Origin: Deroplatys truncata
Taxonomy: Eukaryota > Arthropoda > Insecta > Mantodea > Mantidae
Assembly (NCBI GenBank): GCA_030765065.1
Contig: CM060979.1
Span: 107,434,350 to 107,498,349 of the forward strand
Length of the DNA: 64,000 bases
Reading direction: 5' to 3'
The notes beneath the pieces were generated by a model. The model ran no database searches. It saw only the letters and a list, made by a program, of their open reading frames with translations, and was not told the origin of the DNA. Within the stretch, counting starts at the first letter, position 1, and every line of letters begins with the position of its first letter. Shown here in pieces: positions 1-64,000 of this stretch. The position numbers were made by a program, and so were the translations under genes.

Positions 1-834
1 ATTGAAAGATTCGTAATCGAAGAATAAGTTCATAGTCACTCATTAATATAAATGCCAAATCAAGTTATGGGTGCTTGAAGAAACAATACCAATGCTTGAG
101 GTCTGTATATGAGACCTTAATACTTGTGTACCTACTGTTTCAATTGAAATTCTCAGTTTTCAATTTTATAATAATCCTGTATCAATCTGGAAACAGAATA
201 TGTATATACTTGAAATTTTGAAGAAATCTTTATCTATACTACGTAACCTATATTCTATTTGGGGCGCCTAAGAAATTTTACCTGACAATGAATACTTTTC
301 AAACATTGCAATACAGACTATGAAATTAGCATGGGCTGCTAAAGAGCATTAGGAGTTTCATTCCACACTAAATCATTTATGCTTTCATAAGATTTTTAGC
401 CAGATTTAAGTTCTTAGTAAATGATTAGAAGATAGAACAATAAAATCACTTTAATTCATAATTATAGTATGTCTTATGAAAGAAAGATTCGTGCAGAGAA
501 TGGATTTAATGCTCTACGTGAAATATCAGTATAACATGGATCAGTAATGTAATAAGAGGCAATTAATGTAAAATTTCATAGTTATGACCGCGTGATGTGA
601 ACTACAAGTGAACATAACTACAAAAATACAAGGAGGAAGTCGATATACATAAGGTATTTTAGGACTTCTGTAAGTGAGAAGAGCTTAAATTTAATACCAA
701 ATGGAATTACTTAGAGCTTATTAGCAAAAACTAATGACAGCTGTTCAGTTTCTGTAATGAGAGAAACATACTATAAAAGAGAAGTGAACGAAGATGTAAA
801 ACATTGGATACAAGGCTTTGCAATATTAACACAC
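1..834. other. AT-rich sequence, nothing recognised
   Basis: No gene, repeat or RNA seen. Reading frames are short and closed by frequent stops. Confidence 0.5.
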
Positions 835-1015
835 TGTTACGCAACTATGGGCCTCGCTTATCGAGTGTAAGGCGCCGAACGACTGGCCGGTGGAGAGGTA
901 AATAGAGATAAGAACACGGAGTAGCGACATCACCCAAAGAATTCCAAAAGCGCTATCGAGAGACCGCGAGATTGTTCTGGAACCCTTTTCTCCCCGCCTC
1001 TCGAACATGCTATAA

Positions 1016-1039
1016 CTCTCTCTCTCTCTCTCTCTCTCT
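1016..1039. repeat. (CT)12 microsatellite
   Basis: Uninterrupted CT dinucleotides directly upstream of the TATA box at 1054. GAGA-type tracts are common in insect promoters, so a regulatory role is possible but not shown. Confidence 0.9.
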
Positions 1040-1053
1040 TAAACTCCAACGGC

Positions 1054-1060
1054 TATATAA
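1054..1060 (+). promoter_or_regulatory. TATA box
   Basis: TATATAA set in a GC-rich context, 15 bp after a CT tract, with an AATAAA at 1270-1275. It would place a start site near 1085. Confidence 0.4.
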
Positions 1061-1319
1061 GCGAGCGTGCTCGTGAGGGAGTTAATAAGTCAATGCGCCT
1101 TGTGAGATAGTGAGAGCTGTTCTTCAAGTGTGGTTGTAACGGCAACAGCGACGCACTGTGAGTGCTGCTACGGCAAGAGATTGGAGAAGTATTGTGTTTG
1201 ACACTGCAGCGAGTGAAGCGGAGGAAAGGAGAGAGGAATGAGCATGTAACATTACGTCGCTAAGTCCGAAATAAAGTGAAGTGACAATCAGAACTGAACT
1301 AACTGACGTTAGTGTAATG

Positions 1320-1964
1320 TTTCCAAATAACCAAACAGATGACCTCCAGATATATCACATAAGCTATCAATAAGCATTATGCTCTACAGTATTTATTAAA
1401 TAAAGGAAAGAAAACAACTATTAAGGTGTGAAAGACAATACAATTGGCAGAATTTTGCATCAATAATTTAGTTATACCTATAGGTTTTGATAAACTTTAG
1501 ATATAGAACATAACATCCCCTTACAAAATATGTAGCCGGTAATAGTCTATAAATAACATAAAGATTACAATAATTTTATAAAACGATCGCAATCACTAGT
1601 ATATCTTATACCACCCAATGATAGGTTTTTAATGACGGAGAGATTACAATCAACAAAAATTTATATTTTCAATATCAGTAGGAGATAGAAAACTTTTAAA
1701 TAAATTGCAGAATGAATAAATTATAATGGATTTTAAAAATATTCAGTATAAATAAAACGCTAAATCAAAGTATGTTAATATTTTAACCACTGTTTAATAA
1801 TAGACCCAGACCGCTTTCCAAGTAGAATCTTGACTACGCTCCAATATATGGAAAGATAAGCCAAGAATGCCGTGAAATGCGATGGAGAGACCTATTCGTC
1901 GCAAGGAGTGGAGCTATACCTGTTACATTTGCTCAGTTTGTTCCTCTTCTTCTTCTGTTTGATA
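1320..1964. other. AT-rich sequence, nothing recognised
   Basis: No feature supported on either strand. Confidence 0.5.
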
Positions 1965-2125
1965 ACTGCAATAAGAAGGTTATATGGAGAGACCGAGGTA
2001 ATATAAACTGGAATGCAAAATGAGAAATAAAACTAACAGTAATTATAAATAGAGGTTAAGACAGGGCTGTCCGCTTTCGCCGTCCCTTTTTAATTTATAT
2101 ATTGACGATGGTAGACGTAATTGGA
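1965..2125 (+). pseudogene. LINE reverse transcriptase fragment
   Basis: A short decayed piece of a non-LTR retrotransposon reverse transcriptase. Codons at 2053-2109 still read RLRQGCPLSPSLFNLYIDD, the conserved RT block that precedes the catalytic motif in insect LINEs. Upstream codons read RRLYGETEV, matching the usual stretch before it, but stops interrupt the frame between the two. The fragment ends at an (ATT)n tract at 2162. It has no other domain and cannot be functional. The same broad LINE lineage has relics at 19.2-19.6 kb and 48.1-48.8 kb that cover other parts of the protein. Confidence 0.75.
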
Positions 2126-2160
2126 AGATAATTTTAACTTGCATTTTAAAATTCTTTTTC

Positions 2161-2161
<1 letters not shown>

Positions 2162-2208
<47 letters not shown>

Positions 2209-2220
2209 ATTATTATTACT
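2162..2220. repeat. (ATT)n microsatellite
   Basis: About 16 ATT units with minor interruptions near the right end. The apparent poly-Tyr and poly-Asn reading frames across it are artefacts. Confidence 0.9.
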
Positions 2221-2242
2221 ATTATTTATTTGTTTATTTATT

Positions 2243-3117
2243 ACTTTCTCTACTACGTACAGTAAGTAGGGGAAGTATTGTATTCCACCCAAAAATTCGA
2301 TACCGAGATTCACCGGAAATACATATTTTGAGACACCCTGAATCCAAAAAAGCATTATTGGAAACATGTCCGTGTGTGTGTCTGTCTGTGTGTCTGTCTG
2401 TGAACAGCATAACTCAGAAACGAACAGTCGGATAAACACCAAACTTGGTATTTAGATTCAGTATCTTCCAGAGATACGACACGAAGATTTTCAAGAAAAT
2501 CCCCCCACCCCAGATTACCCTTTACATGGAAGATTTTTCGAAAAGTTTAGTTTTCTAAAAAATGGCTCTAACAATTTTGATTAAAATATCATATGTTTAA
2601 GATATTTTCATGACAAATAGAATGTATATCTTGAATTTTATGGGACTGTCTCCAAAAGTATTCTCCATTGTGAACGACTTTTGCATAACTCGTAAACCAT
2701 AAGAGATAGACAAAATTTTACTACACAAAAAATGTAGATCGCGTTAAAATACACAATTTATGTCATATACATTTTTTTTGAGTAAACCATTTTCGAGATA
2801 TTGCTTGTCATTCCCTTAAATTTTTCAATACTTATTTCTAAAATGGGAATTCGTTATTCATTTTTTGTCTTGAATATGCAAAGAGTTATAATCTGTGGCA
2901 AAGGGAATGGTGCTGCACCTAGCAACCAGCTATTAAGAGATATGTATGTGCTTAAAGGCTACTGTTTTTCTATATTGCCCTTGTAAATATATTTTCCCCT
3001 TACATCTACAAGAAAATTAGCAATAAGATAAGAGTCTGCAAATGTTTATCTCGATTAACATGAAGTAGATGGAGAATAAGCGTTTGTAAAAATAGTTTGT
3101 ACAAGAGTAGAGAAAGT
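2243..3117 (+). repeat. ~875 bp dispersed repeat, copy 1
   Basis: Nearly collinear with 53079-53956 from ACTTTCTCTACTACGTA at the left to GTAGAGAAAGT at the right; the two ends are inverted relatives of each other (12 bp). A GT/CTGT simple repeat lies about 130 bp in, the same place as the longer (GT)n of the 53 kb copy. Homology between copies continues about 25 bp past the right end, so the true terminus may lie further out. No coding capacity. It may be a MITE-like element; the TCTCTACTA near the left end also recalls Helitron 5' ends, but no Helitron 3' hairpin plus CTRR was found. Confidence 0.8.
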
Positions 3118-4468
3118 CATGTGAGTGTAATACATCAGATTTTCTTTTACTGGAAATTAACGGACTCAGTAGGATGGTACCATAGATTCTTATAGGTATG
3201 CTTGTAAAAAGCGCGTCGGAATGATGTTTACAAGAATGCAAAATATACGTTAGATGGAAGATCTAACAATTGAAGCACGAAGAATGCATTTTAAAAATGT
3301 AGAACAGCAATGTATCAAAGAAAACAGCTGTGAATATACTAAATGTTATTATATTGAATTTTATCTGCATGCTATGTCCGCCAGTAATAGCTCAACGCCA
3401 TTCAGCTGTCGCTTGCGGAGGGAGCCTTTGAGCACATGCATGTAATGTGCAGGTAAACGGATTGCATACAGACTAGGTGGAAGGACCGCCGGTCTATGAT
3501 ATTGATTGTATGCATCAGTGATGCGTTTCCATTCAGGATGACTGAATACAGTGAACCTTTATTTAATCAAAATCAATACTTTAGATAATGCTGTGACCTT
3601 TCGGGATTCATATCCAAACACATGATATATTCTATCATAAACAGCATTGATTCATTCTGAAAAGCCTAACATACCCACACTCTTCTGTTTTGTTTCAGAA
3701 TTACGACTCTAAGTGTGCTTGGTTCCTTAGAAGTATTTAATATCCTACCAGCCTTTGAATAAATTTCAAGGCGATAAGTAATTTAATTAGAATGAATGTA
3801 CAAGTGGTTTAGAACGTGATAAAGTATAAGCTTATAATGGCAATCACATTGGTAAATTAAATGGGAGATGACCAGTCCTTCATAGGAAACGTATTCCATT
3901 GAAATTTCTTTGAGATAAGTCACGTGGGCTAAGGGGTGAAGTAGTTTATTGTTGCCCTACTGTTGGAGAGCTAAACTTGAAGGGTTTAATTCTTGGGGTT
4001 GTTGCACCACGTTTTGCAGGAGATATGTTCCCAGGTTAGGTTATTCCCTAGCTATGCTATGACAATAAAATGTGCCAAATTTCTGAAGGCACGCGTCCTG
4101 TTGACTTATCTGGCAAAACCTAATATATCTGTCCTTCTCAAGTGCATGTTTCCTTTTCTATTTTAACAACTCCCTCGAGTTTCGGGAAATTGACTACTGT
4201 TTCTGTCTCTTTCTGTTCTCTATCCTCTCTTTGTATTTTCCTATGCTTAGCCTGAATCCTGACGCATTAGCGCATGTGTTGATGGACTTTCACCTCTCGT
4301 CTGCTAGCTCGCTTGTTCTAATTGCAGATAGGTTACAATTTGGTTTTACACATTTTAAATTATTCCCAATATTTTGACATTGATTCTTAATCCTATTTCC
4401 AATACTTTATATGCTGTTATTTCCTATGCTTATTTGCTATCGGGTATTTCCCCTTGCAGGTGCAAGAG
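3118..4468. other. sequence with no recognised feature
   Basis: Unique-looking AT-rich DNA. The short frames, including one over 3254-3445, show no domain or motif that I recognise. Confidence 0.5.
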
Positions 4469-5278
4469 TGCGGCAGTATTTTTAACCATAAATGATTTCA
4501 GTCTAATTATATAATATAAAATATAATAACAGCCCGCCTTAAAGCAATATGTGTATAACAATATATAAAAATGCATGTAACAGCCATTGTATTAATGTTT
4601 ATATTATGTACACGTTCAATAATGTTATGTGAATGTATTATGTAATTTAATAATGTAAGAGCTGTGAGAATAATAGGTTAAAAGTTGCTAACAATGAGCT
4701 AACAATGAGGTAAACTTGAGGCAATAATTAATTAGAAAGTTTAATAATGCTACTGGTAATTCTTGGAGCAACAATAATGTAATTTTGGAGACAGTTTATA
4801 AATAGCCAATCAACAACCAGAAAAAAGCTGAAGTTAAATAAAGGTATTCTATTGGATTAGGAATAGCCAATCAAAAACTGAAATAGGCCAAATTGTGCAA
4901 ATTGAGAATTCAGTTGCTTGTAGATAGTGTTCCTAGTGAGACGAAAATAGTTTACGTGTTAAAAAGTACAAGTAATTAATAAATAATCTCACAGCTTTCT
5001 ATATCAGTGAAGTGTTATTTAAATCGTGTCAAGAATTAACAAAAGGAGGGAAGTAAAAATTATAATCTGTGTAATACTACATTCTTAGCCGCACCACTCT
5101 CTGCAAAGAAATTCATGTCTGTAATAATAATACTGACGCAGCCGAGGCAAATATAAATATATAATATTTAAAGAAACAGTCAAATTACAAAGTTAATATT
5201 TTTAAACTTGGGGCGAAGGCTACCGGAACTTTGTACCATACGTGCGGTTGCAACTACTTCAAGTTCGGCTCCCCAACA
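4469..5278 (+). mobile_element. LTR-like repeat, copy 1
   Basis: Collinear with 11402-12304 and, inverted, with 47247-48126. All three share TG(A)GGCAGTATTTTT at one end and CGGCTCCCCAACA at the other, giving TG...CA termini. Two CCAAT boxes (AGCCAATCA), a TCAGTTGC start-site-like motif and AATAAA-type signals occur in LTR order on the plus strand. No ORF. I found no clear 4-5 bp target duplication, so it is either an old solo LTR or a non-LTR repeat with similar ends. This copy has a single GGCGAAGGCTACCGGAA module near its end; the other two carry a duplicated version. Confidence 0.65.
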
Positions 5279-6212
5279 ACTCCTCCTAACATTATCTACC
5301 GCAGAGGAAGAAGTGACAGCTTACATATCGAAAGTTTTATCTAGCGACATTATTAAGAAGAATTAAGTTAAATGCAGAAATGACACAAGCCAATCTCTTT
5401 TATAAAAGTACATCAGTGTTGTCACAGATATATCTGTGAACACATAAAGCGACTCCACTTCAGCAAATTCGCCATTAATTTTGAAAACAATACTTTCATT
5501 AAGTGTGGGGGGTGGAGTTAATATTACAGACAGCGTATTATTTTATTCAATCAAAACAAAAAATTATGCTGAAGGACGAATTGTTTTCTGATGTATATTT
5601 TACCTATTATTGCTGGCTGAAAAAACAAACTTCAATTAAACTTGTCTAAACCTGCTGAATGCAGAAGGTCCCAAGTAAAACGATTGTAAAAGCTACTTAT
5701 GCAATAACTTCAAGTTTGTTTATGTAACATTTCAATTGGCACGTATCATGCAGGTTTTTAAACTTCAAGAAACAGTCTTGATATTGTGACTTAATAAACG
5801 CAAAACACTGTTTTTCAGCCCTCTAGAATTTAAATTCCTGATTCCAATTAATGATTGCTGCCCTCTCATATCTTTTATCTTGTATGTGAAAATCATTGAT
5901 TTTTTTATGTAAAAATCTGTTAAAACATGATTTTCTGCAGAAAAAATCGGAAATCCATTTAAATTCCCTTATTATATAATATGTATGATCCAATTATTTT
6001 AATATAAAATCAATGAACACAGAAGCTTGGTTCTTGTTATATAAGGTGCAACTGCTTCATTCATTCGCTATTCAGCCAACTCTGTCATGTTTGCCCAATC
6101 CTTTTTAGATTATTGGTAACAAACATACTCAAGGGAACAGGACAAAAGAATATCATAACAAAGACAGCAGTCAAAGAGAGCTAAACTAGTCCCGGGCATC
6201 CTTTCCCCAACC
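5279..6212. other. AT-rich sequence, nothing recognised
   Basis: No supported gene, RNA or repeat. Confidence 0.5.
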
Positions 6213-6243
6213 GGCTTCAAAGCGAACGGAAAGCTTTGAAGCC
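6213..6243. other. 11 bp perfect hairpin
   Basis: GGCTTCAAAGC and its exact reverse complement GCTTTGAAGCC are separated by 9 nt. It lies about 260 bp before the small ORF at 6502 in a locally GC-richer stretch. Function unknown. Confidence 0.7.
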
Positions 6244-6501
6244 TGACCATAAACCCATCAGTAAACGATTAGTAGGGTCTTCCCATCCCTTAAACACAAC
6301 ACGTGGTCCTTTCTCTAGCTCCACCAAAGCAAAGCGTTGTTGCCGGTTTTAGCAGCTGTGACTGTTCGCTCGTGCTTTTCTTCCATGTTCAGCTAAGCTT
6401 CTATATTACTTCTTCAGAGAAGTTATATAGTGTTTTACTTAGTGCAATTTTGTAAGTTTAGCAGTGTTTAATAGTTATTAGCGTTTAATAGTTTAATTAA
6501 G

Positions 6502-6621
6502 ATGTGGAGACCTTGGGAAACGAACCAAGGTGATGCCACTCCGGTCGCACCAGCAAGTGACCCTCTGCCGAATATCAGTAATGCCAAGACCACGAAGAAA
6601 AGGGCTACAAAAACTGAATAA
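6502..6621 (+). CDS. 39-aa small ORF, possible first exon or TE leader
   Basis: ATG to TAA, 39 residues, beginning MWRPWETNQGD and ending in a Lys/Thr-rich basic tail. I do not recognise it. It sits at the end of a ~300 bp stretch that is GC-richer than its surroundings and looks like a 5' leader. The next sequence (from about 6640) is a decayed copy of the 875 bp dispersed repeat, so the ORF may be cut short by it. The Pro-rich middle and basic end are unlike any transposase start I can name. It could be a chance ORF; no splice donor stands out. Confidence 0.2.
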   Translation: MWRPWETNQGDATPVAPASDPLPNISNAKTTKKRATKTE

Positions 6622-6639
6622 GCAAAGCCAGATTTTTGT

Positions 6640-7225
6640 GTGTAATGTTCAAGAACATGTAGAAAAGAACCTTTTATGTGGAAAAATGTTTGTTATTGTT
6701 TTGAATTTCTCAAAAACAGCTTAACGATTTTTAGTAAAATACCGCAAGTTTAAGATATTTGCAGGAAAAATAAAATTTGTATCATGAATTTTATATTCTG
6801 GGAATAACTTGTAAAATTTTCCTCGCTCTCAACTTGTTGTATTACTGGTAAATTCTAAGAGAGAGACAAAATCTTACTCTGCGTAAAATGCAATCTCGGT
6901 AAAGGACAAATTTTAGGTCAAATTGTGTTAACCATTTCCGAGAAATTTTTTGTTGTTGGTTTGAATTTTGAAATACAAGTTGGAAGTCTCTGTTTGTATT
7001 TTCCTCGTGGTCATGCTAAGAGCATGGAATTTCAAAGTCATCATATAGTCATCTGTATTTTAAAATTCTGACTATCGCTTTAGCCTATGTATCCTTATAT
7101 TTACAACGATATGTGCAATGAAATTTTATCTTATTATTTAAGAAGTAGATAGAATAAGCTTTTGTGAAAGTAGTTTGTAGAAGAGTGAGTAGAGATAATC
7201 TTGTGAATATAATACATAAGATTTT
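6640..7225 (+). repeat. 875 bp dispersed repeat, decayed copy
   Basis: Matches the middle and right part of the 2.2 kb copy: a stretch about muscle-like runs of AT followed by GGTAAATTCTAAGAGAGAGACAA-type and TGTTAACCATTTCCGAGA-type blocks, then the AGTAGATAGAATAAGC region and a degraded right end near 7200. The left third is missing. Confidence 0.6.
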
Positions 7226-8852
7226 TTTTTTTATTTTCTTTCTTTTGCCTTCGTATTTTTACTTATCCTGCATTTTATAATAAAGCTATTCATTTAAGTA
7301 AACAGAAGATGTCATGCTTATAAATCTTACACCTTAAACAATACACAACTTCTTGTATTAGCTTTATATTAATAAAACATTGTTGTGATACAAGTGATAA
7401 AAAACTTTTTACCATAGCTCCGCGCACAGCATAATCAAAAATGATGCTTTGATTTGGGAGTAAGAGTTCCTTTCAAAATAAATTAATATTTATGTATTTT
7501 AATTATTTAATGATAGTCCAACAATGTATAGTTTATTCGGAACATGTTTCTAAGTTTCTCTCGGATATGTTAACATGCATTTCTATTCTTGTAGCGCAGT
7601 ATATTAGTTCAGATCATTCATTAGTTCAGTTATATTTTAAAGCGTTTGCAACTTAAATGTAATTACTATGCGATTCATAGTTATTTACATAGTTATTTTG
7701 TGTGTAAAGCAAGCAGACAAACTGCATGATTGTATTCTGTACATGTGGAAATCACCTGCAAAGTTTTGCTTTTAAATACTATTTTTAATTTTGGCAACAA
7801 CGCGCATATGCACATGGATGTCACTAAGATTTTATGGTGCTTGCGGTTAGGGAGGGTAGGGAAAAAGTGTTTGGCTACTGCACAAAGGTCGCCGCTTGGG
7901 GATCCGAAGGCTGCGATGACCATATAATGATACTCGCTCCAACAAAATAAACTACCACACTGATGTGAAGTAAAAATCGATACTAAATTGCACCTGTAAA
8001 CATGATTTCACATCAGATTTCATGCATGAATAAATGTTAATATATCTTAAATTAGTTTTACTGGCATTGTTTATATATTAAAGCATTTGTATTTATGTTC
8101 ACGAAATATTCTGTAAATAAATTCCGGTTTTATTAATAACATTCCGTTTGACTTACCGTGGGTAAAAATCATGGCACAAGAGAAGCAAGAAAGACTTCAT
8201 AAGTGATCTAGTTGTGCTACAAGAGGTTATTACTGTGGATTATTCCGAGGATATAGGCTTATAGATGGAAATTCATAGAAATCCGTTAGAGTTTAGTTAG
8301 GTGTTTGTGCGACAATAATATCAAAAGTCTGCACCCTGAATACTTTTCCACTTGTAATATGATGGATAATCATCTCCTTTAACAAATCGTTTTCTGTCTC
8401 CAAACGCAATTATCTTAAGTAAGTCCTCCAGTTTAATCGCTATGCTGACGACAGCATACTCAGGAAAACTAAACGTTTTATGGTAAAGGACGTTATTTTA
8501 TTTACAGTATTGGGTAATATTACCAAGAGCTAAACGCTATCAGAACCGAACTCTTGCAAAAACTAATGTCTATGAGCGATATACTCGTCTCTGTGTACAT
8601 TGTGTAATATAGTAACCTGCTGTAGAGGCTTATGAAGCCGATTTTTTAATCTAAAACTCTTGATGTTTCTCCAACTTCTCTGCTTTAACTATAAAATTGC
8701 TTTGTTTACATCATCAACGTGGAGACGGTCAACAATAAAATACTGCAGATTTCGCTCATCTATAGAGCTGCAGTAAAAAAAGAAATCTGCACTTAAGGTG
8801 TACAGAATGAAAATTAAAGCTTCAAATACCTCTACCGGACTAGCGCACAGGC
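7226..8852. other. sequence with no recognised feature
   Basis: Mostly AT-rich. A short GC-richer patch lies at 7840-7920. Codons at about 8439-8453 read RYADD, like an RT catalytic motif, but the flanks do not support an RT. Confidence 0.5.
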
Positions 8853-8864
8853 TGCATGTGCAAC

Positions 8865-9145
8865 GTCGTCCTTCGTGGTACCGTGCTAGCCTCCAGTTCC
8901 CGAAGTCGCGGGTTCAAACCCGGCGGAGGGAGATGGATTTTTTTCGGGCGTAAAATCCTTAGCATGGCTTCCTTCGGAAGGGAAGTAAGGCAGTGGCCCC
9001 GTGTCGTTAATTTACGGCACGTAAAAGAACCTCAAGTCTGATAACAGCCATCTGAGCAAACTTTCTGGTCTTTCACGCCAAATATAGAATGGGACGCTAA
9101 GGACAATGGTAGTGAAAGAGCGTCTATAAATAAAACTCTTTTTTT
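8865..9145 (+). mobile_element. tRNA-derived SINE, family A
   Basis: A tRNA-like head (A-box-like TGGTACCGTGCTAGCC, B box GGGTTCAAACCC) is followed by a ~200 bp body and an AATAAA-containing end. The body includes the short palindromic CTTCCTTCGGAAGG shared with the copies at 21636 and 52062. It is flanked by 12 bp direct repeats with one mismatch, TGCATGTGCAAC (8853-8864) and TGCACGTGCAAC (9146-9157). This marks a complete retroposition event. It has no protein-coding capacity and would depend on a LINE for movement. Confidence 0.9.
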
Positions 9146-9157
9146 TGCACGTGCAAC

Positions 9158-11401
9158 ACACTGCACCAAGCTTTAGAGGCTCTTGCTAAATATTTTCAGA
9201 ACCCCTGTGTCATGTCGCAATGTATTGGAGCGTGGAACTCAGGTTACCTGCCATGAAATGCACCTGATTTGCAGTCCAGTCATGGAAATGTGAATTTTTC
9301 CGCCCTCGTGTACCACTTGCATCGTCATGAATATGAGAAGCAACGATAGGTAGCTATTTGTTGGACCAATAAACATTCATTCCGAACAGAGGAAACATGT
9401 TGGTGACCACACTATCTCCTCGTAGTTGTCGGATGATAGACCATTTTGGCGCACACATTTGAGCGTGAGACCGGAAAAAGGTTGTCATGTCACAGATTAA
9501 TTTTACACTTCAACACCCAAATGGAGCCAAAATATAACGTGCTTCCTTTTAATAATCTAAGGATTAACAGGAGACAGCCTTTCTGATGGACAAATTTGTG
9601 TCAGTAGTTAAAAGCTGCAGATTTAGCTAGATTGTTTTAGGGGCGGGGGAGAGCTGTATCAGCATAAGTTAATGAAATAGTATAACGTAAATAGCGCAGA
9701 TATTAGCATTTAAAGAATCCAACACAACATTCTGATTTTAAGCTACATATAATATTTCAATTAAGGCAATTGGGAAAGATACATGTCACTTGCACTTTTG
9801 TTTCTAAACATAAATCACCATATTTGACCGAGTTCTTAAAGTATATATCAAATACGCGAATACAAGCATTGTACTTTATAAACTATTATATAAACACTCT
9901 GTTGCTAGTTTTAAAGATAACAAAACAATTACTTAAAAGAAATGTTTGTAAATCCATAAAATTATATTTATATAGACGTATATAGCAACTACTTTCTGGC
10001 GAAAGTTTATGCTTGGGATTTCTGAAAATGTATATCCCATTTCCTTTGTGTAATCCTGAAAACGTGATTAAATATTTAAGTACTTATTATAATTCTTTTA
10101 TATCTTAGTTTAGTGTACCTATGGTTTTAATCTTAGAATACACACGTAGAGATTCTCGAGACATTCCTTAGGAAAGCAGGGAGAGATAAAGTGAGTAAAA
10201 AGCATATAAGGAGAAATAAAAGTTTGCAATTTCATAAGAAACATAGATACAATTCGCTATAACTGTGGAAAATGGATTCTACATTTTCAAAACTGCTGTT
10301 ACATTATAAATCTAAAGGAAAAGAAAAATAGGCATGCAAAAGAACATATAACACAAACAAAGGTTAAGTAATTTTATACGCCTGTAAGCTATAAGTCTGA
10401 AATAGAAGAATAAAAAGAAAAGCAGGAAATGGTTTACACGTAATAAAGCTTTACAAATGAAACATTCCTTCAGAAGTTGTGTTTTTCGTTTTCTGTTAAA
10501 ATATTTAGCATATGTATGTTCCAAAACTCCAAAAAGTGGCTGTAGCAGCAAAAAGACAGAATTATCTTTACTGTTTTATCGTGTCCGGATGCTTTTCGCC
10601 AAAAGTTTTTATACAACAAAAATGCTGGTTTTCGGGAATTTCCATTAGCGTTGGTTTAATTGGAAGCAGCCATTTTTAAATTAACCTTTATGCAGTGGCG
10701 GTTCGTGATTTGCAAGTTTGGGAGAGCGCCAGGTAATATTTTCGTATTAAGCACGCTTTACACGGTCGATTTTATTCTACAGTTTACCGGAAAACATACA
10801 TACACAAAAACAATCATATAATCCAAAACATTCAGTATATATTTTTCGGAACATACAAAACTCTATGCATTAGTCCAATTCAGAAATAAAAAGTGCAATA
10901 AAACGCACGTACCGAAGAGAGCGTAGTTAAAACTATATTAATACTTATTGTATTACTCCTTTCAGTAGCAGGAAGTCTTTTGCCATTTATATTATACGGT
11001 GCACCCGTGCGATAATGAATATAGGTTAAAATGTCAGTGAACACACTTTTTATAACAAAATTCTGTGCTTTGTTTTCACAAAACCAATGATTTACAAATC
11101 TTAATCACATATGCTTGCACATCAATAAACTTCTGTTTTCTGAACATATTTCTTGTAAGTTTTAGTCCCTACCTTCTGTAATAATATTTATTCAGACGTC
11201 AGAGTAAGAACATAATTTTTTAAGCGTAAACGGATAGACATTATTTTTACTGGTTTTTCAACCTTACCTGGTGTCTAAACGTATATGTAATGATACAAAG
11301 CAATCAACAATATGCATTGGAAAACTTCAAGAGTATAAAATGAACTGTAGGAAATCATGTATCTACATGCCTCTCGAAAAAGAAGAAATAATGCTTGACT
11401 A
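9158..11401. other. sequence with no recognised feature
   Basis: AT-rich with short closed frames. CAGTGGCGGTTCGTGA near 10693 resembles a hAT terminal repeat but no partner end is visible. Confidence 0.5.
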
Positions 11402-12304
11402 TGAGGCAGTATTTTTAACAATTAAATGCTCTGTCTAATTATATAATACATAAATTCAATAACAGCCCACCTTAAAGCAATATGCCTATGTAACAAGATA
11501 TAAAAAGTGTATATTACGGTCTTTGTATATGTTTATATTATTGTATACATGTTCAATAATGTTGTGTGAATGTATTACGTAATTTAATAATGTAGGAGCT
11601 GTGAGAATAATAGGTTAAAAGTTGCTAACAATGAGGTAACTTTGAGGCAATAATGAGTAAGGAAGTTAAATAATGCTACTAGTCATTATTGGAGCAACAA
11701 TAATTTAAATTTTGATACAGTTTATAAAATAGCCAATCAACAACCAGAAAAAAGCTTAAGTTAAATAAAAGTATTCTATTGGATTAGGAATAGCCAATCA
11801 GAGACTTAAAATACAGAAATTTATAAATTTAGGCGGTAGAAATCAAGTCAGTTGCTTGTAGACAGTGTTTCTAACCAAACGCGAGATGTGTCCTCGAGAA
11901 ATTTAATACGTATTTAGTGTGGGACGAAAAATAGTTTACGTGTTAAAAAGTGCAAGTAATTAATAAAAAAAATCTCACAGCTCTCTATATCAGTGAAGTG
12001 TTATTTAAATAGTGTCAAGCATTAATAAAAGGAGTGAAATAGAATTATAATCTGTGTAAGCCTACACTCTTTAGTTGCACCACTCCCTGTTAAGACATTT
12101 ATGTCTCTAAAAAAAATATAAATACTGACGTAGCCGAGGCAAACATAAATATATAATATTTAAAGAAACAGTCAAAAATTACAAAGTTAATATTCTATAA
12201 ACATTTGGGGCAAAGGCCACCGGAAAGTAAATTTAAGGCGAAGGCTACCGGAAACTTTTTACCATACGTGCGGTTGCTACTACTTCAAATTCGGCTCCCC
12301 AACA
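11402..12304 (+). mobile_element. LTR-like repeat, copy 2
   Basis: Same structure and ends as the copy at 4469-5278, somewhat longer. Near the right end it has two versions of the GGCAAAGGCCACCGGAAA / GGCGAAGGCTACCGGAAA module in tandem where copy 1 has one; copy 3 (47 kb) also has two. CCAAT boxes and the TCAGTTGC motif are kept. No clear target duplication. Confidence 0.65.
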
Positions 12305-12954
12305 TTCGAAATATATTACATCAACTTCAAACTGACTTTCCATACGCAGCAGCAACAAACCTTCTTCAACTATAACTAAAGTAACCTAATTAATACGCTT
12401 ATAGACAAAGTCATTCTTCTCCTTTTGTTCAGCAAAATGGTTGAAATAGAGCATTCTATATAACATATGGCTAAAGCATTAGCAAGATTTGGAAAACGCC
12501 TTTCACTCTCTGATGTGGTTATGGGAATTGTACAAATAATACATATGTTGCTATTTACCGTTCATTATGATTCCTTAGCTAACTTAACTTAGCACTTAAC
12601 AGATTCTTAGCAGTCTCCACCAAGAGCATACCACTTGCACTGAATTTACTGGTTAAGTTAGGTATTTTACACACCACGTGCTTTCGAACCATGTACAGAA
12701 TTAACACGTATGGTGTGAATCACATCACTGCATATGAACGCATGCACTGAGATTATGTGACTGTAAACGAAAGTGACCAACATAGATTGTAGTAGATTAT
12801 TAATTTTTTTTCCTCTGATCGGAATCGTATTACCCTACAATACTATCTACAGGACTGAATACATTTTTTCTTTCATATGGCAGCAGTGAAATTGAATGAC
12901 TACATGGAAAAGGCCGCGTGGAGGAAGAGCCAATAGCGAAGAACTTGGACTCCG
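12305..12954. other. AT-rich sequence, nothing recognised
   Basis: No supported feature. Confidence 0.5.
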
Positions 12955-13300
12955 GAAGGAGATGGAGGGAAATTGAGATAGAGGGACGGAGAGAGATTGA
13001 GGACCATGAGAAAAGGGTGAAAAGAGACTGAAATAGAGGGAGGGAGAGAGCTGGAGGGTGGTTAGGGCGATGAGGGAAATGCGAAGAGACGGAAGTGCAG
13101 GGAGAGAGACTCCGAGGGGATATGAGAAAGATGGAGAGAGTTTATGGTAGAGGGAGGGAGAGGGAGCAGTTGAAGGCGATGAAAGGAAGTCGGAGAGTGA
13201 TTGAGATAGAGGGAGGGAGAAAGAGAGAGAGGAAAAAGTTGAGGGCGACGAAAACAAGGAGCAAGGGATAAAGAATGCGGGAAGGAAAGAGACAGAGAAG
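12955..13300. repeat. purine-rich ~57 bp minisatellite
   Basis: The plus strand is almost all A and G. The phrase TAGAGGGAGGGAGAG or a near version recurs at 12980, 13034, 13148 and 13207, so the period is about 54-59 bp with about six degenerate units. The Ser/Leu/Pro-rich minus-strand frames across it are a by-product of the strand bias. Long polypurine runs of this kind can form triplex DNA. Confidence 0.75.
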
Positions 13301-14492
13301 AGTATCCGCAATTAACTCAATATTGCAAACGGAGTTTCTAGTTGTACTTGTAAATTTCGTAATGGTGTAGATTTTCCTAAATAGAAACATTGAGAATCAT
13401 CGTGTAAGAGTAGCAAAAATTGCATTACAAAATTTCGTTTTCCTAATCTTTGTAATCTGATTTATAATTCTAATAATTATATTGTTTCTTTTACGAACAT
13501 TTTCATCGCTTTTATCTTTCATTAAGTTTTATCGTTTCATCCACTTTACAGTCTTCTCGTGTGTAACACCAGCAGCTATCTGTTGTATATACCCTCTCCT
13601 TAAAAATATGACCTTGAAGAGTATCCAAGTTTATGAGGCAGGGTGTATAAGGTTGTCATCCCATCGCGTGAGCAGGCATCAGGCGTCTAACACGCAAGAT
13701 TTGTTCCTCCCGCAGTAATTGCATTTTCGTGGTGGATAAGCCTTGGAGAATCAGGACATTTTTCTTGCGGTATCAGAGGCAGCAGACATGGGGAAACAGT
13801 TAAATCCTACAGGCGTAGCGTAACAGCAAGAAAGAAAATAATGAAGAACAGCGCTTGCATAATTGCGCGTGAATTGAGGATGGAGATAAGCTTTTGTTCC
13901 ACCCAAGCTTCACGCCGAAAAACAATGGCGTAAACTGTGGAAAACAAAGAAGTGCTTCCCACTGTCGTTAATTACAAAATATGCGAGTTGCCTCTCCCGG
14001 CTTCTTTACACCTGTTTTTGTTCGAGCGTTTTGCAAACCAAGTTGAAGTATCATGCTTTGTTTTAGAGATTAATATTGGACATTCGTTTAATGTGGGGAT
14101 GTCAAAATGTCCCTAGTAATGACAAGTGTGGTAATTGGCAGAGAGTACACGTTATTTTAATACCACAGCGATGAACCTCACAGAGAGAAACATTTAGGAT
14201 CAGAGTAATTATCGATGTAAAAATTATGTAAATCCGGTTGGCAAAAATGTCTTCATTCCGCAAATCACTAAACATGCAACACATACTACGCCATTCAGCA
14301 ATATTGTTTTAACAAATGAACAGCCAAACACAGGGGGAACGTCACTGCGACTCCTATTTACACCACCTCTGGTAAAGAGTGAAGTATCCAGTCTAAAATA
14401 TGGATTGTAATATTTCTAATTGCCATGAAAAGAAGAAAACAGTAAACGTCAATTTAGGAAAAGTATTTTTGTTACAAATACGAAACTTATTT
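13301..14492. other. sequence with no recognised feature
   Basis: No gene or repeat supported up to the LTR element. Confidence 0.5.
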
Positions 14493-15470
14493 TGCGACGG
14501 TATTATGTTTATTTATTTATTGAGCCCCACGTTTGGGAGCCAATTTGTGATGGTATTGGTGTTTGTTTGAAAGAATGCTACTGTTTATTTGCCGCACGTA
14601 TAAAAGACAATTTGTCGCGGTCACTTCGTGTTATCATTTACTGAGCGCCTGTTATTTTATTTAATTTTGGGTTCACTGTCCTCCGGCTAGCTATGATCTT
14701 TTTGGTCGAGCACTTATCTTATACAAGGTGTGTAAACGGAAAGGAGTCTTTTATCCAAAGATAACACTGATGAAGAATTTGTTTTACACTTTTATTGTCG
14801 TAACATATTATGCACTTTCACATATTAATCTTGACACTCGCCAAACTGAAACTGTTATAATAACTTATTTACTGCACATTCTTAATTCGCGTACTTCAAC
14901 TTTTTGCGTAATTAACTTTACAAAACTTGAGATTTTTCATAACTCTGCTACGCGTAACCTGCGAATCGATAAACTGTGCGATGTATTCAGCGACGTGTAA
15001 TGCACAAATATTTCCGATGGACTGGAGCCGACGTGTAGTGTACAAATGTTTCCGATGGACTGAACGATTTTGACTCTGACCTAGCCCTTTTTATACTCCT
15101 ACACCCCGATATGCCTAAAGATTATAACTGAGCTGCTATTGGTTAATAAAACGCGCCAACATTAGTGTCTATTTTTATATCCAATGAAAATTACGAAAAC
15201 ATATGCTCTAGGGAAAAATGTTCCAGCAAATTCCTAAGAAAAACGCGCCAATATTACGTCATTTGCTCGTCTCTAATAATGATAAACAGCTCACCCCCTC
15301 GCTACATTATTGCACGCTATTATTGTCAGTTTCAGTAAGGCCGTATAAACTTACTTCTCGACAATGCTTACAATCATCAAACATCTCAAATCAATGTCAC
15401 ACAATAATGCATATTCACACTACAATTACTCTTGACATTTACATAATTTATGATACAAATTACTGCATCA
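14493..15470 (-). repeat. 3' LTR
   Basis: Matches 17611-18589 over its whole length. It contains TATAAAAAGGG (minus strand, 15085-15095) and AATAAA-type signals near its 3' end. An old primer-binding-site-like copy lies inside it at 14524-14542. Confidence 0.85.
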
Positions 15471-16196
15471 TATGCCCCACTAGAAACATAATTATAAATA
15501 TTAACTACTTGTTTGGAAATTATATAATTGGGTTTTTAGTCTCCTGAATCTTGGAACACACGCTATTTATCACTTTCACTTAACACCACACGTATTTGAC
15601 ACACAACATATGTTTTGCCTTTTATCTCGCCACTATTTACTGGCTCTGGTTTAATGTGTTTAGACATTAATCTGACATTACAACATTTTTTATAGCAAAT
15701 ACTGTACCCTGAATTATTTAGTTACTGTTACAAAAATGGTTTACTTTCTTATATTGTTGACAAAAATTTATGCATTCAAGAATTTTTGTAATTATTAAAC
15801 ATATTTACCAAAATATTCACCCTCTACACAAATATATTTACATCTCTTAAATCTAGACACTGTTTCACATTATCTGTTTGCTACATAAGTATTAGTTTTA
15901 ATTATTTTTACCCCATTTTTGTTGTTTTGTACTTTATATTTAAAATACTATTTGAATTATACCTACCTACTTTTACTTTAATATAACATTAAGTTTTAAT
16001 TATTACATGCTTCATTTCCAATGCTATTACAGTTATTACGAAAATGTTATTTTTCCCTTTAAACATTTAGTTATGTCCAGAATTTTATTTTTCCTTTCTC
16101 ATGACGTACATACATAGTTAACCCTCTTACATTCCAATACATTGCTCTGCAGTTCATCTTTAATTATCCAGCATTTACTTTTCATCTCATTGCTAT
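15471..16196. other. LTR element interior, 3' noncoding part
   Basis: Very AT-rich stretch between gag and the 3' LTR where pol would lie in an autonomous element. No pol motif (YxDD, DTGA, HHCC) is readable. Confidence 0.6.
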
Positions 16197-17192
16197 TCAC
16201 CCTCCTGGATCAAATTGTCTGTGGCTAAACATTACTCGTAGCTGTATCGTAACCTTCCAAAATTTATTCATGAATAACCTCTTTAAGGATTCATATGAAA
16301 TTTCAACCCCTGATACCATTTGAAAACAATCTAAAGTTTCCTGAAAAACACATCTTTTGACAACTATCATTTTCAATTCTTGCGGTATCTTTGTAATTTG
16401 AGAGTGCTCTGACAAATCTGTACTAAACTGTACTGGATTGGAGTTTTCATTTTGAACAATTTGGTACTTGTTAACTTCAGAAGTTAGCTTTTGATTATTT
16501 ATAGGCAAAACTTTAACTTCTTCGGACAATTTATTTCTTTGCGTTTCTGATTCTTTCTGAATTTCAGATATCTCCCCTCTGAAATTAACTTGCGCCTGAT
16601 TTAAATCTACATTCGTAACCTCTTTCATCTCTCTTAGCTCACTTGAAATAATACTCATTCTACTACCTGACTCTGTACATTCTACATCAACATATTCACT
16701 TTTAATATTAACCTCACTTTCTTTGTTAGATATTTCCCTGCTCATGTCTAACATTTTCTTTAAATCTTCTCCTATCTCACCTGCTATTATTTCCTGATTT
16801 TCATCTCTCATTTTTGGCATACTACTATCTAGGTTCATAACTTTCTTTTCAATTTCTTCCCTGCTTTGATCTACTTTTTGCTCTAATATCTCATTCATCC
16901 TACCAATATCTTCCCTCAATTCTCTATAACTTTGTTTCATATCTTCCCTCAAGGTTTCAAGAAAATTTCTCATCATTTCCATCATCATGCCAGCATCAAA
17001 ATTAACATTTCCTGCTTTTCTATTCTGACTTTCTTCTCTAACAGTTCCTCTCTCAAATCCTACATTGTTTGAGCTATTTTCTGTAATATGTATTGAATTA
17101 CAGCTAACTGTTACATTATCCCCTTCCATTATTGTTTCTTCAGTATTATTAGTAGACATTGTTTTCTTAATTCTACCACTCCTCAAGTACAT
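16197..17192 (-). CDS. gag: gag-like protein of LTR element
   Basis: 331 residues if started at the ATG that gives MYLRSGR, a start typical of gypsy-group gags; an upstream in-frame GTG would add 13 residues but is an unlikely start. The middle (about residues 75-255) is rich in Glu, Lys, Met and heptad-like spacing and should form coiled coils. The C-terminal 40 residues, with LKRLFMNKFWK and a following VMFSHRQFDP, resemble the capsid helix region of insect gypsy gags. It stops at PGG with no zinc knuckle, so the nucleocapsid part is missing. It would package element RNA into particles. No pol follows it. Assignment rests on context plus the weak gag motif. Confidence 0.7.
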   Translation of the reverse strand: MYLRSGRIKKTMSTNNTEETIMEGDNVTVSCNSIHITENSSNNVGFERGTVREESQNRKAGNVNFDAGMMMEMMRNFLETLREDMKQSYRELREDIGRMNEILEQKVDQSREEIEKKVMNLDSSMPKMRDENQEIIAGEIGEDLKKMLDMSREISNKESEVNIKSEYVDVECTESGSRMSIISSELREMKEVTNVDLNQAQVNFRGEISEIQKESETQRNKLSEEVKVLPINNQKLTSEVNKYQIVQNENSNPVQFSTDLSEHSQITKIPQELKMIVVKRCVFQETLDCFQMVSGVEISYESLKRLFMNKFWKVTIQLRVMFSHRQFDPGG

Positions 17193-17462
17193 TTGATTGA
17201 TAAATTTTTTTTTAGAATAAAAAAGAATCACACTTTTCTAACCTTTCTGATGCTATCTGCTGATGTTGCTTTGATGTCCAGCTTCCTGCCCCTCTCTCCT
17301 AGATTATATGTCGCTTCTGCGTCGTATTATGATGAATCTGCGTCGTCTCGATGTTTTTGTGTCCACTCATCCGCGTCGTCTGTCGTTCCTGTAGTTGTTT
17401 CTGGAATCTGTGTCTTGTAGTTTAGTTCACTGCTCCATTCGCTCCACGTCCTGGTTCCTTCG

Positions 17463-17519
17463 CCCCTTCCTGGTTATTACGCTCCTTCCTGGTTATTCTG
17501 TTCCTTCCTGGTTATTCTG
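17463..17519. repeat. 19 bp tandem repeat x3
   Basis: CCTTCCTGGTTATT units recur every 19 bp (three copies) in the leader between the primer-binding site and gag. Confidence 0.8.
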
Positions 17520-17587
17520 CCCCACGTTCTGGGTGCCAATTATGCGGCGGTTACATTTTTTTGTTTATTTGTGTTTACTTGTGTTTT

Positions 17588-17606
17588 GCCCCACGTTTGG
17601 GCGCCA
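17588..17606 (-). promoter_or_regulatory. primer-binding site
   Basis: Minus-strand TGGCGCCCAAACGTGGGGC starts 4 nt from the 5' LTR. TGGCGCC is the complement of the tRNA-Lys 3' end class used by many retroelements. Close relatives of this motif, each followed by the LTR edge sequence, also lie at 17519-17538 and, inside the LTR, at 17642-17660. Confidence 0.75.
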
Positions 17607-17610
17607 ATTA

Positions 17611-18589
17611 TGCGACGGTATTATGTTTATTTATTTATTGAGTCCCACGTTTGGGAGCCAATTTGTGACGGTATTAGTGTTTGTTTGAAAGAATGCTACT
17701 GTTTATTTGCCGCACGTATAAAAGACAATTTGTCGCGGTCACTTCGTGTTATCATTTACTGAGCGCCTGTTATTTTATTTAATTTTGGGTTCACTGTCCT
17801 CCGGCTAGCTATGATCTTTTTGGTCGAGCACTTATCTTGTACAAGGTGTGTAAAGGGAAAGGAGTCTTTTATCCACAGATAACACTGATGAAGAATTTGT
17901 TTTACACTTTTGTTGTCGCAACATATTATGCACTTTCACATATTAATCTTGACACTCGCCAAACTGAAACTGTTATAATAACTTATTTACTGCACATTCT
18001 TAATTCGTGTACTTCAACTTTTCGCGTAATTAACTTTACAAAACTTGAAATTTTTCATAACTCTGCTACGCGTAACCTGCGAATCGATAAACTGTGCGAT
18101 GTATTCAGCGACGTGTAATGCACAAATATTTCCGATAGACTGGAGCCGACGTGTAGTGTACAAATGTTTCCGATGGACTGAACGAATTTGACTCTGACCT
18201 AGCCCTTTCTATACTCCTACACCCCGATATGCCTAAAGCTTATAACCGAGCTGCTATTGGTTAATAAAACGCGCCAACATTAGCGTCTATTTTTATATCC
18301 AATGAAAATTACGAAAACATATGCTCTAGGGAAAAATGTTCCAGCAAATTCCTAAGAAAAACGCGCCAATATTACGTCGTTTGCTCGTCTCTAATAATGA
18401 TAAAACAGCTCACCCCCTCGCTACATTATTGCACGCTATTATTGTCAGTTTCAGTAAGGCCGTATAAACTTACTTCTCGACAATGCTTACAATCATCAAA
18501 CATCTCAAATCAATGTCATACAGTAATGCATATTCACACTACAATTGCTCTTGACATTTACATAATTTGTGATACAAATTACTGCATCA
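17611..18589 (-). repeat. 5' LTR
   Basis: The partner of the LTR at 14493. Transcription would run on the minus strand from a TATAGAAAGGG box (18203-18213), which is one base different from TATAAAAAGGG in the 3' LTR. Confidence 0.85.
18203..18213 (-). promoter_or_regulatory. TATA box of 5' LTR
   Basis: TATAGAAAGGG on the minus strand; a TCAGTC start-like motif follows about 30-35 nt downstream. Confidence 0.5.
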
Positions 18590-18796
18590 ATCTATCGTTT
18601 TGGTATTCACAAGTAAATCGTAAGATAATACTAAATACCATCGTAGTGCATGTATCTATCTGGGTTGCTCAATAAAACTAACACTGCCATTAGAGGCAAC
18701 CTTTCAGTGTGTACAGTAATAACTTAAGCTTGATCCTGCACTTCTCCTAGTTATGCACATGCCATATGTTTGCGAGCAGGGCTACACAATTATATT

Positions 18797-18975
18797 TCGG
18801 GATGCTCCCGTAGCTCAGTCGTATAGCACCTTCCTACTGTGCAAGAGGTCCCGGGTTCGATTCCCGGCTGGGGATTGTGAATTTTTCTCTAGCCAAGATT
18901 ATCTCCAATCCTCCACAGAGTCTGGAAGTATGGATGAGGATCTGAATGTGTGTTTGATCTAATAATAAAAACTCC
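18797..18975 (+). mobile_element. tRNA-derived SINE, family C
   Basis: The first ~75 bp are strongly tRNA-like: A box TAGCTCAGTCGTATAGCAC and a perfect T arm CCGGG-TTCGATT-CCCGG containing the B box. The anticodon arm is degenerate and the acceptor stem pairs only partly, so a functional tRNA is unlikely. An unrelated ~85 bp body and a TAATAATAAAA tail follow. No target duplication was found. Confidence 0.75.
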
Positions 18976-19189
18976 AAAAGTGCAAGAAACCCTACGACAA
19001 GAGAATACAAGTTAACACTATTTGGAATATTTTCCAAAGGAAAGGCCTCTGATAAGACCAATATAATTAAAGGCGGGGAACTAAAAAAATATATGTTTTG
19101 TAATCGCTTAAAAAGTGCATTATGAACCTATGAAGAATTACGAAGAGGACATAAATAATTTGTAATTACTCATTTAATGTGCATATTCT

Positions 19190-19560
19190 TCTTCTTTCCA
19201 TGGTTTAGGCCGTTACCTGTTCCGGTCTCAGTCACATCTTAGTTTAGGTCTTCCGTGATCTTCTCCCTTTTGGTTTATAATTTAATATACTCCTTGATGG
19301 CCTGCGTGTATCGATTCTGTTAAGACGGTCTTTCCATATATGTTTATGATTTTCTATAATTTCTCCTATAGGACTAATCCTTAAATTTTCTCTTATTTAT
19401 TCATTAGTTAGTTACCCCATCTTGTTGCACCCTTGACGGCTCTCAAAAATCTCATCTCTGCTGCCTGAATTTAACTCGTATCTTTCTGTCTTAAAACCTA
19501 ACTTTCATTCACATAATGTATTACTGTTATAAGATCATGGCTGTCCCAACATTGTATTCG
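19190..19560 (-). pseudogene. LINE ORF2 C-terminal relic
   Basis: Reading the minus strand gives MRFLRAVKGATRWGN near 19480, then DRLNRIDTRRPSRSILNYKP and KGRR near 19290. These correspond to the conserved C-terminal stretch of insect endonuclease-reverse transcriptases after the RT domain. Stops and at least one frame change interrupt it. No RT catalytic motif remains. It belongs to the same broad LINE lineage as the relics at 2.0 kb and 48.2 kb. Confidence 0.7.
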
Positions 19561-21621
19561 ACGGCACAAATTACTTTTAAGATGACACATCTGTAGAGTA
19601 ATTGCCTAACAAACAGAACACTGCCATCATTCAATGGCCATTATCGCACCGTCTAGTGTAGGGAGTATGGAAGCACTATAATGACAATGCCACGCCTCAC
19701 ATTACCAATATTTATTTTTTTTAATCCATTGCTCTACACATTCGGTGCTGTGATGAGTAGCTAACCACCCTTGCTGAATAATTCGTTTTAGTTTGGTAGA
19801 CATTTATCTGTTATGCCGCTCTTTCCCCAAGACGCAACTATACGCTTCACTTTAAAATCAACCATACTCTTAAAAATGTAATGACTTCTCGTCTGGAGAA
19901 ACTAAAATGTTCCCAACCCAAAGAGATCAGCTAAGGATTATCACTAGTTGGGGTAGACTGCACCCTCAGCTACAGTCCATCTCATTTATCGTGTATAATA
20001 TCTGTATATGTACCAAAGTTAAAGGCGGGGATGAGGTAAAAACAGAAGTAAACTTGGACAAGACTTGTAAGCCACCGGTACTCCTACTTTGTCGATTTAC
20101 GCAAACGCCTCTAAGTCACTACTTCTTCCTTGAGTAGGACTTAGCTCTTCTCCTTATCCATCTGCTACCCCAACCTATAATTACACTTCTAATGTGAGTA
20201 ACAATTCCATTCATCGTTACTCGTTGGCGTAACAAAATACAAGATAGACATGGCCGGCGACGTCCCGACTATTCATTACACTACATTTGCCATTAATCTC
20301 CTGGCTTTCCAATAAAGTTGTCCGTTACCTAGGAACAATAAGTCATTAGTGCCCTCCACTTACTGAGATGGTTTCAGTCTATTATGTCTTAACAATACAT
20401 GTACAATTTGGTGGGGCCAATATTTTTATCCGGTGTGAATGTTCTACCAAACAATCTTTATGTGCTATATTTGGATTGTTGCGGTGGTTTTACTGTGCAA
20501 TAATCTGCCGTGCTCTTGTTACTGAAGAGGAATTTTGCTCATTGCGTTTCTTTACTCAATTTCTTTAGTTCTATAAACCATACATATTAGAAGCCGAATT
20601 TAATTTTTATGCAATGTTTAATATTGTTTGCGTTTTTGCCAAATAATCGGATTCCTCGTTATTTCCAGCATGAGAAGGGACATATTGAAATATATCTGTT
20701 TCTCTCATGCAAACAGATTTCGTATTTTCGCTATCTTGCGAGCCACTGGAAATCTGGAATTTTATATAGCTTGCACTGCACATGTGGAAACGCAAATTAT
20801 GATGACCATATGTAATGATTCCCTTCTGACATACAACTGAATTATGGAGATGCGTATAGCTTCTATTGTACCGTCAAAATTGGTTTTAATATTTCCAGTG
20901 TATATTTAATATTTTAACAGCTTGCTATTAATACAGCACCTACATATTGATTGTCTTCCATCAATGAGCCATCAGTGAAGATGTACTATGAATCATCTTC
21001 TGGATTCGTGTGTATGGATTTCTAATTTGCAAACTTTTATATAATATTTAAATGTGATGTACCTTTAAAGTCGCTGAGTTTCTGGCAAGAAAGGAAATCT
21101 TCAGAGAACCACCAACACGTTATACCTTGAACCTAGACCCATGCTGCAATAGAGTTCAGATGGGAGATTGTACTAACCATATTGTTTACTTTGTGAAATC
21201 TTTTTTTGATCTATTCATTTGCATTATTTGTCCTTGAAATTCGACAAACCTTTTCAGACTGATATATTAATAAAGGATCGCAGTAGCACAATGTTTTTCT
21301 GCGTCATTTCGCAAACCAGTGTGAATGGTCGATTTTTAATCAGCTCGCTCTGAAAACTACAAGTGAATCGTAAGGAAGGAATGGCGTAATGGATTTATTT
21401 CAATCAACACGAATCTGTGCGAGCTGCTCATCGGGTGCCGAAATGGGTATCTATCTTCACAACCGACGGGATTATACTCTAGATAAACGGGATTATGATC
21501 GTGCTGGTGGTGGTGGTGGTGGTGCTGTTGGCATCGGTAGTAATAGTGATGCTGATTAGTTTTGTATGAAATCAGTTTGCATACACAATATCATCCTCTG
21601 TCCTCTTCATCGAATGCATAG
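19561..21621. other. sequence with no recognised feature
   Basis: Short unrelated frames only. No RNA gene or repeat supported. Confidence 0.45.
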
Positions 21622-21635
21622 TTGGAACAATTCAG

Positions 21636-21928
21636 CCGTCCTCCGTGGTCTAGGGATACCATGCTAATCTCTAGTTCCTGAGATCGCGGGTTCAAACCCA
21701 GCGGAGAGCGATGACTTTTTCGGGAGTAAAAATCCTTAGCATGGCTTCCTTCGGAAGGGAAATAAAGCCGGTGGTCTCGTGTCGTAGATTTACGGCACGT
21801 AAATGAATCTCAAGCCTCATAAAGAGGTCTCTGAGCAAAATTTCCGATCTCTCACGCCCAATATAGACTGGCACGCTAAGAACCACAGAAGTTAAGGAGC
21901 GTCCATAAATAAAGCTCAATTTAAATTT
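21636..21928 (+). mobile_element. tRNA-derived SINE, family A
   Basis: Collinear with 8865-9145. The A box region GTGGTCTAGGGATACC and B box GGGTTCAAACCC are intact. Imperfect flanking repeats, TTGGAACAATTCAG (21622-21635) and TTGGAAAACCTCAG (21929-21942), agree at 11 of 14 positions and probably are the target duplication. Confidence 0.9.
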
Positions 21929-21942
21929 TTGGAAAACCTCAG

Positions 21943-24228
21943 GAATGAAATCCTTACAAGCAAAGTACATTCAGTCAGCTGCGATTTTGTTTTTCTTCTA
22001 GGGATAACAAATGTTCACTTCACGTACTACATGTAGCACTCCACTACCATTAGACAGCGCTATTGCATTGGTCGAAAAATCAATTTCTGCGTGACTTTTA
22101 CAGTAGAAATGTCATTGAGTGACTATCATTTTAACTTCATTTGCACATTTATTTCTCTAAATTAAAATGAATAGCGTCTCTGGCTTTTTGGTAACTGCAT
22201 ACTGCTACTCTTCTCACGTACACTTAATTTTGTTACTTCTAAACAAACACAAGAATTTCGCGCGAAAGAAAACTCACTTTTTGTTAATTTGTTCTTCTTA
22301 TTAAGCAATCAATCGTTATACAAGTTGTTATATGAAAAATGTATACGCATTAGTACAATATTCATAAGCATAAAAATTGGCAATACTGTAAAGCATAAGG
22401 TTTATCACTATATTTAGCAATAATCGCAGATCCTTTTTAAATAAATAATATAATTTTAATAAATGCATCACGTTATATAATTTATTTTCATTGCTTTGAT
22501 CATAGATGAAAGTAAAACTAGTAAAGTACTAATTGGGCTTAAATAGTTAAAATTCTAACAAACTTTTCACATTGTGGAATTCTCTTTCGTATGTGTTAAT
22601 AAATGGCCAGAAGAAAGAAAATTGGCAGTGTTATAAAATGTAACTTCTATCATTATTCGAATCTGTAAATATCATCCTATTTTAGCAAAAGAAATAATTT
22701 TATTACACTTCAAGGCTATATGAATAAAAGGTTGTATAAATTTTAGTATAATTTATTATTCTGTTTTCTAATTCATATATGCGTAGTAGACTTATGTATT
22801 TAACTTAGAGCAATGAATTTTAATTGCCACCCGCTTGCTGCTAAGTTGAGATAGTTAGGAAACTCATGAAAAACAATACTTGTTTCTTTGTCTTGACGCT
22901 ATAGTTATATAGTTTGGGGCAATTTTCAGTTTTATCTGATAGGTTAAACTTTTACACTGATACACTTCACCTACAGGTGTAATAGGTACTTATGCAGAAT
23001 ATAATGCACATTTATTCAATTTATTATCTCTGTTTATCGACGCTTATATAAAGAATAATTCAGTACGACCAAGATGGCCATTATGAGGGCTAAGAATTAG
23101 TATTGTATAGAGTGTGTGTGAGTAAAATTTTTAACGTAGGATATTCTTTTTAAAACTAAGAATCATGTGATGCATAAATGTTGGCTAAAGAGTTGTCAAT
23201 TTTGGTTTAAATAACCAGATTACCCTTAACCTAGATTATTAAACAACTCAAGGAGATCAAGTCGGCAGTGTAACATAACCGCTCAGAAAGGATATCCTGC
23301 TAGTCATACCCTCAGAACTTCGTTTTAATATTCAATATAATTTTTAATAATATATTCTTAAAAAGCATTATCTCATTTTAGGAAAAAAAGGGTTTAAGCT
23401 ATCCACCAATAAAAAAATTATAATCGAATGAGTAGTTTCCGTGATACTGTTATTACATTTGCTCTTTATATGTTGGTATTCATTATGATTAATTATTGCT
23501 ATTAATGTAGGATATTTAAATTAGAATTTAAAAATGCAATGTTCAGCAGGGTTCAAACAGCGGTTCGGTAGCTTTCTGTGCAGAGCTACATTAAACGTTG
23601 TCATTAAACGTTTGTTCATGTAACCGCTAAGATACTTAGGCTTTATGGGGAGCGCCATTTTATTTGCCTCAATCAGCACAACAAAACGATCATACCTTCT
23701 AGGTACTCACTATTTATAAGCATAGCAAATGCATCTTCTACCTAAATACACAACGCTTAATATGTTCCTCTTCTAAATATTACGACTAAGAAAATAAGTA
23801 ACGGCAGATTGATGTGAAAGAAGCGTCTCTTTCCTCTATGCTTGTCACCATGCTATATCAAATGCATCGAATTCGTTTCTAAAGTATCGGAAGAGCTGTC
23901 ACCGCTCATTGATGTATAACTACAGATCCGCAAGTCACCTCGGTTTCCTGGCTCTGATCCAAGTCGTGGTCCGCTGTAACATTGTTGTGTGCTGAGAACA
24001 TCAAGACTTACATTTCGTGTAATTATACAAGATCGTGCAACAAGTCAATGGGCAACAGCATAGGAATTAACTGTTTGCGGGAACGAAATCATGTTGCGGC
24101 CATCACAGGAAAACTTACGCCTGAATAGAACGGCAGCTTCATCTCGCCAGAATGGCTAGAAGTATCTCAACCTTTTAGAGCGTGAATGTGCAGAAGAGCA
24201 CGTCCTGAGCTTGGATCTGAGTAGCCTT
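21943..24228. other. AT-rich sequence, nothing recognised
   Basis: No gene supported. The last 300 bp (about 23900-24200) are GC-richer but have no readable domain. Confidence 0.5.
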
Positions 24229-24230
24229 TA

Positions 24231-25629
24231 TATTGGGTTCTCTCATAAGTTCGTTCGCTTTGCTCGCAAGTTCCATCTATAGCGACTGCAAAATCTGAAC
24301 CTTCTGTACACTCAAGTTATCATAGTTGTCTAACCACCCCTACGACTTAGAGATCAACAACCGGACTCGCTATTGGATATGTCAGTGTCTTTGTGATTGA
24401 CGTTAGATGGAACTTGCGTTTAAAAACTATGGAAAGCGAAAAGAAACATTTCCGACATCTAATGCTGTTTTACTATCGTAAGAGTAAAACCGCCTCACAA
24501 TGCCGGCAGAAAATTTGTGCTGTCTACGGGAAAGATTCAGTAACGAATCGAGCATGTCAAAAGTGGTTTAGCTGATTTTGATCTAGGAAATTCTCTCTAA
24601 AAGACAAACCTCGATCTGGACGGCCAATGGTTACGGACGTGGATAGAATTCATAAAACGATAGTCAACGATCCACAAATTACACCTCGGGTGTTGGCATT
24701 GGAGCACAATTTAGCTCGTGCTACTGTAGCCAGGAACTTGAAATAATTGGGTTTCGTAAATATTCGCTATGTATGGCTTCCTTACAAACTGAGTGAAGCG
24801 AATTTGATTCAGCGCGTTTCCATCTGTGGCTCCTTACTGAGACGCAATCAAAATGATCCCTTTCTGGAACGGCTGGTAACTGGAGATGAGAACTGGATTG
24901 TGTACAACAGCGCCCGAAAGAGTAAATCATGAAGCAAAAAAGGGCAGCCACTACTATCGGTTCCTAAACCAGGGCTGCATCCAAGAAAGGTTATGCTAGG
25001 CATTTGGTGAGATTGCAAAGGAATGCTGTATTATGAACTTCTTCCGAATAATGAGGCTATCAATTCCGAGAAATACTGTTCTCATTTAAATCGTCTCAAG
25101 GCAGCCATTGAAGAGAAAAACCGGAATTTGGAAACGATGTCGTCTTTCACCACGACAACGCCAGACCACATACCTTTATGGTGATCCGTTAAAAGTTGCG
25201 TAATTTTAATATGATGTGTACCCCAACCGCCATATTCTCCAGACCTTGCTCCATCGGACTTTCATCTATTCTATTCCCTGCAGAATTTCCTGAATGGCAA
25301 ACGCCTCGCTTCCTTGGAGGACTGCAGGCTGAACCTCGAGGAGTTCATCATCCAGAAATCCTCCACATTTTGGAGAAATGAAATTTATAAGCTTCCAGAG
25401 AAATGAAAATAAATTGTCGACCATAATGCTGTATACTACGGGAAATAGTTTGTTTACAAAACCCAACTGCCGTAGTTATTTATATTTTTAACCACCTTGT
25501 GTTTAAAGTTTGTAAACAGAAAGTTCGACAACTACTGCCATAGCTGTGCTGCGAGTGAGATGTGTTCTCAGGCGTTCTTAGTGATTGAAACATAACGAAA
25601 AGCGAACGAACGTATGAGACAATCATATA
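24231..25629 (+). mobile_element. mariner transposon, complete but dead
   Basis: 1.4 kb, the usual mariner length. Terminal inverted repeats of about 28 bp start TAT at both ends and share TTCGTTCGCTTT. TA dinucleotides flank both sides (24229-24230, 25630-25631), the target duplication of Tc1/mariner elements. It encodes one broken transposase on the plus strand. Confidence 0.9.
24429..25406 (+). pseudogene. mariner transposase, inactivated
   Basis: Starts at ATG giving MESEKKHFRHLM and ends after KLPEK, about 325 codons against about 345 in the family. The N-terminal helix-turn-helix region includes CQKWFS and DKPRSGRP. All three catalytic Asp codons of the DD34D triad can still be read: TGDENW near 24885, HHDNARPH near 25155 and APSDFHLF near 25255. 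Stop codons interrupt after KWFS, after ARNLK and after RKSKS, and at least one frameshift separates the last two Asp blocks. It can make no full protein. The enzyme would cut and paste the element at TA sites. Confidence 0.9.
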
Positions 25630-25631
25630 TA

Positions 25632-26284
25632 ATACCCTTTATAGTGTGCTGGAATACAATATGATACATAAACAATACTCTTGGTCTTGAGTGTTAAATT
25701 CATTCCGGTTTTATACAGTTATGCATATTATATATTTATGGTTAATCAAAAAGGTATTCGTCTTCATTTTAATAAATTCTAGCAGCAAAAGTGACCTAGG
25801 GAAAACTACTGTTTAACCTTTTTCAGCTCGACTTTTTTTCGGTGAAAATCAGTTTTTAAACCAGAGGGCATGGAATGGAAGCTTGTTCCGTTACAAAATT
25901 GGCATACCTGATCTCTGAATCTTGGCTCAGTAAGCTAAAGCGCTCACCGATCAGGATTTCCATATCGGACTTAAGTAAGTTCAAATCAAACGATGATTTA
26001 GTAAGCGTGGATGCTCGTGGAACTTCGTTAGCACTGTAGTGGAACGTATCAAAGACATATTTCCGTTTATATTAAATTCAAATTGCGATATAAATAAATT
26101 TAAAGAACACACTGAAGTATAAACCAATAAGGATAGAACATTGTAGAAACCTAACCTTTCTAAGTCCAACTTGTTTTAGCCAACTTACTTATTTAGACTG
26201 CTTATCCTCTTCGTATATAGGCTTACACTCCCTAGGACTTACAACGGTCAGTGGCCTGTAGAGGAGCAGACGAACATCTGAAAA
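25632..26284. other. no firm feature; possible tRNA-like remnant
   Basis: About 25925-25990 has TTGGCTCAGTAAGCTAAAGC followed 35 bp later by AGTTCAAATC, an A/B-box-like pair that may be a decayed SINE head. Otherwise nothing. Confidence 0.3.
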
Positions 26285-26290
26285 CAACTT

Positions 26291-26500
26291 AGAATGAGGA
26301 ATCGGCCCAAAATGGATAAAATAAAGATAATGGCGCAATTGGTTCAATGACCTGGAGGAAAACCGGAGAACCTAGAGAAAACCCACCCAGACGCCGTTTC
26401 GTCCACCAAAAATCCCATATGCCGGTCCCTGGGATTGAACTCGGCCTTCCTTGGTGGGAGGGAGCGGTCTCTAACCATTCGGCCACGGTGCCGCTCTACC
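26291..26500 (-). mobile_element. tRNA-derived SINE, family D
   Basis: The minus strand opens with GTGGCCGAATGGTTAGAGAC (A box, as in type II tRNAs) and GAGTTCAATCCC (B box). A ~130 bp body follows. CAACTT lies at both edges (26285-26290, 26501-26506), a short possible target duplication. No coding capacity. Confidence 0.75.
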
Positions 26501-26510
26501 CAACTTCTAA

Positions 26511-29500
26511 AAACAAATATATATAATAATTGAAGCCGAAATTATGAAGTCAATAATTATCATAATAATCTGAGAAGGATAGTGATATAAAATAAATAAT
26601 AAAATATTTAATTTCAGTGTATGTATAAAAAGGAGAAGCATTGAAAAATTGTTGACTGTTAAAAGCGATAGAAAGACCAGACAGGCACAGTTTAGCTAAT
26701 TAGGGACCAGCCTCAGGTATAAAGGGTAAAATAGCTGAAGCCAGTTTCTCTTGGAATTATGGGTGCAGTTGCACTGGCCGGGATGTGAAGGTCATTAGAG
26801 GCTTCATGACGCTAAGTATGAGGAGAGTTTTGAGGGGAGAGAGGGGAAGTTAGGAGTTTTTCCTCTTTGTAGCGCGGTGGTGAAAGTCATTCTGTCCTGA
26901 GCGATCGATGAGAGCGGGACGACATTCTCGTCGAGTTGTGAACATTGGCGGCGAACATGCAAGAGGGTAGAACGTTCAGCTGTAGTTAATAATCTTCGGT
27001 CTTGGTAAAGACACAGTAGCATCGTATGCATTTAAAAGTGATCGGCAAACCTTAAGATTCATTTTAAATGGTGAAAATAAGTGTTCCAAGAAAGCGTTCG
27101 TGTTTCTCTGTTCACGTCCACGCATACCCAGAGATTAAGATCTCATGCTCGAGCAGCCGTAGTAAAGTATAAAAAAAACAACTAGGAGGAGAAATGCAGC
27201 AATCGTGAGGCAAAGGTATTGCTTCATTGTTGGAGGACGTAGCGTGGCTGCGTCATAATGCTAAGAGGTCCCATTGGACTGGAATGAGTTATTGTGCAGA
27301 AATAACCATAGATATTACTGTTTGTGTTTCGGTGGTTTAAAATTATTATTATATTAAACGTTCTCTAATAAATAGCATACCAATACATTTGTAAACACCT
27401 CGCTTGAAAACGTTGAATATTTAGGTAATTTTCAAAACATTATGAAGCTATTAAAATGATAAGTTTGGAAGAGCGTAATAACACGTAAACTGTAACACTG
27501 TTCTTTCTGCATATTAAAATGATAGTCTTCTCGTTATTAATTTGGTTGCTACAGTTTTTCAAATTGGATACAACTATCCTTTGGAGTCACTGTGCATACC
27601 TTAGCATTGGAATGCAAAACGCCTCGCAAATAATATATTTTAGGTTCATGTGTTTTAGCAGGTAAATAATCAGTTGCTACTGAAGGCGGAATTCATTATT
27701 CATCCCTATTTAATTTCCGATACTGCTGCTACTATTACTATTTATGCATTACTATTTAAATATGTGTCATTTATGACTTTATTACTTTTAATATTTTATT
27801 CATTTGTTATTACCAATCATTTTATATGCATTTAAAATCTATTAATAAGGCAAAGAAGAAAGAGCTTGCCTACCGACTAGTTTTGAAATCAATTTGAAAA
27901 ATATAAAATTACTATGCCCTTTAAAGTTTCCTTTCCTTTTTTGCTTCCAGTTGCAAAAACTCCAGTCTGTCAGATTTAACTATGTGTTTGACAAGTAGGG
28001 AGTAGAGGGGGAGCAAAACTCAGAAATAAAAGGACACATACATCACCGGTATTCATATCGACATTTTAAGGGAGCAAGACAAAACCAGCAGTCTTTTAAA
28101 TCGAACAGTTTTGTTGCTTTCTTTGTTATAAAACATGTCCTCAACAATTTCCATTGATATATTATAGGTTTGAAATATGGACAGGCAATTGAATGTAAGA
28201 AAACTATGAAGTTTATATGTAATATCCTTGCAGCATTTGCTGCTTCCCAAATATCGCTGCTGTATGTTCAAGATTTAACTTACAATTAACATGTTGAAAA
28301 AGGGGAGATTGTTTGGTTTTTCCGCATGATCTGGTTAGTAGTAAAACCGTTATACACAGGTTCACACTCTAGCTATCCAGGATTATTTTCCACGGACAAA
28401 CTCTAGGTAAATGTTTGACACGTATGTACTAAGTATAATAGTTCATAGGTTATATTGGGGCAAAGTTAAGCAATCAAAGGCACGATACATCACGGTCAGC
28501 CTACTACTGATAACACCCATGTGGGCTGGCCTTGGTATATAGCTAAAGGTTAATTTATCGCTGTTTTTTCTCTTCCTTACAGTTACCATTGCTCTCAATT
28601 AACTACAGCGCTGCGAGAGAAAAAAATAGCGGCAGGTGAACCTTTATCCAGGTAGCCGGGTCAGCCAGCATGAATCTTATCAGTACGATTGCAAGTGCTT
28701 AGCAATAACGCACCTTTTCATTCGCTAATTTTTTACGACTATAACTAGAGAACTATTACACTTAAAGCACAGATTCCATAAACTTTAGTCTGAAATGTAT
28801 CTGTAGCGTAGTATTCTGTGCAGCTAGTGCGCGAATTGATAAACAGATCTTATTTTATTGCATGAAGAAAAGAAAATGTAGTTCGATTTGAAAACGTTAC
28901 TAAGAAGATAATTTATTTTACTCATTAATTCCTTGGAATTTGTTATTTATTGGCCTTAGAGCGTTTTAGTGTTTGTGTTCGTGCCATCACTTAGTTTTAG
29001 TAATTAGACGGTTTTCATTGAATGTTCAACGGTTTTCATTGAATGTTCCTATCTGTATGAAAAACCTAGACTCATACATATAAAATGGCATATGCAATTG
29101 TCCACAAGCTTAAAGAGGATAAGAATGCATTTTCATTTTCCTCTCCTTTCCTAAACCAAGCTAATTTCAACGAAAATGCGAGTTTTTAATGTTTTCGTGT
29201 ATTTCCGGTGAACTACACTACTTCTACTACTTACTATACATAGTAGGGAAAGTAATAGTCGCTAATATTGATACTTGTAGAATTCACATGAAACAACAAT
29301 GTGTAAAGAAAATTGGTGGCTATTTCACATCGGACTCCTGGAGTATGTTAACAATACCGCAAACTAAAAACAAAAACCTCAATAGGTAACAGAGTGAGAG
29401 ACCGAAAGACAGAAATGGAAAGGAAGAAAACAATTTGTGAGAGGAGAGAGGGAGAAGGAGGAAGAGTGCTCTCTTTCGGCAAAAGGAAACCAAGAATGCC

Positions 29501-30267
29501 ATGGTCGCAAAGACTATTTTGTGCTGTTGAAAAATCTGAAAGTATATCTCAATAGAGCGGAGACAACGCTTTCCTAATACGTGCAGTCTTTCACTGGTTC
29601 GGGAGACCTATCGATTTTGATCAGGATAGAGCTCGCGACCAACACTCGACGGTGGACTGCTGACGTCAGTGATTATAAAATTGATTATCTATTTAAATGC
29701 GGTGAGGTCTAGCGTCTCTGTTGACGGTGAAAATGAATACAAATAAGCGTAAACAAACACGATATTCACATAGTGAGGCTAATTAAAGGGGTACGTTTGT
29801 ATTCGTATTGATTCCTACACATTATAGTGATAGGTTTCGTGAATTAGATGTTATTACTATTGATATCAAGAAATTTCATTTTCAGGATGATTTCATAGAA
29901 ATCTGTGTGCACTTAAATTTACCTTAATGTAGAGTTGTGACATAATAATTACCTCACAGCAAGTTCATAATTACGGACTTGTTACACGTAGAATAAGGAA
30001 CTACCTAAATATCCCCATACTAGAAAATAACCGTCCTTCAAGCGAATGATCAATTCTGCAACAAATAATCAAATAAGTACGATGGATAACCTGATCTTCA
30101 ATTTCGAAATTCGCTTGATAATTTTGCTATTATGGCTGTCCCTAGGCTGTCGGCATAATGCCTTGGATTCTCGGCTATAGGATTGAGATTTTCAATATGA
30201 TTCTACCTCTTCAACTTTAGCCTACAAACGACATTTGTGGATGAACCATTATCACTCATTGTCTAAT
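26511..30267. other. sequence with no recognised feature
   Basis: No gene supported. Small items: a 21 bp tandem duplication of ACGGTTTTCATTGAATGTTC at 29008-29048, a purine-rich tract at 29395-29470, and at 29210-29260 a remnant of the left end of the 875 bp repeat. Confidence 0.45.
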
Positions 30268-30500
30268 AGTGGTTTACTATAAATCCCGAGACTTAAAATA
30301 CGATGTCGCAAGTCGTCATTGGGGTGTTTTATCTCAAAATTAATTGGAAAACGCCTTGTGGTTTACCGTAAAACTGCGAGTCAGTTGAAATTAGTGTCGT
30401 ACCGGTATGTTGACATGGTAACCCGGTTAGAGCAACGACACGGAAACCCGAAAAGCTGTGCTTCAAATCATGGCTATGCCATTGAATTATACTTTCCAAA
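30268..30500 (+). repeat. tRNA-like palindromic repeat, half copy
   Basis: Matches the centre and right arm of the elements at 49005-49396 and 51051-51430. The tRNA-like unit is at about 30411-30481 with weak A and B boxes. The left arm is absent, so this copy is truncated on that side. Confidence 0.65.
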
Positions 30501-31314
30501 GTTTACTTATGTTTCACTATTGTCCTTTCAAATGCCAATAATTTTCAAAGATGCCACACAGAAAAACATTTAAGCAGTTTATTGCGGTGGAAAGGTTTAC
30601 AGGTAATTATATCAATTTTTAAAAGTTGTTCCTAAATTTTCCACCCTGAGTAATTGCACAGTCATATAAAGTACGCTTTGTCTCCCTTATCCAAATTATT
30701 TTTGATTAACTTCCTACCCAGAATGTAATCCTGCTCAAAATTAACTTTTCAGAGCCACTGAAGATACATAAAGGTTTGCTATTTATTTCTATTTAGGCTT
30801 TCTGGGTTGAATCGTCTGTGTCACTGCAGCTGGCGGTACGGCTTGTAAAAGCGTGACTTCAGCCTCAGGCTTTGCTCATCAGTCACTTTGCGTGACCAGT
30901 CTCTTTGTAGTTGTCAACTTTATTCGAACTGTCGTGCTTATTCGTTACGCGTATTATTCGTACTAGTTATAAAGTTATAGTTTGTATGTCTCTACTTGGG
31001 TACATATTACCATAAATAATTTTTATGTACAATTCCTAGGTGAAAAACAATCTTGCAAGGAAGTAAGAAGGTGACTTTAGGAGAACTTATAGGTGTAGCT
31101 GCGCAATTTATGGATATCTATCTATAAAACTTTGTCAGTGAATTCTTCCTCAACACTCGATGAAAAACTAAAGACCACTAGGACGTCCTCACTTAAGGGA
31201 AGAGAATTTAGTACATTGGAGAGCCATCTCACATCAAAATAAGTAAATGAAAATATAAGCTCAGAGATACATATATGTATTTGAATGATAAACTAATAGA
31301 GGAACATTAGCTTT
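30501..31314. other. sequence with no recognised feature
   Basis: Nothing supported. Confidence 0.45.
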
Positions 31315-31760
31315 TACTTTCTTTACTTTCTTTACGACGTTATCTATGGTAGGCGGAGCTATATAACACTGCAGTTCTATAACCAGATTTCACCGAAAAG
31401 ACATGTTTATAGACTTCTCGAACTGCCCAAAAGGTATTTTTTGAAAAAGGTTGCGAGCAAACAATATCGAAACATTTCCCCTATTTTTTATTTTAACAAA
31501 AGATGGTGTAGTATCTTTGTTAAAATACTATGCGTTTAAGATCTTTGTAGGACTGATACATCGTGTATTTTCATCGTGTATGTGACCTTTATTATGAATG
31601 AATTTTGTATAATTGATAAATCATAGCAGATAGACAAAAACGTACTGCTCAAGAAATATAAAGACAATTGAATTCCTTTAAATCATTTATATAAAATAAT
31701 TTTAGGCTGTTTTAAAACTCTTCATCATTACGCCATTCTTTTTAGCTCATGGAATCACCG
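31315..31760 (+). repeat. 875 bp dispersed repeat, decayed copy
   Basis: Starts with ACTTTCTTTACGACG and retains AGATTTCACCG, a GAATTTTGT block and a final AACTCTTCATC stretch in the family order. The right end is missing. Confidence 0.5.
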
Positions 31761-32239
31761 GTAACAAAATACTGACATCGCGAACAGTTGGGTGTTTGCG
31801 TGTGTGTGTTTTTTTTTTGTATATATTTTTTCATACTGTACATGCAAGCTATACAATCAAGTCCATATAGCTTTAATGTGAAATTATTCAATTCAAAAAG
31901 TTATAAAGTAACATAACGTAATTAGAAGAATCATTTTTTATAGAATACTAACCATATTATATAAAAGATTATGTGGAGCTATATTGGCTACATAAAGTCA
32001 CAACATTTTGTTTTTAAAGCGACGCCATAAATATATGGATGTAGCAGACAATATTTCATAAGTATACTGACGTGCATAAAAAGTAGCTCATAATGGGGTC
32101 ATGTTGGTACTGACAAATCTAGCTCCACCCTCTGCCAGCGTAACCCCTCTCGAGTACAGTGATTTCTAGCCACTAGATTAGTAAGGTTAGATTAAGATTA
32201 GATTAAGGGATAGGAAGGGCAATAATGCCCTTAAGCAAT
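31761..32239. other. AT-rich sequence with short (GT)n and T runs
   Basis: A short GT run and T tract at 31795-31820, otherwise nothing. Confidence 0.5.
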
Positions 32240-32913
32240 GCGATCATTGCTGATTTACTATGCTTCCAGGGATTGACAGGATACTTTACTTCCCAAAAAA
32301 TATGACCGAACTGCCGAAAGGTAACATTAAAAGTTAGTTATCCATTTTCTCTCTAGAGGAGTACAGCTAAAACAATGCTTCGTTGATCGGGAGCAAACAT
32401 AAAGTATAATACAATAAGAAGGTAGAAATAAAAACGAAAGAGTGTTTTGATTTTTGTTCTGTTAACAACTTAAATCTTGTATTTTCATTCTATATCACCG
32501 ATTTCTTAATGTGGGATTTCTTATTGCGTCCGATGGCGGCAATAACGTTAACCATAGTCTCCATGTCGATGGTGGTTTTCGTACAAATGTCGTAGCTGTC
32601 GTTCATTTTAACGACACATGCCAATAATGCTTCACCCCTGCCTTCAGATGGCCGAATACTGTTATTCGTTTAGCCTTCCCTGTGTACCAATCGTAGTGTA
32701 ACTCTTTCATAGAGGCGGTATCCGAACCACCATTTCTCATCTGTTATAACATCGTTCATGTTTCAGTTCTGTGTCTCTGAATTGTTTTTCAGGCTAGTCA
32801 CATAGAAAACTGATTCCGGTTGAGAAGAACAAAATTTCACTACCTGAAGGTAGAAACCTTACAGAGAGAAAAACACTATTGCGATCTATGGGAATAGGCG
32901 CTGTTTTATGCAC
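32240..32913 (+). repeat. long inverted duplication, left arm
   Basis: Its reverse complement matches 32933-33344 and, after a LINE insertion, 43855-43985. The innermost pairing is TTTTATGCAC (32904-32913) with GTGCATAAAA (32933-32942). The arms pair at roughly 75% in stretches I aligned. Relative to the right arm it has about 150 extra bp (about 32305-32460). The minus strand here reads as open codons RPSEGRGEALLACVVKMNDS, suggesting the duplicated unit was once coding; I do not recognise it. Confidence 0.75.
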
Positions 32914-32932
32914 ATCTTCTGTGTACACACGC

Positions 32933-33344
32933 GTGCATAAAAGTGGTCCATTTCTCCAGATCACCATAGTGTTTTTCTCTCCGTAAGGTTTCCACATTCA
33001 GGTAGCCAACTTTTGAATTTGCCCCACCAGTATCGGCTCTCTATGTGACTGACCTGAAAAACAATTCAAATACATAAAATATAACCAATGAACGATATTT
33101 ATAAAGTATGTGAATGAAGGTATGGTAGGACGTCGCCTCTAAGAAACAGTTTCACTAGATTGATACACAAGGAAAGCTTAAACCAACAATTACAATACAA
33201 TTCGGCCTTCAAGAGGAAGGGGTGAAGAACTATTTGCATGCACGGTTAAACTGGACGACAGCCACGACATTTACTTATATGAGCGACATGGAGACGAAGG
33301 TTAAAGCTGTTGTCACTACTAAACGGCAATAAGAAAACCGGCCT
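32933..33344 (-). repeat. long inverted duplication, right arm (proximal)
   Basis: Inverted relative of 32540-32913. It breaks off at the LINE target site (33345-33356) and resumes at 43855. Confidence 0.75.
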
Positions 33345-33434
33345 TAAGTAAACGGTTATAGTTATAGTTTGAGAAGGGGTGGGTTTTATGCCCAAGCACT
33401 GCGAACTTAAGATCTATTGCGCATCCCCCTTTCA

Positions 33435-34018
33435 TCAGTTAAGTAGTCTGTTGCTCGATATGAACTTAACCAGACTGCTAACAGAGGCTTTCGATAGTTC
33501 ATCTATCTTTGGAAAGTGACTGCCAAAAATACTTGCTCTTTGACTCGCAAGAGCAGGGCAATCACATAGTAGATGAGTAACAGTCTCTTCTCCTTCTAGA
33601 CATCTACTACAGATAGGGTTGTTAAACAATCCCATTCTGTATAGATTAAACTTTAGGGCACAGTGTCCTGTAATGAATCCTGTTGCCCATGCAAGTCTTC
33701 TTCTACTAAGACCGCGCAAGTATTTTGCCCGGCTGTTATCCAGGTCTGTAATGAACAACTTGGAATGTCTGCAACCCTCAATGGAGTTCCAGTAGTTCTT
33801 GTGTTCTGCTTGAGCCCAGCACTTAATAGCCTGTTTCACTGGTCTGTAGGACACTCCCAGTACAGGCTCCGGACCAAAGAATGGGATTTCACTGCCAATC
33901 TTGGCTGCTTCATCTGCTTTCTCATTGCCTGGTATACCTATATGTCCTGGCACCCACATAAGTTGAACCTTATTGTGTTCAGCCAGTGCCATTAAGGATT
34001 CCCGGCATTCTGAGACGA
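33435..34018 (-). pseudogene. LINE ORF2, 3' fragment
   Basis: The C-terminal ~195 codons of ORF2, cut from the rest by the Penelope complex. It opens in the duplicated target (VSECRESL) and holds the end of RNase H, with QLMWVPGHIGIPGNEKADE carrying the conserved His and last Asp. A Cys/His motif follows, CSRCLEGEETVTHLLCDC, as in I/R1/Jockey-type LINEs. It ends at a TAA 78 nt before the element's 3' end. The frame continues that of 39353 onward once the insertion is ignored and a one-base shift near 39425 is allowed. Confidence 0.9.
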
Positions 34019-34078
34019 TTATAACTAATATGATTTTCCGGGTTGTTATGCCGTGGTCTGCTGAAGAAAGATTTCCCA

Positions 34079-34113
34079 GACGTTTCGTCCACAACTGCGG
34101 TGGACATCTTCAG
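34079..34113 (-). ncRNA. hammerhead-ribozyme-like motif, copy 1
   Basis: CTGAAGA, a helix of GTCCAC with GTGGAC, then GAAAC and GTC. This is the conserved core of type I hammerheads found in Penelope-like elements, with a very short helix III. The CTGAAGA overlaps the TGA stop of the ORF. Confidence 0.7.
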
Positions 34114-35712
34114 TGGCGCGGACGAAGTCTTCTCGGTGAAAGTATCGCAGCGTCTGATGCGTTGGCCGTTAGTGCCGCTCTCTTTATAGTGTGGGCGCTC
34201 TCTGCTGATTGGCCCGCTGGTATAAGGGGGCTGGCGCCGGCTGTGTTGTTGCTCTCTTCTGATTGGCTCGCAGTGTTTTTCGGTTTTGTATGACCTTTCT
34301 TGTTTTTGATGACTAGATGCCAGTTACTGTTGAGTTTCAATGCTTCTTCTTTCCTATTGAAATTATTGGGATGTTTATAAATCTCTATTGCTTCGCGTTG
34401 TAGCCGGGTATGGTAATGCTTTATGGAGGAAAGAATGTTGGTGTCCTGAAATCTAATGATGTGTTCGCCCTCGGCTTCAATGGCATGTTCGGCGACTGCC
34501 GATCTTTCTGTATGGCCCAGGCGGCAGTTCCTTTTGTGTTCGCTCAGTCTGGTGTTAGCGCTCCGCTGTGTGGTACCAATGTACACTGAACCACACGAAC
34601 AGGGAATACGGTAAACACCGGCCGATGACAGGGGGTCTCGGGGGTCTTTGGAAGAGCGCAGTAGGCTGTTTAATTGTCTTGTAGGTTTGAATACTGTTTT
34701 GACGTTATGACGTTGAAGTATGTGTTCAATACGGTCAGTGACATTTCTGAAATATGGCAGAAAGACAATGGACTTGCTTTTGGGTTGGTCCTGAGTAGCC
34801 GGTCGGGGCTTGGCCGGACGGCAGGCTCTTCTCACCTCTTGGACTGAATAACCATTTGATTGTAGAGCTGTTTCTAGGTGTCGGATTTCTTGTGGAAGTA
34901 AGTGTGGTTCACAAATACGGGAAGCACGGTTTGCGAGTGTCTTAATCATAGCACGTTTTTGTCTAGGATGGTGGTTGGAGTTCTTGTTAAGGTAACGGTC
35001 TGTGTGTGCGGGTTTGCGGTAGACAGTATGACCCAGCGTGCCGTCAGCCTTCCTGCTAACGAGTACATCTAGAAAGGCTAGTTGGCCATCCTTTTCTTGT
35101 TCCATTGTGAACTGTATACGCTGTTTGATGCTATTTAGATGTAACAAAAAATCTTGAAGGGCTAGTTCACCATGGGGCCAGATGACGAAGGTGTCATCCA
35201 CATAGCGGAACCAGGCTGTTGGTTTGAGTGGAGCTGAGTTTAGTGCCTTTGACTCAAATGCCTCCATGAAGAAATTGGCCACAACAGGGCTAAGGGGGCT
35301 GCCCATGGCAACACCATCTATTTGCTCGTAGAATGACCGGTTCCACTGGAAATAAGTCGTAGTCAGGACATGGTGAAAAAGTGTAATGATATCATCAGAG
35401 AAGATGGGTTGTAACAACTTCAGAGTTTCTTGTACTGGAACCATGGTGAATAGAGACACAACGTCAAAACTAATTAGTAAATCCTTAGGTAGCAATTTGA
35501 GGTTGCGGAGAATTTGAATGAAATGAGTAGAATCTTTGATGAAAGAGTCGGACAAGCCGACATGGGGTTGTAGAAGACCGGTTAGGTATTTAGCTATGTC
35601 GTATGTGGGAGAACCAATACCACTAACAATGGGCCTGAGCGGAACATCTGGTTTATGGATCTTGGGTAGCCCGTAAAGTCTAGGCGGCTGAGCTTCGGAC
35701 TTGGTAAGGCGG
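34110..35712 (-). CDS. Penelope RT/GIY-YIG protein, inverted copy
   Basis: An open frame of about 530 codons with no ATG at its 5' limit, which is a one-base insertion near 35712 in an A run. It covers RT fingers and palm (PKIHKPDVPLRPIVSG, then DVVSLFTMVP, then GVAMGSPLSPVVAN), the catalytic YVDD in WFRYVDDTFVIW, a linker, and the GIY-YIG nuclease (GVYRIPCSCGSVYIGTT with downstream Arg and HKRNC). The tail is Lys/Ser-rich. The RT copies RNA using a nick made by the nuclease. This copy has the intact base run that the plus copy lost before YVDD. It is truncated at the N terminus and so probably inactive. Confidence 0.85.
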
Positions 35713-35911
35713 CGTTTTGTCTTCCTTCGAAAGCGAGGAGTTCTTGATCAAAAGATTAGTTTTCCGTAGAATACGGGCTGTCGGATCACGTTTAATCTTA
35801 TGGTAGGTTGCTGGTTGCAGGAGTTCAGAGATTTTCTGTTGATTGTCTTGTTGGTTAAGAATAACTGTGGCATTACCCTTGTCCGCTGAGCAAACAATGA
35901 TGTCTCAAGAC

Positions 35912-36596
35912 TCAGGACCAACCCAAAAGCAAGTCCATTGTCTTTCTGCCATATTTCAGAAATGTCACTGACCGTATTGAACACATACTTCAACGTCATA
36001 ACGTCAAAACAGTATTCAAACCTACAAGACAATTAAACAGCCTACTGCGCTCTTCCAAAGACCCCCGAGACCCCCTGTCATCGGCCGGTGTTTACCGTAT
36101 TCCCTGTTCGTGTGGTTCAGTGTACATTGGTACCACACAGCGGAGCGCTAACACCAGACTGAGCGAACACAAAAGGAACTGCCGCCTGGGCCATACAGAA
36201 AGATCGGCAGTCGCCGAACATGCCATTGAAGCCGAGGGCGAACACATCATTAGATTTCAGGACACCAACATTCTTTCCTCCATAAAGCATTACCATACCC
36301 GGCTACAACGCGAAGCAATAGAGATTTATAAACATCCCAATAATTTCAATAGGAAAGAAGAAGCATTGAAACTCAACATTAACTGGCATCTAGTCATCAA
36401 AAACAAGAAAGGTCATACAAAACCGAAAAACACTGCGAGCCAATCAGAAGAGAGCAACAACACAGCCGGCGCCAGCCCCCTCATACCAGCCGGCCAATCA
36501 GCAGAGAGCACCCACACTATAAAGAGAACGGCACTAACGGCCAACGCATCAGACGCTGCGATACTTTCACCGAGAAGACTTCGTCCGCGCCACTGA
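35912..36596 (+). pseudogene. GIY-YIG coding part in pseudo-LTR
   Basis: A 3' slice of the Penelope ORF carried as part of the pseudo-LTR. The frame is open through its full length, from the linker after the RT (KSKSIVFLPYFRNV) through GVYRIPCSCGSVYIG to the terminal SPRRLRPRH. It has no RT and no start codon near its 5' end; the first ATG is within the nuclease at 36120 or beyond. Because it is a structural copy it need not be translated. Confidence 0.8.
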
Positions 36597-36627
36597 AGAT
36601 GTCCACCGCAGTTGTGGACGAAACGTC
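36593..36627 (+). ncRNA. hammerhead-ribozyme-like motif, copy 2
   Basis: Same core as copy 1: CTGAAGA, six-base-pair helix II, GAAAC, GTC. If active it would cut the element RNA just after GTC at 36627, about 95 nt before the pseudo-LTR ends. Confidence 0.7.
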
Positions 36628-36721
36628 TGGGAAATCTTTCTTCAGCAGACCACGGCATAACAGCCCGGAAAATCATATTAGTTATAATTGTGACACCGGC
36701 CGTGAAAACCTACGTTCTTAC

Positions 36722-39215
36722 ATGACTCGCCTCTACGGGGAGGAGGCATACCGTCTGATCGTCGTCTAGAAGTGCTACGCAAACAAAAATCTTCTTTGCT
36801 GTGTTCACTTGCCTTTCTTCTACGCTGCCGAGACTCGGGAATTATTCCTAAATTCCTACGACAGAAACGACATTTTCACCACCGCTGCCGCCAACCGCAT
36901 TTACAATCGCTCTGAGCGGGCCTTGCTCCGAGAACGCATCCATCAGACCAGACGACAACTCTCTGCCAACAATAGTCAACTACTCATCTTACATCTTCAA
37001 GTAAGTAACTCACTACACAGTTTTGATTGGGACAACACTGACAGAATCACCTACAGCTCTATGACATACAATCACAACAGCATGACCACTCGTCACAAGA
37101 AGAAGATTGATGGCCTTACTCCCTCCATCAAACCGCCGACTACTCTCAACCACTGCCGCACGGTAGTGAACTTATCTGATCACCAGCTGTCACCTGCTGA
37201 AACGTCACTCCTTGCTAAAGGAGGTAACTACGCTGTTGTCACTCCAACGTTACCAGTTGAAGACATCATTTTCACATTGAAGCAGGAATACGAGTTCTGC
37301 CAAGGCTTGCAGCTGATGAAATTCGCCGGGAATCTGCCAGGGTTCTCGAGAAGGCCAAACCTCCTACCAGTAATTTAACCAATCAAGAGAGAACTGCATT
37401 AAAGAAGCTGAACTCCAACCGAGACATCATTGTTTGCTCAGCGGACAAGGGTAATGCCACAGTTATTCTTAACCAACAAGACTATCAACAGAAAATCTCT
37501 GAACTCCTGCAACCAGCAACCTACCATAAGATTAAACGTGATCCGACAGCCCGTATTCTACGGAAAACTAATCTTTTGATCAAGAACTCCTCGCTTTCGA
37601 AGGAAGACAAACGCCGCCTTACCAAGTCCGAAGCTCAGCCGCCTAGACTTTACGGGCTACCCAAGATCCATAAACCAGATGTTCCGCTCAGGCCCATTGT
37701 TAGTGGTATTGGTTCTCCCACATACGACATAGCTAAATACCTAACCGGTCTTCTACAACCCCATGTCGGCTTGTCTGACTCTTTCATCAAAGATTCTACT
37801 CATTTCATTCAAATTCTCCGCAACCTCAAATTGCTACCTAAGGATTTACTAATTAGTTTTGACGTTGTGTCTCTATTCACCATGGTTCCAGTACAAGAAA
37901 CTCTGAAGTTGTTACAACCCATCTTCTCTGATGATATCATTACACTTTTTCACCATGTCCTGACTACGACTTATTTCCAGTGGAACCGGTCATTCTACGA
38001 GCAAATAGACGGTGTTGCCATGGGCAGCCCCCTTAGCCCTGTTGTGGCCAATTTCTTCATGGAGGCATTTGAGTCAAAGGCACTAAACTCAGCTCCACTC
38101 AAACCAAAGCCTGGTTCCGCTATGTGGATGACACCTTCGTCATCTGGCCCCATGGTGAACAAGATCTTCAAGATTTTTTGTTACATCTAAATAGCATCAA
38201 TCCGCGTATACAGTTCACAATGGAACAAGGAAAGGATGGCCAACTAGCCTTTCTAGATGTACTCGTTAGCAGGAAGGCTGACGGCACGCTGGGTCATACT
38301 GTCTGCCGCAAACCCACACACACAGACCGTTACCTTAACAAGAACTCCAACCACCATACTAGACAAAAACGTGCTATGATTAAGACACTCGCAAACCGTG
38401 CTTCCCGTATTTGTGAACCACACTTACTTCCACAAGAAATCCGACACCTAGAAACAGCTCTACAATCAAATGGTTATTCAGTCCAAGAGGTGAGAAGAGC
38501 CTGCCGTCCGGCCAAGCCCCAACCGGCTACTCAGGACCAACCCAAAAGCAAGTCCATTGTCTTTCTGCCATATTTCAGAAATGTCACTGACCGTATTGAA
38601 CACATACTTCAACGTCATAACGTCAAAACAGTATTCAAACCTACAAGACAATTAAACAGCCTACTGCGCTCTTCCAAAGACCCCCGAGACCCCCTGTCAT
38701 CGGCCGGTGTTTACCGTATTCCCTGTTCGTGTGGTTCAGTGTACATTGGTACCACACAGCGGAGCGCTAACACCAGACTGAGCGAACACAAAAGGAACTG
38801 CCGCCTGGGCCATACAGAAAGATCGGCAGTCGCCGAACATGCCATTGAAGCCGAGGGCGAACACATCATTAGATTTCAGGACACCAACATTCTTTCCTCC
38901 ATAAAGCATTACCATACCCGGCTACAACGCGAAGCAATAGAGATTTATAAACATCCCAATAATTTCAATAGGAAAGAAGAAGCATTGAAACTCAACAGTA
39001 ACTGGCATCTAGTCATCAAAAACAAGAAAGGTCATACAAAACCGAAAAACACTGCGAGTCAATCAGAAGAGAGCAACAACACAGCCGGCGCCAGCCCCCT
39101 TATACCAGCGGGCCAATCAGCAGAGAGCGCCCACACTATAAAGAGAGCGGCACTAACGGCCAACGCATCAGACGCTGCGATACTTTCACCGAGAAGACTT
39201 CGTCCGCGCCACTGA
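36722..39215 (+). pseudogene. Penelope RT/GIY-YIG protein, full unit, frameshifted
   Basis: The complete coding length of the element but broken. The N-terminal stretch (about 36765-36880) is in a different frame from the block at 36809-37378 (TAAANRIYNRSERALL). A one-base shift near 37300 leads to the core domain (IVCSADKGNATVILNQQDY, about 37425). RT motifs follow, then a one-base deletion near 38107 breaks the frame just before YVDD; the inverted copy has the extra base. From 38124 the frame is open through the linker and GIY-YIG (GVYRIPC...VYIG) to TGA at 39213-39215. It cannot make a full protein without frame changes. Confidence 0.85.
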
Positions 39216-39246
39216 AGATGTCCACCGCAGTTGTGGACGAAACGTC
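39212..39246 (+). ncRNA. hammerhead-ribozyme-like motif, copy 3
   Basis: Identical to copy 2 in the core. The C of CTGAAGA ends the last His codon and TGA is the stop. Confidence 0.7.
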
Positions 39247-39352
39247 TGGGAAATCTTTCTTCAGCAGACCACGGCATAACAGCCCGGAAAATCATATTAG
39301 TTATAATTGTGACACCGGCCGTGAAAACCTACGTTCTTACATTCTGAGACGA

Positions 39353-41536
39353 GCTTTGATTTTATTGATGGTGATTCAAGTGCTTTAAGGGCAGCTTGAC
39401 TGTCTGAGAGGATAAGAACACTTCTATTCTTATATCTCCTTTTAATGCTTTCCATGACACTGCTAGGATTGCATAAACCTCAGCCTGGAAAACTGTCGCT
39501 AAGGTACCAAGACTATAAGAAATCTTGGTACCATTACCGTAAAGCCCAGCCCCCGTTCCCGATTTGGTTCTAGAACCATCAGTATACCAGATTGTGCCTT
39601 TATTATTATGAGGTTTTACCAGTCTTTCCCATTCACTCCGATGTGGATAGGATACCGTGAATTTCAAATCAAACTTGAATCTTGTTTCAAGAATGTCAGT
39701 CCCCATGTTGAGTATCTGTTGTACATTCTTATCCCAAGGAAGCTTGAGATGATTAATATGTCCAGTGTTAGACACTTTGGTTTGGCGACAAATACGGTGA
39801 TACGCGATCATGGCTTCTGCCTTCAGCCATAAGTGGAGAGGTGTGAGCCCAATCAGCATCTCCATAGCCGCAGTTGGAGTAGTTTTGAAGGCTCCCATAA
39901 CTGAAATGCAGAAGGTCCTCTGTAATTTACAGAGTTCCTTTCTGCACACCTTTAAATTAACTCTAGGCCACCACATCAGTGCGGCATAAGAGAATATAGG
40001 TCTCACCATGGCAGTGTATATCCAATACACTATGCTAGGTTTCAGACCCCATGTCTTGCCAAGCATACCTCTACATGTCCAAAAGACTCTGTAGGCTTTG
40101 GTAATACATAATTCCATATGATGTTTCCAAGTTAATTTCTTGTCTAAAACAAGCTCAAGATATTTAACTTGTGTTGAATAGGGCACTACTTCACCAAAGA
40201 GAGAGAGTCTGGTTAAATCAGCCCCCTTCTCCTGGTGAAGGGGTACCACTACTGTTTTGCTTGGATTAACAGTTAGATTATTCATCTTGCACCAAGCTTC
40301 CACTTTCTCAAGCGCCATTTGTAGCACTTGAGAAACTGTGTGAGGAAATTTCCTTCTTATGATTATTGCAATGTCATCTGCAAAACCAATTCTGAAGTAA
40401 CCATCACTATTGAGTGCGCAAAGAAGTGTGTCCACTACAAGGTTCCATAGCAGGGGTGATAAAACACCCCCCTGCGGGCAGCCCCTCTCCGTGGACACAT
40501 CCAGCGTCTCCCCACATAGATTCATGGTTATCTTCCTATGTTGTAAGACAAAACGTATCCACTCACAAAGAAGTGAAGGTACATCGTGTCCATAGAGGGC
40601 GTTCGTCACGACATCACAAGATGTCATGTCAAACGCACCTTCAATATCAAGAAAAGCACCAATGGCTATTTCTCTGGTATTAAGCGCCTTCTCAATAGTC
40701 GAGACCACTTGATGAAGTGCTGCTTCCGTTGATTTCCCTGTTTGATAGGCAAATTGGTACTTGTTTAATGGATGTTCCATTAAAACGTAATCCCTAATGT
40801 GCCTATCCACTAACCTCTCCAAAGTTTTAAGCATAAAAGAGGAGAGACTTATAGGGCGATAAGCCTTAGCCTGGGCGTAACTAGGACGCTCTGGTTTAGA
40901 TATAAACACCACCTTTGTTTGTCTCCAAGCCATGGGTATATATCCATAGGCTAGACAAACTCTAAAAATACCACAAAGTAGGGATTGAACTGAATCAATA
41001 CCATATTGTAGAAATGCAGGGATGATTGAATCTGGGCCTGCCGATTTATATGGTCCGAATGACTTGACAGCCCATCGTATTTTAGTGACATTGACTACGC
41101 TCCTGATTAGGTTCCAATTCTCTCTGTCCAAAGAAAGATGGTCCAGATTTGGTTGTCCCTTCACAGAATTGCTGTCATTGTTTACCTTAAAGTCTGGAAA
41201 GTGAGCCCTCGCAAGTTGCAGGAGCGTCTCAGAACCAGACTGTGTGTACGTGCCATCAGGCAGTTTAATAGTGCTCACAATTTTTTTAACACCCTTTGCC
41301 ATATGTTTCATGAATCTTGCACTGCTGGGAACATTCTCCATCCCCTGGCAGTACTCCCTCCACGAAATCCTTTTGGCTTTACGTATTTCTTTGTTATAAT
41401 TGGTGAGGGCTTTTCTATATGAATCCCAATCACCAGTTTTTTTTGCAAGTCTAAATAATTTCCTTGCTTTCTTCCTAAGTCTGCTTAACTCTTTAGTCCA
41501 CCAAGGCACAAGCCTTGGCGAGTAAGCTACCTTAGG
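39353..41536 (-). pseudogene. LINE ORF2, RT and RNase H part
   Basis: Continues the endonuclease frame after one in-frame TAG (41537-41539). It opens with VPWWTKELSRLRKKARKLF, a conserved pre-RT stretch. RT blocks follow: AYRPISLSSFMLKTLERL, FLDIEGAFD with the first catalytic Asp, ERGCPQGGVLSPLLWN, and IGFADDIAI with the catalytic FADD. RNase H begins at IWYTDGSRTKSGTGAGLYG and FQAEVYAI. A one-base shift near 39425 moves the frame; in the new frame LILSDSQAALKALE reads correctly up to the Penelope insertion. The protein would reverse-transcribe LINE RNA at a nicked target and remove RNA. It is inactive here because of the stop, the shift and the insertion. Confidence 0.9.
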
Positions 41537-42382
41537 CTAACAATTTTGATAATTGGATAGGAGAATTGACCGTTGTATGTCATCAACGGCAAACTCCACA
41601 TCCAATATCGAACGAATGTTCCTTGAGATACCCGATGTCAATGCTGATAGATCTCGTCTATATCCGTCCCAGTCAGTTTTCCTCGAATTTCTGCAAATCA
41701 CTGGTAGAGTGACTTGTGCTCTAATATTGAAGCATATGCATCTATGATCAGAGAGAGTGATCTCCGATGATACACGCCAACTTGAAATTAGGTTCTCAAT
41801 AATATTAGTCCCTATCGTTATGTCAATGACTTCCTCCCTTCGCAAAGTTACAAAGGTTGGTTCATTACCTCGATTTAGAATATTAAGGTTTGTACTCACC
41901 AAGTACTCCATTAACTTTTCTCCTCTGTGATTGATATCAGTGCTCCCCCACAGTGTGTGGTGTGCATTGGCATCAACCCCCAGGATTAACTCCTTTCCAT
42001 TCTCTCCGCAATGGGTCACAAGGTCCCTCACCGCTATCGATGGTGGATCAGAGTCTTCGTAAGGGAGGTAGACAGAAGAGAGTATTAAAACTCTTCTCTC
42101 TCCTGCCTCCTCCACTATTGTTTGGATTGTAGTTACATCCCTGGAACAGTGCTCAGTAAGAAGCAATGCGTTTATCCAATTCTTAGCATAAATACATGAT
42201 CTTGGATTATTATTACTAGGTCTATATATAGTGCCCTTAGTACAACTGATCCCTCTAATTGAACCTCTGAAGAGCCAAGGTTCCTGTATGAGAGCAATAT
42301 CAACATTGTCTTCAACAAGTCTCTTACTTAGAATGGCTGAAGCTGCCTTACAGTGCTGCAAGTTAATTTGAACTATTTTCAT
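41537..42382 (-). CDS. LINE ORF2, AP endonuclease domain
   Basis: About 281 codons from the ATG giving MKIVQINLQHCKAASAIL; an upstream GTG in frame is not a credible start. The APE-like endonuclease motifs are in order: QINLQHCK at the start, LIQEPWL with the metal-binding Glu, SSVYLPYED, GVDANAHHTLWGS, and the final SDHRCICF with catalytic Asp-His. It nicks target DNA to prime reverse transcription. It ends at an in-frame TAG (41537-41539), and the same frame resumes as the RT part. The ATG lies 26 nt after the ORF1 stop, so reinitiation is plausible. Confidence 0.9.
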   Translation of the reverse strand: MKIVQINLQHCKAASAILSKRLVEDNVDIALIQEPWLFRGSIRGISCTKGTIYRPSNNNPRSCIYAKNWINALLLTEHCSRDVTTIQTIVEEAGERRVLILSSVYLPYEDSDPPSIAVRDLVTHCGENGKELILGVDANAHHTLWGSTDINHRGEKLMEYLVSTNLNILNRGNEPTFVTLRREEVIDITIGTNIIENLISSWRVSSEITLSDHRCICFNIRAQVTLPVICRNSRKTDWDGYRRDLSALTSGISRNIRSILDVEFAVDDIQRSILLSNYQNC

Positions 42383-42408
42383 AATTGCATTAACCCACAA
42401 CACTTACC

Positions 42409-43566
42409 TTAAGCAGTACCCGATGCGGATTCTCCAGAGTCCCCTATCATCGTCTCCGGACTGTCTCCGCCATCGCTGCCTGCCTTCTTCGCTTTGTCTG
42501 CTACTGCCTTCCCCTCTGGGTCAGACAGGATCTTAAAAAGGGCCCTGTCTACCCCGGTATAGGCCGACATGCCAAGCTCCTTTATCTTCTTAGCAGACTC
42601 TTGGTCCACCATTAGGATTAGGCGTTGACCAGAGGAGTCTGCCTGCTTATCAATGATTTTCCAGTGTTCTATATTCAGCTCCTGGTTTAATCTTTGAATG
42701 CGTCTTAGCAGCACCTTAGGATCATCAGTTGTAATGTCCCGAGTCTTAAGGGCCACCTTGACTGGCTTAGGTAGATCTTTTGGATTTACTACTTTGAGAA
42801 CTAATCTCTCCTTGATTTTAGCTCCTTGAATATGTTTTTGGAGCCAGCTACATGACTGCTCATCATCACAATAATATATCAGAGCCCCATCCTGTAGAGA
42901 AAAGGACCTGAGTTTAGGTAGAGATTCACTGGTTGGCGCCTCATCTATCTTCCTCAGAATCTCAGCCTGAATGGGTCGAATGTCCTCCCCAATCAGCTTT
43001 CTCTCAGGATAGGACTCTTCCACAATTGCCATCTTGAAAGCGGCCAAAGCTTCCCTGTAAGTAACACCAGGTTCAGTGCCCCTAGGCCTCTTAACAGGTT
43101 TGGCTTTATCCGAAGGAGGAGTATCCACACTTGTCCTGGTTCTTTTAGAAGTCCCTGGATCAGTACGGACCTCCACCCCTTTACTCTGTGAGTTTACATT
43201 ACCTGTGCCCTCACTCATTTTCTTAGCTTTTTTTATTCTTCTTCTGGCTGCCCCTGATAACTTCTTAGTGTCCAGGTGCATTCTATTAATTCCAGATGCT
43301 GTTGCACCCATTTGTTTATCTAGTGACAGATTTCTCTCTGCTGGAGAGTCTCTGTCACTTGACTTTTCTTTGTCAGGTGAGAGATTTCTCTCAACTGGAG
43401 AGTCTCTCTCACCCGCCTTGGTGATATTTATTTTATTTTGGTCCATATTGGTCCCACGAGTACCAGGGAAATAAGTCACCCAATACAGAGCCCCGTATAT
43501 ATTGGGAAGGCTAATTACTTCAGGGTGTCGCCTGGTGCCCTGAAGAGATCGTTCACGACACTGCAT
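42409..43566 (-). CDS. LINE ORF1 protein
   Basis: 385 residues, intact. An in-frame TAA two codons upstream fixes the start at the first ATG (MQCRERSL). The N-terminal half is charged and repeats a short ERDSPVERNLSPDKE-like unit (ERDSPVERN, DRDSPAERN) before a basic patch ARRRIKKAKK. The C-terminal half, from about residue 165 (YREALAAFKMAIVEE) to about 340, looks like the RNA-binding domain of I/LOA/Jockey-type ORF1s of the DUF4780 kind; that family name is from memory. It would coat element RNA. No CCHC knuckle is seen. It is the only complete ORF of this LINE. Confidence 0.8.
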   Translation of the reverse strand: MQCRERSLQGTRRHPEVISLPNIYGALYWVTYFPGTRGTNMDQNKINITKAGERDSPVERNLSPDKEKSSDRDSPAERNLSLDKQMGATASGINRMHLDTKKLSGAARRRIKKAKKMSEGTGNVNSQSKGVEVRTDPGTSKRTRTSVDTPPSDKAKPVKRPRGTEPGVTYREALAAFKMAIVEESYPERKLIGEDIRPIQAEILRKIDEAPTSESLPKLRSFSLQDGALIYYCDDEQSCSWLQKHIQGAKIKERLVLKVVNPKDLPKPVKVALKTRDITTDDPKVLLRRIQRLNQELNIEHWKIIDKQADSSGQRLILMVDQESAKKIKELGMSAYTGVDRALFKILSDPEGKAVADKAKKAGSDGGDSPETMIGDSGESASGTA

Positions 43567-43842
43567 TTTTTACCACCCCAGTGCCATTCATCCCTCGGCA
43601 CGATGCATTCCCACCTTGGATTGGGTGGACCAGAGCCTCTGGAAGGTCCTCCAGCTGGGAGTCCCTCAAGGTTCTCCAACTGGGAGACCCTTTGGGTTGG
43701 ATTTTCTGTTGAGCCACTTCTTAGTCTGGTACCTCATTACGAACCTCTCTGGCATGAGTACCTCTACCAGCACAGCTTAGTAAATCACTGGTACACGGAA
43801 GCCTCCCCACCAACTACAAGGTCCTGTGGCTCCTAGGGGAGG
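43567..43842 (-). promoter_or_regulatory. LINE 5' leader
   Basis: 276 nt between the target duplication and ORF1, GC-richer than the flanks. Its ends coincide with the 12 bp duplication, so it is probably complete and carries the internal promoter. It contains a near-repeat of CAGCTGGAGG/CAGTTGGAG-type phrases. Confidence 0.6.
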
Positions 43843-43854
43843 TAAGTAAACGGT

Positions 43855-43985
43855 AATTTGGCATGAAACTATAAGGTTTAAGTTATAATGTTGCACTTCG
43901 GTAGTTCGACCATACTTTGGGGGAGATGAAGTACGTCACCAATCCAGTGGCCACAATTAAACTCGAAAAACAGAGGTGGTCACGC
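43855..43985 (-). repeat. long inverted duplication, right arm (distal)
   Basis: Continues the right arm beyond the LINE. TTTAAGTTATAATG and CTTCGGTAGTTCGACCATA match, inverted, the left arm at about 32290-32480. This shows the LINE inserted into a pre-existing inverted repeat. Confidence 0.7.
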
Positions 43986-46900
43986 GGGTAGTAGGTGGGG
44001 CTATATATTGTCAATATCAACATAAACAGCTCTGTTCCATTATGGGCCACATTTCATGCACTGGTTATTTGGATAATACTTAAGAAGTAGAGTCGCTTGC
44101 ATTCCAATTTGCCAGGAGTTAACTCTCTGGCTGCCAACCTGTCAGCTGTCGTGAAATGGGGTACAAAACCTAAAAAGACCGTTTTTGGGGTATATACTTA
44201 AATTTGGCGATTTCTGCTTATCCTTAATGATAAAAATATAGACATATTTATGAAATCTATTGTTGTACAAGGACAATGATCCACAAGAATTTCAAACAAA
44301 GTGGGAGTTTCGTAAAACTTGGAACATACGGATAAGAAAGAAACAAGAATTGCTTTCCCAGCTCCGGTATTACATCGTCAGTTACTGTCAGAAATTGTGC
44401 CCTAGTTCACGAATCTCCTAGAACATGTAACAGGGATTGAGATTTTACTAATGCATCGTATTAGCATTTTGGAAACAAACTTACCATATCTCTTCGTCTA
44501 TAGAACAAAACCGGTTTGATAGGCAATTAAAAAAAACAGCTTAATAACTAATGAATAGCGTAACACCACGGCTAATGGTGCAGGAAAATCTATATCTAAC
44601 GTATGCCAGGCTCCCGAAATGTGTTCTGTAAGCCCTTAAGGACAAATATGTAAAGTCGCCACTGACGCCTTGTTCCTATCCTTAGGTACAGTCCCGGAAT
44701 ACCTCTTGAATATTTCATGCTTCACGATATTAGCGTGTGCCCAAGCTATCGAGAAGAGCTCGCCATCTTTAAAACATTATGGCTATAATGTGGCAGCATT
44801 CTTTTAGAAGGAGGTGAACTAAAATATTAGCATAGAATTTATAGCTCTCTCTCTCTCTTCTTCCCTTCCTTATTCTTTCTCCCCTCTTCTCTTCCTCTAC
44901 CTTCCTCACTTTCTCCCTGTCTTTTTCTCTCTAATATATATTACAAAGGAGAACGAGAGCTAATAAAAACTGTGTATGAAGTTTTACTCTTTTAAACAAC
45001 GTTAAGTTTAACCTTTTATAATTGAAAAAGGTTTAGTATCTTGCCACTTGTAGCTTCAAACCCCTGCAATCGAATACTGTAATCATTTTACAGAAGCAAT
45101 AGTTTTCGTTGCTTATTTTTCATTTAGAAGCAGAGATATATTTCCTGCATCTTCTGAAAATTGTTAAATGGCCTATGGAAACTGACAAGAGATTTATCAC
45201 AAAAATACCTTATCACTGACTTGTATAACTTTACGTAGGTACGTCTAGATTATATTACATTGCTCGCGATTTCATTATATGAATAGATAAACTTCAAGAG
45301 AAAATGTAAAGTTGACTTAAACTTAAAAAATGTACGTAAGGGACTTACACCACGAATCTTTACAACTATTTATTTATGAGGCTACTAACAACGGATTCTT
45401 TAACATGCGATTTTAGTAGTTTATATTGCTATCTCAGTGTATTTTATATCGTAAGTTCTCCTTATTGACTTCTTCTATTTTATGATTACCTAGCAGAACC
45501 CACAACTCTGCTTATGTTTTTGTTTCTTTCCCTTTTTTGTGAGTTTAACATAATTTAACTAGGTCATATCGGACTGCGAATGAATGCAATCAATGAAAAC
45601 ATGCTGAAACGACCTCAGGATCCATAGAACCTAAAGAGTTACTCTTAATTCGTCATCTGAGGGCAAGTCAAAATCCCAGAAGAAAAGCCTATTCAGTAAC
45701 TTACCCTAATCGGGTTTAAAACTCGGGACTTGTTAAATGCGAGCCGGAAAAGCTACTCCCCACATCACAGAGGTGATGTGTTCGCTTTGTGTTAAAGGGG
45801 ATATTCTTATTTCCCTCCATCCTAGTCCTTTTCTTCCTGTCTTTCCTCTCCCTATCTCTCTCTCTCCTTTTTACTGTTCACGTCCTAACCTGCACTCTCT
45901 ACACTTTGTACAACTTACATGCAATGTGATATTTTGAGAACCGGTAGTAAAACCGCTTCTTCTGTGGTGTAAATAGAAATTAGACATTAGTAAAACTTAT
46001 AACAGTATACACGCTTCGGTGTTCCATAGGCTTGTTGTCCGTTCAAAATGACTTTGTTACCTTTGTACTCCATTTACACACATGTATAACAGCACGAAAC
46101 ATTGATGTAACATTTTTAATCTTTATCATATCGAAAGTATGGAAACAATACATCTTTTCAGAGATGTAATGCCTTTAAAATTTTGTTCCGTAAACTTTTC
46201 ATAAAAATTGAATAATAAAAAAAATATTTCTATAGATGTTGCTCCCCATTTATCCCTTTTTAGTAACCAACTAAGATATCAGAACCATTTTTAACTTGGA
46301 TTTAAGATATATTATATACCAAGTTTTATAGCAATCTGTTTCGCCATTCTTGATTAAAAAGGTGTCCTCCAAAGTACTCGTATCTATTTAAAACCCAATG
46401 ATTTACGTCAAGGCCATCATACTCGTTAGAATTAGGCATTCTTTAAAAATTTAATATTACAAGAAAATATCGGATACAGGTTTAGTGTATGCAAACACAG
46501 ATATTTCTTATAATGATCAGTGATTCTGCACTATCCTCTTCTAGGATAGATAATGTAGACTTTATGCTGAGTTTTCGAAAAATATTTCATGAATGCTAAG
46601 AATGATAGAAATCCCCTTCTATAGGAGTAAGTTATTAATAGGCTAGGAGGATAGCCCATCACAGAATTAAAAGGCCTAAGTCACATCTGAATGCATTGCC
46701 ACCAAAATTACATTCAGTGTTTTAATCCCTGAGAAGTATTCGGTGAGAACCTAGCATGTGTTCCAGCATGGTACTGACTTAAGATGAAATCTTAACCACC
46801 AACTCGGAGGTATCAGTTCCGTTAATGTTGTCTTAAGCCTGTCGTACAATAACTGGCGGTGCAGAAAGACAAACTCGAACTGTGCCTTGGAATTATGCAA

Positions 46901-47246
46901 TTGTGCTGTAGCGTGTTTCAATCTTATTTAGGAAGGTTTAATGCTGTATTAACCTAGCAAAGATATTATAACTCTGACTCCGATAATTAAGGAAGGAAAA
47001 AAACAACAAACACGACGTTCACAAAAGTTAGGTTTGTTAATGTTTTATGAAATATTGCTTATGGATTCAGAAATTTGCCATTTAGGGATGAAGATATGAA
47101 TAGCATTGTTTTTTTCATTTACATCAATAATATATTTGTTATGTTTACTTAAACAAAATAATAGAGTAATGGAGAATAAAATAAGGATGAGAAATGATTG
47201 TTGCTGCTACGTATGGAAAGTAAGTTTGAAGATGATGTATTTCAAC
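43986..47246. other. sequence with pyrimidine tracts, no gene seen
   Basis: Pyrimidine-rich runs at 44838-44935 and 45807-45880. No ORF with recognisable motifs. Confidence 0.5.
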
Positions 47247-48126
47247 TGTTGGGGAGACGAACTTGTAGTAGTTGCAACCGCACGTATAGTAAACAGTTTC
47301 CGGTAGCCTTCGCCCAAAGTTTACTTTCAGGTGGCCTTTGCCCCCAAGTTTAAAAAAATATTAACTTTGTAATTTAACTGTTTCTTTAAATATTAAATGT
47401 TTTTGTTTGCCTCTGCTGCGTCAGTATTATTCTTAGAGACACGTTTCTCCTAGCAGGGTTGTGATGCAACAATAATGTGGGCTTACAGAGATTGTAATTT
47501 TACTTCACTCCTTTTTATTAATTCTTGACACTATTTAAATAACACTTCACTGATATAGAGAGCTGTGAGATTCTTTAATTAATTAATTACACGTTATAAC
47601 ACGTAAACTATTTTTCGTTTCATACGAATATGTATTAAATCTCTCGAGGATGTGTCTTGCGTCCGATTAGGAACACTGTCTGCAGGCAACTGAACTCTAA
47701 GTTTGTAAAATTTTGCTATATTTCAGTTTCTGATTGGCTAATCCTACTCCAATAGAACACCTTCATTTAACTAAAGCTTTTTCTGGTTGTTGATTGGCTA
47801 TTTTATAAACTGAGACTAAAATTACATTATTGTTACTCGAAGAATCACAAGTAGTACTGTTAAACTTTCTTACGCATTATTGACTCAAGGTTACCTCATT
47901 GTTAGCAACTTTTAACTTATTATTCTCACAGCTCCTACATTATTAAATTACGTAATATATTCACATAACATTATTACACATGGATACAATAATATAAGCA
48001 TATGCAATGACTATTATACATTTTACAAATTATTACATACACATATTGCTGCAAGGCGGGCTGTTATTGAATTTACATATTATAGAATTAGACTGAAATT
48101 ATTTAAGTATTAAAAATAATGCTTCA
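47247..48126 (-). mobile_element. LTR-like repeat, copy 3
   Basis: Inverted relative of 4469-5278 and 11402-12304, from TGTTGGGGAG at its left to the TTTTT...TGCTTCA side at the right. It carries the duplicated GGCCTTTGCCCC / GCCTTCGCCC module like copy 2. The flanks TCAAC and AGGAA do not match, so no target duplication. Confidence 0.65.
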
Positions 48127-48139
48127 AGGAAAAAGCAGT

Positions 48140-48835
48140 TAATAATAACAATATTTATACCATATAATTTACAGATGATCAGATATTGTTGGTAGATAAC
48201 AGATTTGACCTACAGAAATAAGTTAATAATTTAAATGAGGATATTAAAGGCTATAACATGGAAATATCTTATTAAAAGACTAAAGCCATGGCCATAGAAG
48301 GGATGGACCAATTCAGAGTAAATGTTCTCATTGAAGACGAAATAATAGAAAAATATCTACCTTCAAGTATCTGGGCTCCACAATACTAATAAATAACACA
48401 AATGAGGGTATTGAAGAAAAAAAATGATATTTAATGAAATAAATGAATGCATTACAGATATTTTGGGACAATCACGCGAAGAAATGTCAAAATCATACTA
48501 TATGACTTAGTATCAAAGCAAGTATATGCTTAGTATATGCAAGTGAAAAATTGTATTAAAAAGAGAGAAAAATAAAAGTTGTAAGCGGCACAGATGAAAT
48601 TTTAGGAACTTTAGTAGGAGTAACAAAAGCAGACAGACCATATCAGAGTCAGCTGACATTAGACATAGTCCAGGAAATAGAAAAATATCAGAAAAAATGG
48701 CTCCTTCAAAATATTCCAGTCAAACATTGCTTTATAAACCATTTGGAAACAGAGGAATTGGACGACCCTGAAGAAGAAGATGGAGGGATGAATTTGAAAA
48801 TTAGCCTCGGAACAGATCGTCTGGCCTGAACAGTA
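48140..48835 (+). pseudogene. LINE RT C-terminal relic
   Basis: Begins with TDDQILLVDNRFDLQK near 48172, the FADD-type RT catalytic block. It goes on through YNMEISY, KTKAMAIEG and an IIEKY block typical of the RT thumb region, then LVGVTKADRPYQSQ and a final RWRDEF-like stretch near 48775. Many stops and shifts. It covers the part of a LINE ORF2 downstream of the piece seen at 2.0 kb, and overlaps in content with the relic at 19.2-19.6 kb. Confidence 0.75.
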
Positions 48836-49004
48836 TTTTGGAAGAAGAAAAAAAATGGGTTTGTTGTGCTCCTTAATTGTAATATTCTGTTTTGAGGGGA
48901 AAATGCTGTTCCACATGGAACCACCTCATAGCTAAATTACAAACTTTTCTGTTAAACAAAAACTACTCTAATTAATGTTAATTAATTAATTCATTAATTA
49001 ATTT

Positions 49005-49396
49005 GGTTGAAAGTTAGAATAAGACTGAAAATTTCAATGTCATAACCAGGATTTTAACCACGGATCTTCGGTTTTCCATACAGTTGCTCTAATCAGCCGT
49101 GTTACTATGGCAACATGTCGTCGCGACATTTAATTGTCCAACTGATAACTAACACTGATTAGCATAATAGGCTAACTATGAAGCCCGGAACTTAAAATAA
49201 TTAATAGATTGTAAGTTTTATGTTATCTCAGAATGAATTTGAGAACGCCTAATGGTTTACCGGAAAAGCATCGAGTAAGAGAATTTTATGTGCTGGCATG
49301 TTGCCAAAGTAGATCAACGGCACGGAAAGTCGAATATCCTTGATTTTAATCCCGACCATGGCTTTACATTTTTTGGTCTGATTTTACCTTTCCAAC
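49005..49396. repeat. tRNA-like palindromic repeat, copy B
   Basis: Two inverted arms of about 130 bp around a ~130 bp centre. Each arm has a tRNA-like unit reading outward and a T-run after it. The centre shares CCCGGAACTTAA, TTATCTCA and AATGGTTTACCG with copies at 30268 and 51051. The right tRNA-like unit has lost about 12 nt. Confidence 0.75.
49039..49112 (-). ncRNA. tRNA-like unit, left arm of copy B
   Basis: 74 nt, from TGCCATAGT to the end of the acceptor-like stem, with B box GGTTAAAATCC and TTTT downstream. The A box is degraded. Likely a pseudo-tRNA head, not a working tRNA. Confidence 0.5.
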
Positions 49397-51085
49397 TCAT
49401 CAGGTTTATAAACACAAAAGATAAAAACCTAAAATAAATAAAATGAATAACACAGTACTCTTGTTCTCTTATTTATATCTCCCTCTCTCTCCCTTACGCG
49501 CGCACACACACACTCTTACATAAAGTGATTTTGTTTGAAAGAGAGGGGAATCATATTCTAAAAATCAGATCATGCCCAATACTTTAACCATGGTTTTTAG
49601 ATATACTACAACCAAAAGCTACCCTATCCGCCCCCCTAAACCGAACAGCAAATATCTCTTCATCTTACATATACATATATGTTACATATACTTCGGAGAT
49701 GTCTAAGGTTATCTAGGCTACGGAAGATTTCTACCAGCAAACAATTTGAAATGTTACGAGCGTTTTAGACACGCTATTTTAATTTATTTGTCGGTTGTTC
49801 AGATGTTATTTGTTATTGAATTTTAAAAACAGTAAACATTACATGCACCTACTTAAAATACTGCATATAAATTATATAAATAAAACAAAAAACATTTATT
49901 TAAGTAGGTATTTAAGTTTAACATTGACAAATTTGAATGTCTAGGAAATAATAAAGGATTTTGGTTAGAAACGCTTGCAAATTAAGTTAAAAATCCACAT
50001 TTACAGCATGTGAAAAACCATTTAATTTTTTTTCGTGTTAACAAGCTCAAGTTCGTGTGTATTTTTTCCTAGAATAAGTTTTTATCAATAGCTTATAGCC
50101 TCTTAGTTATATAACATTACATAAAATTCAAATAAACAAAGAAGCCTTCATGTCAAGTACATGACATTTAATAAATATATTATAAATTATTTACATTTTG
50201 ATAAAATGAATAATAGCGACAATTTTTACTTCCTCTACTACGTACGTTGTAGTGTATTGCATTCGACCTAAAAATTTAATATCGATATTTCATCAATAAT
50301 ACATGTTTTATACCTTCAAAAGCAGAGAAAGCATTTTTTGAAAAAAAAATCTACATGCGTATGTTTGGATGTGTATGTTATCAGCAGCATGTAAAGAAAT
50401 GCGCAATAAATACCAAATTTGGTATTTAAGTTTAGAAGTTTGCAAATATATCACAGGAGGATTTTCTAGAAAATTCCTCTACAAAATGGTTTTTCGTTAT
50501 TTTGTTTTTTTTTCAAAAATGACCTACTTTTATCAAAATATCAAATCTTTAAGATATTTACACGAAAAATAAAATGTATATCTCGAATTTTATGGAAATA
50601 GCTTATCAAGTCCTCTTTAAGGAATTCTACACAAGGTTTATAACTGGTAAATCACAAGAGATAGATAAAAATTACTACACCAAAAATGTAGATCCCTTAA
50701 AATAAACAATTTATTTCCAATAACTCTTCTCTAGTATCAGCCATTTAAGACATATCGGTTTTTATTGGTTTCAATGTTTCAATACTTTGCCATTTTATTT
50801 TTTGAAGTACTGCCCACCTTCAGTTGTTTCTCGCGATGTCATGGAAGAGCATGAAATTTCAATGTCAGTATGTAGCCACCCGTTTTTAAACAGCCGTCTT
50901 TATCAACTTTGTACCTAAAACGACATGCGTAATAAAACTATTTATACAAACCTTTATAACGATTTACCTACATGAACTAGCTAGAAGAACACACTTTTGA
51001 AAGAATGGAATTAATTGTTCTGTCACACAAGCCCCATGTGTTGGACAAGCTTGGAAAGGTAGAATCAGACGAATGAAAAATTCAG

Positions 51086-51159
51086 TGCCATCGTCAGGAC
51101 ATGAACCACGCATCTCCCGGTTTTCGTCCGGTTGCTCTAACCACTGAGCTACTATGGCA
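51086..51159 (-). ncRNA. tRNA-like unit, left arm of copy A
   Basis: 74 nt, exactly tRNA size. The ends TGCCAT and ATGGCA pair as an acceptor stem; GCTC/GAGC forms a D stem; CCGG/CCGG encloses a 7-nt loop ACGAAAA where an anticodon would be GAA. A box TAGCTCAGTGG, B box GGTTCATGTCC. The T stem is poor. TTTTT follows 5 nt downstream, a Pol III stop. Probably a mobile pseudo-tRNA. Confidence 0.6.
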
Positions 51160-51321
51160 ACATGCCGGTACGATATTAATTTACCTAATAGTGGTCGAAG
51201 CTATGAAGCTCGGGACTTAAGTACTTACAACATTGTAAGTCGCCATTGGGGTATGTCATCTCAATACAATTTGAGATCTGCTTGTGGTTTACTGTGGGAA
51301 TTTAATGTCCTACCGGCATGT

Positions 51322-51395
51322 TGCCATGGTAGCTCAGTGTTTATAGCAACCGGACGGAAACCGGAAGATCCGTGGTTTAAATCCCGGCGATGGCA
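51322..51395 (+). ncRNA. tRNA-like unit, right arm of copy A
   Basis: 74 nt and mirror partner of the left unit. Acceptor-like TGCCAT/ATGGCA, A box TAGCTCAGTGT, CCGG-anticodon-like arm, B box GGTTTAAATCC, and TTTTT at 51401-51405. Confidence 0.6.
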
Positions 51396-51756
51396 TTGGA
51401 TTTTTCAGTCATCTGATTCTACCTTTCCAATTTTGTAAGACTGGTTTGCAGAAGCTTTATAGAAATAGGCAATAGTGGATAGAGAAAGTCATGCCAGTGT
51501 AACACACGAAATTTTTCCATGTGGGGTGTGAGTTTTGTATCTTACTGTCCCATCACTGGAGGGTGGTTTACTTAAATGCGAAGTTTTTGGGTTACGCTCT
51601 TCACACAAGCTCAGAAGTTTTTCTAAGGGTGCTTTTCTTTTGGGTTTAGTAGATCTTAAAACGTACGTTTGGGTAAAATCTGGATACCAAATTTTTGGGT
51701 GAAATACAATACTTTCACTATCACATATTGCTAGATGATAAGGTAGAAATTTACAA

Positions 51757-52561
51757 TCTAGGATGCAGGATGTAATTATCAGAGGGGACCTCTCGCCACT
51801 GTATATTGTAGCTACACCCCCCGGGAAGCAGGGATGAAGTGTATAAATCGCAGGAAGTCGCAGGTCCGCAGGCAGACGGGATCACGGAAGTCCCCATCAT
51901 TTCCAGTACGAAACACCCACTTTCGCCAGTAGACTCAGAGTCCCGCTAGAGGTTGACGAAGCGGCCATTGCAGACAGGCCGGCAAACGCGCCTTGTTGTG
52001 GGCGAGGAGAAGTGTTCCAAAGCGCAGCGACCAGACGCGCTGCGGAATCCAGAGACACTGTTAAATTAAATTAAATTGAGTTTTATTTGTGGGCGCTCTT
52101 TAACTGCTGGGGTCCTTAGCGTCCCATTCTATATTGGGCGCGAAAGCCGATAATTTTGCTCAGAGGCCACTTTATCAGGCTTGTGGTTCTTTTACGAGCC
52201 GTAAATCTACGACACGGGACCACCGGCTTTACTTCCCTTCCGAAGGAAGCCATGCTAAGGATTTCCGAAAAAATCCATCGCCCTCCTCCGGGTTTGAACC
52301 CGTGACCTCGGGAATTGGAGGCTAACATGGTAACCACTACACCTCGGAGAACGACAGGGACACTGTCTGAAACATGAAAGGAAGAGATATGAAATGACAG
52401 GAAATGAAGGAAAGGAGAAATCGTCGTAAAATTCACCACGCCTAGGCAACCCAGAGGAAAACTACGAAAAACCCCATGATCAGAATAGGTGGCCATCGGA
52501 ATCGAACGCGGGACCTCCCGAATCCTGGCCACAGAAATTGGCACCTGAGTCATCTCGCTTG
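51757..52561 (-). mobile_element. tRNA-derived SINE, family B, interrupted
   Basis: The minus-strand head (A box region near 52545, B box GGTTCGATTCC-type near 52500) is followed by a body and a 3' module that match 60387-60887. The element is split at 52062-52354 by a family A SINE. Removing that insert and one target duplication joins the two parts in the family order. Confidence 0.8.
52062..52354 (-). mobile_element. tRNA-derived SINE, family A, inside SINE B
   Basis: Minus-strand relative of 8865-9145. Tail is a run of AATTT units. Flanked by CAGAGACACTGT (52050-52061) and CAGGGACACTGT (52355-52366), a 12 bp duplication with one mismatch. Confidence 0.95.
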
Positions 52562-52839
52562 GTAAACTGACAATGAGATTTCAAACATGGCTATCCTGCC
52601 TTGTTGCAGTAATTTTCGCCAAGCAATACGTTGCAGAGGAGAAGGTATAACTTCATAAATATCCCTTAGATAGGGGTAACCGTAACAAATCTGATGCATT
52701 ACATTAGCTGACTTTCTCTGCCTTCTTGCGTTTCTTCGTAGATACACAAGTTATTCTTACGAAAGTTTAGTTTCTATCTTCTTCATTTTAATCTAGACAA
52801 AACTTTACGAAAATAACTGCATTACACATTTGTTTTATA

Positions 52840-53060
52840 ATAGATATAAACGGAAAGGCGATAGTCAAATGTTTAAGAACTGGACGTTATGTACTGGCTT
52901 TAAAATTGCATGCTCTTTGCGTGCGATCGCGAGAAGCAGTTGAATATCGAACAGACTTAAAAAGTATGACCATTTATTGAACAATTCGAACTATTGACAA
53001 CGGATATCTCGGAAATGGCTGATGCCACAAAAGAGTTATTAAAATAAATTGTGTGTTTCT
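52840..53060 (-). repeat. 875 bp dispersed repeat, fragment
   Basis: Shares GCGATAGTCAAATGTTTAAG and TATCTCGGAAATGG...GCCACAAAAGAGTTATT blocks with 58560-58700, the right half of an inverted copy. It abuts the plus-strand copy at 53079. Confidence 0.55.
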
Positions 53061-53078
53061 AAAGAGTTTTACATTTTT

Positions 53079-53206
53079 ACTTTCTCTACTACGTATAGTA
53101 AGTAGGGGAAGTATTGTACTCCACCCAAATATTCGGTATCGAGATTTCACCGGAAATATATGTTTTGAGAGCCCCTGAATCCAAAAACAGCATTTTTGGA
53201 AACATG

Positions 53207-53252
<46 letters not shown>

Positions 53253-53956
53253 TGTGTCTGTCTGTGTGGTTACGAACAGCATTACTCAGAAACGAACAGT
53301 CGGATAAACACCAAACTTGGTATTTAGGTTCAGTATCTTCCAGAGATGCGACACGAAGGTTTTCGAGAAAATCCCCCATCCCAGATTACCCTTTATATGG
53401 AACATTTTTCGAAAATTTTAATTCTCTCAAAAATGGCTCTAACGATTTTGACTAAAATATCATATGTTTAAGATATTTTCATGACAAATAAAATGTATAT
53501 CTTGAATTTTCTGGGAATGTCTCCAAAAGTATTCTTCATTGTGAACGACTTTTGCATAACTGGTAAACCATAAGACATAGACAAAATTTTACTATACAAT
53601 AAATGTAGATCGCGTTAAAATATACAATTTATGTCATATACATTTTTGTTGTTGAGTGAACCATTTTCGAGATATTGCTTGTTATTCCCTTAAATTTTTC
53701 AATGCTCATTTCCTCAAATAGGAATTCGTTATTCATTTTTTGTCTTGGATATGCAAAGAGTATTAATCTGTGGCAAAGAGAATGGTGCTGCACATATCAA
53801 CCAGTATTAAGAGATATGTCCATGCTTAAAGACTACTGTATTTATATATTGCCCTTGCAAATACAAAACAAGGGGAACATATCGTTTCAGCAAATGTTTA
53901 TCTCGATTAATATGAAATAGATGGAGAATAAGAGTTTGTACAAGAATAGAGAAAGT
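53079..53956 (+). repeat. ~875 bp dispersed repeat, copy 6
   Basis: Closest relative of 2243-3117. It has a (GT)n run of about 20 units at 53210-53250 in the shared position. Ends as in copy 1. Confidence 0.85.
53210..53250. repeat. (GT)n microsatellite
   Basis: About 20 GT units, then CTGT variants, inside the dispersed repeat. Confidence 0.95.
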
Positions 53957-54279
53957 CATGTGAGTGTAACACATAAGTTTTTTTGCGTAGTACGTTTTCT
54001 TCTATGCTTAGCTTTTACCAATTGTACATTATAGAAAGTTTCTTGCAAACGAAGTAGACTTTACATTCTATTCTTAGAAAATTCAAGATATACGCTTAAC
54101 CTACTTTATTTGAACTTATCCTTTAGTTGATAGAATATAAATGCTTGCGCTCATTGTGGTAGATTTCGTTTATCACGATTTCTCCGGTCTTAAGAGGAGA
54201 TACCTGTTGCTGTAGTAAGCTTTAAGAAAGGCGCTGAATTAAACTGGTGTAGATCAAGCGCTCTGCTTCTTTTAATCTG
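53957..54279. other. AT-rich, with a dispersed-repeat remnant
   Basis: About 54050-54100 contains ATTCTTAGAAAATTCAAGATATACG, an inverted scrap of the 875 bp repeat. Nothing else. Confidence 0.4.
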
Positions 54280-54545
54280 CTAGTGGGTTGTGGTTGTTGT
54301 ACGCTTGTATTTTTTGCGAAAGAGCTGCAGCCGAAGCGGCAGGAACCCGTTTTACTACTACAGCAAACGGCGCCGTGGTAGGAGAAGTAAGGGACGGTTC
54401 CGTTCCCTCTAGTTGGGGTAGGGATCCTATATATAGCTCGCAGCATCACCTGCCGGCCACGGCATCGATCTCCGCCACATGTACAGTCTTTCTGTGTCAC
54501 CCGGAAAAGCCAATTCTCCACTCGGTACGCTACCTTAATTGAAAT
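54280..54545 (+). promoter_or_regulatory. GC-rich segment with TATA box
   Basis: About 260 bp clearly richer in G+C and CpG than the surroundings. TATATATA at 54428-54435 is followed at about 25 bp by a CATCACC start-like site and a pyrimidine-rich leader. A minus-strand frame across it (54222-54626) is probably incidental. It could be a host promoter and first exon, or the start of an unrecognised element. Confidence 0.35.
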
Positions 54546-57010
54546 AATTGACTGCAACGTACACATTTTCCAGAATATGAGATGATACGGGTCAAATGAA
54601 AGGGCACATATACTGCTTCTAAACACATCTGCTGTAGCTTGTTTTTAATTGCAGGCACTCGAACTTCCTAATGATTATGAATTTTTGTTTTATTCAGCAT
54701 ATTTGCTAATAATTCCGCCAGTAAAGTTTGTTTGTTGTACCGGGTGGAAGGGATATGTATGCCATCCTTTAAACCAGAGATAGACCTCAATGAGTGCATT
54801 GAAAATGTTTATCACTTTTGTTCTGTATTTCACCGATTTGTAGAAAACGATTTGAAATACAGAGACGCTTAGCAATACGGCTCTTTTTCCTACAGTTAGA
54901 TGGCAAAATCAACTTTGGGAAGTAGATTGCGTGCTCTTTCTCCGATGCCATTACGAAGTTGTTGGTGCATTACAAGAACAATATTAACGTGGCTAGTGTT
55001 GTTTAATTCAAAAGACATTTCTTTTGTGTATTTGTAAGGGAATGCATAATGAAACCAACTAAAGCCGAAACATTCTTGTTAAGCTTTCAATCAAAAACTA
55101 AGAGAAAATAACAGCTTTAACTTCGAACTTATTTATTTTGCATTTGATGTAAAACGCAAATAAGTACAATACTTTATGCTATCAGATTAAAAAAGTTTCG
55201 GTGGAGAAATAAAGAAAGATGGGAATTTTAATTAGACAGTTTCAAGAAATGCAATAAAAGAAAGTGAATGATTTTATTTAAATGTTTCAAAGACGAGGGT
55301 AACAAAAAACTACCCCATTTTGATTTAAAACGTCAAAAAAAACAAAAAAAAAAACAACCAAGAACCACGTTCACTCGGGAGCATAAAATGTAGCCCATTT
55401 CTCAGGTCGCATTAGTGATTTTTCTTCTTCAGGTTTCGACACGCATCTAACCAACACTAGATTGCACCCAGCACTTGTCAGTCTCTCTATAGCTGGATTG
55501 AAACAAATCGCAAGGAACAAACGTGAACCAGTGAGTGACATACTCTGTGAAATATAGGAGGAGTCACAAATAACTTCTCTAAATTAATTCTAGTCTGATT
55601 CGTCTTAAGAAGTAGAAGACCTGCACAATGTAACGTGATCAGCGACTCGACCTTAGAGAGGGGATGCACGAGAATGCATTGCATTTCTGAAATGCAAAAC
55701 AGCCATAAAATTTATGTCAAACGTTTCTTTTGAAATAGACAAGGAAAGAAAGTCTAAAATGATTGTCATCATCCAAATAATGTCGGAAAATATATTACTT
55801 AAATGTAAATGTTTGTAAATTCAGTAATTTTTGAGGACCATAAGCATTTGCTGAATTATTATTATTATTATTATTATTATTATTGTTATTATTATTATGT
55901 GACTAAAATACTTAAAATGTACACCGTGATAAATTCACTATAAGATTTGCCTAAAGTCTTCCATGAGGAAGGAAATTTTTACATTTACTGCTTTATAAGA
56001 GACAATATATTCAAATCATTTTTGTTATATTTGAACCGTTAATCATAAAAATATGCTTTAAGGATTAGAAACGTATTCTTATAAAACCAAATTCTACATT
56101 TAAAAATACTGTGCAATTGGGCAGGTTAATTTAATGTCCGTGTTGCATTAGATTGTGCAGTTGAACGAGGATGGACATTGTGTTGAAAATGGGAGACTTG
56201 ATTCTGATCAGGCTATTGGTATTTAAATGGCCGGAATTATTGGGAAAATTTAATGATACAGAGTTACAGCATGAGGATAAGACTAATATGATACTGCAAG
56301 ATAAAGTATATAAACCGTTATCAGCACTATTTATATCAACATAATTGTTATTAACTCAAGTCAACTCAACATATTTTGCAGAAAACTCCTTAAAGAAGTT
56401 TTGATTAGTTTTTGATGTATGCAGAAAAAAACAAACTAAAAATACAACATATTAATGAACTATATAATTTTTTTGATATGTCAATTGTCTGTATTAGTAA
56501 TCAAACACATCTATATCCTAATATAGAATGTTCTTTGTACCAAAAGATTTATTATATCTATTTCATATTGTTATTTTTAACTTAGAAACTAGGTAATATA
56601 AAAATGACTGTGTAGGTTTCAATTACTATAGTAGAACACAATAGTTTTGTATAGGAGTTACATTAACTTTTTGAATATTAAAAATATAAGTTTTATATAC
56701 ATACATAAGTATATATAAATGAATATGGAATTTAAGCATCACAGACTGTTATTTTTCAAACAAACTTGCAAATATAGCAGCGTTTAGTGTAATACTTTGT
56801 AGAAAAAATCTTAAATGTATAGAACAGTAGGACGAATTATACTGCGTCAAACAAAATCCCCATACCGTTAAAGCTGAGCTGGAAAAGTACTCGAGTGAGT
56901 TAGGATACATGACTCTAAAGCAGAAGTTCTGAGGCTGACATCCTAATAAATTAAATTGTAATATGTATTTTCACCCTAATTATTCCCATAAATTCTTCTT
57001 GTATAACTAA
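54546..57010. other. AT-rich sequence with an (ATT)n tract
   Basis: (ATT)n at 55855-55898 and an A-rich run at 55334-55362. No gene supported. Confidence 0.5.
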
Positions 57011-57432
57011 GGCAGGAATGAGTTGAAGGAGCCGGAGGAGGTCCCAGGTCCGAAGATAGACAGGCCTGCAGAGACGCGCAGTGGTCTAATATTTCCAGTT
57101 TGAACACCCGCGCACAAGAGAGCGATCAGCGATCTTAACTGGTGGGACGGCTCAGTCTGGCGTACACGGGGAGAAATCTGCGCAGGTATCCACGCCATCT
57201 GCCTGGTACGTCAGTACCACAGGACCTGAAATAACACCTTAAACGTGAAATGTAGATGAAATGAGAGGAAATGGGAGAAAGGAGAAATCGTGGTAGAATA
57301 CATCACCCCGGCATTCACTTTGGCGACCAGGGAAAAATCACGAAACACCGCATGATCAGAATGGGCGGACACCGGAAATCTAACCCAGGACCTCCCAAAT
57401 GTGGACCATAAAAGTTGCCGCCATCCCGCTCG
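57011..57432 (-). mobile_element. tRNA-derived SINE, family B
   Basis: Matches 60387-60887 but ends earlier at its 3' (left) side. Minus-strand head next to CGAGCGGGATGG; the body contains the GTATTCTACCACGATTTCTC block and the 3' module with GGTGTTCAAACTGGAAA-type text. No clear target duplication. Confidence 0.8.
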
Positions 57433-58436
57433 GTAAATTATACGCTTAGGATGTGAACTGTATATCACCAAACACTTAAACATTCCTCTTAGTGCTTCAA
57501 AATTTTGGCTTTTTCTAACACAAAATTGCACAAAATACACTATTGTGCATTACATTTACAACGTATTTGTACGATTATTTCTAACAGTAGCCTACTGACC
57601 TTCATTGTATTCAGCGCAACCATGAAGGAGTTTCTACATATATTTCGGTATACTCAGGTTCGACCTCGATAGAGACAGGTTGAATGTCTATAACAGTCAT
57701 TTATTGCTTTACAGAACAGATGATTTCCAAACAATTTTATACACCGAAACAATCTTATATTATTCCGTATTCTATTAAGACTAGAGCACGAAAAACTTAC
57801 GCACGATTATCTCTTCCATGTCAGTCCATCTATCCTAAGCATTCGGCCAAATTTCCATTTGCAACCTAGCTCGTTTCTGTAATTGGAGCTGTTACAGAGA
57901 TAAGCCGAATTGTCATATTCCACGATAAATTTACGGGTTCAATTCATTCATTTCCTGCTCCTTTTCGAAATCTTCTGATAGTTAGTAGAGTGTTTTACAC
58001 AGACAAAGGAAGAAAGAAGGAAAAAAGAAAGGGAAAAAAGTGAAAAGTACGTAATGTAATCAACTGGGCAGTCTTTTCTAGTTTTTAATGTATGAAGGAC
58101 CACAGTGTAGGATATTTCATGAAGTGTGTTAACCACATTTTGCTAGAATCAACAACGAACATTTGGTAAGTTTTCTTTCGAAAAGCGTCATCAAAACGCC
58201 AAGTTCATGTGTTCAGAGAGCTGTCAGTTTAGAGGAAGAATATCTGAAAGTTTCACAGGTCCCTCAAACCCAGGTAGTGGATGACAGATATTCTTCAATA
58301 TTAGAAAAATAATTTAGTGCAGATGGACTAACTTGCAGTAATACGCTGCTATAGATGAGTCCTAAAATCATAGTATTTTGTTTAACTGCACGTTTATATT
58401 TTTCGAGGTAAAAGTCTTATGTGTTATTTTCATATG
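57433..58436. other. sequence with no recognised feature
   Basis: Nothing supported. Confidence 0.5.
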
Positions 58437-59077
58437 CCTTTCTCTAGCCACTATCGTTTATTTTTGTATAGCTTCTAAACGCTATTCTTACAAAAGCTTA
58501 TTTTTCTACCAACTTCGTATCAATCAAGATAAGCGTTTGCAGAAATAGATTAATTACACATTTTGTTGTAGGTACAAGTGAGATGTTGAAGCGATAGTAA
58601 AATGTTTAAAAGCAGGTCGCTTTAATCTTGCTTTGAAATTCCATCCTCTCTTCATATCTCGGAAATGGACAATGTCACAAAAGAGTTATTTTAAATAAGT
58701 GTTTTAAAGGTATCTACGTAGTTTTGTATAGTGCTTAAGCTCCTTTTTTATCTCTTACGGTTTATCACTTACACAAAATCCCTTCCAAAGAAAAGGCTAT
58801 TCCCAGAAAGTTCAAGATATACTTTTACTTGTTCATTTTGGTATTTATCAGGCATTTCTATTCTGAGTTATGCTGTTTGCACACACACTCACACACACAC
58901 ACACACACACACACCACACCACACCACACCATGTGCGCAGGCTCGCGGGATTTGTTTTAAAAGATCCTTTTTTCAGATTCAGAGGCCTCAAAACACGTAT
59001 TTCCGTTGAAGTCTCGATATTGAATTTTGGGTGGAATGTAATATTTCCTCTACCTACTAGTACGTAGAACAGAAAGT
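58437..59077 (-). repeat. 875 bp dispersed repeat, inverted copy
   Basis: Minus-strand copy with both ends recognisable: ACTTTCTGTTCTACGTAC at the right and the GGCTAGAGAAAGG end at the left. It holds the family's simple repeat as (CA)n at 58879-58910. Confidence 0.7.
58879..58927. repeat. (CA)n and CACAC microsatellite
   Basis: CA repeat followed by four ACACC units. Confidence 0.95.
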
Positions 59078-59103
59078 AAAACGGCACGTTAAGAAAAATG
59101 TGC

Positions 59104-59153
59104 GCGTGTGTGTGTGTATGTGTGTGTGTGTGTGTGTGTGCACGCGCGCGCGC

Positions 59154-59195
<42 letters not shown>
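59104..59195. repeat. (GT)n-(CG)n-(GA)n compound microsatellite
   Basis: GT run 59105-59140, short GC-alternating block to 59152, GA run 59155-59195. The GT and GC parts are alternating purine-pyrimidine and prone to Z-DNA. Confidence 0.95.
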
Positions 59196-59198
<3 letters not shown>

Positions 59199-59611
59199 GC
59201 ATAAATCACATGGAATAGCCAGGAGTAATATTAAAATCCGGTGCTTTTTACGATGCAAAGCGAGCATTTTATCGGTATTCTCCCGCCCTGAAGTCGTTGT
59301 CTAAACTGAACAATTTTCATTATTTCTTTACCCTCTGAAAAAGACTCTAACAAGGTTTGTTAAAAGATCATACTTTTGAGATGACGATATGACGAATAAG
59401 GCCTGTCTTAAATGTTGTGTAAATATTCTCTAAAGTCTGCTTCATTCTCATCGATTTTTATGCACGTTCGCTTTATTTTTTATTTTGTTTTAACATTCAG
59501 CTATAACATTATGTTCAGCTTTTTATTTCTTTTTTTTCTTTATTTTTCATAATTTAACCCTAATTCAACTAAATACTCTTATTTGTATTAAAGTTTGTTT
59601 GTTTTTTTACC
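59196..59611. other. AT-rich sequence, nothing recognised
   Basis: T-rich runs near 59520-59560 only. Confidence 0.5.
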
Positions 59612-59870
59612 GATCGAGGTGGCGCCGCGCTTACGTATGCGGCTCGCATTCGGGAGGTCACGGCGTTTAAACCCCCGGGCTACCAACCTAACCGAAGGAT
59701 TTTTCGTGATATTCCTCGGTTGCTAGGCGAATGTAGGGTTGGGTAATTCGATCGGCGATTTTCCCATCATCCTTTTTATTGCTTCGTATCATTTTCTTCT
59801 TCTTCACCGCCATACCAGGCATTAGGCTGATTACCCATCCTGAAATACTTTGATCTAGAGTTTGCTTACT
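59612..59870 (+). mobile_element. tRNA-derived SINE, family E
   Basis: Head GATCGAGGTGGCGCCGCGC (A box) and GGCGTTTAAACCCCC (B box), as in common insect SINEs of the CGAGGTGGCGCAGTGG type. The body shares GTGATATTCCTCGGTTGCTA and AGGCGAATG with the core of family B, suggesting a common core. Right end uncertain. Confidence 0.7.
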
Positions 59871-60386
59871 CCTCGACAAGCTACTGACCCAATGATTGAC
59901 TCATAAGTCCTTGGAGATACAAATCCTACAAAGAGGAGGGTAATCTGTTGAAGAAGCAGAACTTTGTGCTTTTGGTCATAAAGTTTCACTGTCACATAAT
60001 AAATTTGATACTTATATTGCATTATAAAGTGATAATACATTTTGTTTATTTATATTTTAATGATCTCCGTGTAATCTATGATTTTCTTATAGTGAAATTG
60101 GAAAGAATACAACATTTTCAGAAATTACAAGTGAAAAGAAATGGGAAGTAGGGAACAATCTGTTATACTATGTCACGTAGATTGCAACGGCCGGAAATAC
60201 CTACACTATGTAGAAGAATAAGAAGAGATAAGAAAAACTTGTTACAGGAAGCATTGGGGTGCAATTAAAATACATTTTAAAGGAACTATAATTTTTGCAA
60301 TATTTTACCATTTCCCAAATATTGGCTTGTTCCCTTAAATAGCCTAATAGTCTTAAGCAATACGCTCATGTTCGCGTAAAGGGTAG
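59871..60386. other. AT-rich sequence, nothing recognised
   Basis: Nothing supported before the SINE target duplication. Confidence 0.5.
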
Positions 60387-60887
60387 AATGTAGAATGTGT
60401 TTATTAGAGGGGGGATTTCACGCACTGCGACCACCCTGCTATATTGACCCCCCAGGGGCAGGGATGAGGCGAAGAAAGGTCCTAGGTCCGCAGGCAGACA
60501 GCCCACAGAGTCGCGCAGAAGTCCTTAATGTTTCCAGTTTGAACACCCGCGCACCAATAGAGAGAGGAATCCCAAGATGGCGACGCAGCGACCCTAAAGC
60601 GCAGGACAACTCGCAATGGTGTTGGGAGAAATGTTTCTAATGCGCATGTATCCACGACATCTACCCGTCACCGCTAGCACTACAGGACCTGAAAATACAC
60701 CGGAAACATCAAATGGAGGGATGAAATGTGAGGAAATGGAAGAAAGGAGAAATCGTGGTAGAATACACCACCCCGGCATTCGCCTTGGGTGACCAGGGGA
60801 AAACCACGAGAAACCGCATAGCCAGAGTGGGCGGTCACCGGGAATAGAATGCGGGCCACAGACGTTAACGCCTGAGCCATCCCACTC
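60387..60887 (-). mobile_element. tRNA-derived SINE, family B, full length
   Basis: 501 bp. Minus-strand order: head with GATGGCTCAGGCGTTAACGT (A box) and a B box ATTCTATTCCC (changed), core with AGGCGAATGCCGG, then a ~270 bp 3' module and a CATTCTA repeat tail. It is flanked by related 17 bp sequences, GTTCGCGTAAAGGGTAG (60370-60386) and GTTCGTGCAAAGAGTAG (60888-60904), 14 of 17 identical. Confidence 0.85.
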
Positions 60888-60904
60888 GTTCGTGCAAAGA
60901 GTAG

Positions 60905-61489
60905 CTATGTATGTAGGTACTGTCCTGGCCTGCATACATCGCTGTGCTTTTAAAACACATGCTCATCCTTCTTTATACCTACATCTGTGTTTCTACTTCA
61001 AACTTCGTTTAAAACATTTCTATGAAATATTAGTGATTTACAGGAACTGAAAAAGAAAACAGTATATCTTGTTTGCATTAATTACATATTTGACTCTTCA
61101 CTTTAATCATACACATCACATATTTTATACTTTTTTATTATATAAATTATAAAGAAAACTTGTTGCTGAACGCGTTCACTATATCCTTCCAATTAAAGTA
61201 TAATAGAACTTTGATTGCGCTTTCTTCTCAGGGATGATATTGTCATAATGCTCTGTTTATGTTGATGAGAGGTTTTATGAGTAAATAGGGGAAGCATATA
61301 TAATTACTATAGAACACTCAAATAATACATATTTAATTGCATAGAAGTGTCAATATCCTTTTTGCTTAAAGGCACAGCACTCTTCTTGCGCAACATAATT
61401 CAGGCTGCCGTCAAAACTTAAACAGTATAGTAACCAGACAGGAATTCTTAAGCAATCGGTTTCAAGTTATCAATATTGAAACCATTATC
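60905..61489. other. AT-rich sequence, nothing recognised
   Basis: Nothing supported. Confidence 0.5.
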
Positions 61490-61705
61490 ACTCGTGACCG
61501 AAATTGCGCCCCGCAGTCAGTTTTATACGTCAATTGCGCCTCTGAATTTTTTTTGGGGCATACGTCAGTTGCATCCCTGGATTTCTTAATTAATACAACA
61601 ATTGCGTCTCTGAAAGATTTGAATTGCTAGTCCCAGAATTTTAAATTCCTGGCACAAACAACATTCTATTAGTACGGAGTTTTAAGTACATTTTGCTTTT
61701 TATTT

Positions 61706-61770
61706 TTTATTTATTTATCAAAACTTCTATAAAATGGTAGATGTTGGGATGAGCAATATAAAACAAACTA
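61706..61770 (-). pseudogene. MULE-like transposase, C-terminal tip
   Basis: Minus-strand codons SLFYIAHPNIYHFIEVLINK then stop. This is the conserved C-terminal phrase (HPNI...FI..L) that follows RTTN...FHSKLN at 63703 and beyond. The two pieces are in phase when the Tigger insertion and one TA copy are removed, so they formed one exon before the insertion. Confidence 0.8.
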
Positions 61771-63700
61771 CAGTAGACCCTCGTTTAACCGAATTCCAAG
61801 GGACCGAAAAATAGCCAATTCGGTTTAACGAAGTTTGAAATAACGAGGTTTTGTAAAAGTAGTCCCGTATTATCTGAAATGGTAAAATACAACTGTTGAG
61901 TTCACTTTCTCTCTTGTTAAGCGTACCAACGAATGAGGGTGTTCCACATCTAAGAAAAAGTAAACATAACTGCTGTATATGGTATATTTGGCATTTGTTT
62001 AATTGAGAAAGTATACTGTCAAATGATTGTCGTAATTGTTTTTAAAACAGTACTATTTGGAACAATATTTTCTCATTGAATTGGTGAATCGTATAATGCA
62101 ACAAAAAATAACCTTAATAAACACTTTAAATATACCGTTTTTTAACACTAAGTTTTATTTGGAACACATGTTTTAGTTACAACTCTTATCCATTACATAT
62201 TTCAGTTCTATAATTTGAAAAAAATCTTCTTTTTTTTTGTTGTTGGCGGACCGTTGGTCGTAATATTATGGCACTCTCTGAAGATGCCACATCCAGGGCA
62301 ACCTGAAATGCCATGAAGACATCAGAAGGGACAGCAAATCTCTCGCGAACAGAAATTGCAGCTGCAGCTTCAGCGCAGAGTCGTATCTTTATGTTCCTCC
62401 TCAGATGATGACAGTAAAGAATTATCATTCTCTTCTCCATCATCAACAGATGTATGGTTCTTCAGCAGCACAGATGTTATCTATCTACGTCCATTCTTCC
62501 ATAATACGGTATAATAGGGCACCAACCGGGTGTAAGCGTGTAGAAGAGCATTATCAGAATCCCAATTGTATTAACATTATTAATTCAGATGAGGATCATT
62601 GGTTTCCTGTCCAGTTTCAGCAGTGTTATCAGTTGCTGTCCAGGCCTTCTTAAAACAGTTAGTTATGGTGTCTGTTGTAACTTCATCCCAAGCAGCAGAT
62701 ATGTTGCAGATAGCTTGCAGTACAATCCTATGTGGAACTGTTTCTTGTAGTTGTATTACACCGATGGCAGTCGGCGTCTGTAATTACATTTCATTGAGGC
62801 GGTTATTCCTTGATCCAGTGGTTGCAGACGGCTTGTAGGGTTAGCTAGCAAGAAGACAACTTCTATGGTCGGAAGTTCTAGGTCATCGAATTGATGTGTC
62901 GAGTAGTGGTCCAAAGTTAGCAAAATGTTCCTCTTTCTCGCAGCCATTTGTTGTTGAATCTTCAAGAGATTTTCATTCAAGCTTTATTGCGATTTTAATA
63001 CCGACTTCGCAGATTGAATAGGTTGACCTTTTTAAAAGTACGTGGATTTTTGTATTTTCCGATCACTAATGGTTTGAGCTTCTCATAACCATCTGAATCA
63101 GAACACAAGAACAGCGTCAATCTCTCCTTGCTGCATTTTCTTCCACGGCATTTTCCGCCCATGGCACGTAGTGTTTTTTCAGGCATGAAGTTATAGAAAA
63201 TGCTTGCTTCGCTCATATTAAATACATATCTTGGATGATGAGAGAGCTTAGATTGAAACTCTCTTGCCCACTTATTGGCATCTTCCTCGTTTCCTCTATG
63301 TGCCTCCCCACAGACACTGACAGCACTGAATTTGTCTCTTCTGAAAATACCATAGCCATCCCTCAGAAGACACAAGCCCAGAAATTCCTTCTTTCCTGGA
63401 ATTTCCCGAACCTATTTTTTAAATCATGGGGCCCGACAGTGAAAAATAAAATTGAGAAAAACTATGTGAAATGCGTAACAGAAAATACTGTAGGCGCAGC
63501 ACAATATACATATTCGGTTTAAACGCAGAATAACATTTGGAATATGTAATAAGGGGACCAAATTTTAGTTCGCAGTACGAATTATCCGAAATTCGGTTTA
63601 AGCGGTACATTTTTCCGTGTAATTCGGCAGGAACCAAGCAGCTACTACGAATTAACCGAGTTTTCGGTTTATCCGATGTCGAATTAGCGAGAGTTTACTG
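61771..63700 (-). mobile_element. pogo/Tigger-type transposon, defective
   Basis: Ends CAGTAGACCCTCGTTTAACC (left) and, inverted, CAGTAAACTCTCGCTAATTC (right). TA precedes the left end and CA (TA with one change) follows the right. About 1.93 kb, shorter than full Tigger elements. Both ends are rich in ATTCGGTTTA-type subterminal copies. Transposase remnant on the minus strand. Confidence 0.9.
62190..63400 (-). pseudogene. Tigger transposase, broken
   Basis: Minus-strand pieces in order. EFLGLCLLRDGYGIFRRDKF precedes the first catalytic site (about 63375), where NMSEASIFYNFMP stands in place of the family's N-x-D-E-T/A-G/S: the first catalytic Asp is Ser. SKERLTLFLCSDSDG and KPLVIGKYKNPRTFK follow. 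LLTLDHYSTHQ holds the second Asp and SRLQPLDQGI the third, 31 residues apart. The C-terminal piece with VFMAFQVALD ends near 62190. Frames break between pieces near 62985 and 62750, and the N-terminal CENP-B-type DNA-binding domain is missing. No active enzyme is possible. Confidence 0.85.
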
Positions 63701-63702
63701 CA

Positions 63703-64000
63703 TTAAGTTTAGAATGAAATGACTCGCAGCCATTGGTAGTTCTCATTGTTTCTGTTGGAGGAAAAGTGGAATCCTGAACTATATACGTTTCACAGATGTA
63801 ATCCAAAAACTGTTCAACACGGTGGTCTTGTGGCTGAGAAGGCATTAAGTCATATCTGAATACGTCATCGCTAACTGTAGAGTCCAAAAAAGCAAACCAA
63901 AAACAATTTCAAATACTGTTCAACTTCGGAATTGTTTGAGCGGTATTCGTTCACAGGTCCGAGACTCTGTATCTTACGCCACCAATACTGTCCTAGATGA
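63703..64000 (-). pseudogene. MULE-like transposase, partial
   Basis: The C-terminal region of a MULE-type transposase, entering from the right edge. Minus-strand codons QYWWRKIQSLGP near 63980 and VEQYLKLF near 63915 are in one frame; after a shift in a T run near 63900 the frame continues with FGLLFLDSTVSDD and DHRVEQFLDYICETYIVQD to RTTNGCESFHSKLN. Tigger interrupts after KLN; the end is at 61706-61770. The catalytic core lies outside the window. The shift and the insertion make it inactive. Confidence 0.75.

Follow-up and report, generated by a model that had tools for sequence, protein, structure and literature searches.

Structure of the 51-kb insertion

The window (the whole stretch analysed, 64,000 nucleotides of the Deroplatys truncata assembly GCA_030765065.1) contains a palindromic insertion at about 51 kb, in which two tRNA-like units lie on opposite strands and face outward. 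The inverted repeat (51045-51185 and 51296-51436) is 141 nt long and 85% complementary, with 110 nt between its arms. When the whole window was scanned with Rfam, both units reached at least the gathering score for RF00005: 51323-51395 on the plus strand (41.4 bits, E 2.3e-5) and 51086-51158 on the minus strand (37.4 bits, E 2.9e-4). A first-pass annotation of this DNA had described two divergent tRNA-sized arms and suggested an Infernal-type check of both; the scan and the inverted repeat bear out that description. ARAGORN reported no tRNA in the whole window at its default setting. Once the threshold was relaxed, a tRNA-Phe-like cloverleaf emerged for the left arm, amid many spurious ones. 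Pol III-like signals, which the annotation had also read, were found in or directly after each unit: an A box at 51141-51151, a B-box-like stretch at 51097-51107 and a T5 run in 51075-51081 for the minus-strand unit, and an A box at 51330-51339, a B-box-like stretch at 51374-51384 and a T5 run in 51400-51406 for the plus-strand unit.

The flanks of the insertion belong to another interspersed repeat, which is present free of the insertion at 58421-58660 (minus strand) and, more diverged, at 52686-52922. Alignment with the paralogous empty site at 58421-58660 defines the inserted piece as 51007-51430, so that the limits first proposed (51051-51430) had to be moved, and shows a 12-bp target duplication, TTTTGAAAGAAT at 50995-51006 on the left and TTTTGTAAGACT at 51431-51442 on the right. 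A match of at least 10 of 12 within 60 nt was obtained in 37 of 5000 random placements. The target repeat itself is diverged, with partial copies in the window at 50223-53983, 2238-3164, 7008-7244 and 58408-58660.

Read from left to right, the insertion begins with a 44-nt tail, T (51007-51050, minus strand), which ends in ACAATTAATTCC on that strand, is matched by the tail HMM at 51006-51049, recurs in genome copies and is present at this end only. It is followed by the direct arm A (51051-51178, arm HMM positions 1-128 of 128), where the element reads on the minus strand and which holds the tRNA-like unit at 51086-51158. The centre C (51178-51296, plus strand, centre HMM positions 1-120) is attached to the inverted arm A (51303-51430, plus strand, arm HMM positions 1-128 of 128), which holds the unit at 51323-51395 and whose outer end lies at site 1 (CCTTTCCAA). 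In the list of open reading frames, none of at least 110 amino acids overlaps 51007-51430. Because of this, the element is at most a non-autonomous client of a Penelope-like element (PLE) and not itself a PLE, which would carry an open reading frame with reverse transcriptase and GIY-YIG domains.

Older copies in the window

Two further copies, at 49 kb and 30 kb, are homologous to the 51-kb copy, and Rfam finds no tRNA in either of them even at E≤1. The annotation had assigned the same layout to 49005-49396. An old second palindrome does lie there (49009-49395; arms 69% identical, with a (TTAA)n stretch at its left end), and the tail HMM recognises no tail in it. The junction between inverted and direct parts seems to differ between the 51-kb and 49-kb copies, although the latter is old and uncertain. 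The 30-kb copy (30164-30493, plus strand) had been taken for half a palindrome and is instead an old direct, head-to-tail copy in the order arm end, tail-like stretch, centre, arm. Its matches are to the arm HMM at 30164-30214 and 30392-30493, to the first tail HMM at 30198-30251 and to the centre HMM at 30262-30373.

Matches to the tRNA arm that have neither centre nor tail occur at 18797-18894 of the window and in three random genomic segments (L071 3109-3194, L075 1032-1125 and L076 6945-7024); these are probably other tRNA-derived repeats. Separately, 14665-15547 and 17783-18675 of the window have near-identical open reading frame translations, that is, they form a duplicated segment.

Repeat unit and genome-wide copies

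The assembly that holds the window (4.29 Gb, 818 contigs) was searched for further copies. The repeat unit of the element is C-A-T, consisting of the centre C, the tRNA arm A and the tail T of 42-44 nt, which contains an AC-rich hairpin. Units are ∼319 bp long, have a GC content of 0.439 and can stand in tandem. The arm consensus built from genome copies, a step that the annotation had recommended, retains the A and B boxes and the T5 run after the tRNA. There are two preferred outer ends, site 1 at the A/T boundary (unit position 277) and site 2 after T. Target duplications, which were also to be looked for, are present in many genome copies; they are 8-15 bp long and abut site 1 on one side and the end of the tail on the other. 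The element thus recurs in the genome, as had been claimed, and is no ordinary single-headed SINE.

For one set of loci, designated “e51-selected”, the 51-kb palindrome was used as the query, so that the query bore its junction, and the best 40 of 8742 candidates were scored; 30 of these are palindrome-search loci (L031-L060) and the other ten places are L061-L070. Most palindrome-search loci have a tail close to CCYTGTCCAACACACGGCTTGTGTGRAAGAACAATTAATTCC beside one arm; the opposite arm ends bare, in TTGGAAAGG-type sequence. Among the head-to-head clusters in L031-L070, the tail is at one outer end in 34 of 36 and at neither in 2 of 36, with L053 counted as one-tail although its other end passes a tail into the next unit. 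L053 (1456-1956) thus breaks the one-tail rule, its left end being a tail and its right end extending beyond a tail into the centre of the next unit. Elsewhere the C-A-T unit is repeated directly, and three insertions (L061, L065 and L066) end at CCTTTCCAA without a tail, the duplication at L061 having been read by eye. A duplication script, whose search window can miss some, printed 24 of the 30 loci; 12 scored at least 8 and 12 scored below 8. Examples of the higher scores are L033 (11/11), L036 (12/12), L044 (12/12), L050 (11/11) and L051 (13/13). The tRNA of L060 scores 53.5 bits with Rfam.

Within the e51-selected set, a 20-copy consensus (from L031-L059) has one junction, GGTCAATT joined to TAATGTCG (compare 51150-51200 of the window). 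This shared junction could reflect a hot spot, with AATT microhomology next to site 2, or the inheritance of a palindromic template. Random genomic sequence (100 kb, L071-L080) contained one palindromic copy (L078), too few for a genome count. Among viral and prokaryote contigs no relatives held up (candidate loci scored at most 11.2 bits with nhmmer). A phage search gave 58 records with weak matches; among the 20 listed (E 0.4), 14 lay on annotated tRNA genes.

Loci sampled irrespective of architecture

A 33-mer across the arm/tail boundary has 5684 exact occurrences in the whole assembly (2895 + 2789), and the reversed control has none. The first 100 places, the ones listed, are all on one chromosome and fall into 82 loci, of which 69 have a single tail and 13 have several. 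Both strands were represented in 6 of the 13 multi-tail loci among these places, always in the order minus then plus and never plus then minus; note that two of the six, separated by 8 kb and identical in spacing, could represent a single duplicated locus. The other 7 of 13 have tails on the same strand, spaced 311-319 except for one spacing of 163.

The first 24 of the 69 single-tail loci, taken in chromosomal order, comprise 15 head-to-head insertions and 9 in one orientation (the flanks of L092 resemble those of L093, and the two may represent a single duplicated locus). Alignment gave exact duplications of 10-14 bp at L094, L095, L096, L097, L098, L099, L108 and L111, and near-perfect ones at L089, L093, L102 and L103. 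Those at L090 and L092 are weak, and L106 lies within an ATT repeat. No convincing duplication was seen in 9 of the 24 (L091, L100, L101, L104, L105, L107, L109, L110 and L112).

When L084 (described below) is added to the 15 palindromes, the outer end of the inverted part lies at unit position 272-282 in 11 of 16 and short of it in 5 of 16. The joins are spread over the unit, giving 15 distinct junctions in 16, with one near-repeat (L091/L098). The annotation had held that a shared centre showed the palindrome to have spread as a unit. The centre does recur, being part of the repeat unit, whereas the inverted/direct junction usually differs between copies. Spread as a unit fails in general, since the palindromes of the 24-locus sample arise within single insertions and nearly all have a junction of their own. 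Junctions recur in part, namely the e51 type within the set selected for it and the nearly identical pair L091/L098. Nor do single arms brought together by chance head-to-head insertions, the contrary case that the annotation had named, describe these loci: where a duplication was found, one duplication encloses both halves.

Young copies and arrays

A search with arm plus tail, in which the best 40 of 1336 candidates were scored, gave 40 matches that cover 157-162 of the 162 query bases with 99-100% identity, plus four partial matches. Several of these young matches stand in arrays with a 319-bp period, and some of the arrays are head-to-head. In L081, L082 and L083, 10 of 11 full 319-bp units are identical across both orientations and one differs by 1 (the 326-bp unit of L082 was left out of this comparison). 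In L083 the arms are alike at all but 1 of 128 positions. A full unit of L060 differs from the young units by 2 or 3, its 306-bp unit having been left out.

Single young insertions have the same ends. In C2_176 the left end is the tail, the right end is site 1 and the duplication is TATTGTACAT. C1_303 has the tail on the left and a right end a few bases short of site 1, with the duplication AATACTGTATATAA. In C2_131 the left part is an inverted arm truncated near site 1, the right end is the tail and the duplication is AAACCACTTAATA. L084 is a small palindrome whose arms are alike at 92/93 positions, with the duplication TATTTTTACAATA on both sides. Among copies of the family in general, microhomology-like joins (AATT, CCCGG and AAG) were read by eye.

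Relationship between the two halves

Arms were compared within and between copies in 23 e51-selected palindromes, from which L047, L049, L053, L055, L056, L058 and L060 (of 30) had been left out beforehand. The 5′ and 3′ arm consensus sequences are identical. Arm identity is 0.891 within copies versus 0.866 between copies, a value reached in 0 of 10000 permutations. A copy's own partner was the best-matching arm in only 6 of 23, and the common polymorphic sites are mostly concordant. At 14 younger loci the within-copy excess is weak (0.932 versus 0.916; 384 of 10000 permutations) and the own partner was best in 2 of 14. The own partner is seldom the best match because the subfamilies are homogeneous.

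Arms of different haplotypes occur within one copy at L037, L043, L052 and L033, and the arms of L098, which has a 13-bp duplication, are alike at 115/128 positions; therefore, two RNAs can be used. Both halves of a copy are therefore usually drawn from identical or similar RNAs, and sometimes from two.

A putative Penelope-like element in the window

A young element at 34019-39341 (plus strand) has a layout of the same kind, with an inverted partial copy that starts at the equivalent of site 1 (34019), a direct partial copy, a fuller copy and a tail at one end (39307-39342). It is flanked by an 11-bp duplication, TTCTGAGACGA, at 34008-34018 and 39342-39352, and it carries a reverse transcriptase domain. 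No GIY-YIG domain was detected in it with Pfam at E≤10 or with solved structures at E≤1; its translation includes a stretch that reads as a putative GIY-YIG-like motif. Hammerhead-like cores (CTGAAGA..GAAA) lie at 36593 and 39212 on the plus strand and at 34097 on the minus strand, and Rfam is silent on them even at E≤0.5. From the reverse transcriptase, the putative motif, the hammerhead-like core and the layout, we call this a putative PLE.

When its 3′ end was used as the query, the best 40 of 453 candidates were scored and all were listed at 100% identity. Some matches are ∼2.6 kb apart on contigs C12 and C16, placing the family in part in tandem. The matches indicate that the family is recently active and in part tandem. 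The element apparently lies inside the RNase H part of a LINE (open reading frames 33435-34109 and 39362-43569, minus strand), which is presumably jockey-like. The window also has reverse transcriptase and endonuclease domains of LINE type.

Homology between tail T and the tail of this PLE was considered and rejected, as 1203 of 5000 shuffles scored as high. A hammerhead in the tRNA unit was likewise sought and given up. Rfam gave no hammerhead match at E≤1 in L060 850-1850, a weak test in that Rfam also missed the core of the PLE. The core CTGANGA..GAAA is absent from both strands of the circular unit; the same regular expression finds 2 in the PLE.

Proposed mode of integration and alternatives

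We consider it probable that the element is a non-autonomous retroposon of ∼319-bp C-A-T units that integrates in a Penelope-like manner. Its palindromes would usually form anew as the element inserts, through one reverse transcription on each of the two target strands, because 15 of 24 loci are head-to-head, nearly all junctions are different and units in both orientations are near-identical. In this scheme a PLE-type protein would cut both target strands ∼8-15 bp apart, and each cut end would prime the copying of one type of RNA into cDNA; such an RNA could hold several units. Copying would start at site 2, after the AC-rich hairpin tail, on one strand, and usually at site 1, just before the tail, on the other. 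The two cDNAs, each ranging from a fraction of a unit to several units, would then be joined head-to-head, and the one-unit outcome would be a palindrome with two diverging tRNAs. A PLE would supply the protein that mobilises the tRNA element, the template would be a circular or long tandem RNA, and the tRNA would serve transcription or RNA processing. Features of a PLE client were found in the one-end tail (34/36), the tandem and inverted 5′ parts and the short variable duplications, the last not at every locus.

Several results count against Penelope-like integration. Tail T lacks significant similarity to the tail of the window PLE. Pol III would be expected to terminate at the T5 run that follows each tRNA, at odds with a multi-unit template, which would have to come from Pol III read-through, from another polymerase or from circles as in retrozymes. 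The junction shared by the e51 consensus and the near-shared one of L091/L098 count in the same direction, and some palindromic templates may be inherited. Further points on this side are the few copies in which the own partner arm matches best, the copies with arms of different haplotypes, the loci with no convincing duplication (9 of 24 sampled) or a script score below 8 (12 of 24 e51-selected), and the asymmetric ends, given that the Anolis PLE shows no strand difference in start site in vitro. Finally, because neither Pfam nor solved structures returned a GIY-YIG domain, our confidence was lowered slightly, and that in the first two alternatives below was raised slightly.

Mobilisation by a LINE is doubtful. 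The element would then be a tRNA SINE, and its palindromes would arise when the reverse transcriptase of an ordinary LINE undergoes twin priming and jumps between templates; both LINE-type domains, reverse transcriptase and endonuclease, do occur in the window. Twin priming fits the target duplications, the 5′ truncation and the microhomology-like joins. However, twin priming is known to start the second cDNA at variable places, whereas 11 of 16 inverted parts start at one site. The 319-bp tandem arrays and the one-end tail are features of PLEs, and the tail HMM matched only the element's own copies in the window.

We regard as quite improbable a palindromic master that is copied whole, its arms kept alike by gene conversion. 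The one clear junction in the 20-copy e51 consensus and the nearly shared junction of L091 and L098 would be expected of such inheritance, but the e51 set was selected by a query bearing that junction (best 40 of 8742 candidates), and the 15 palindromes of the 24-locus sample plus L084 show 15 distinct junctions among 16 copies. In young arrays each side is made up of several units. In addition, both tRNA promoters face outward from the centre, and transcription from either would fall short of a full-length RNA. A fixed inverted-dimer SINE with centre flips between its inverted arms had fitted the e51 loci and was dropped on the 24-locus sample.

A MITE, here a DNA transposon that moves by cut and paste and whose long terminal inverted repeats contain tRNA genes, would account for long inverted arms with near-identical ends but was dropped on the empty site and the one-sided tail and has almost no probability left, since the palindrome ends themselves carry no duplication, 44 nt of tail separate duplication and palindrome on one side, duplication length varies where a fixed-length duplication should abut the inverted repeats, and single-orientation and tandem copies are common.

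Within Penelope-like integration, a more specific scheme is possible, though we think it unlikely, in which the tRNA replaces the hammerhead. Here tRNA-processing enzymes would cut a tandem transcript to units, which would be ligated to a circle, and a Penelope-type enzyme would copy the circle round and round from both cut strands at once, yielding head-to-head arrays of identical units.

Comparison with known systems

In the parts of Frangieh et al. 2024 (PMC11167929) used here, which present the first report of a PLE protein active in vitro, the purified protein of an Anolis PLE is described as cutting the target on both strands and extending both. Reverse transcription starts at two adjacent internal sites in an AC-rich stem-loop, the stretch between them being the PLE “tail”, and the start site shows no strand difference in vitro. 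Penelope copies, as described in sections of PMC3846280, have tandem and inverted pLTRs, an optional 31-bp tail on one inverted pLTR and 8-10-bp duplications, and trans-mobilisation of a gene is also described there. The tRNA element resembles PLEs (Penelope/Poseidon, GIY-YIG plus reverse transcriptase), as portrayed in these excerpts, in its tandem units, inverted 5′ part, AC-rich stem-loop, short variable duplications and optional one-end tail of 30-40 nt, corresponding to the stretch between two internal start sites (PMC11167929, PMC3846280). With the PLE-like element of the window it shares an inverted part that starts from the equivalent of site 1, a one-end tail and a flanking duplication. 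Unlike PLEs, it has no open reading frame of at least 110 amino acids (51007-51430) and carries a tRNA-like unit; unlike the window PLE, the one PLE compared, its tRNA unit has no detected hammerhead core, and the two tail sequences are not detectably similar. Its ends are asymmetric, in contrast to the absence of a strand difference reported for the Anolis PLE in the cited part of PMC11167929. This asymmetry suggests that copying on the two strands begins at different sites in vivo.

Metazoan non-LTR retrozymes, according to the portions of PMC7761336 and PMC7229834 drawn on here, carry a hammerhead, form circRNA and consist of non-coding ∼300-bp tandem units with GC below 45%, with PLEs proposed as helpers. 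The tRNA element is like them in its non-coding tandem units of ∼300 bp, its GC of 0.439 and its target duplications when present, and differs in having a tRNA-like unit in place of the hammerhead ribozyme, none being detected. Head-to-head arrays seem not to be described for retrozymes, the word “inverted” being absent from the main text of PMC7229834.

Talua of termites and Sbg1-9 of Blattella are tRNA-derived SINEs in which head, body and tail run in one direction, and the relevant passages of PMC4348803 and PMC9191728 describe no palindromic SINE. A tRNA head with A and B boxes, a 3′ tail and target duplications are common to these SINEs and the element. It is two-directional, unlike Talua and Sbg SINEs, a distinction drawn from those partial descriptions and not from sequence. 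Among the papers listed in literature searches, no palindromic, tRNA-MITE, dimeric-SINE or PLE-SINE family was recognised as the same element, and a tRNA-bearing PLE client was not encountered. On that basis alone we take the element to be probably new.

As a short non-coding family with many young copies, it records each integration as a pair of cDNAs in which start sites, joins and duplications can be read. If Penelope-like integration is correct, the element would be a tRNA-bearing PLE client, a counterpart of the retrozymes without a ribozyme, and what otherwise appears as a puzzling palindromic “double SINE” would be explained.
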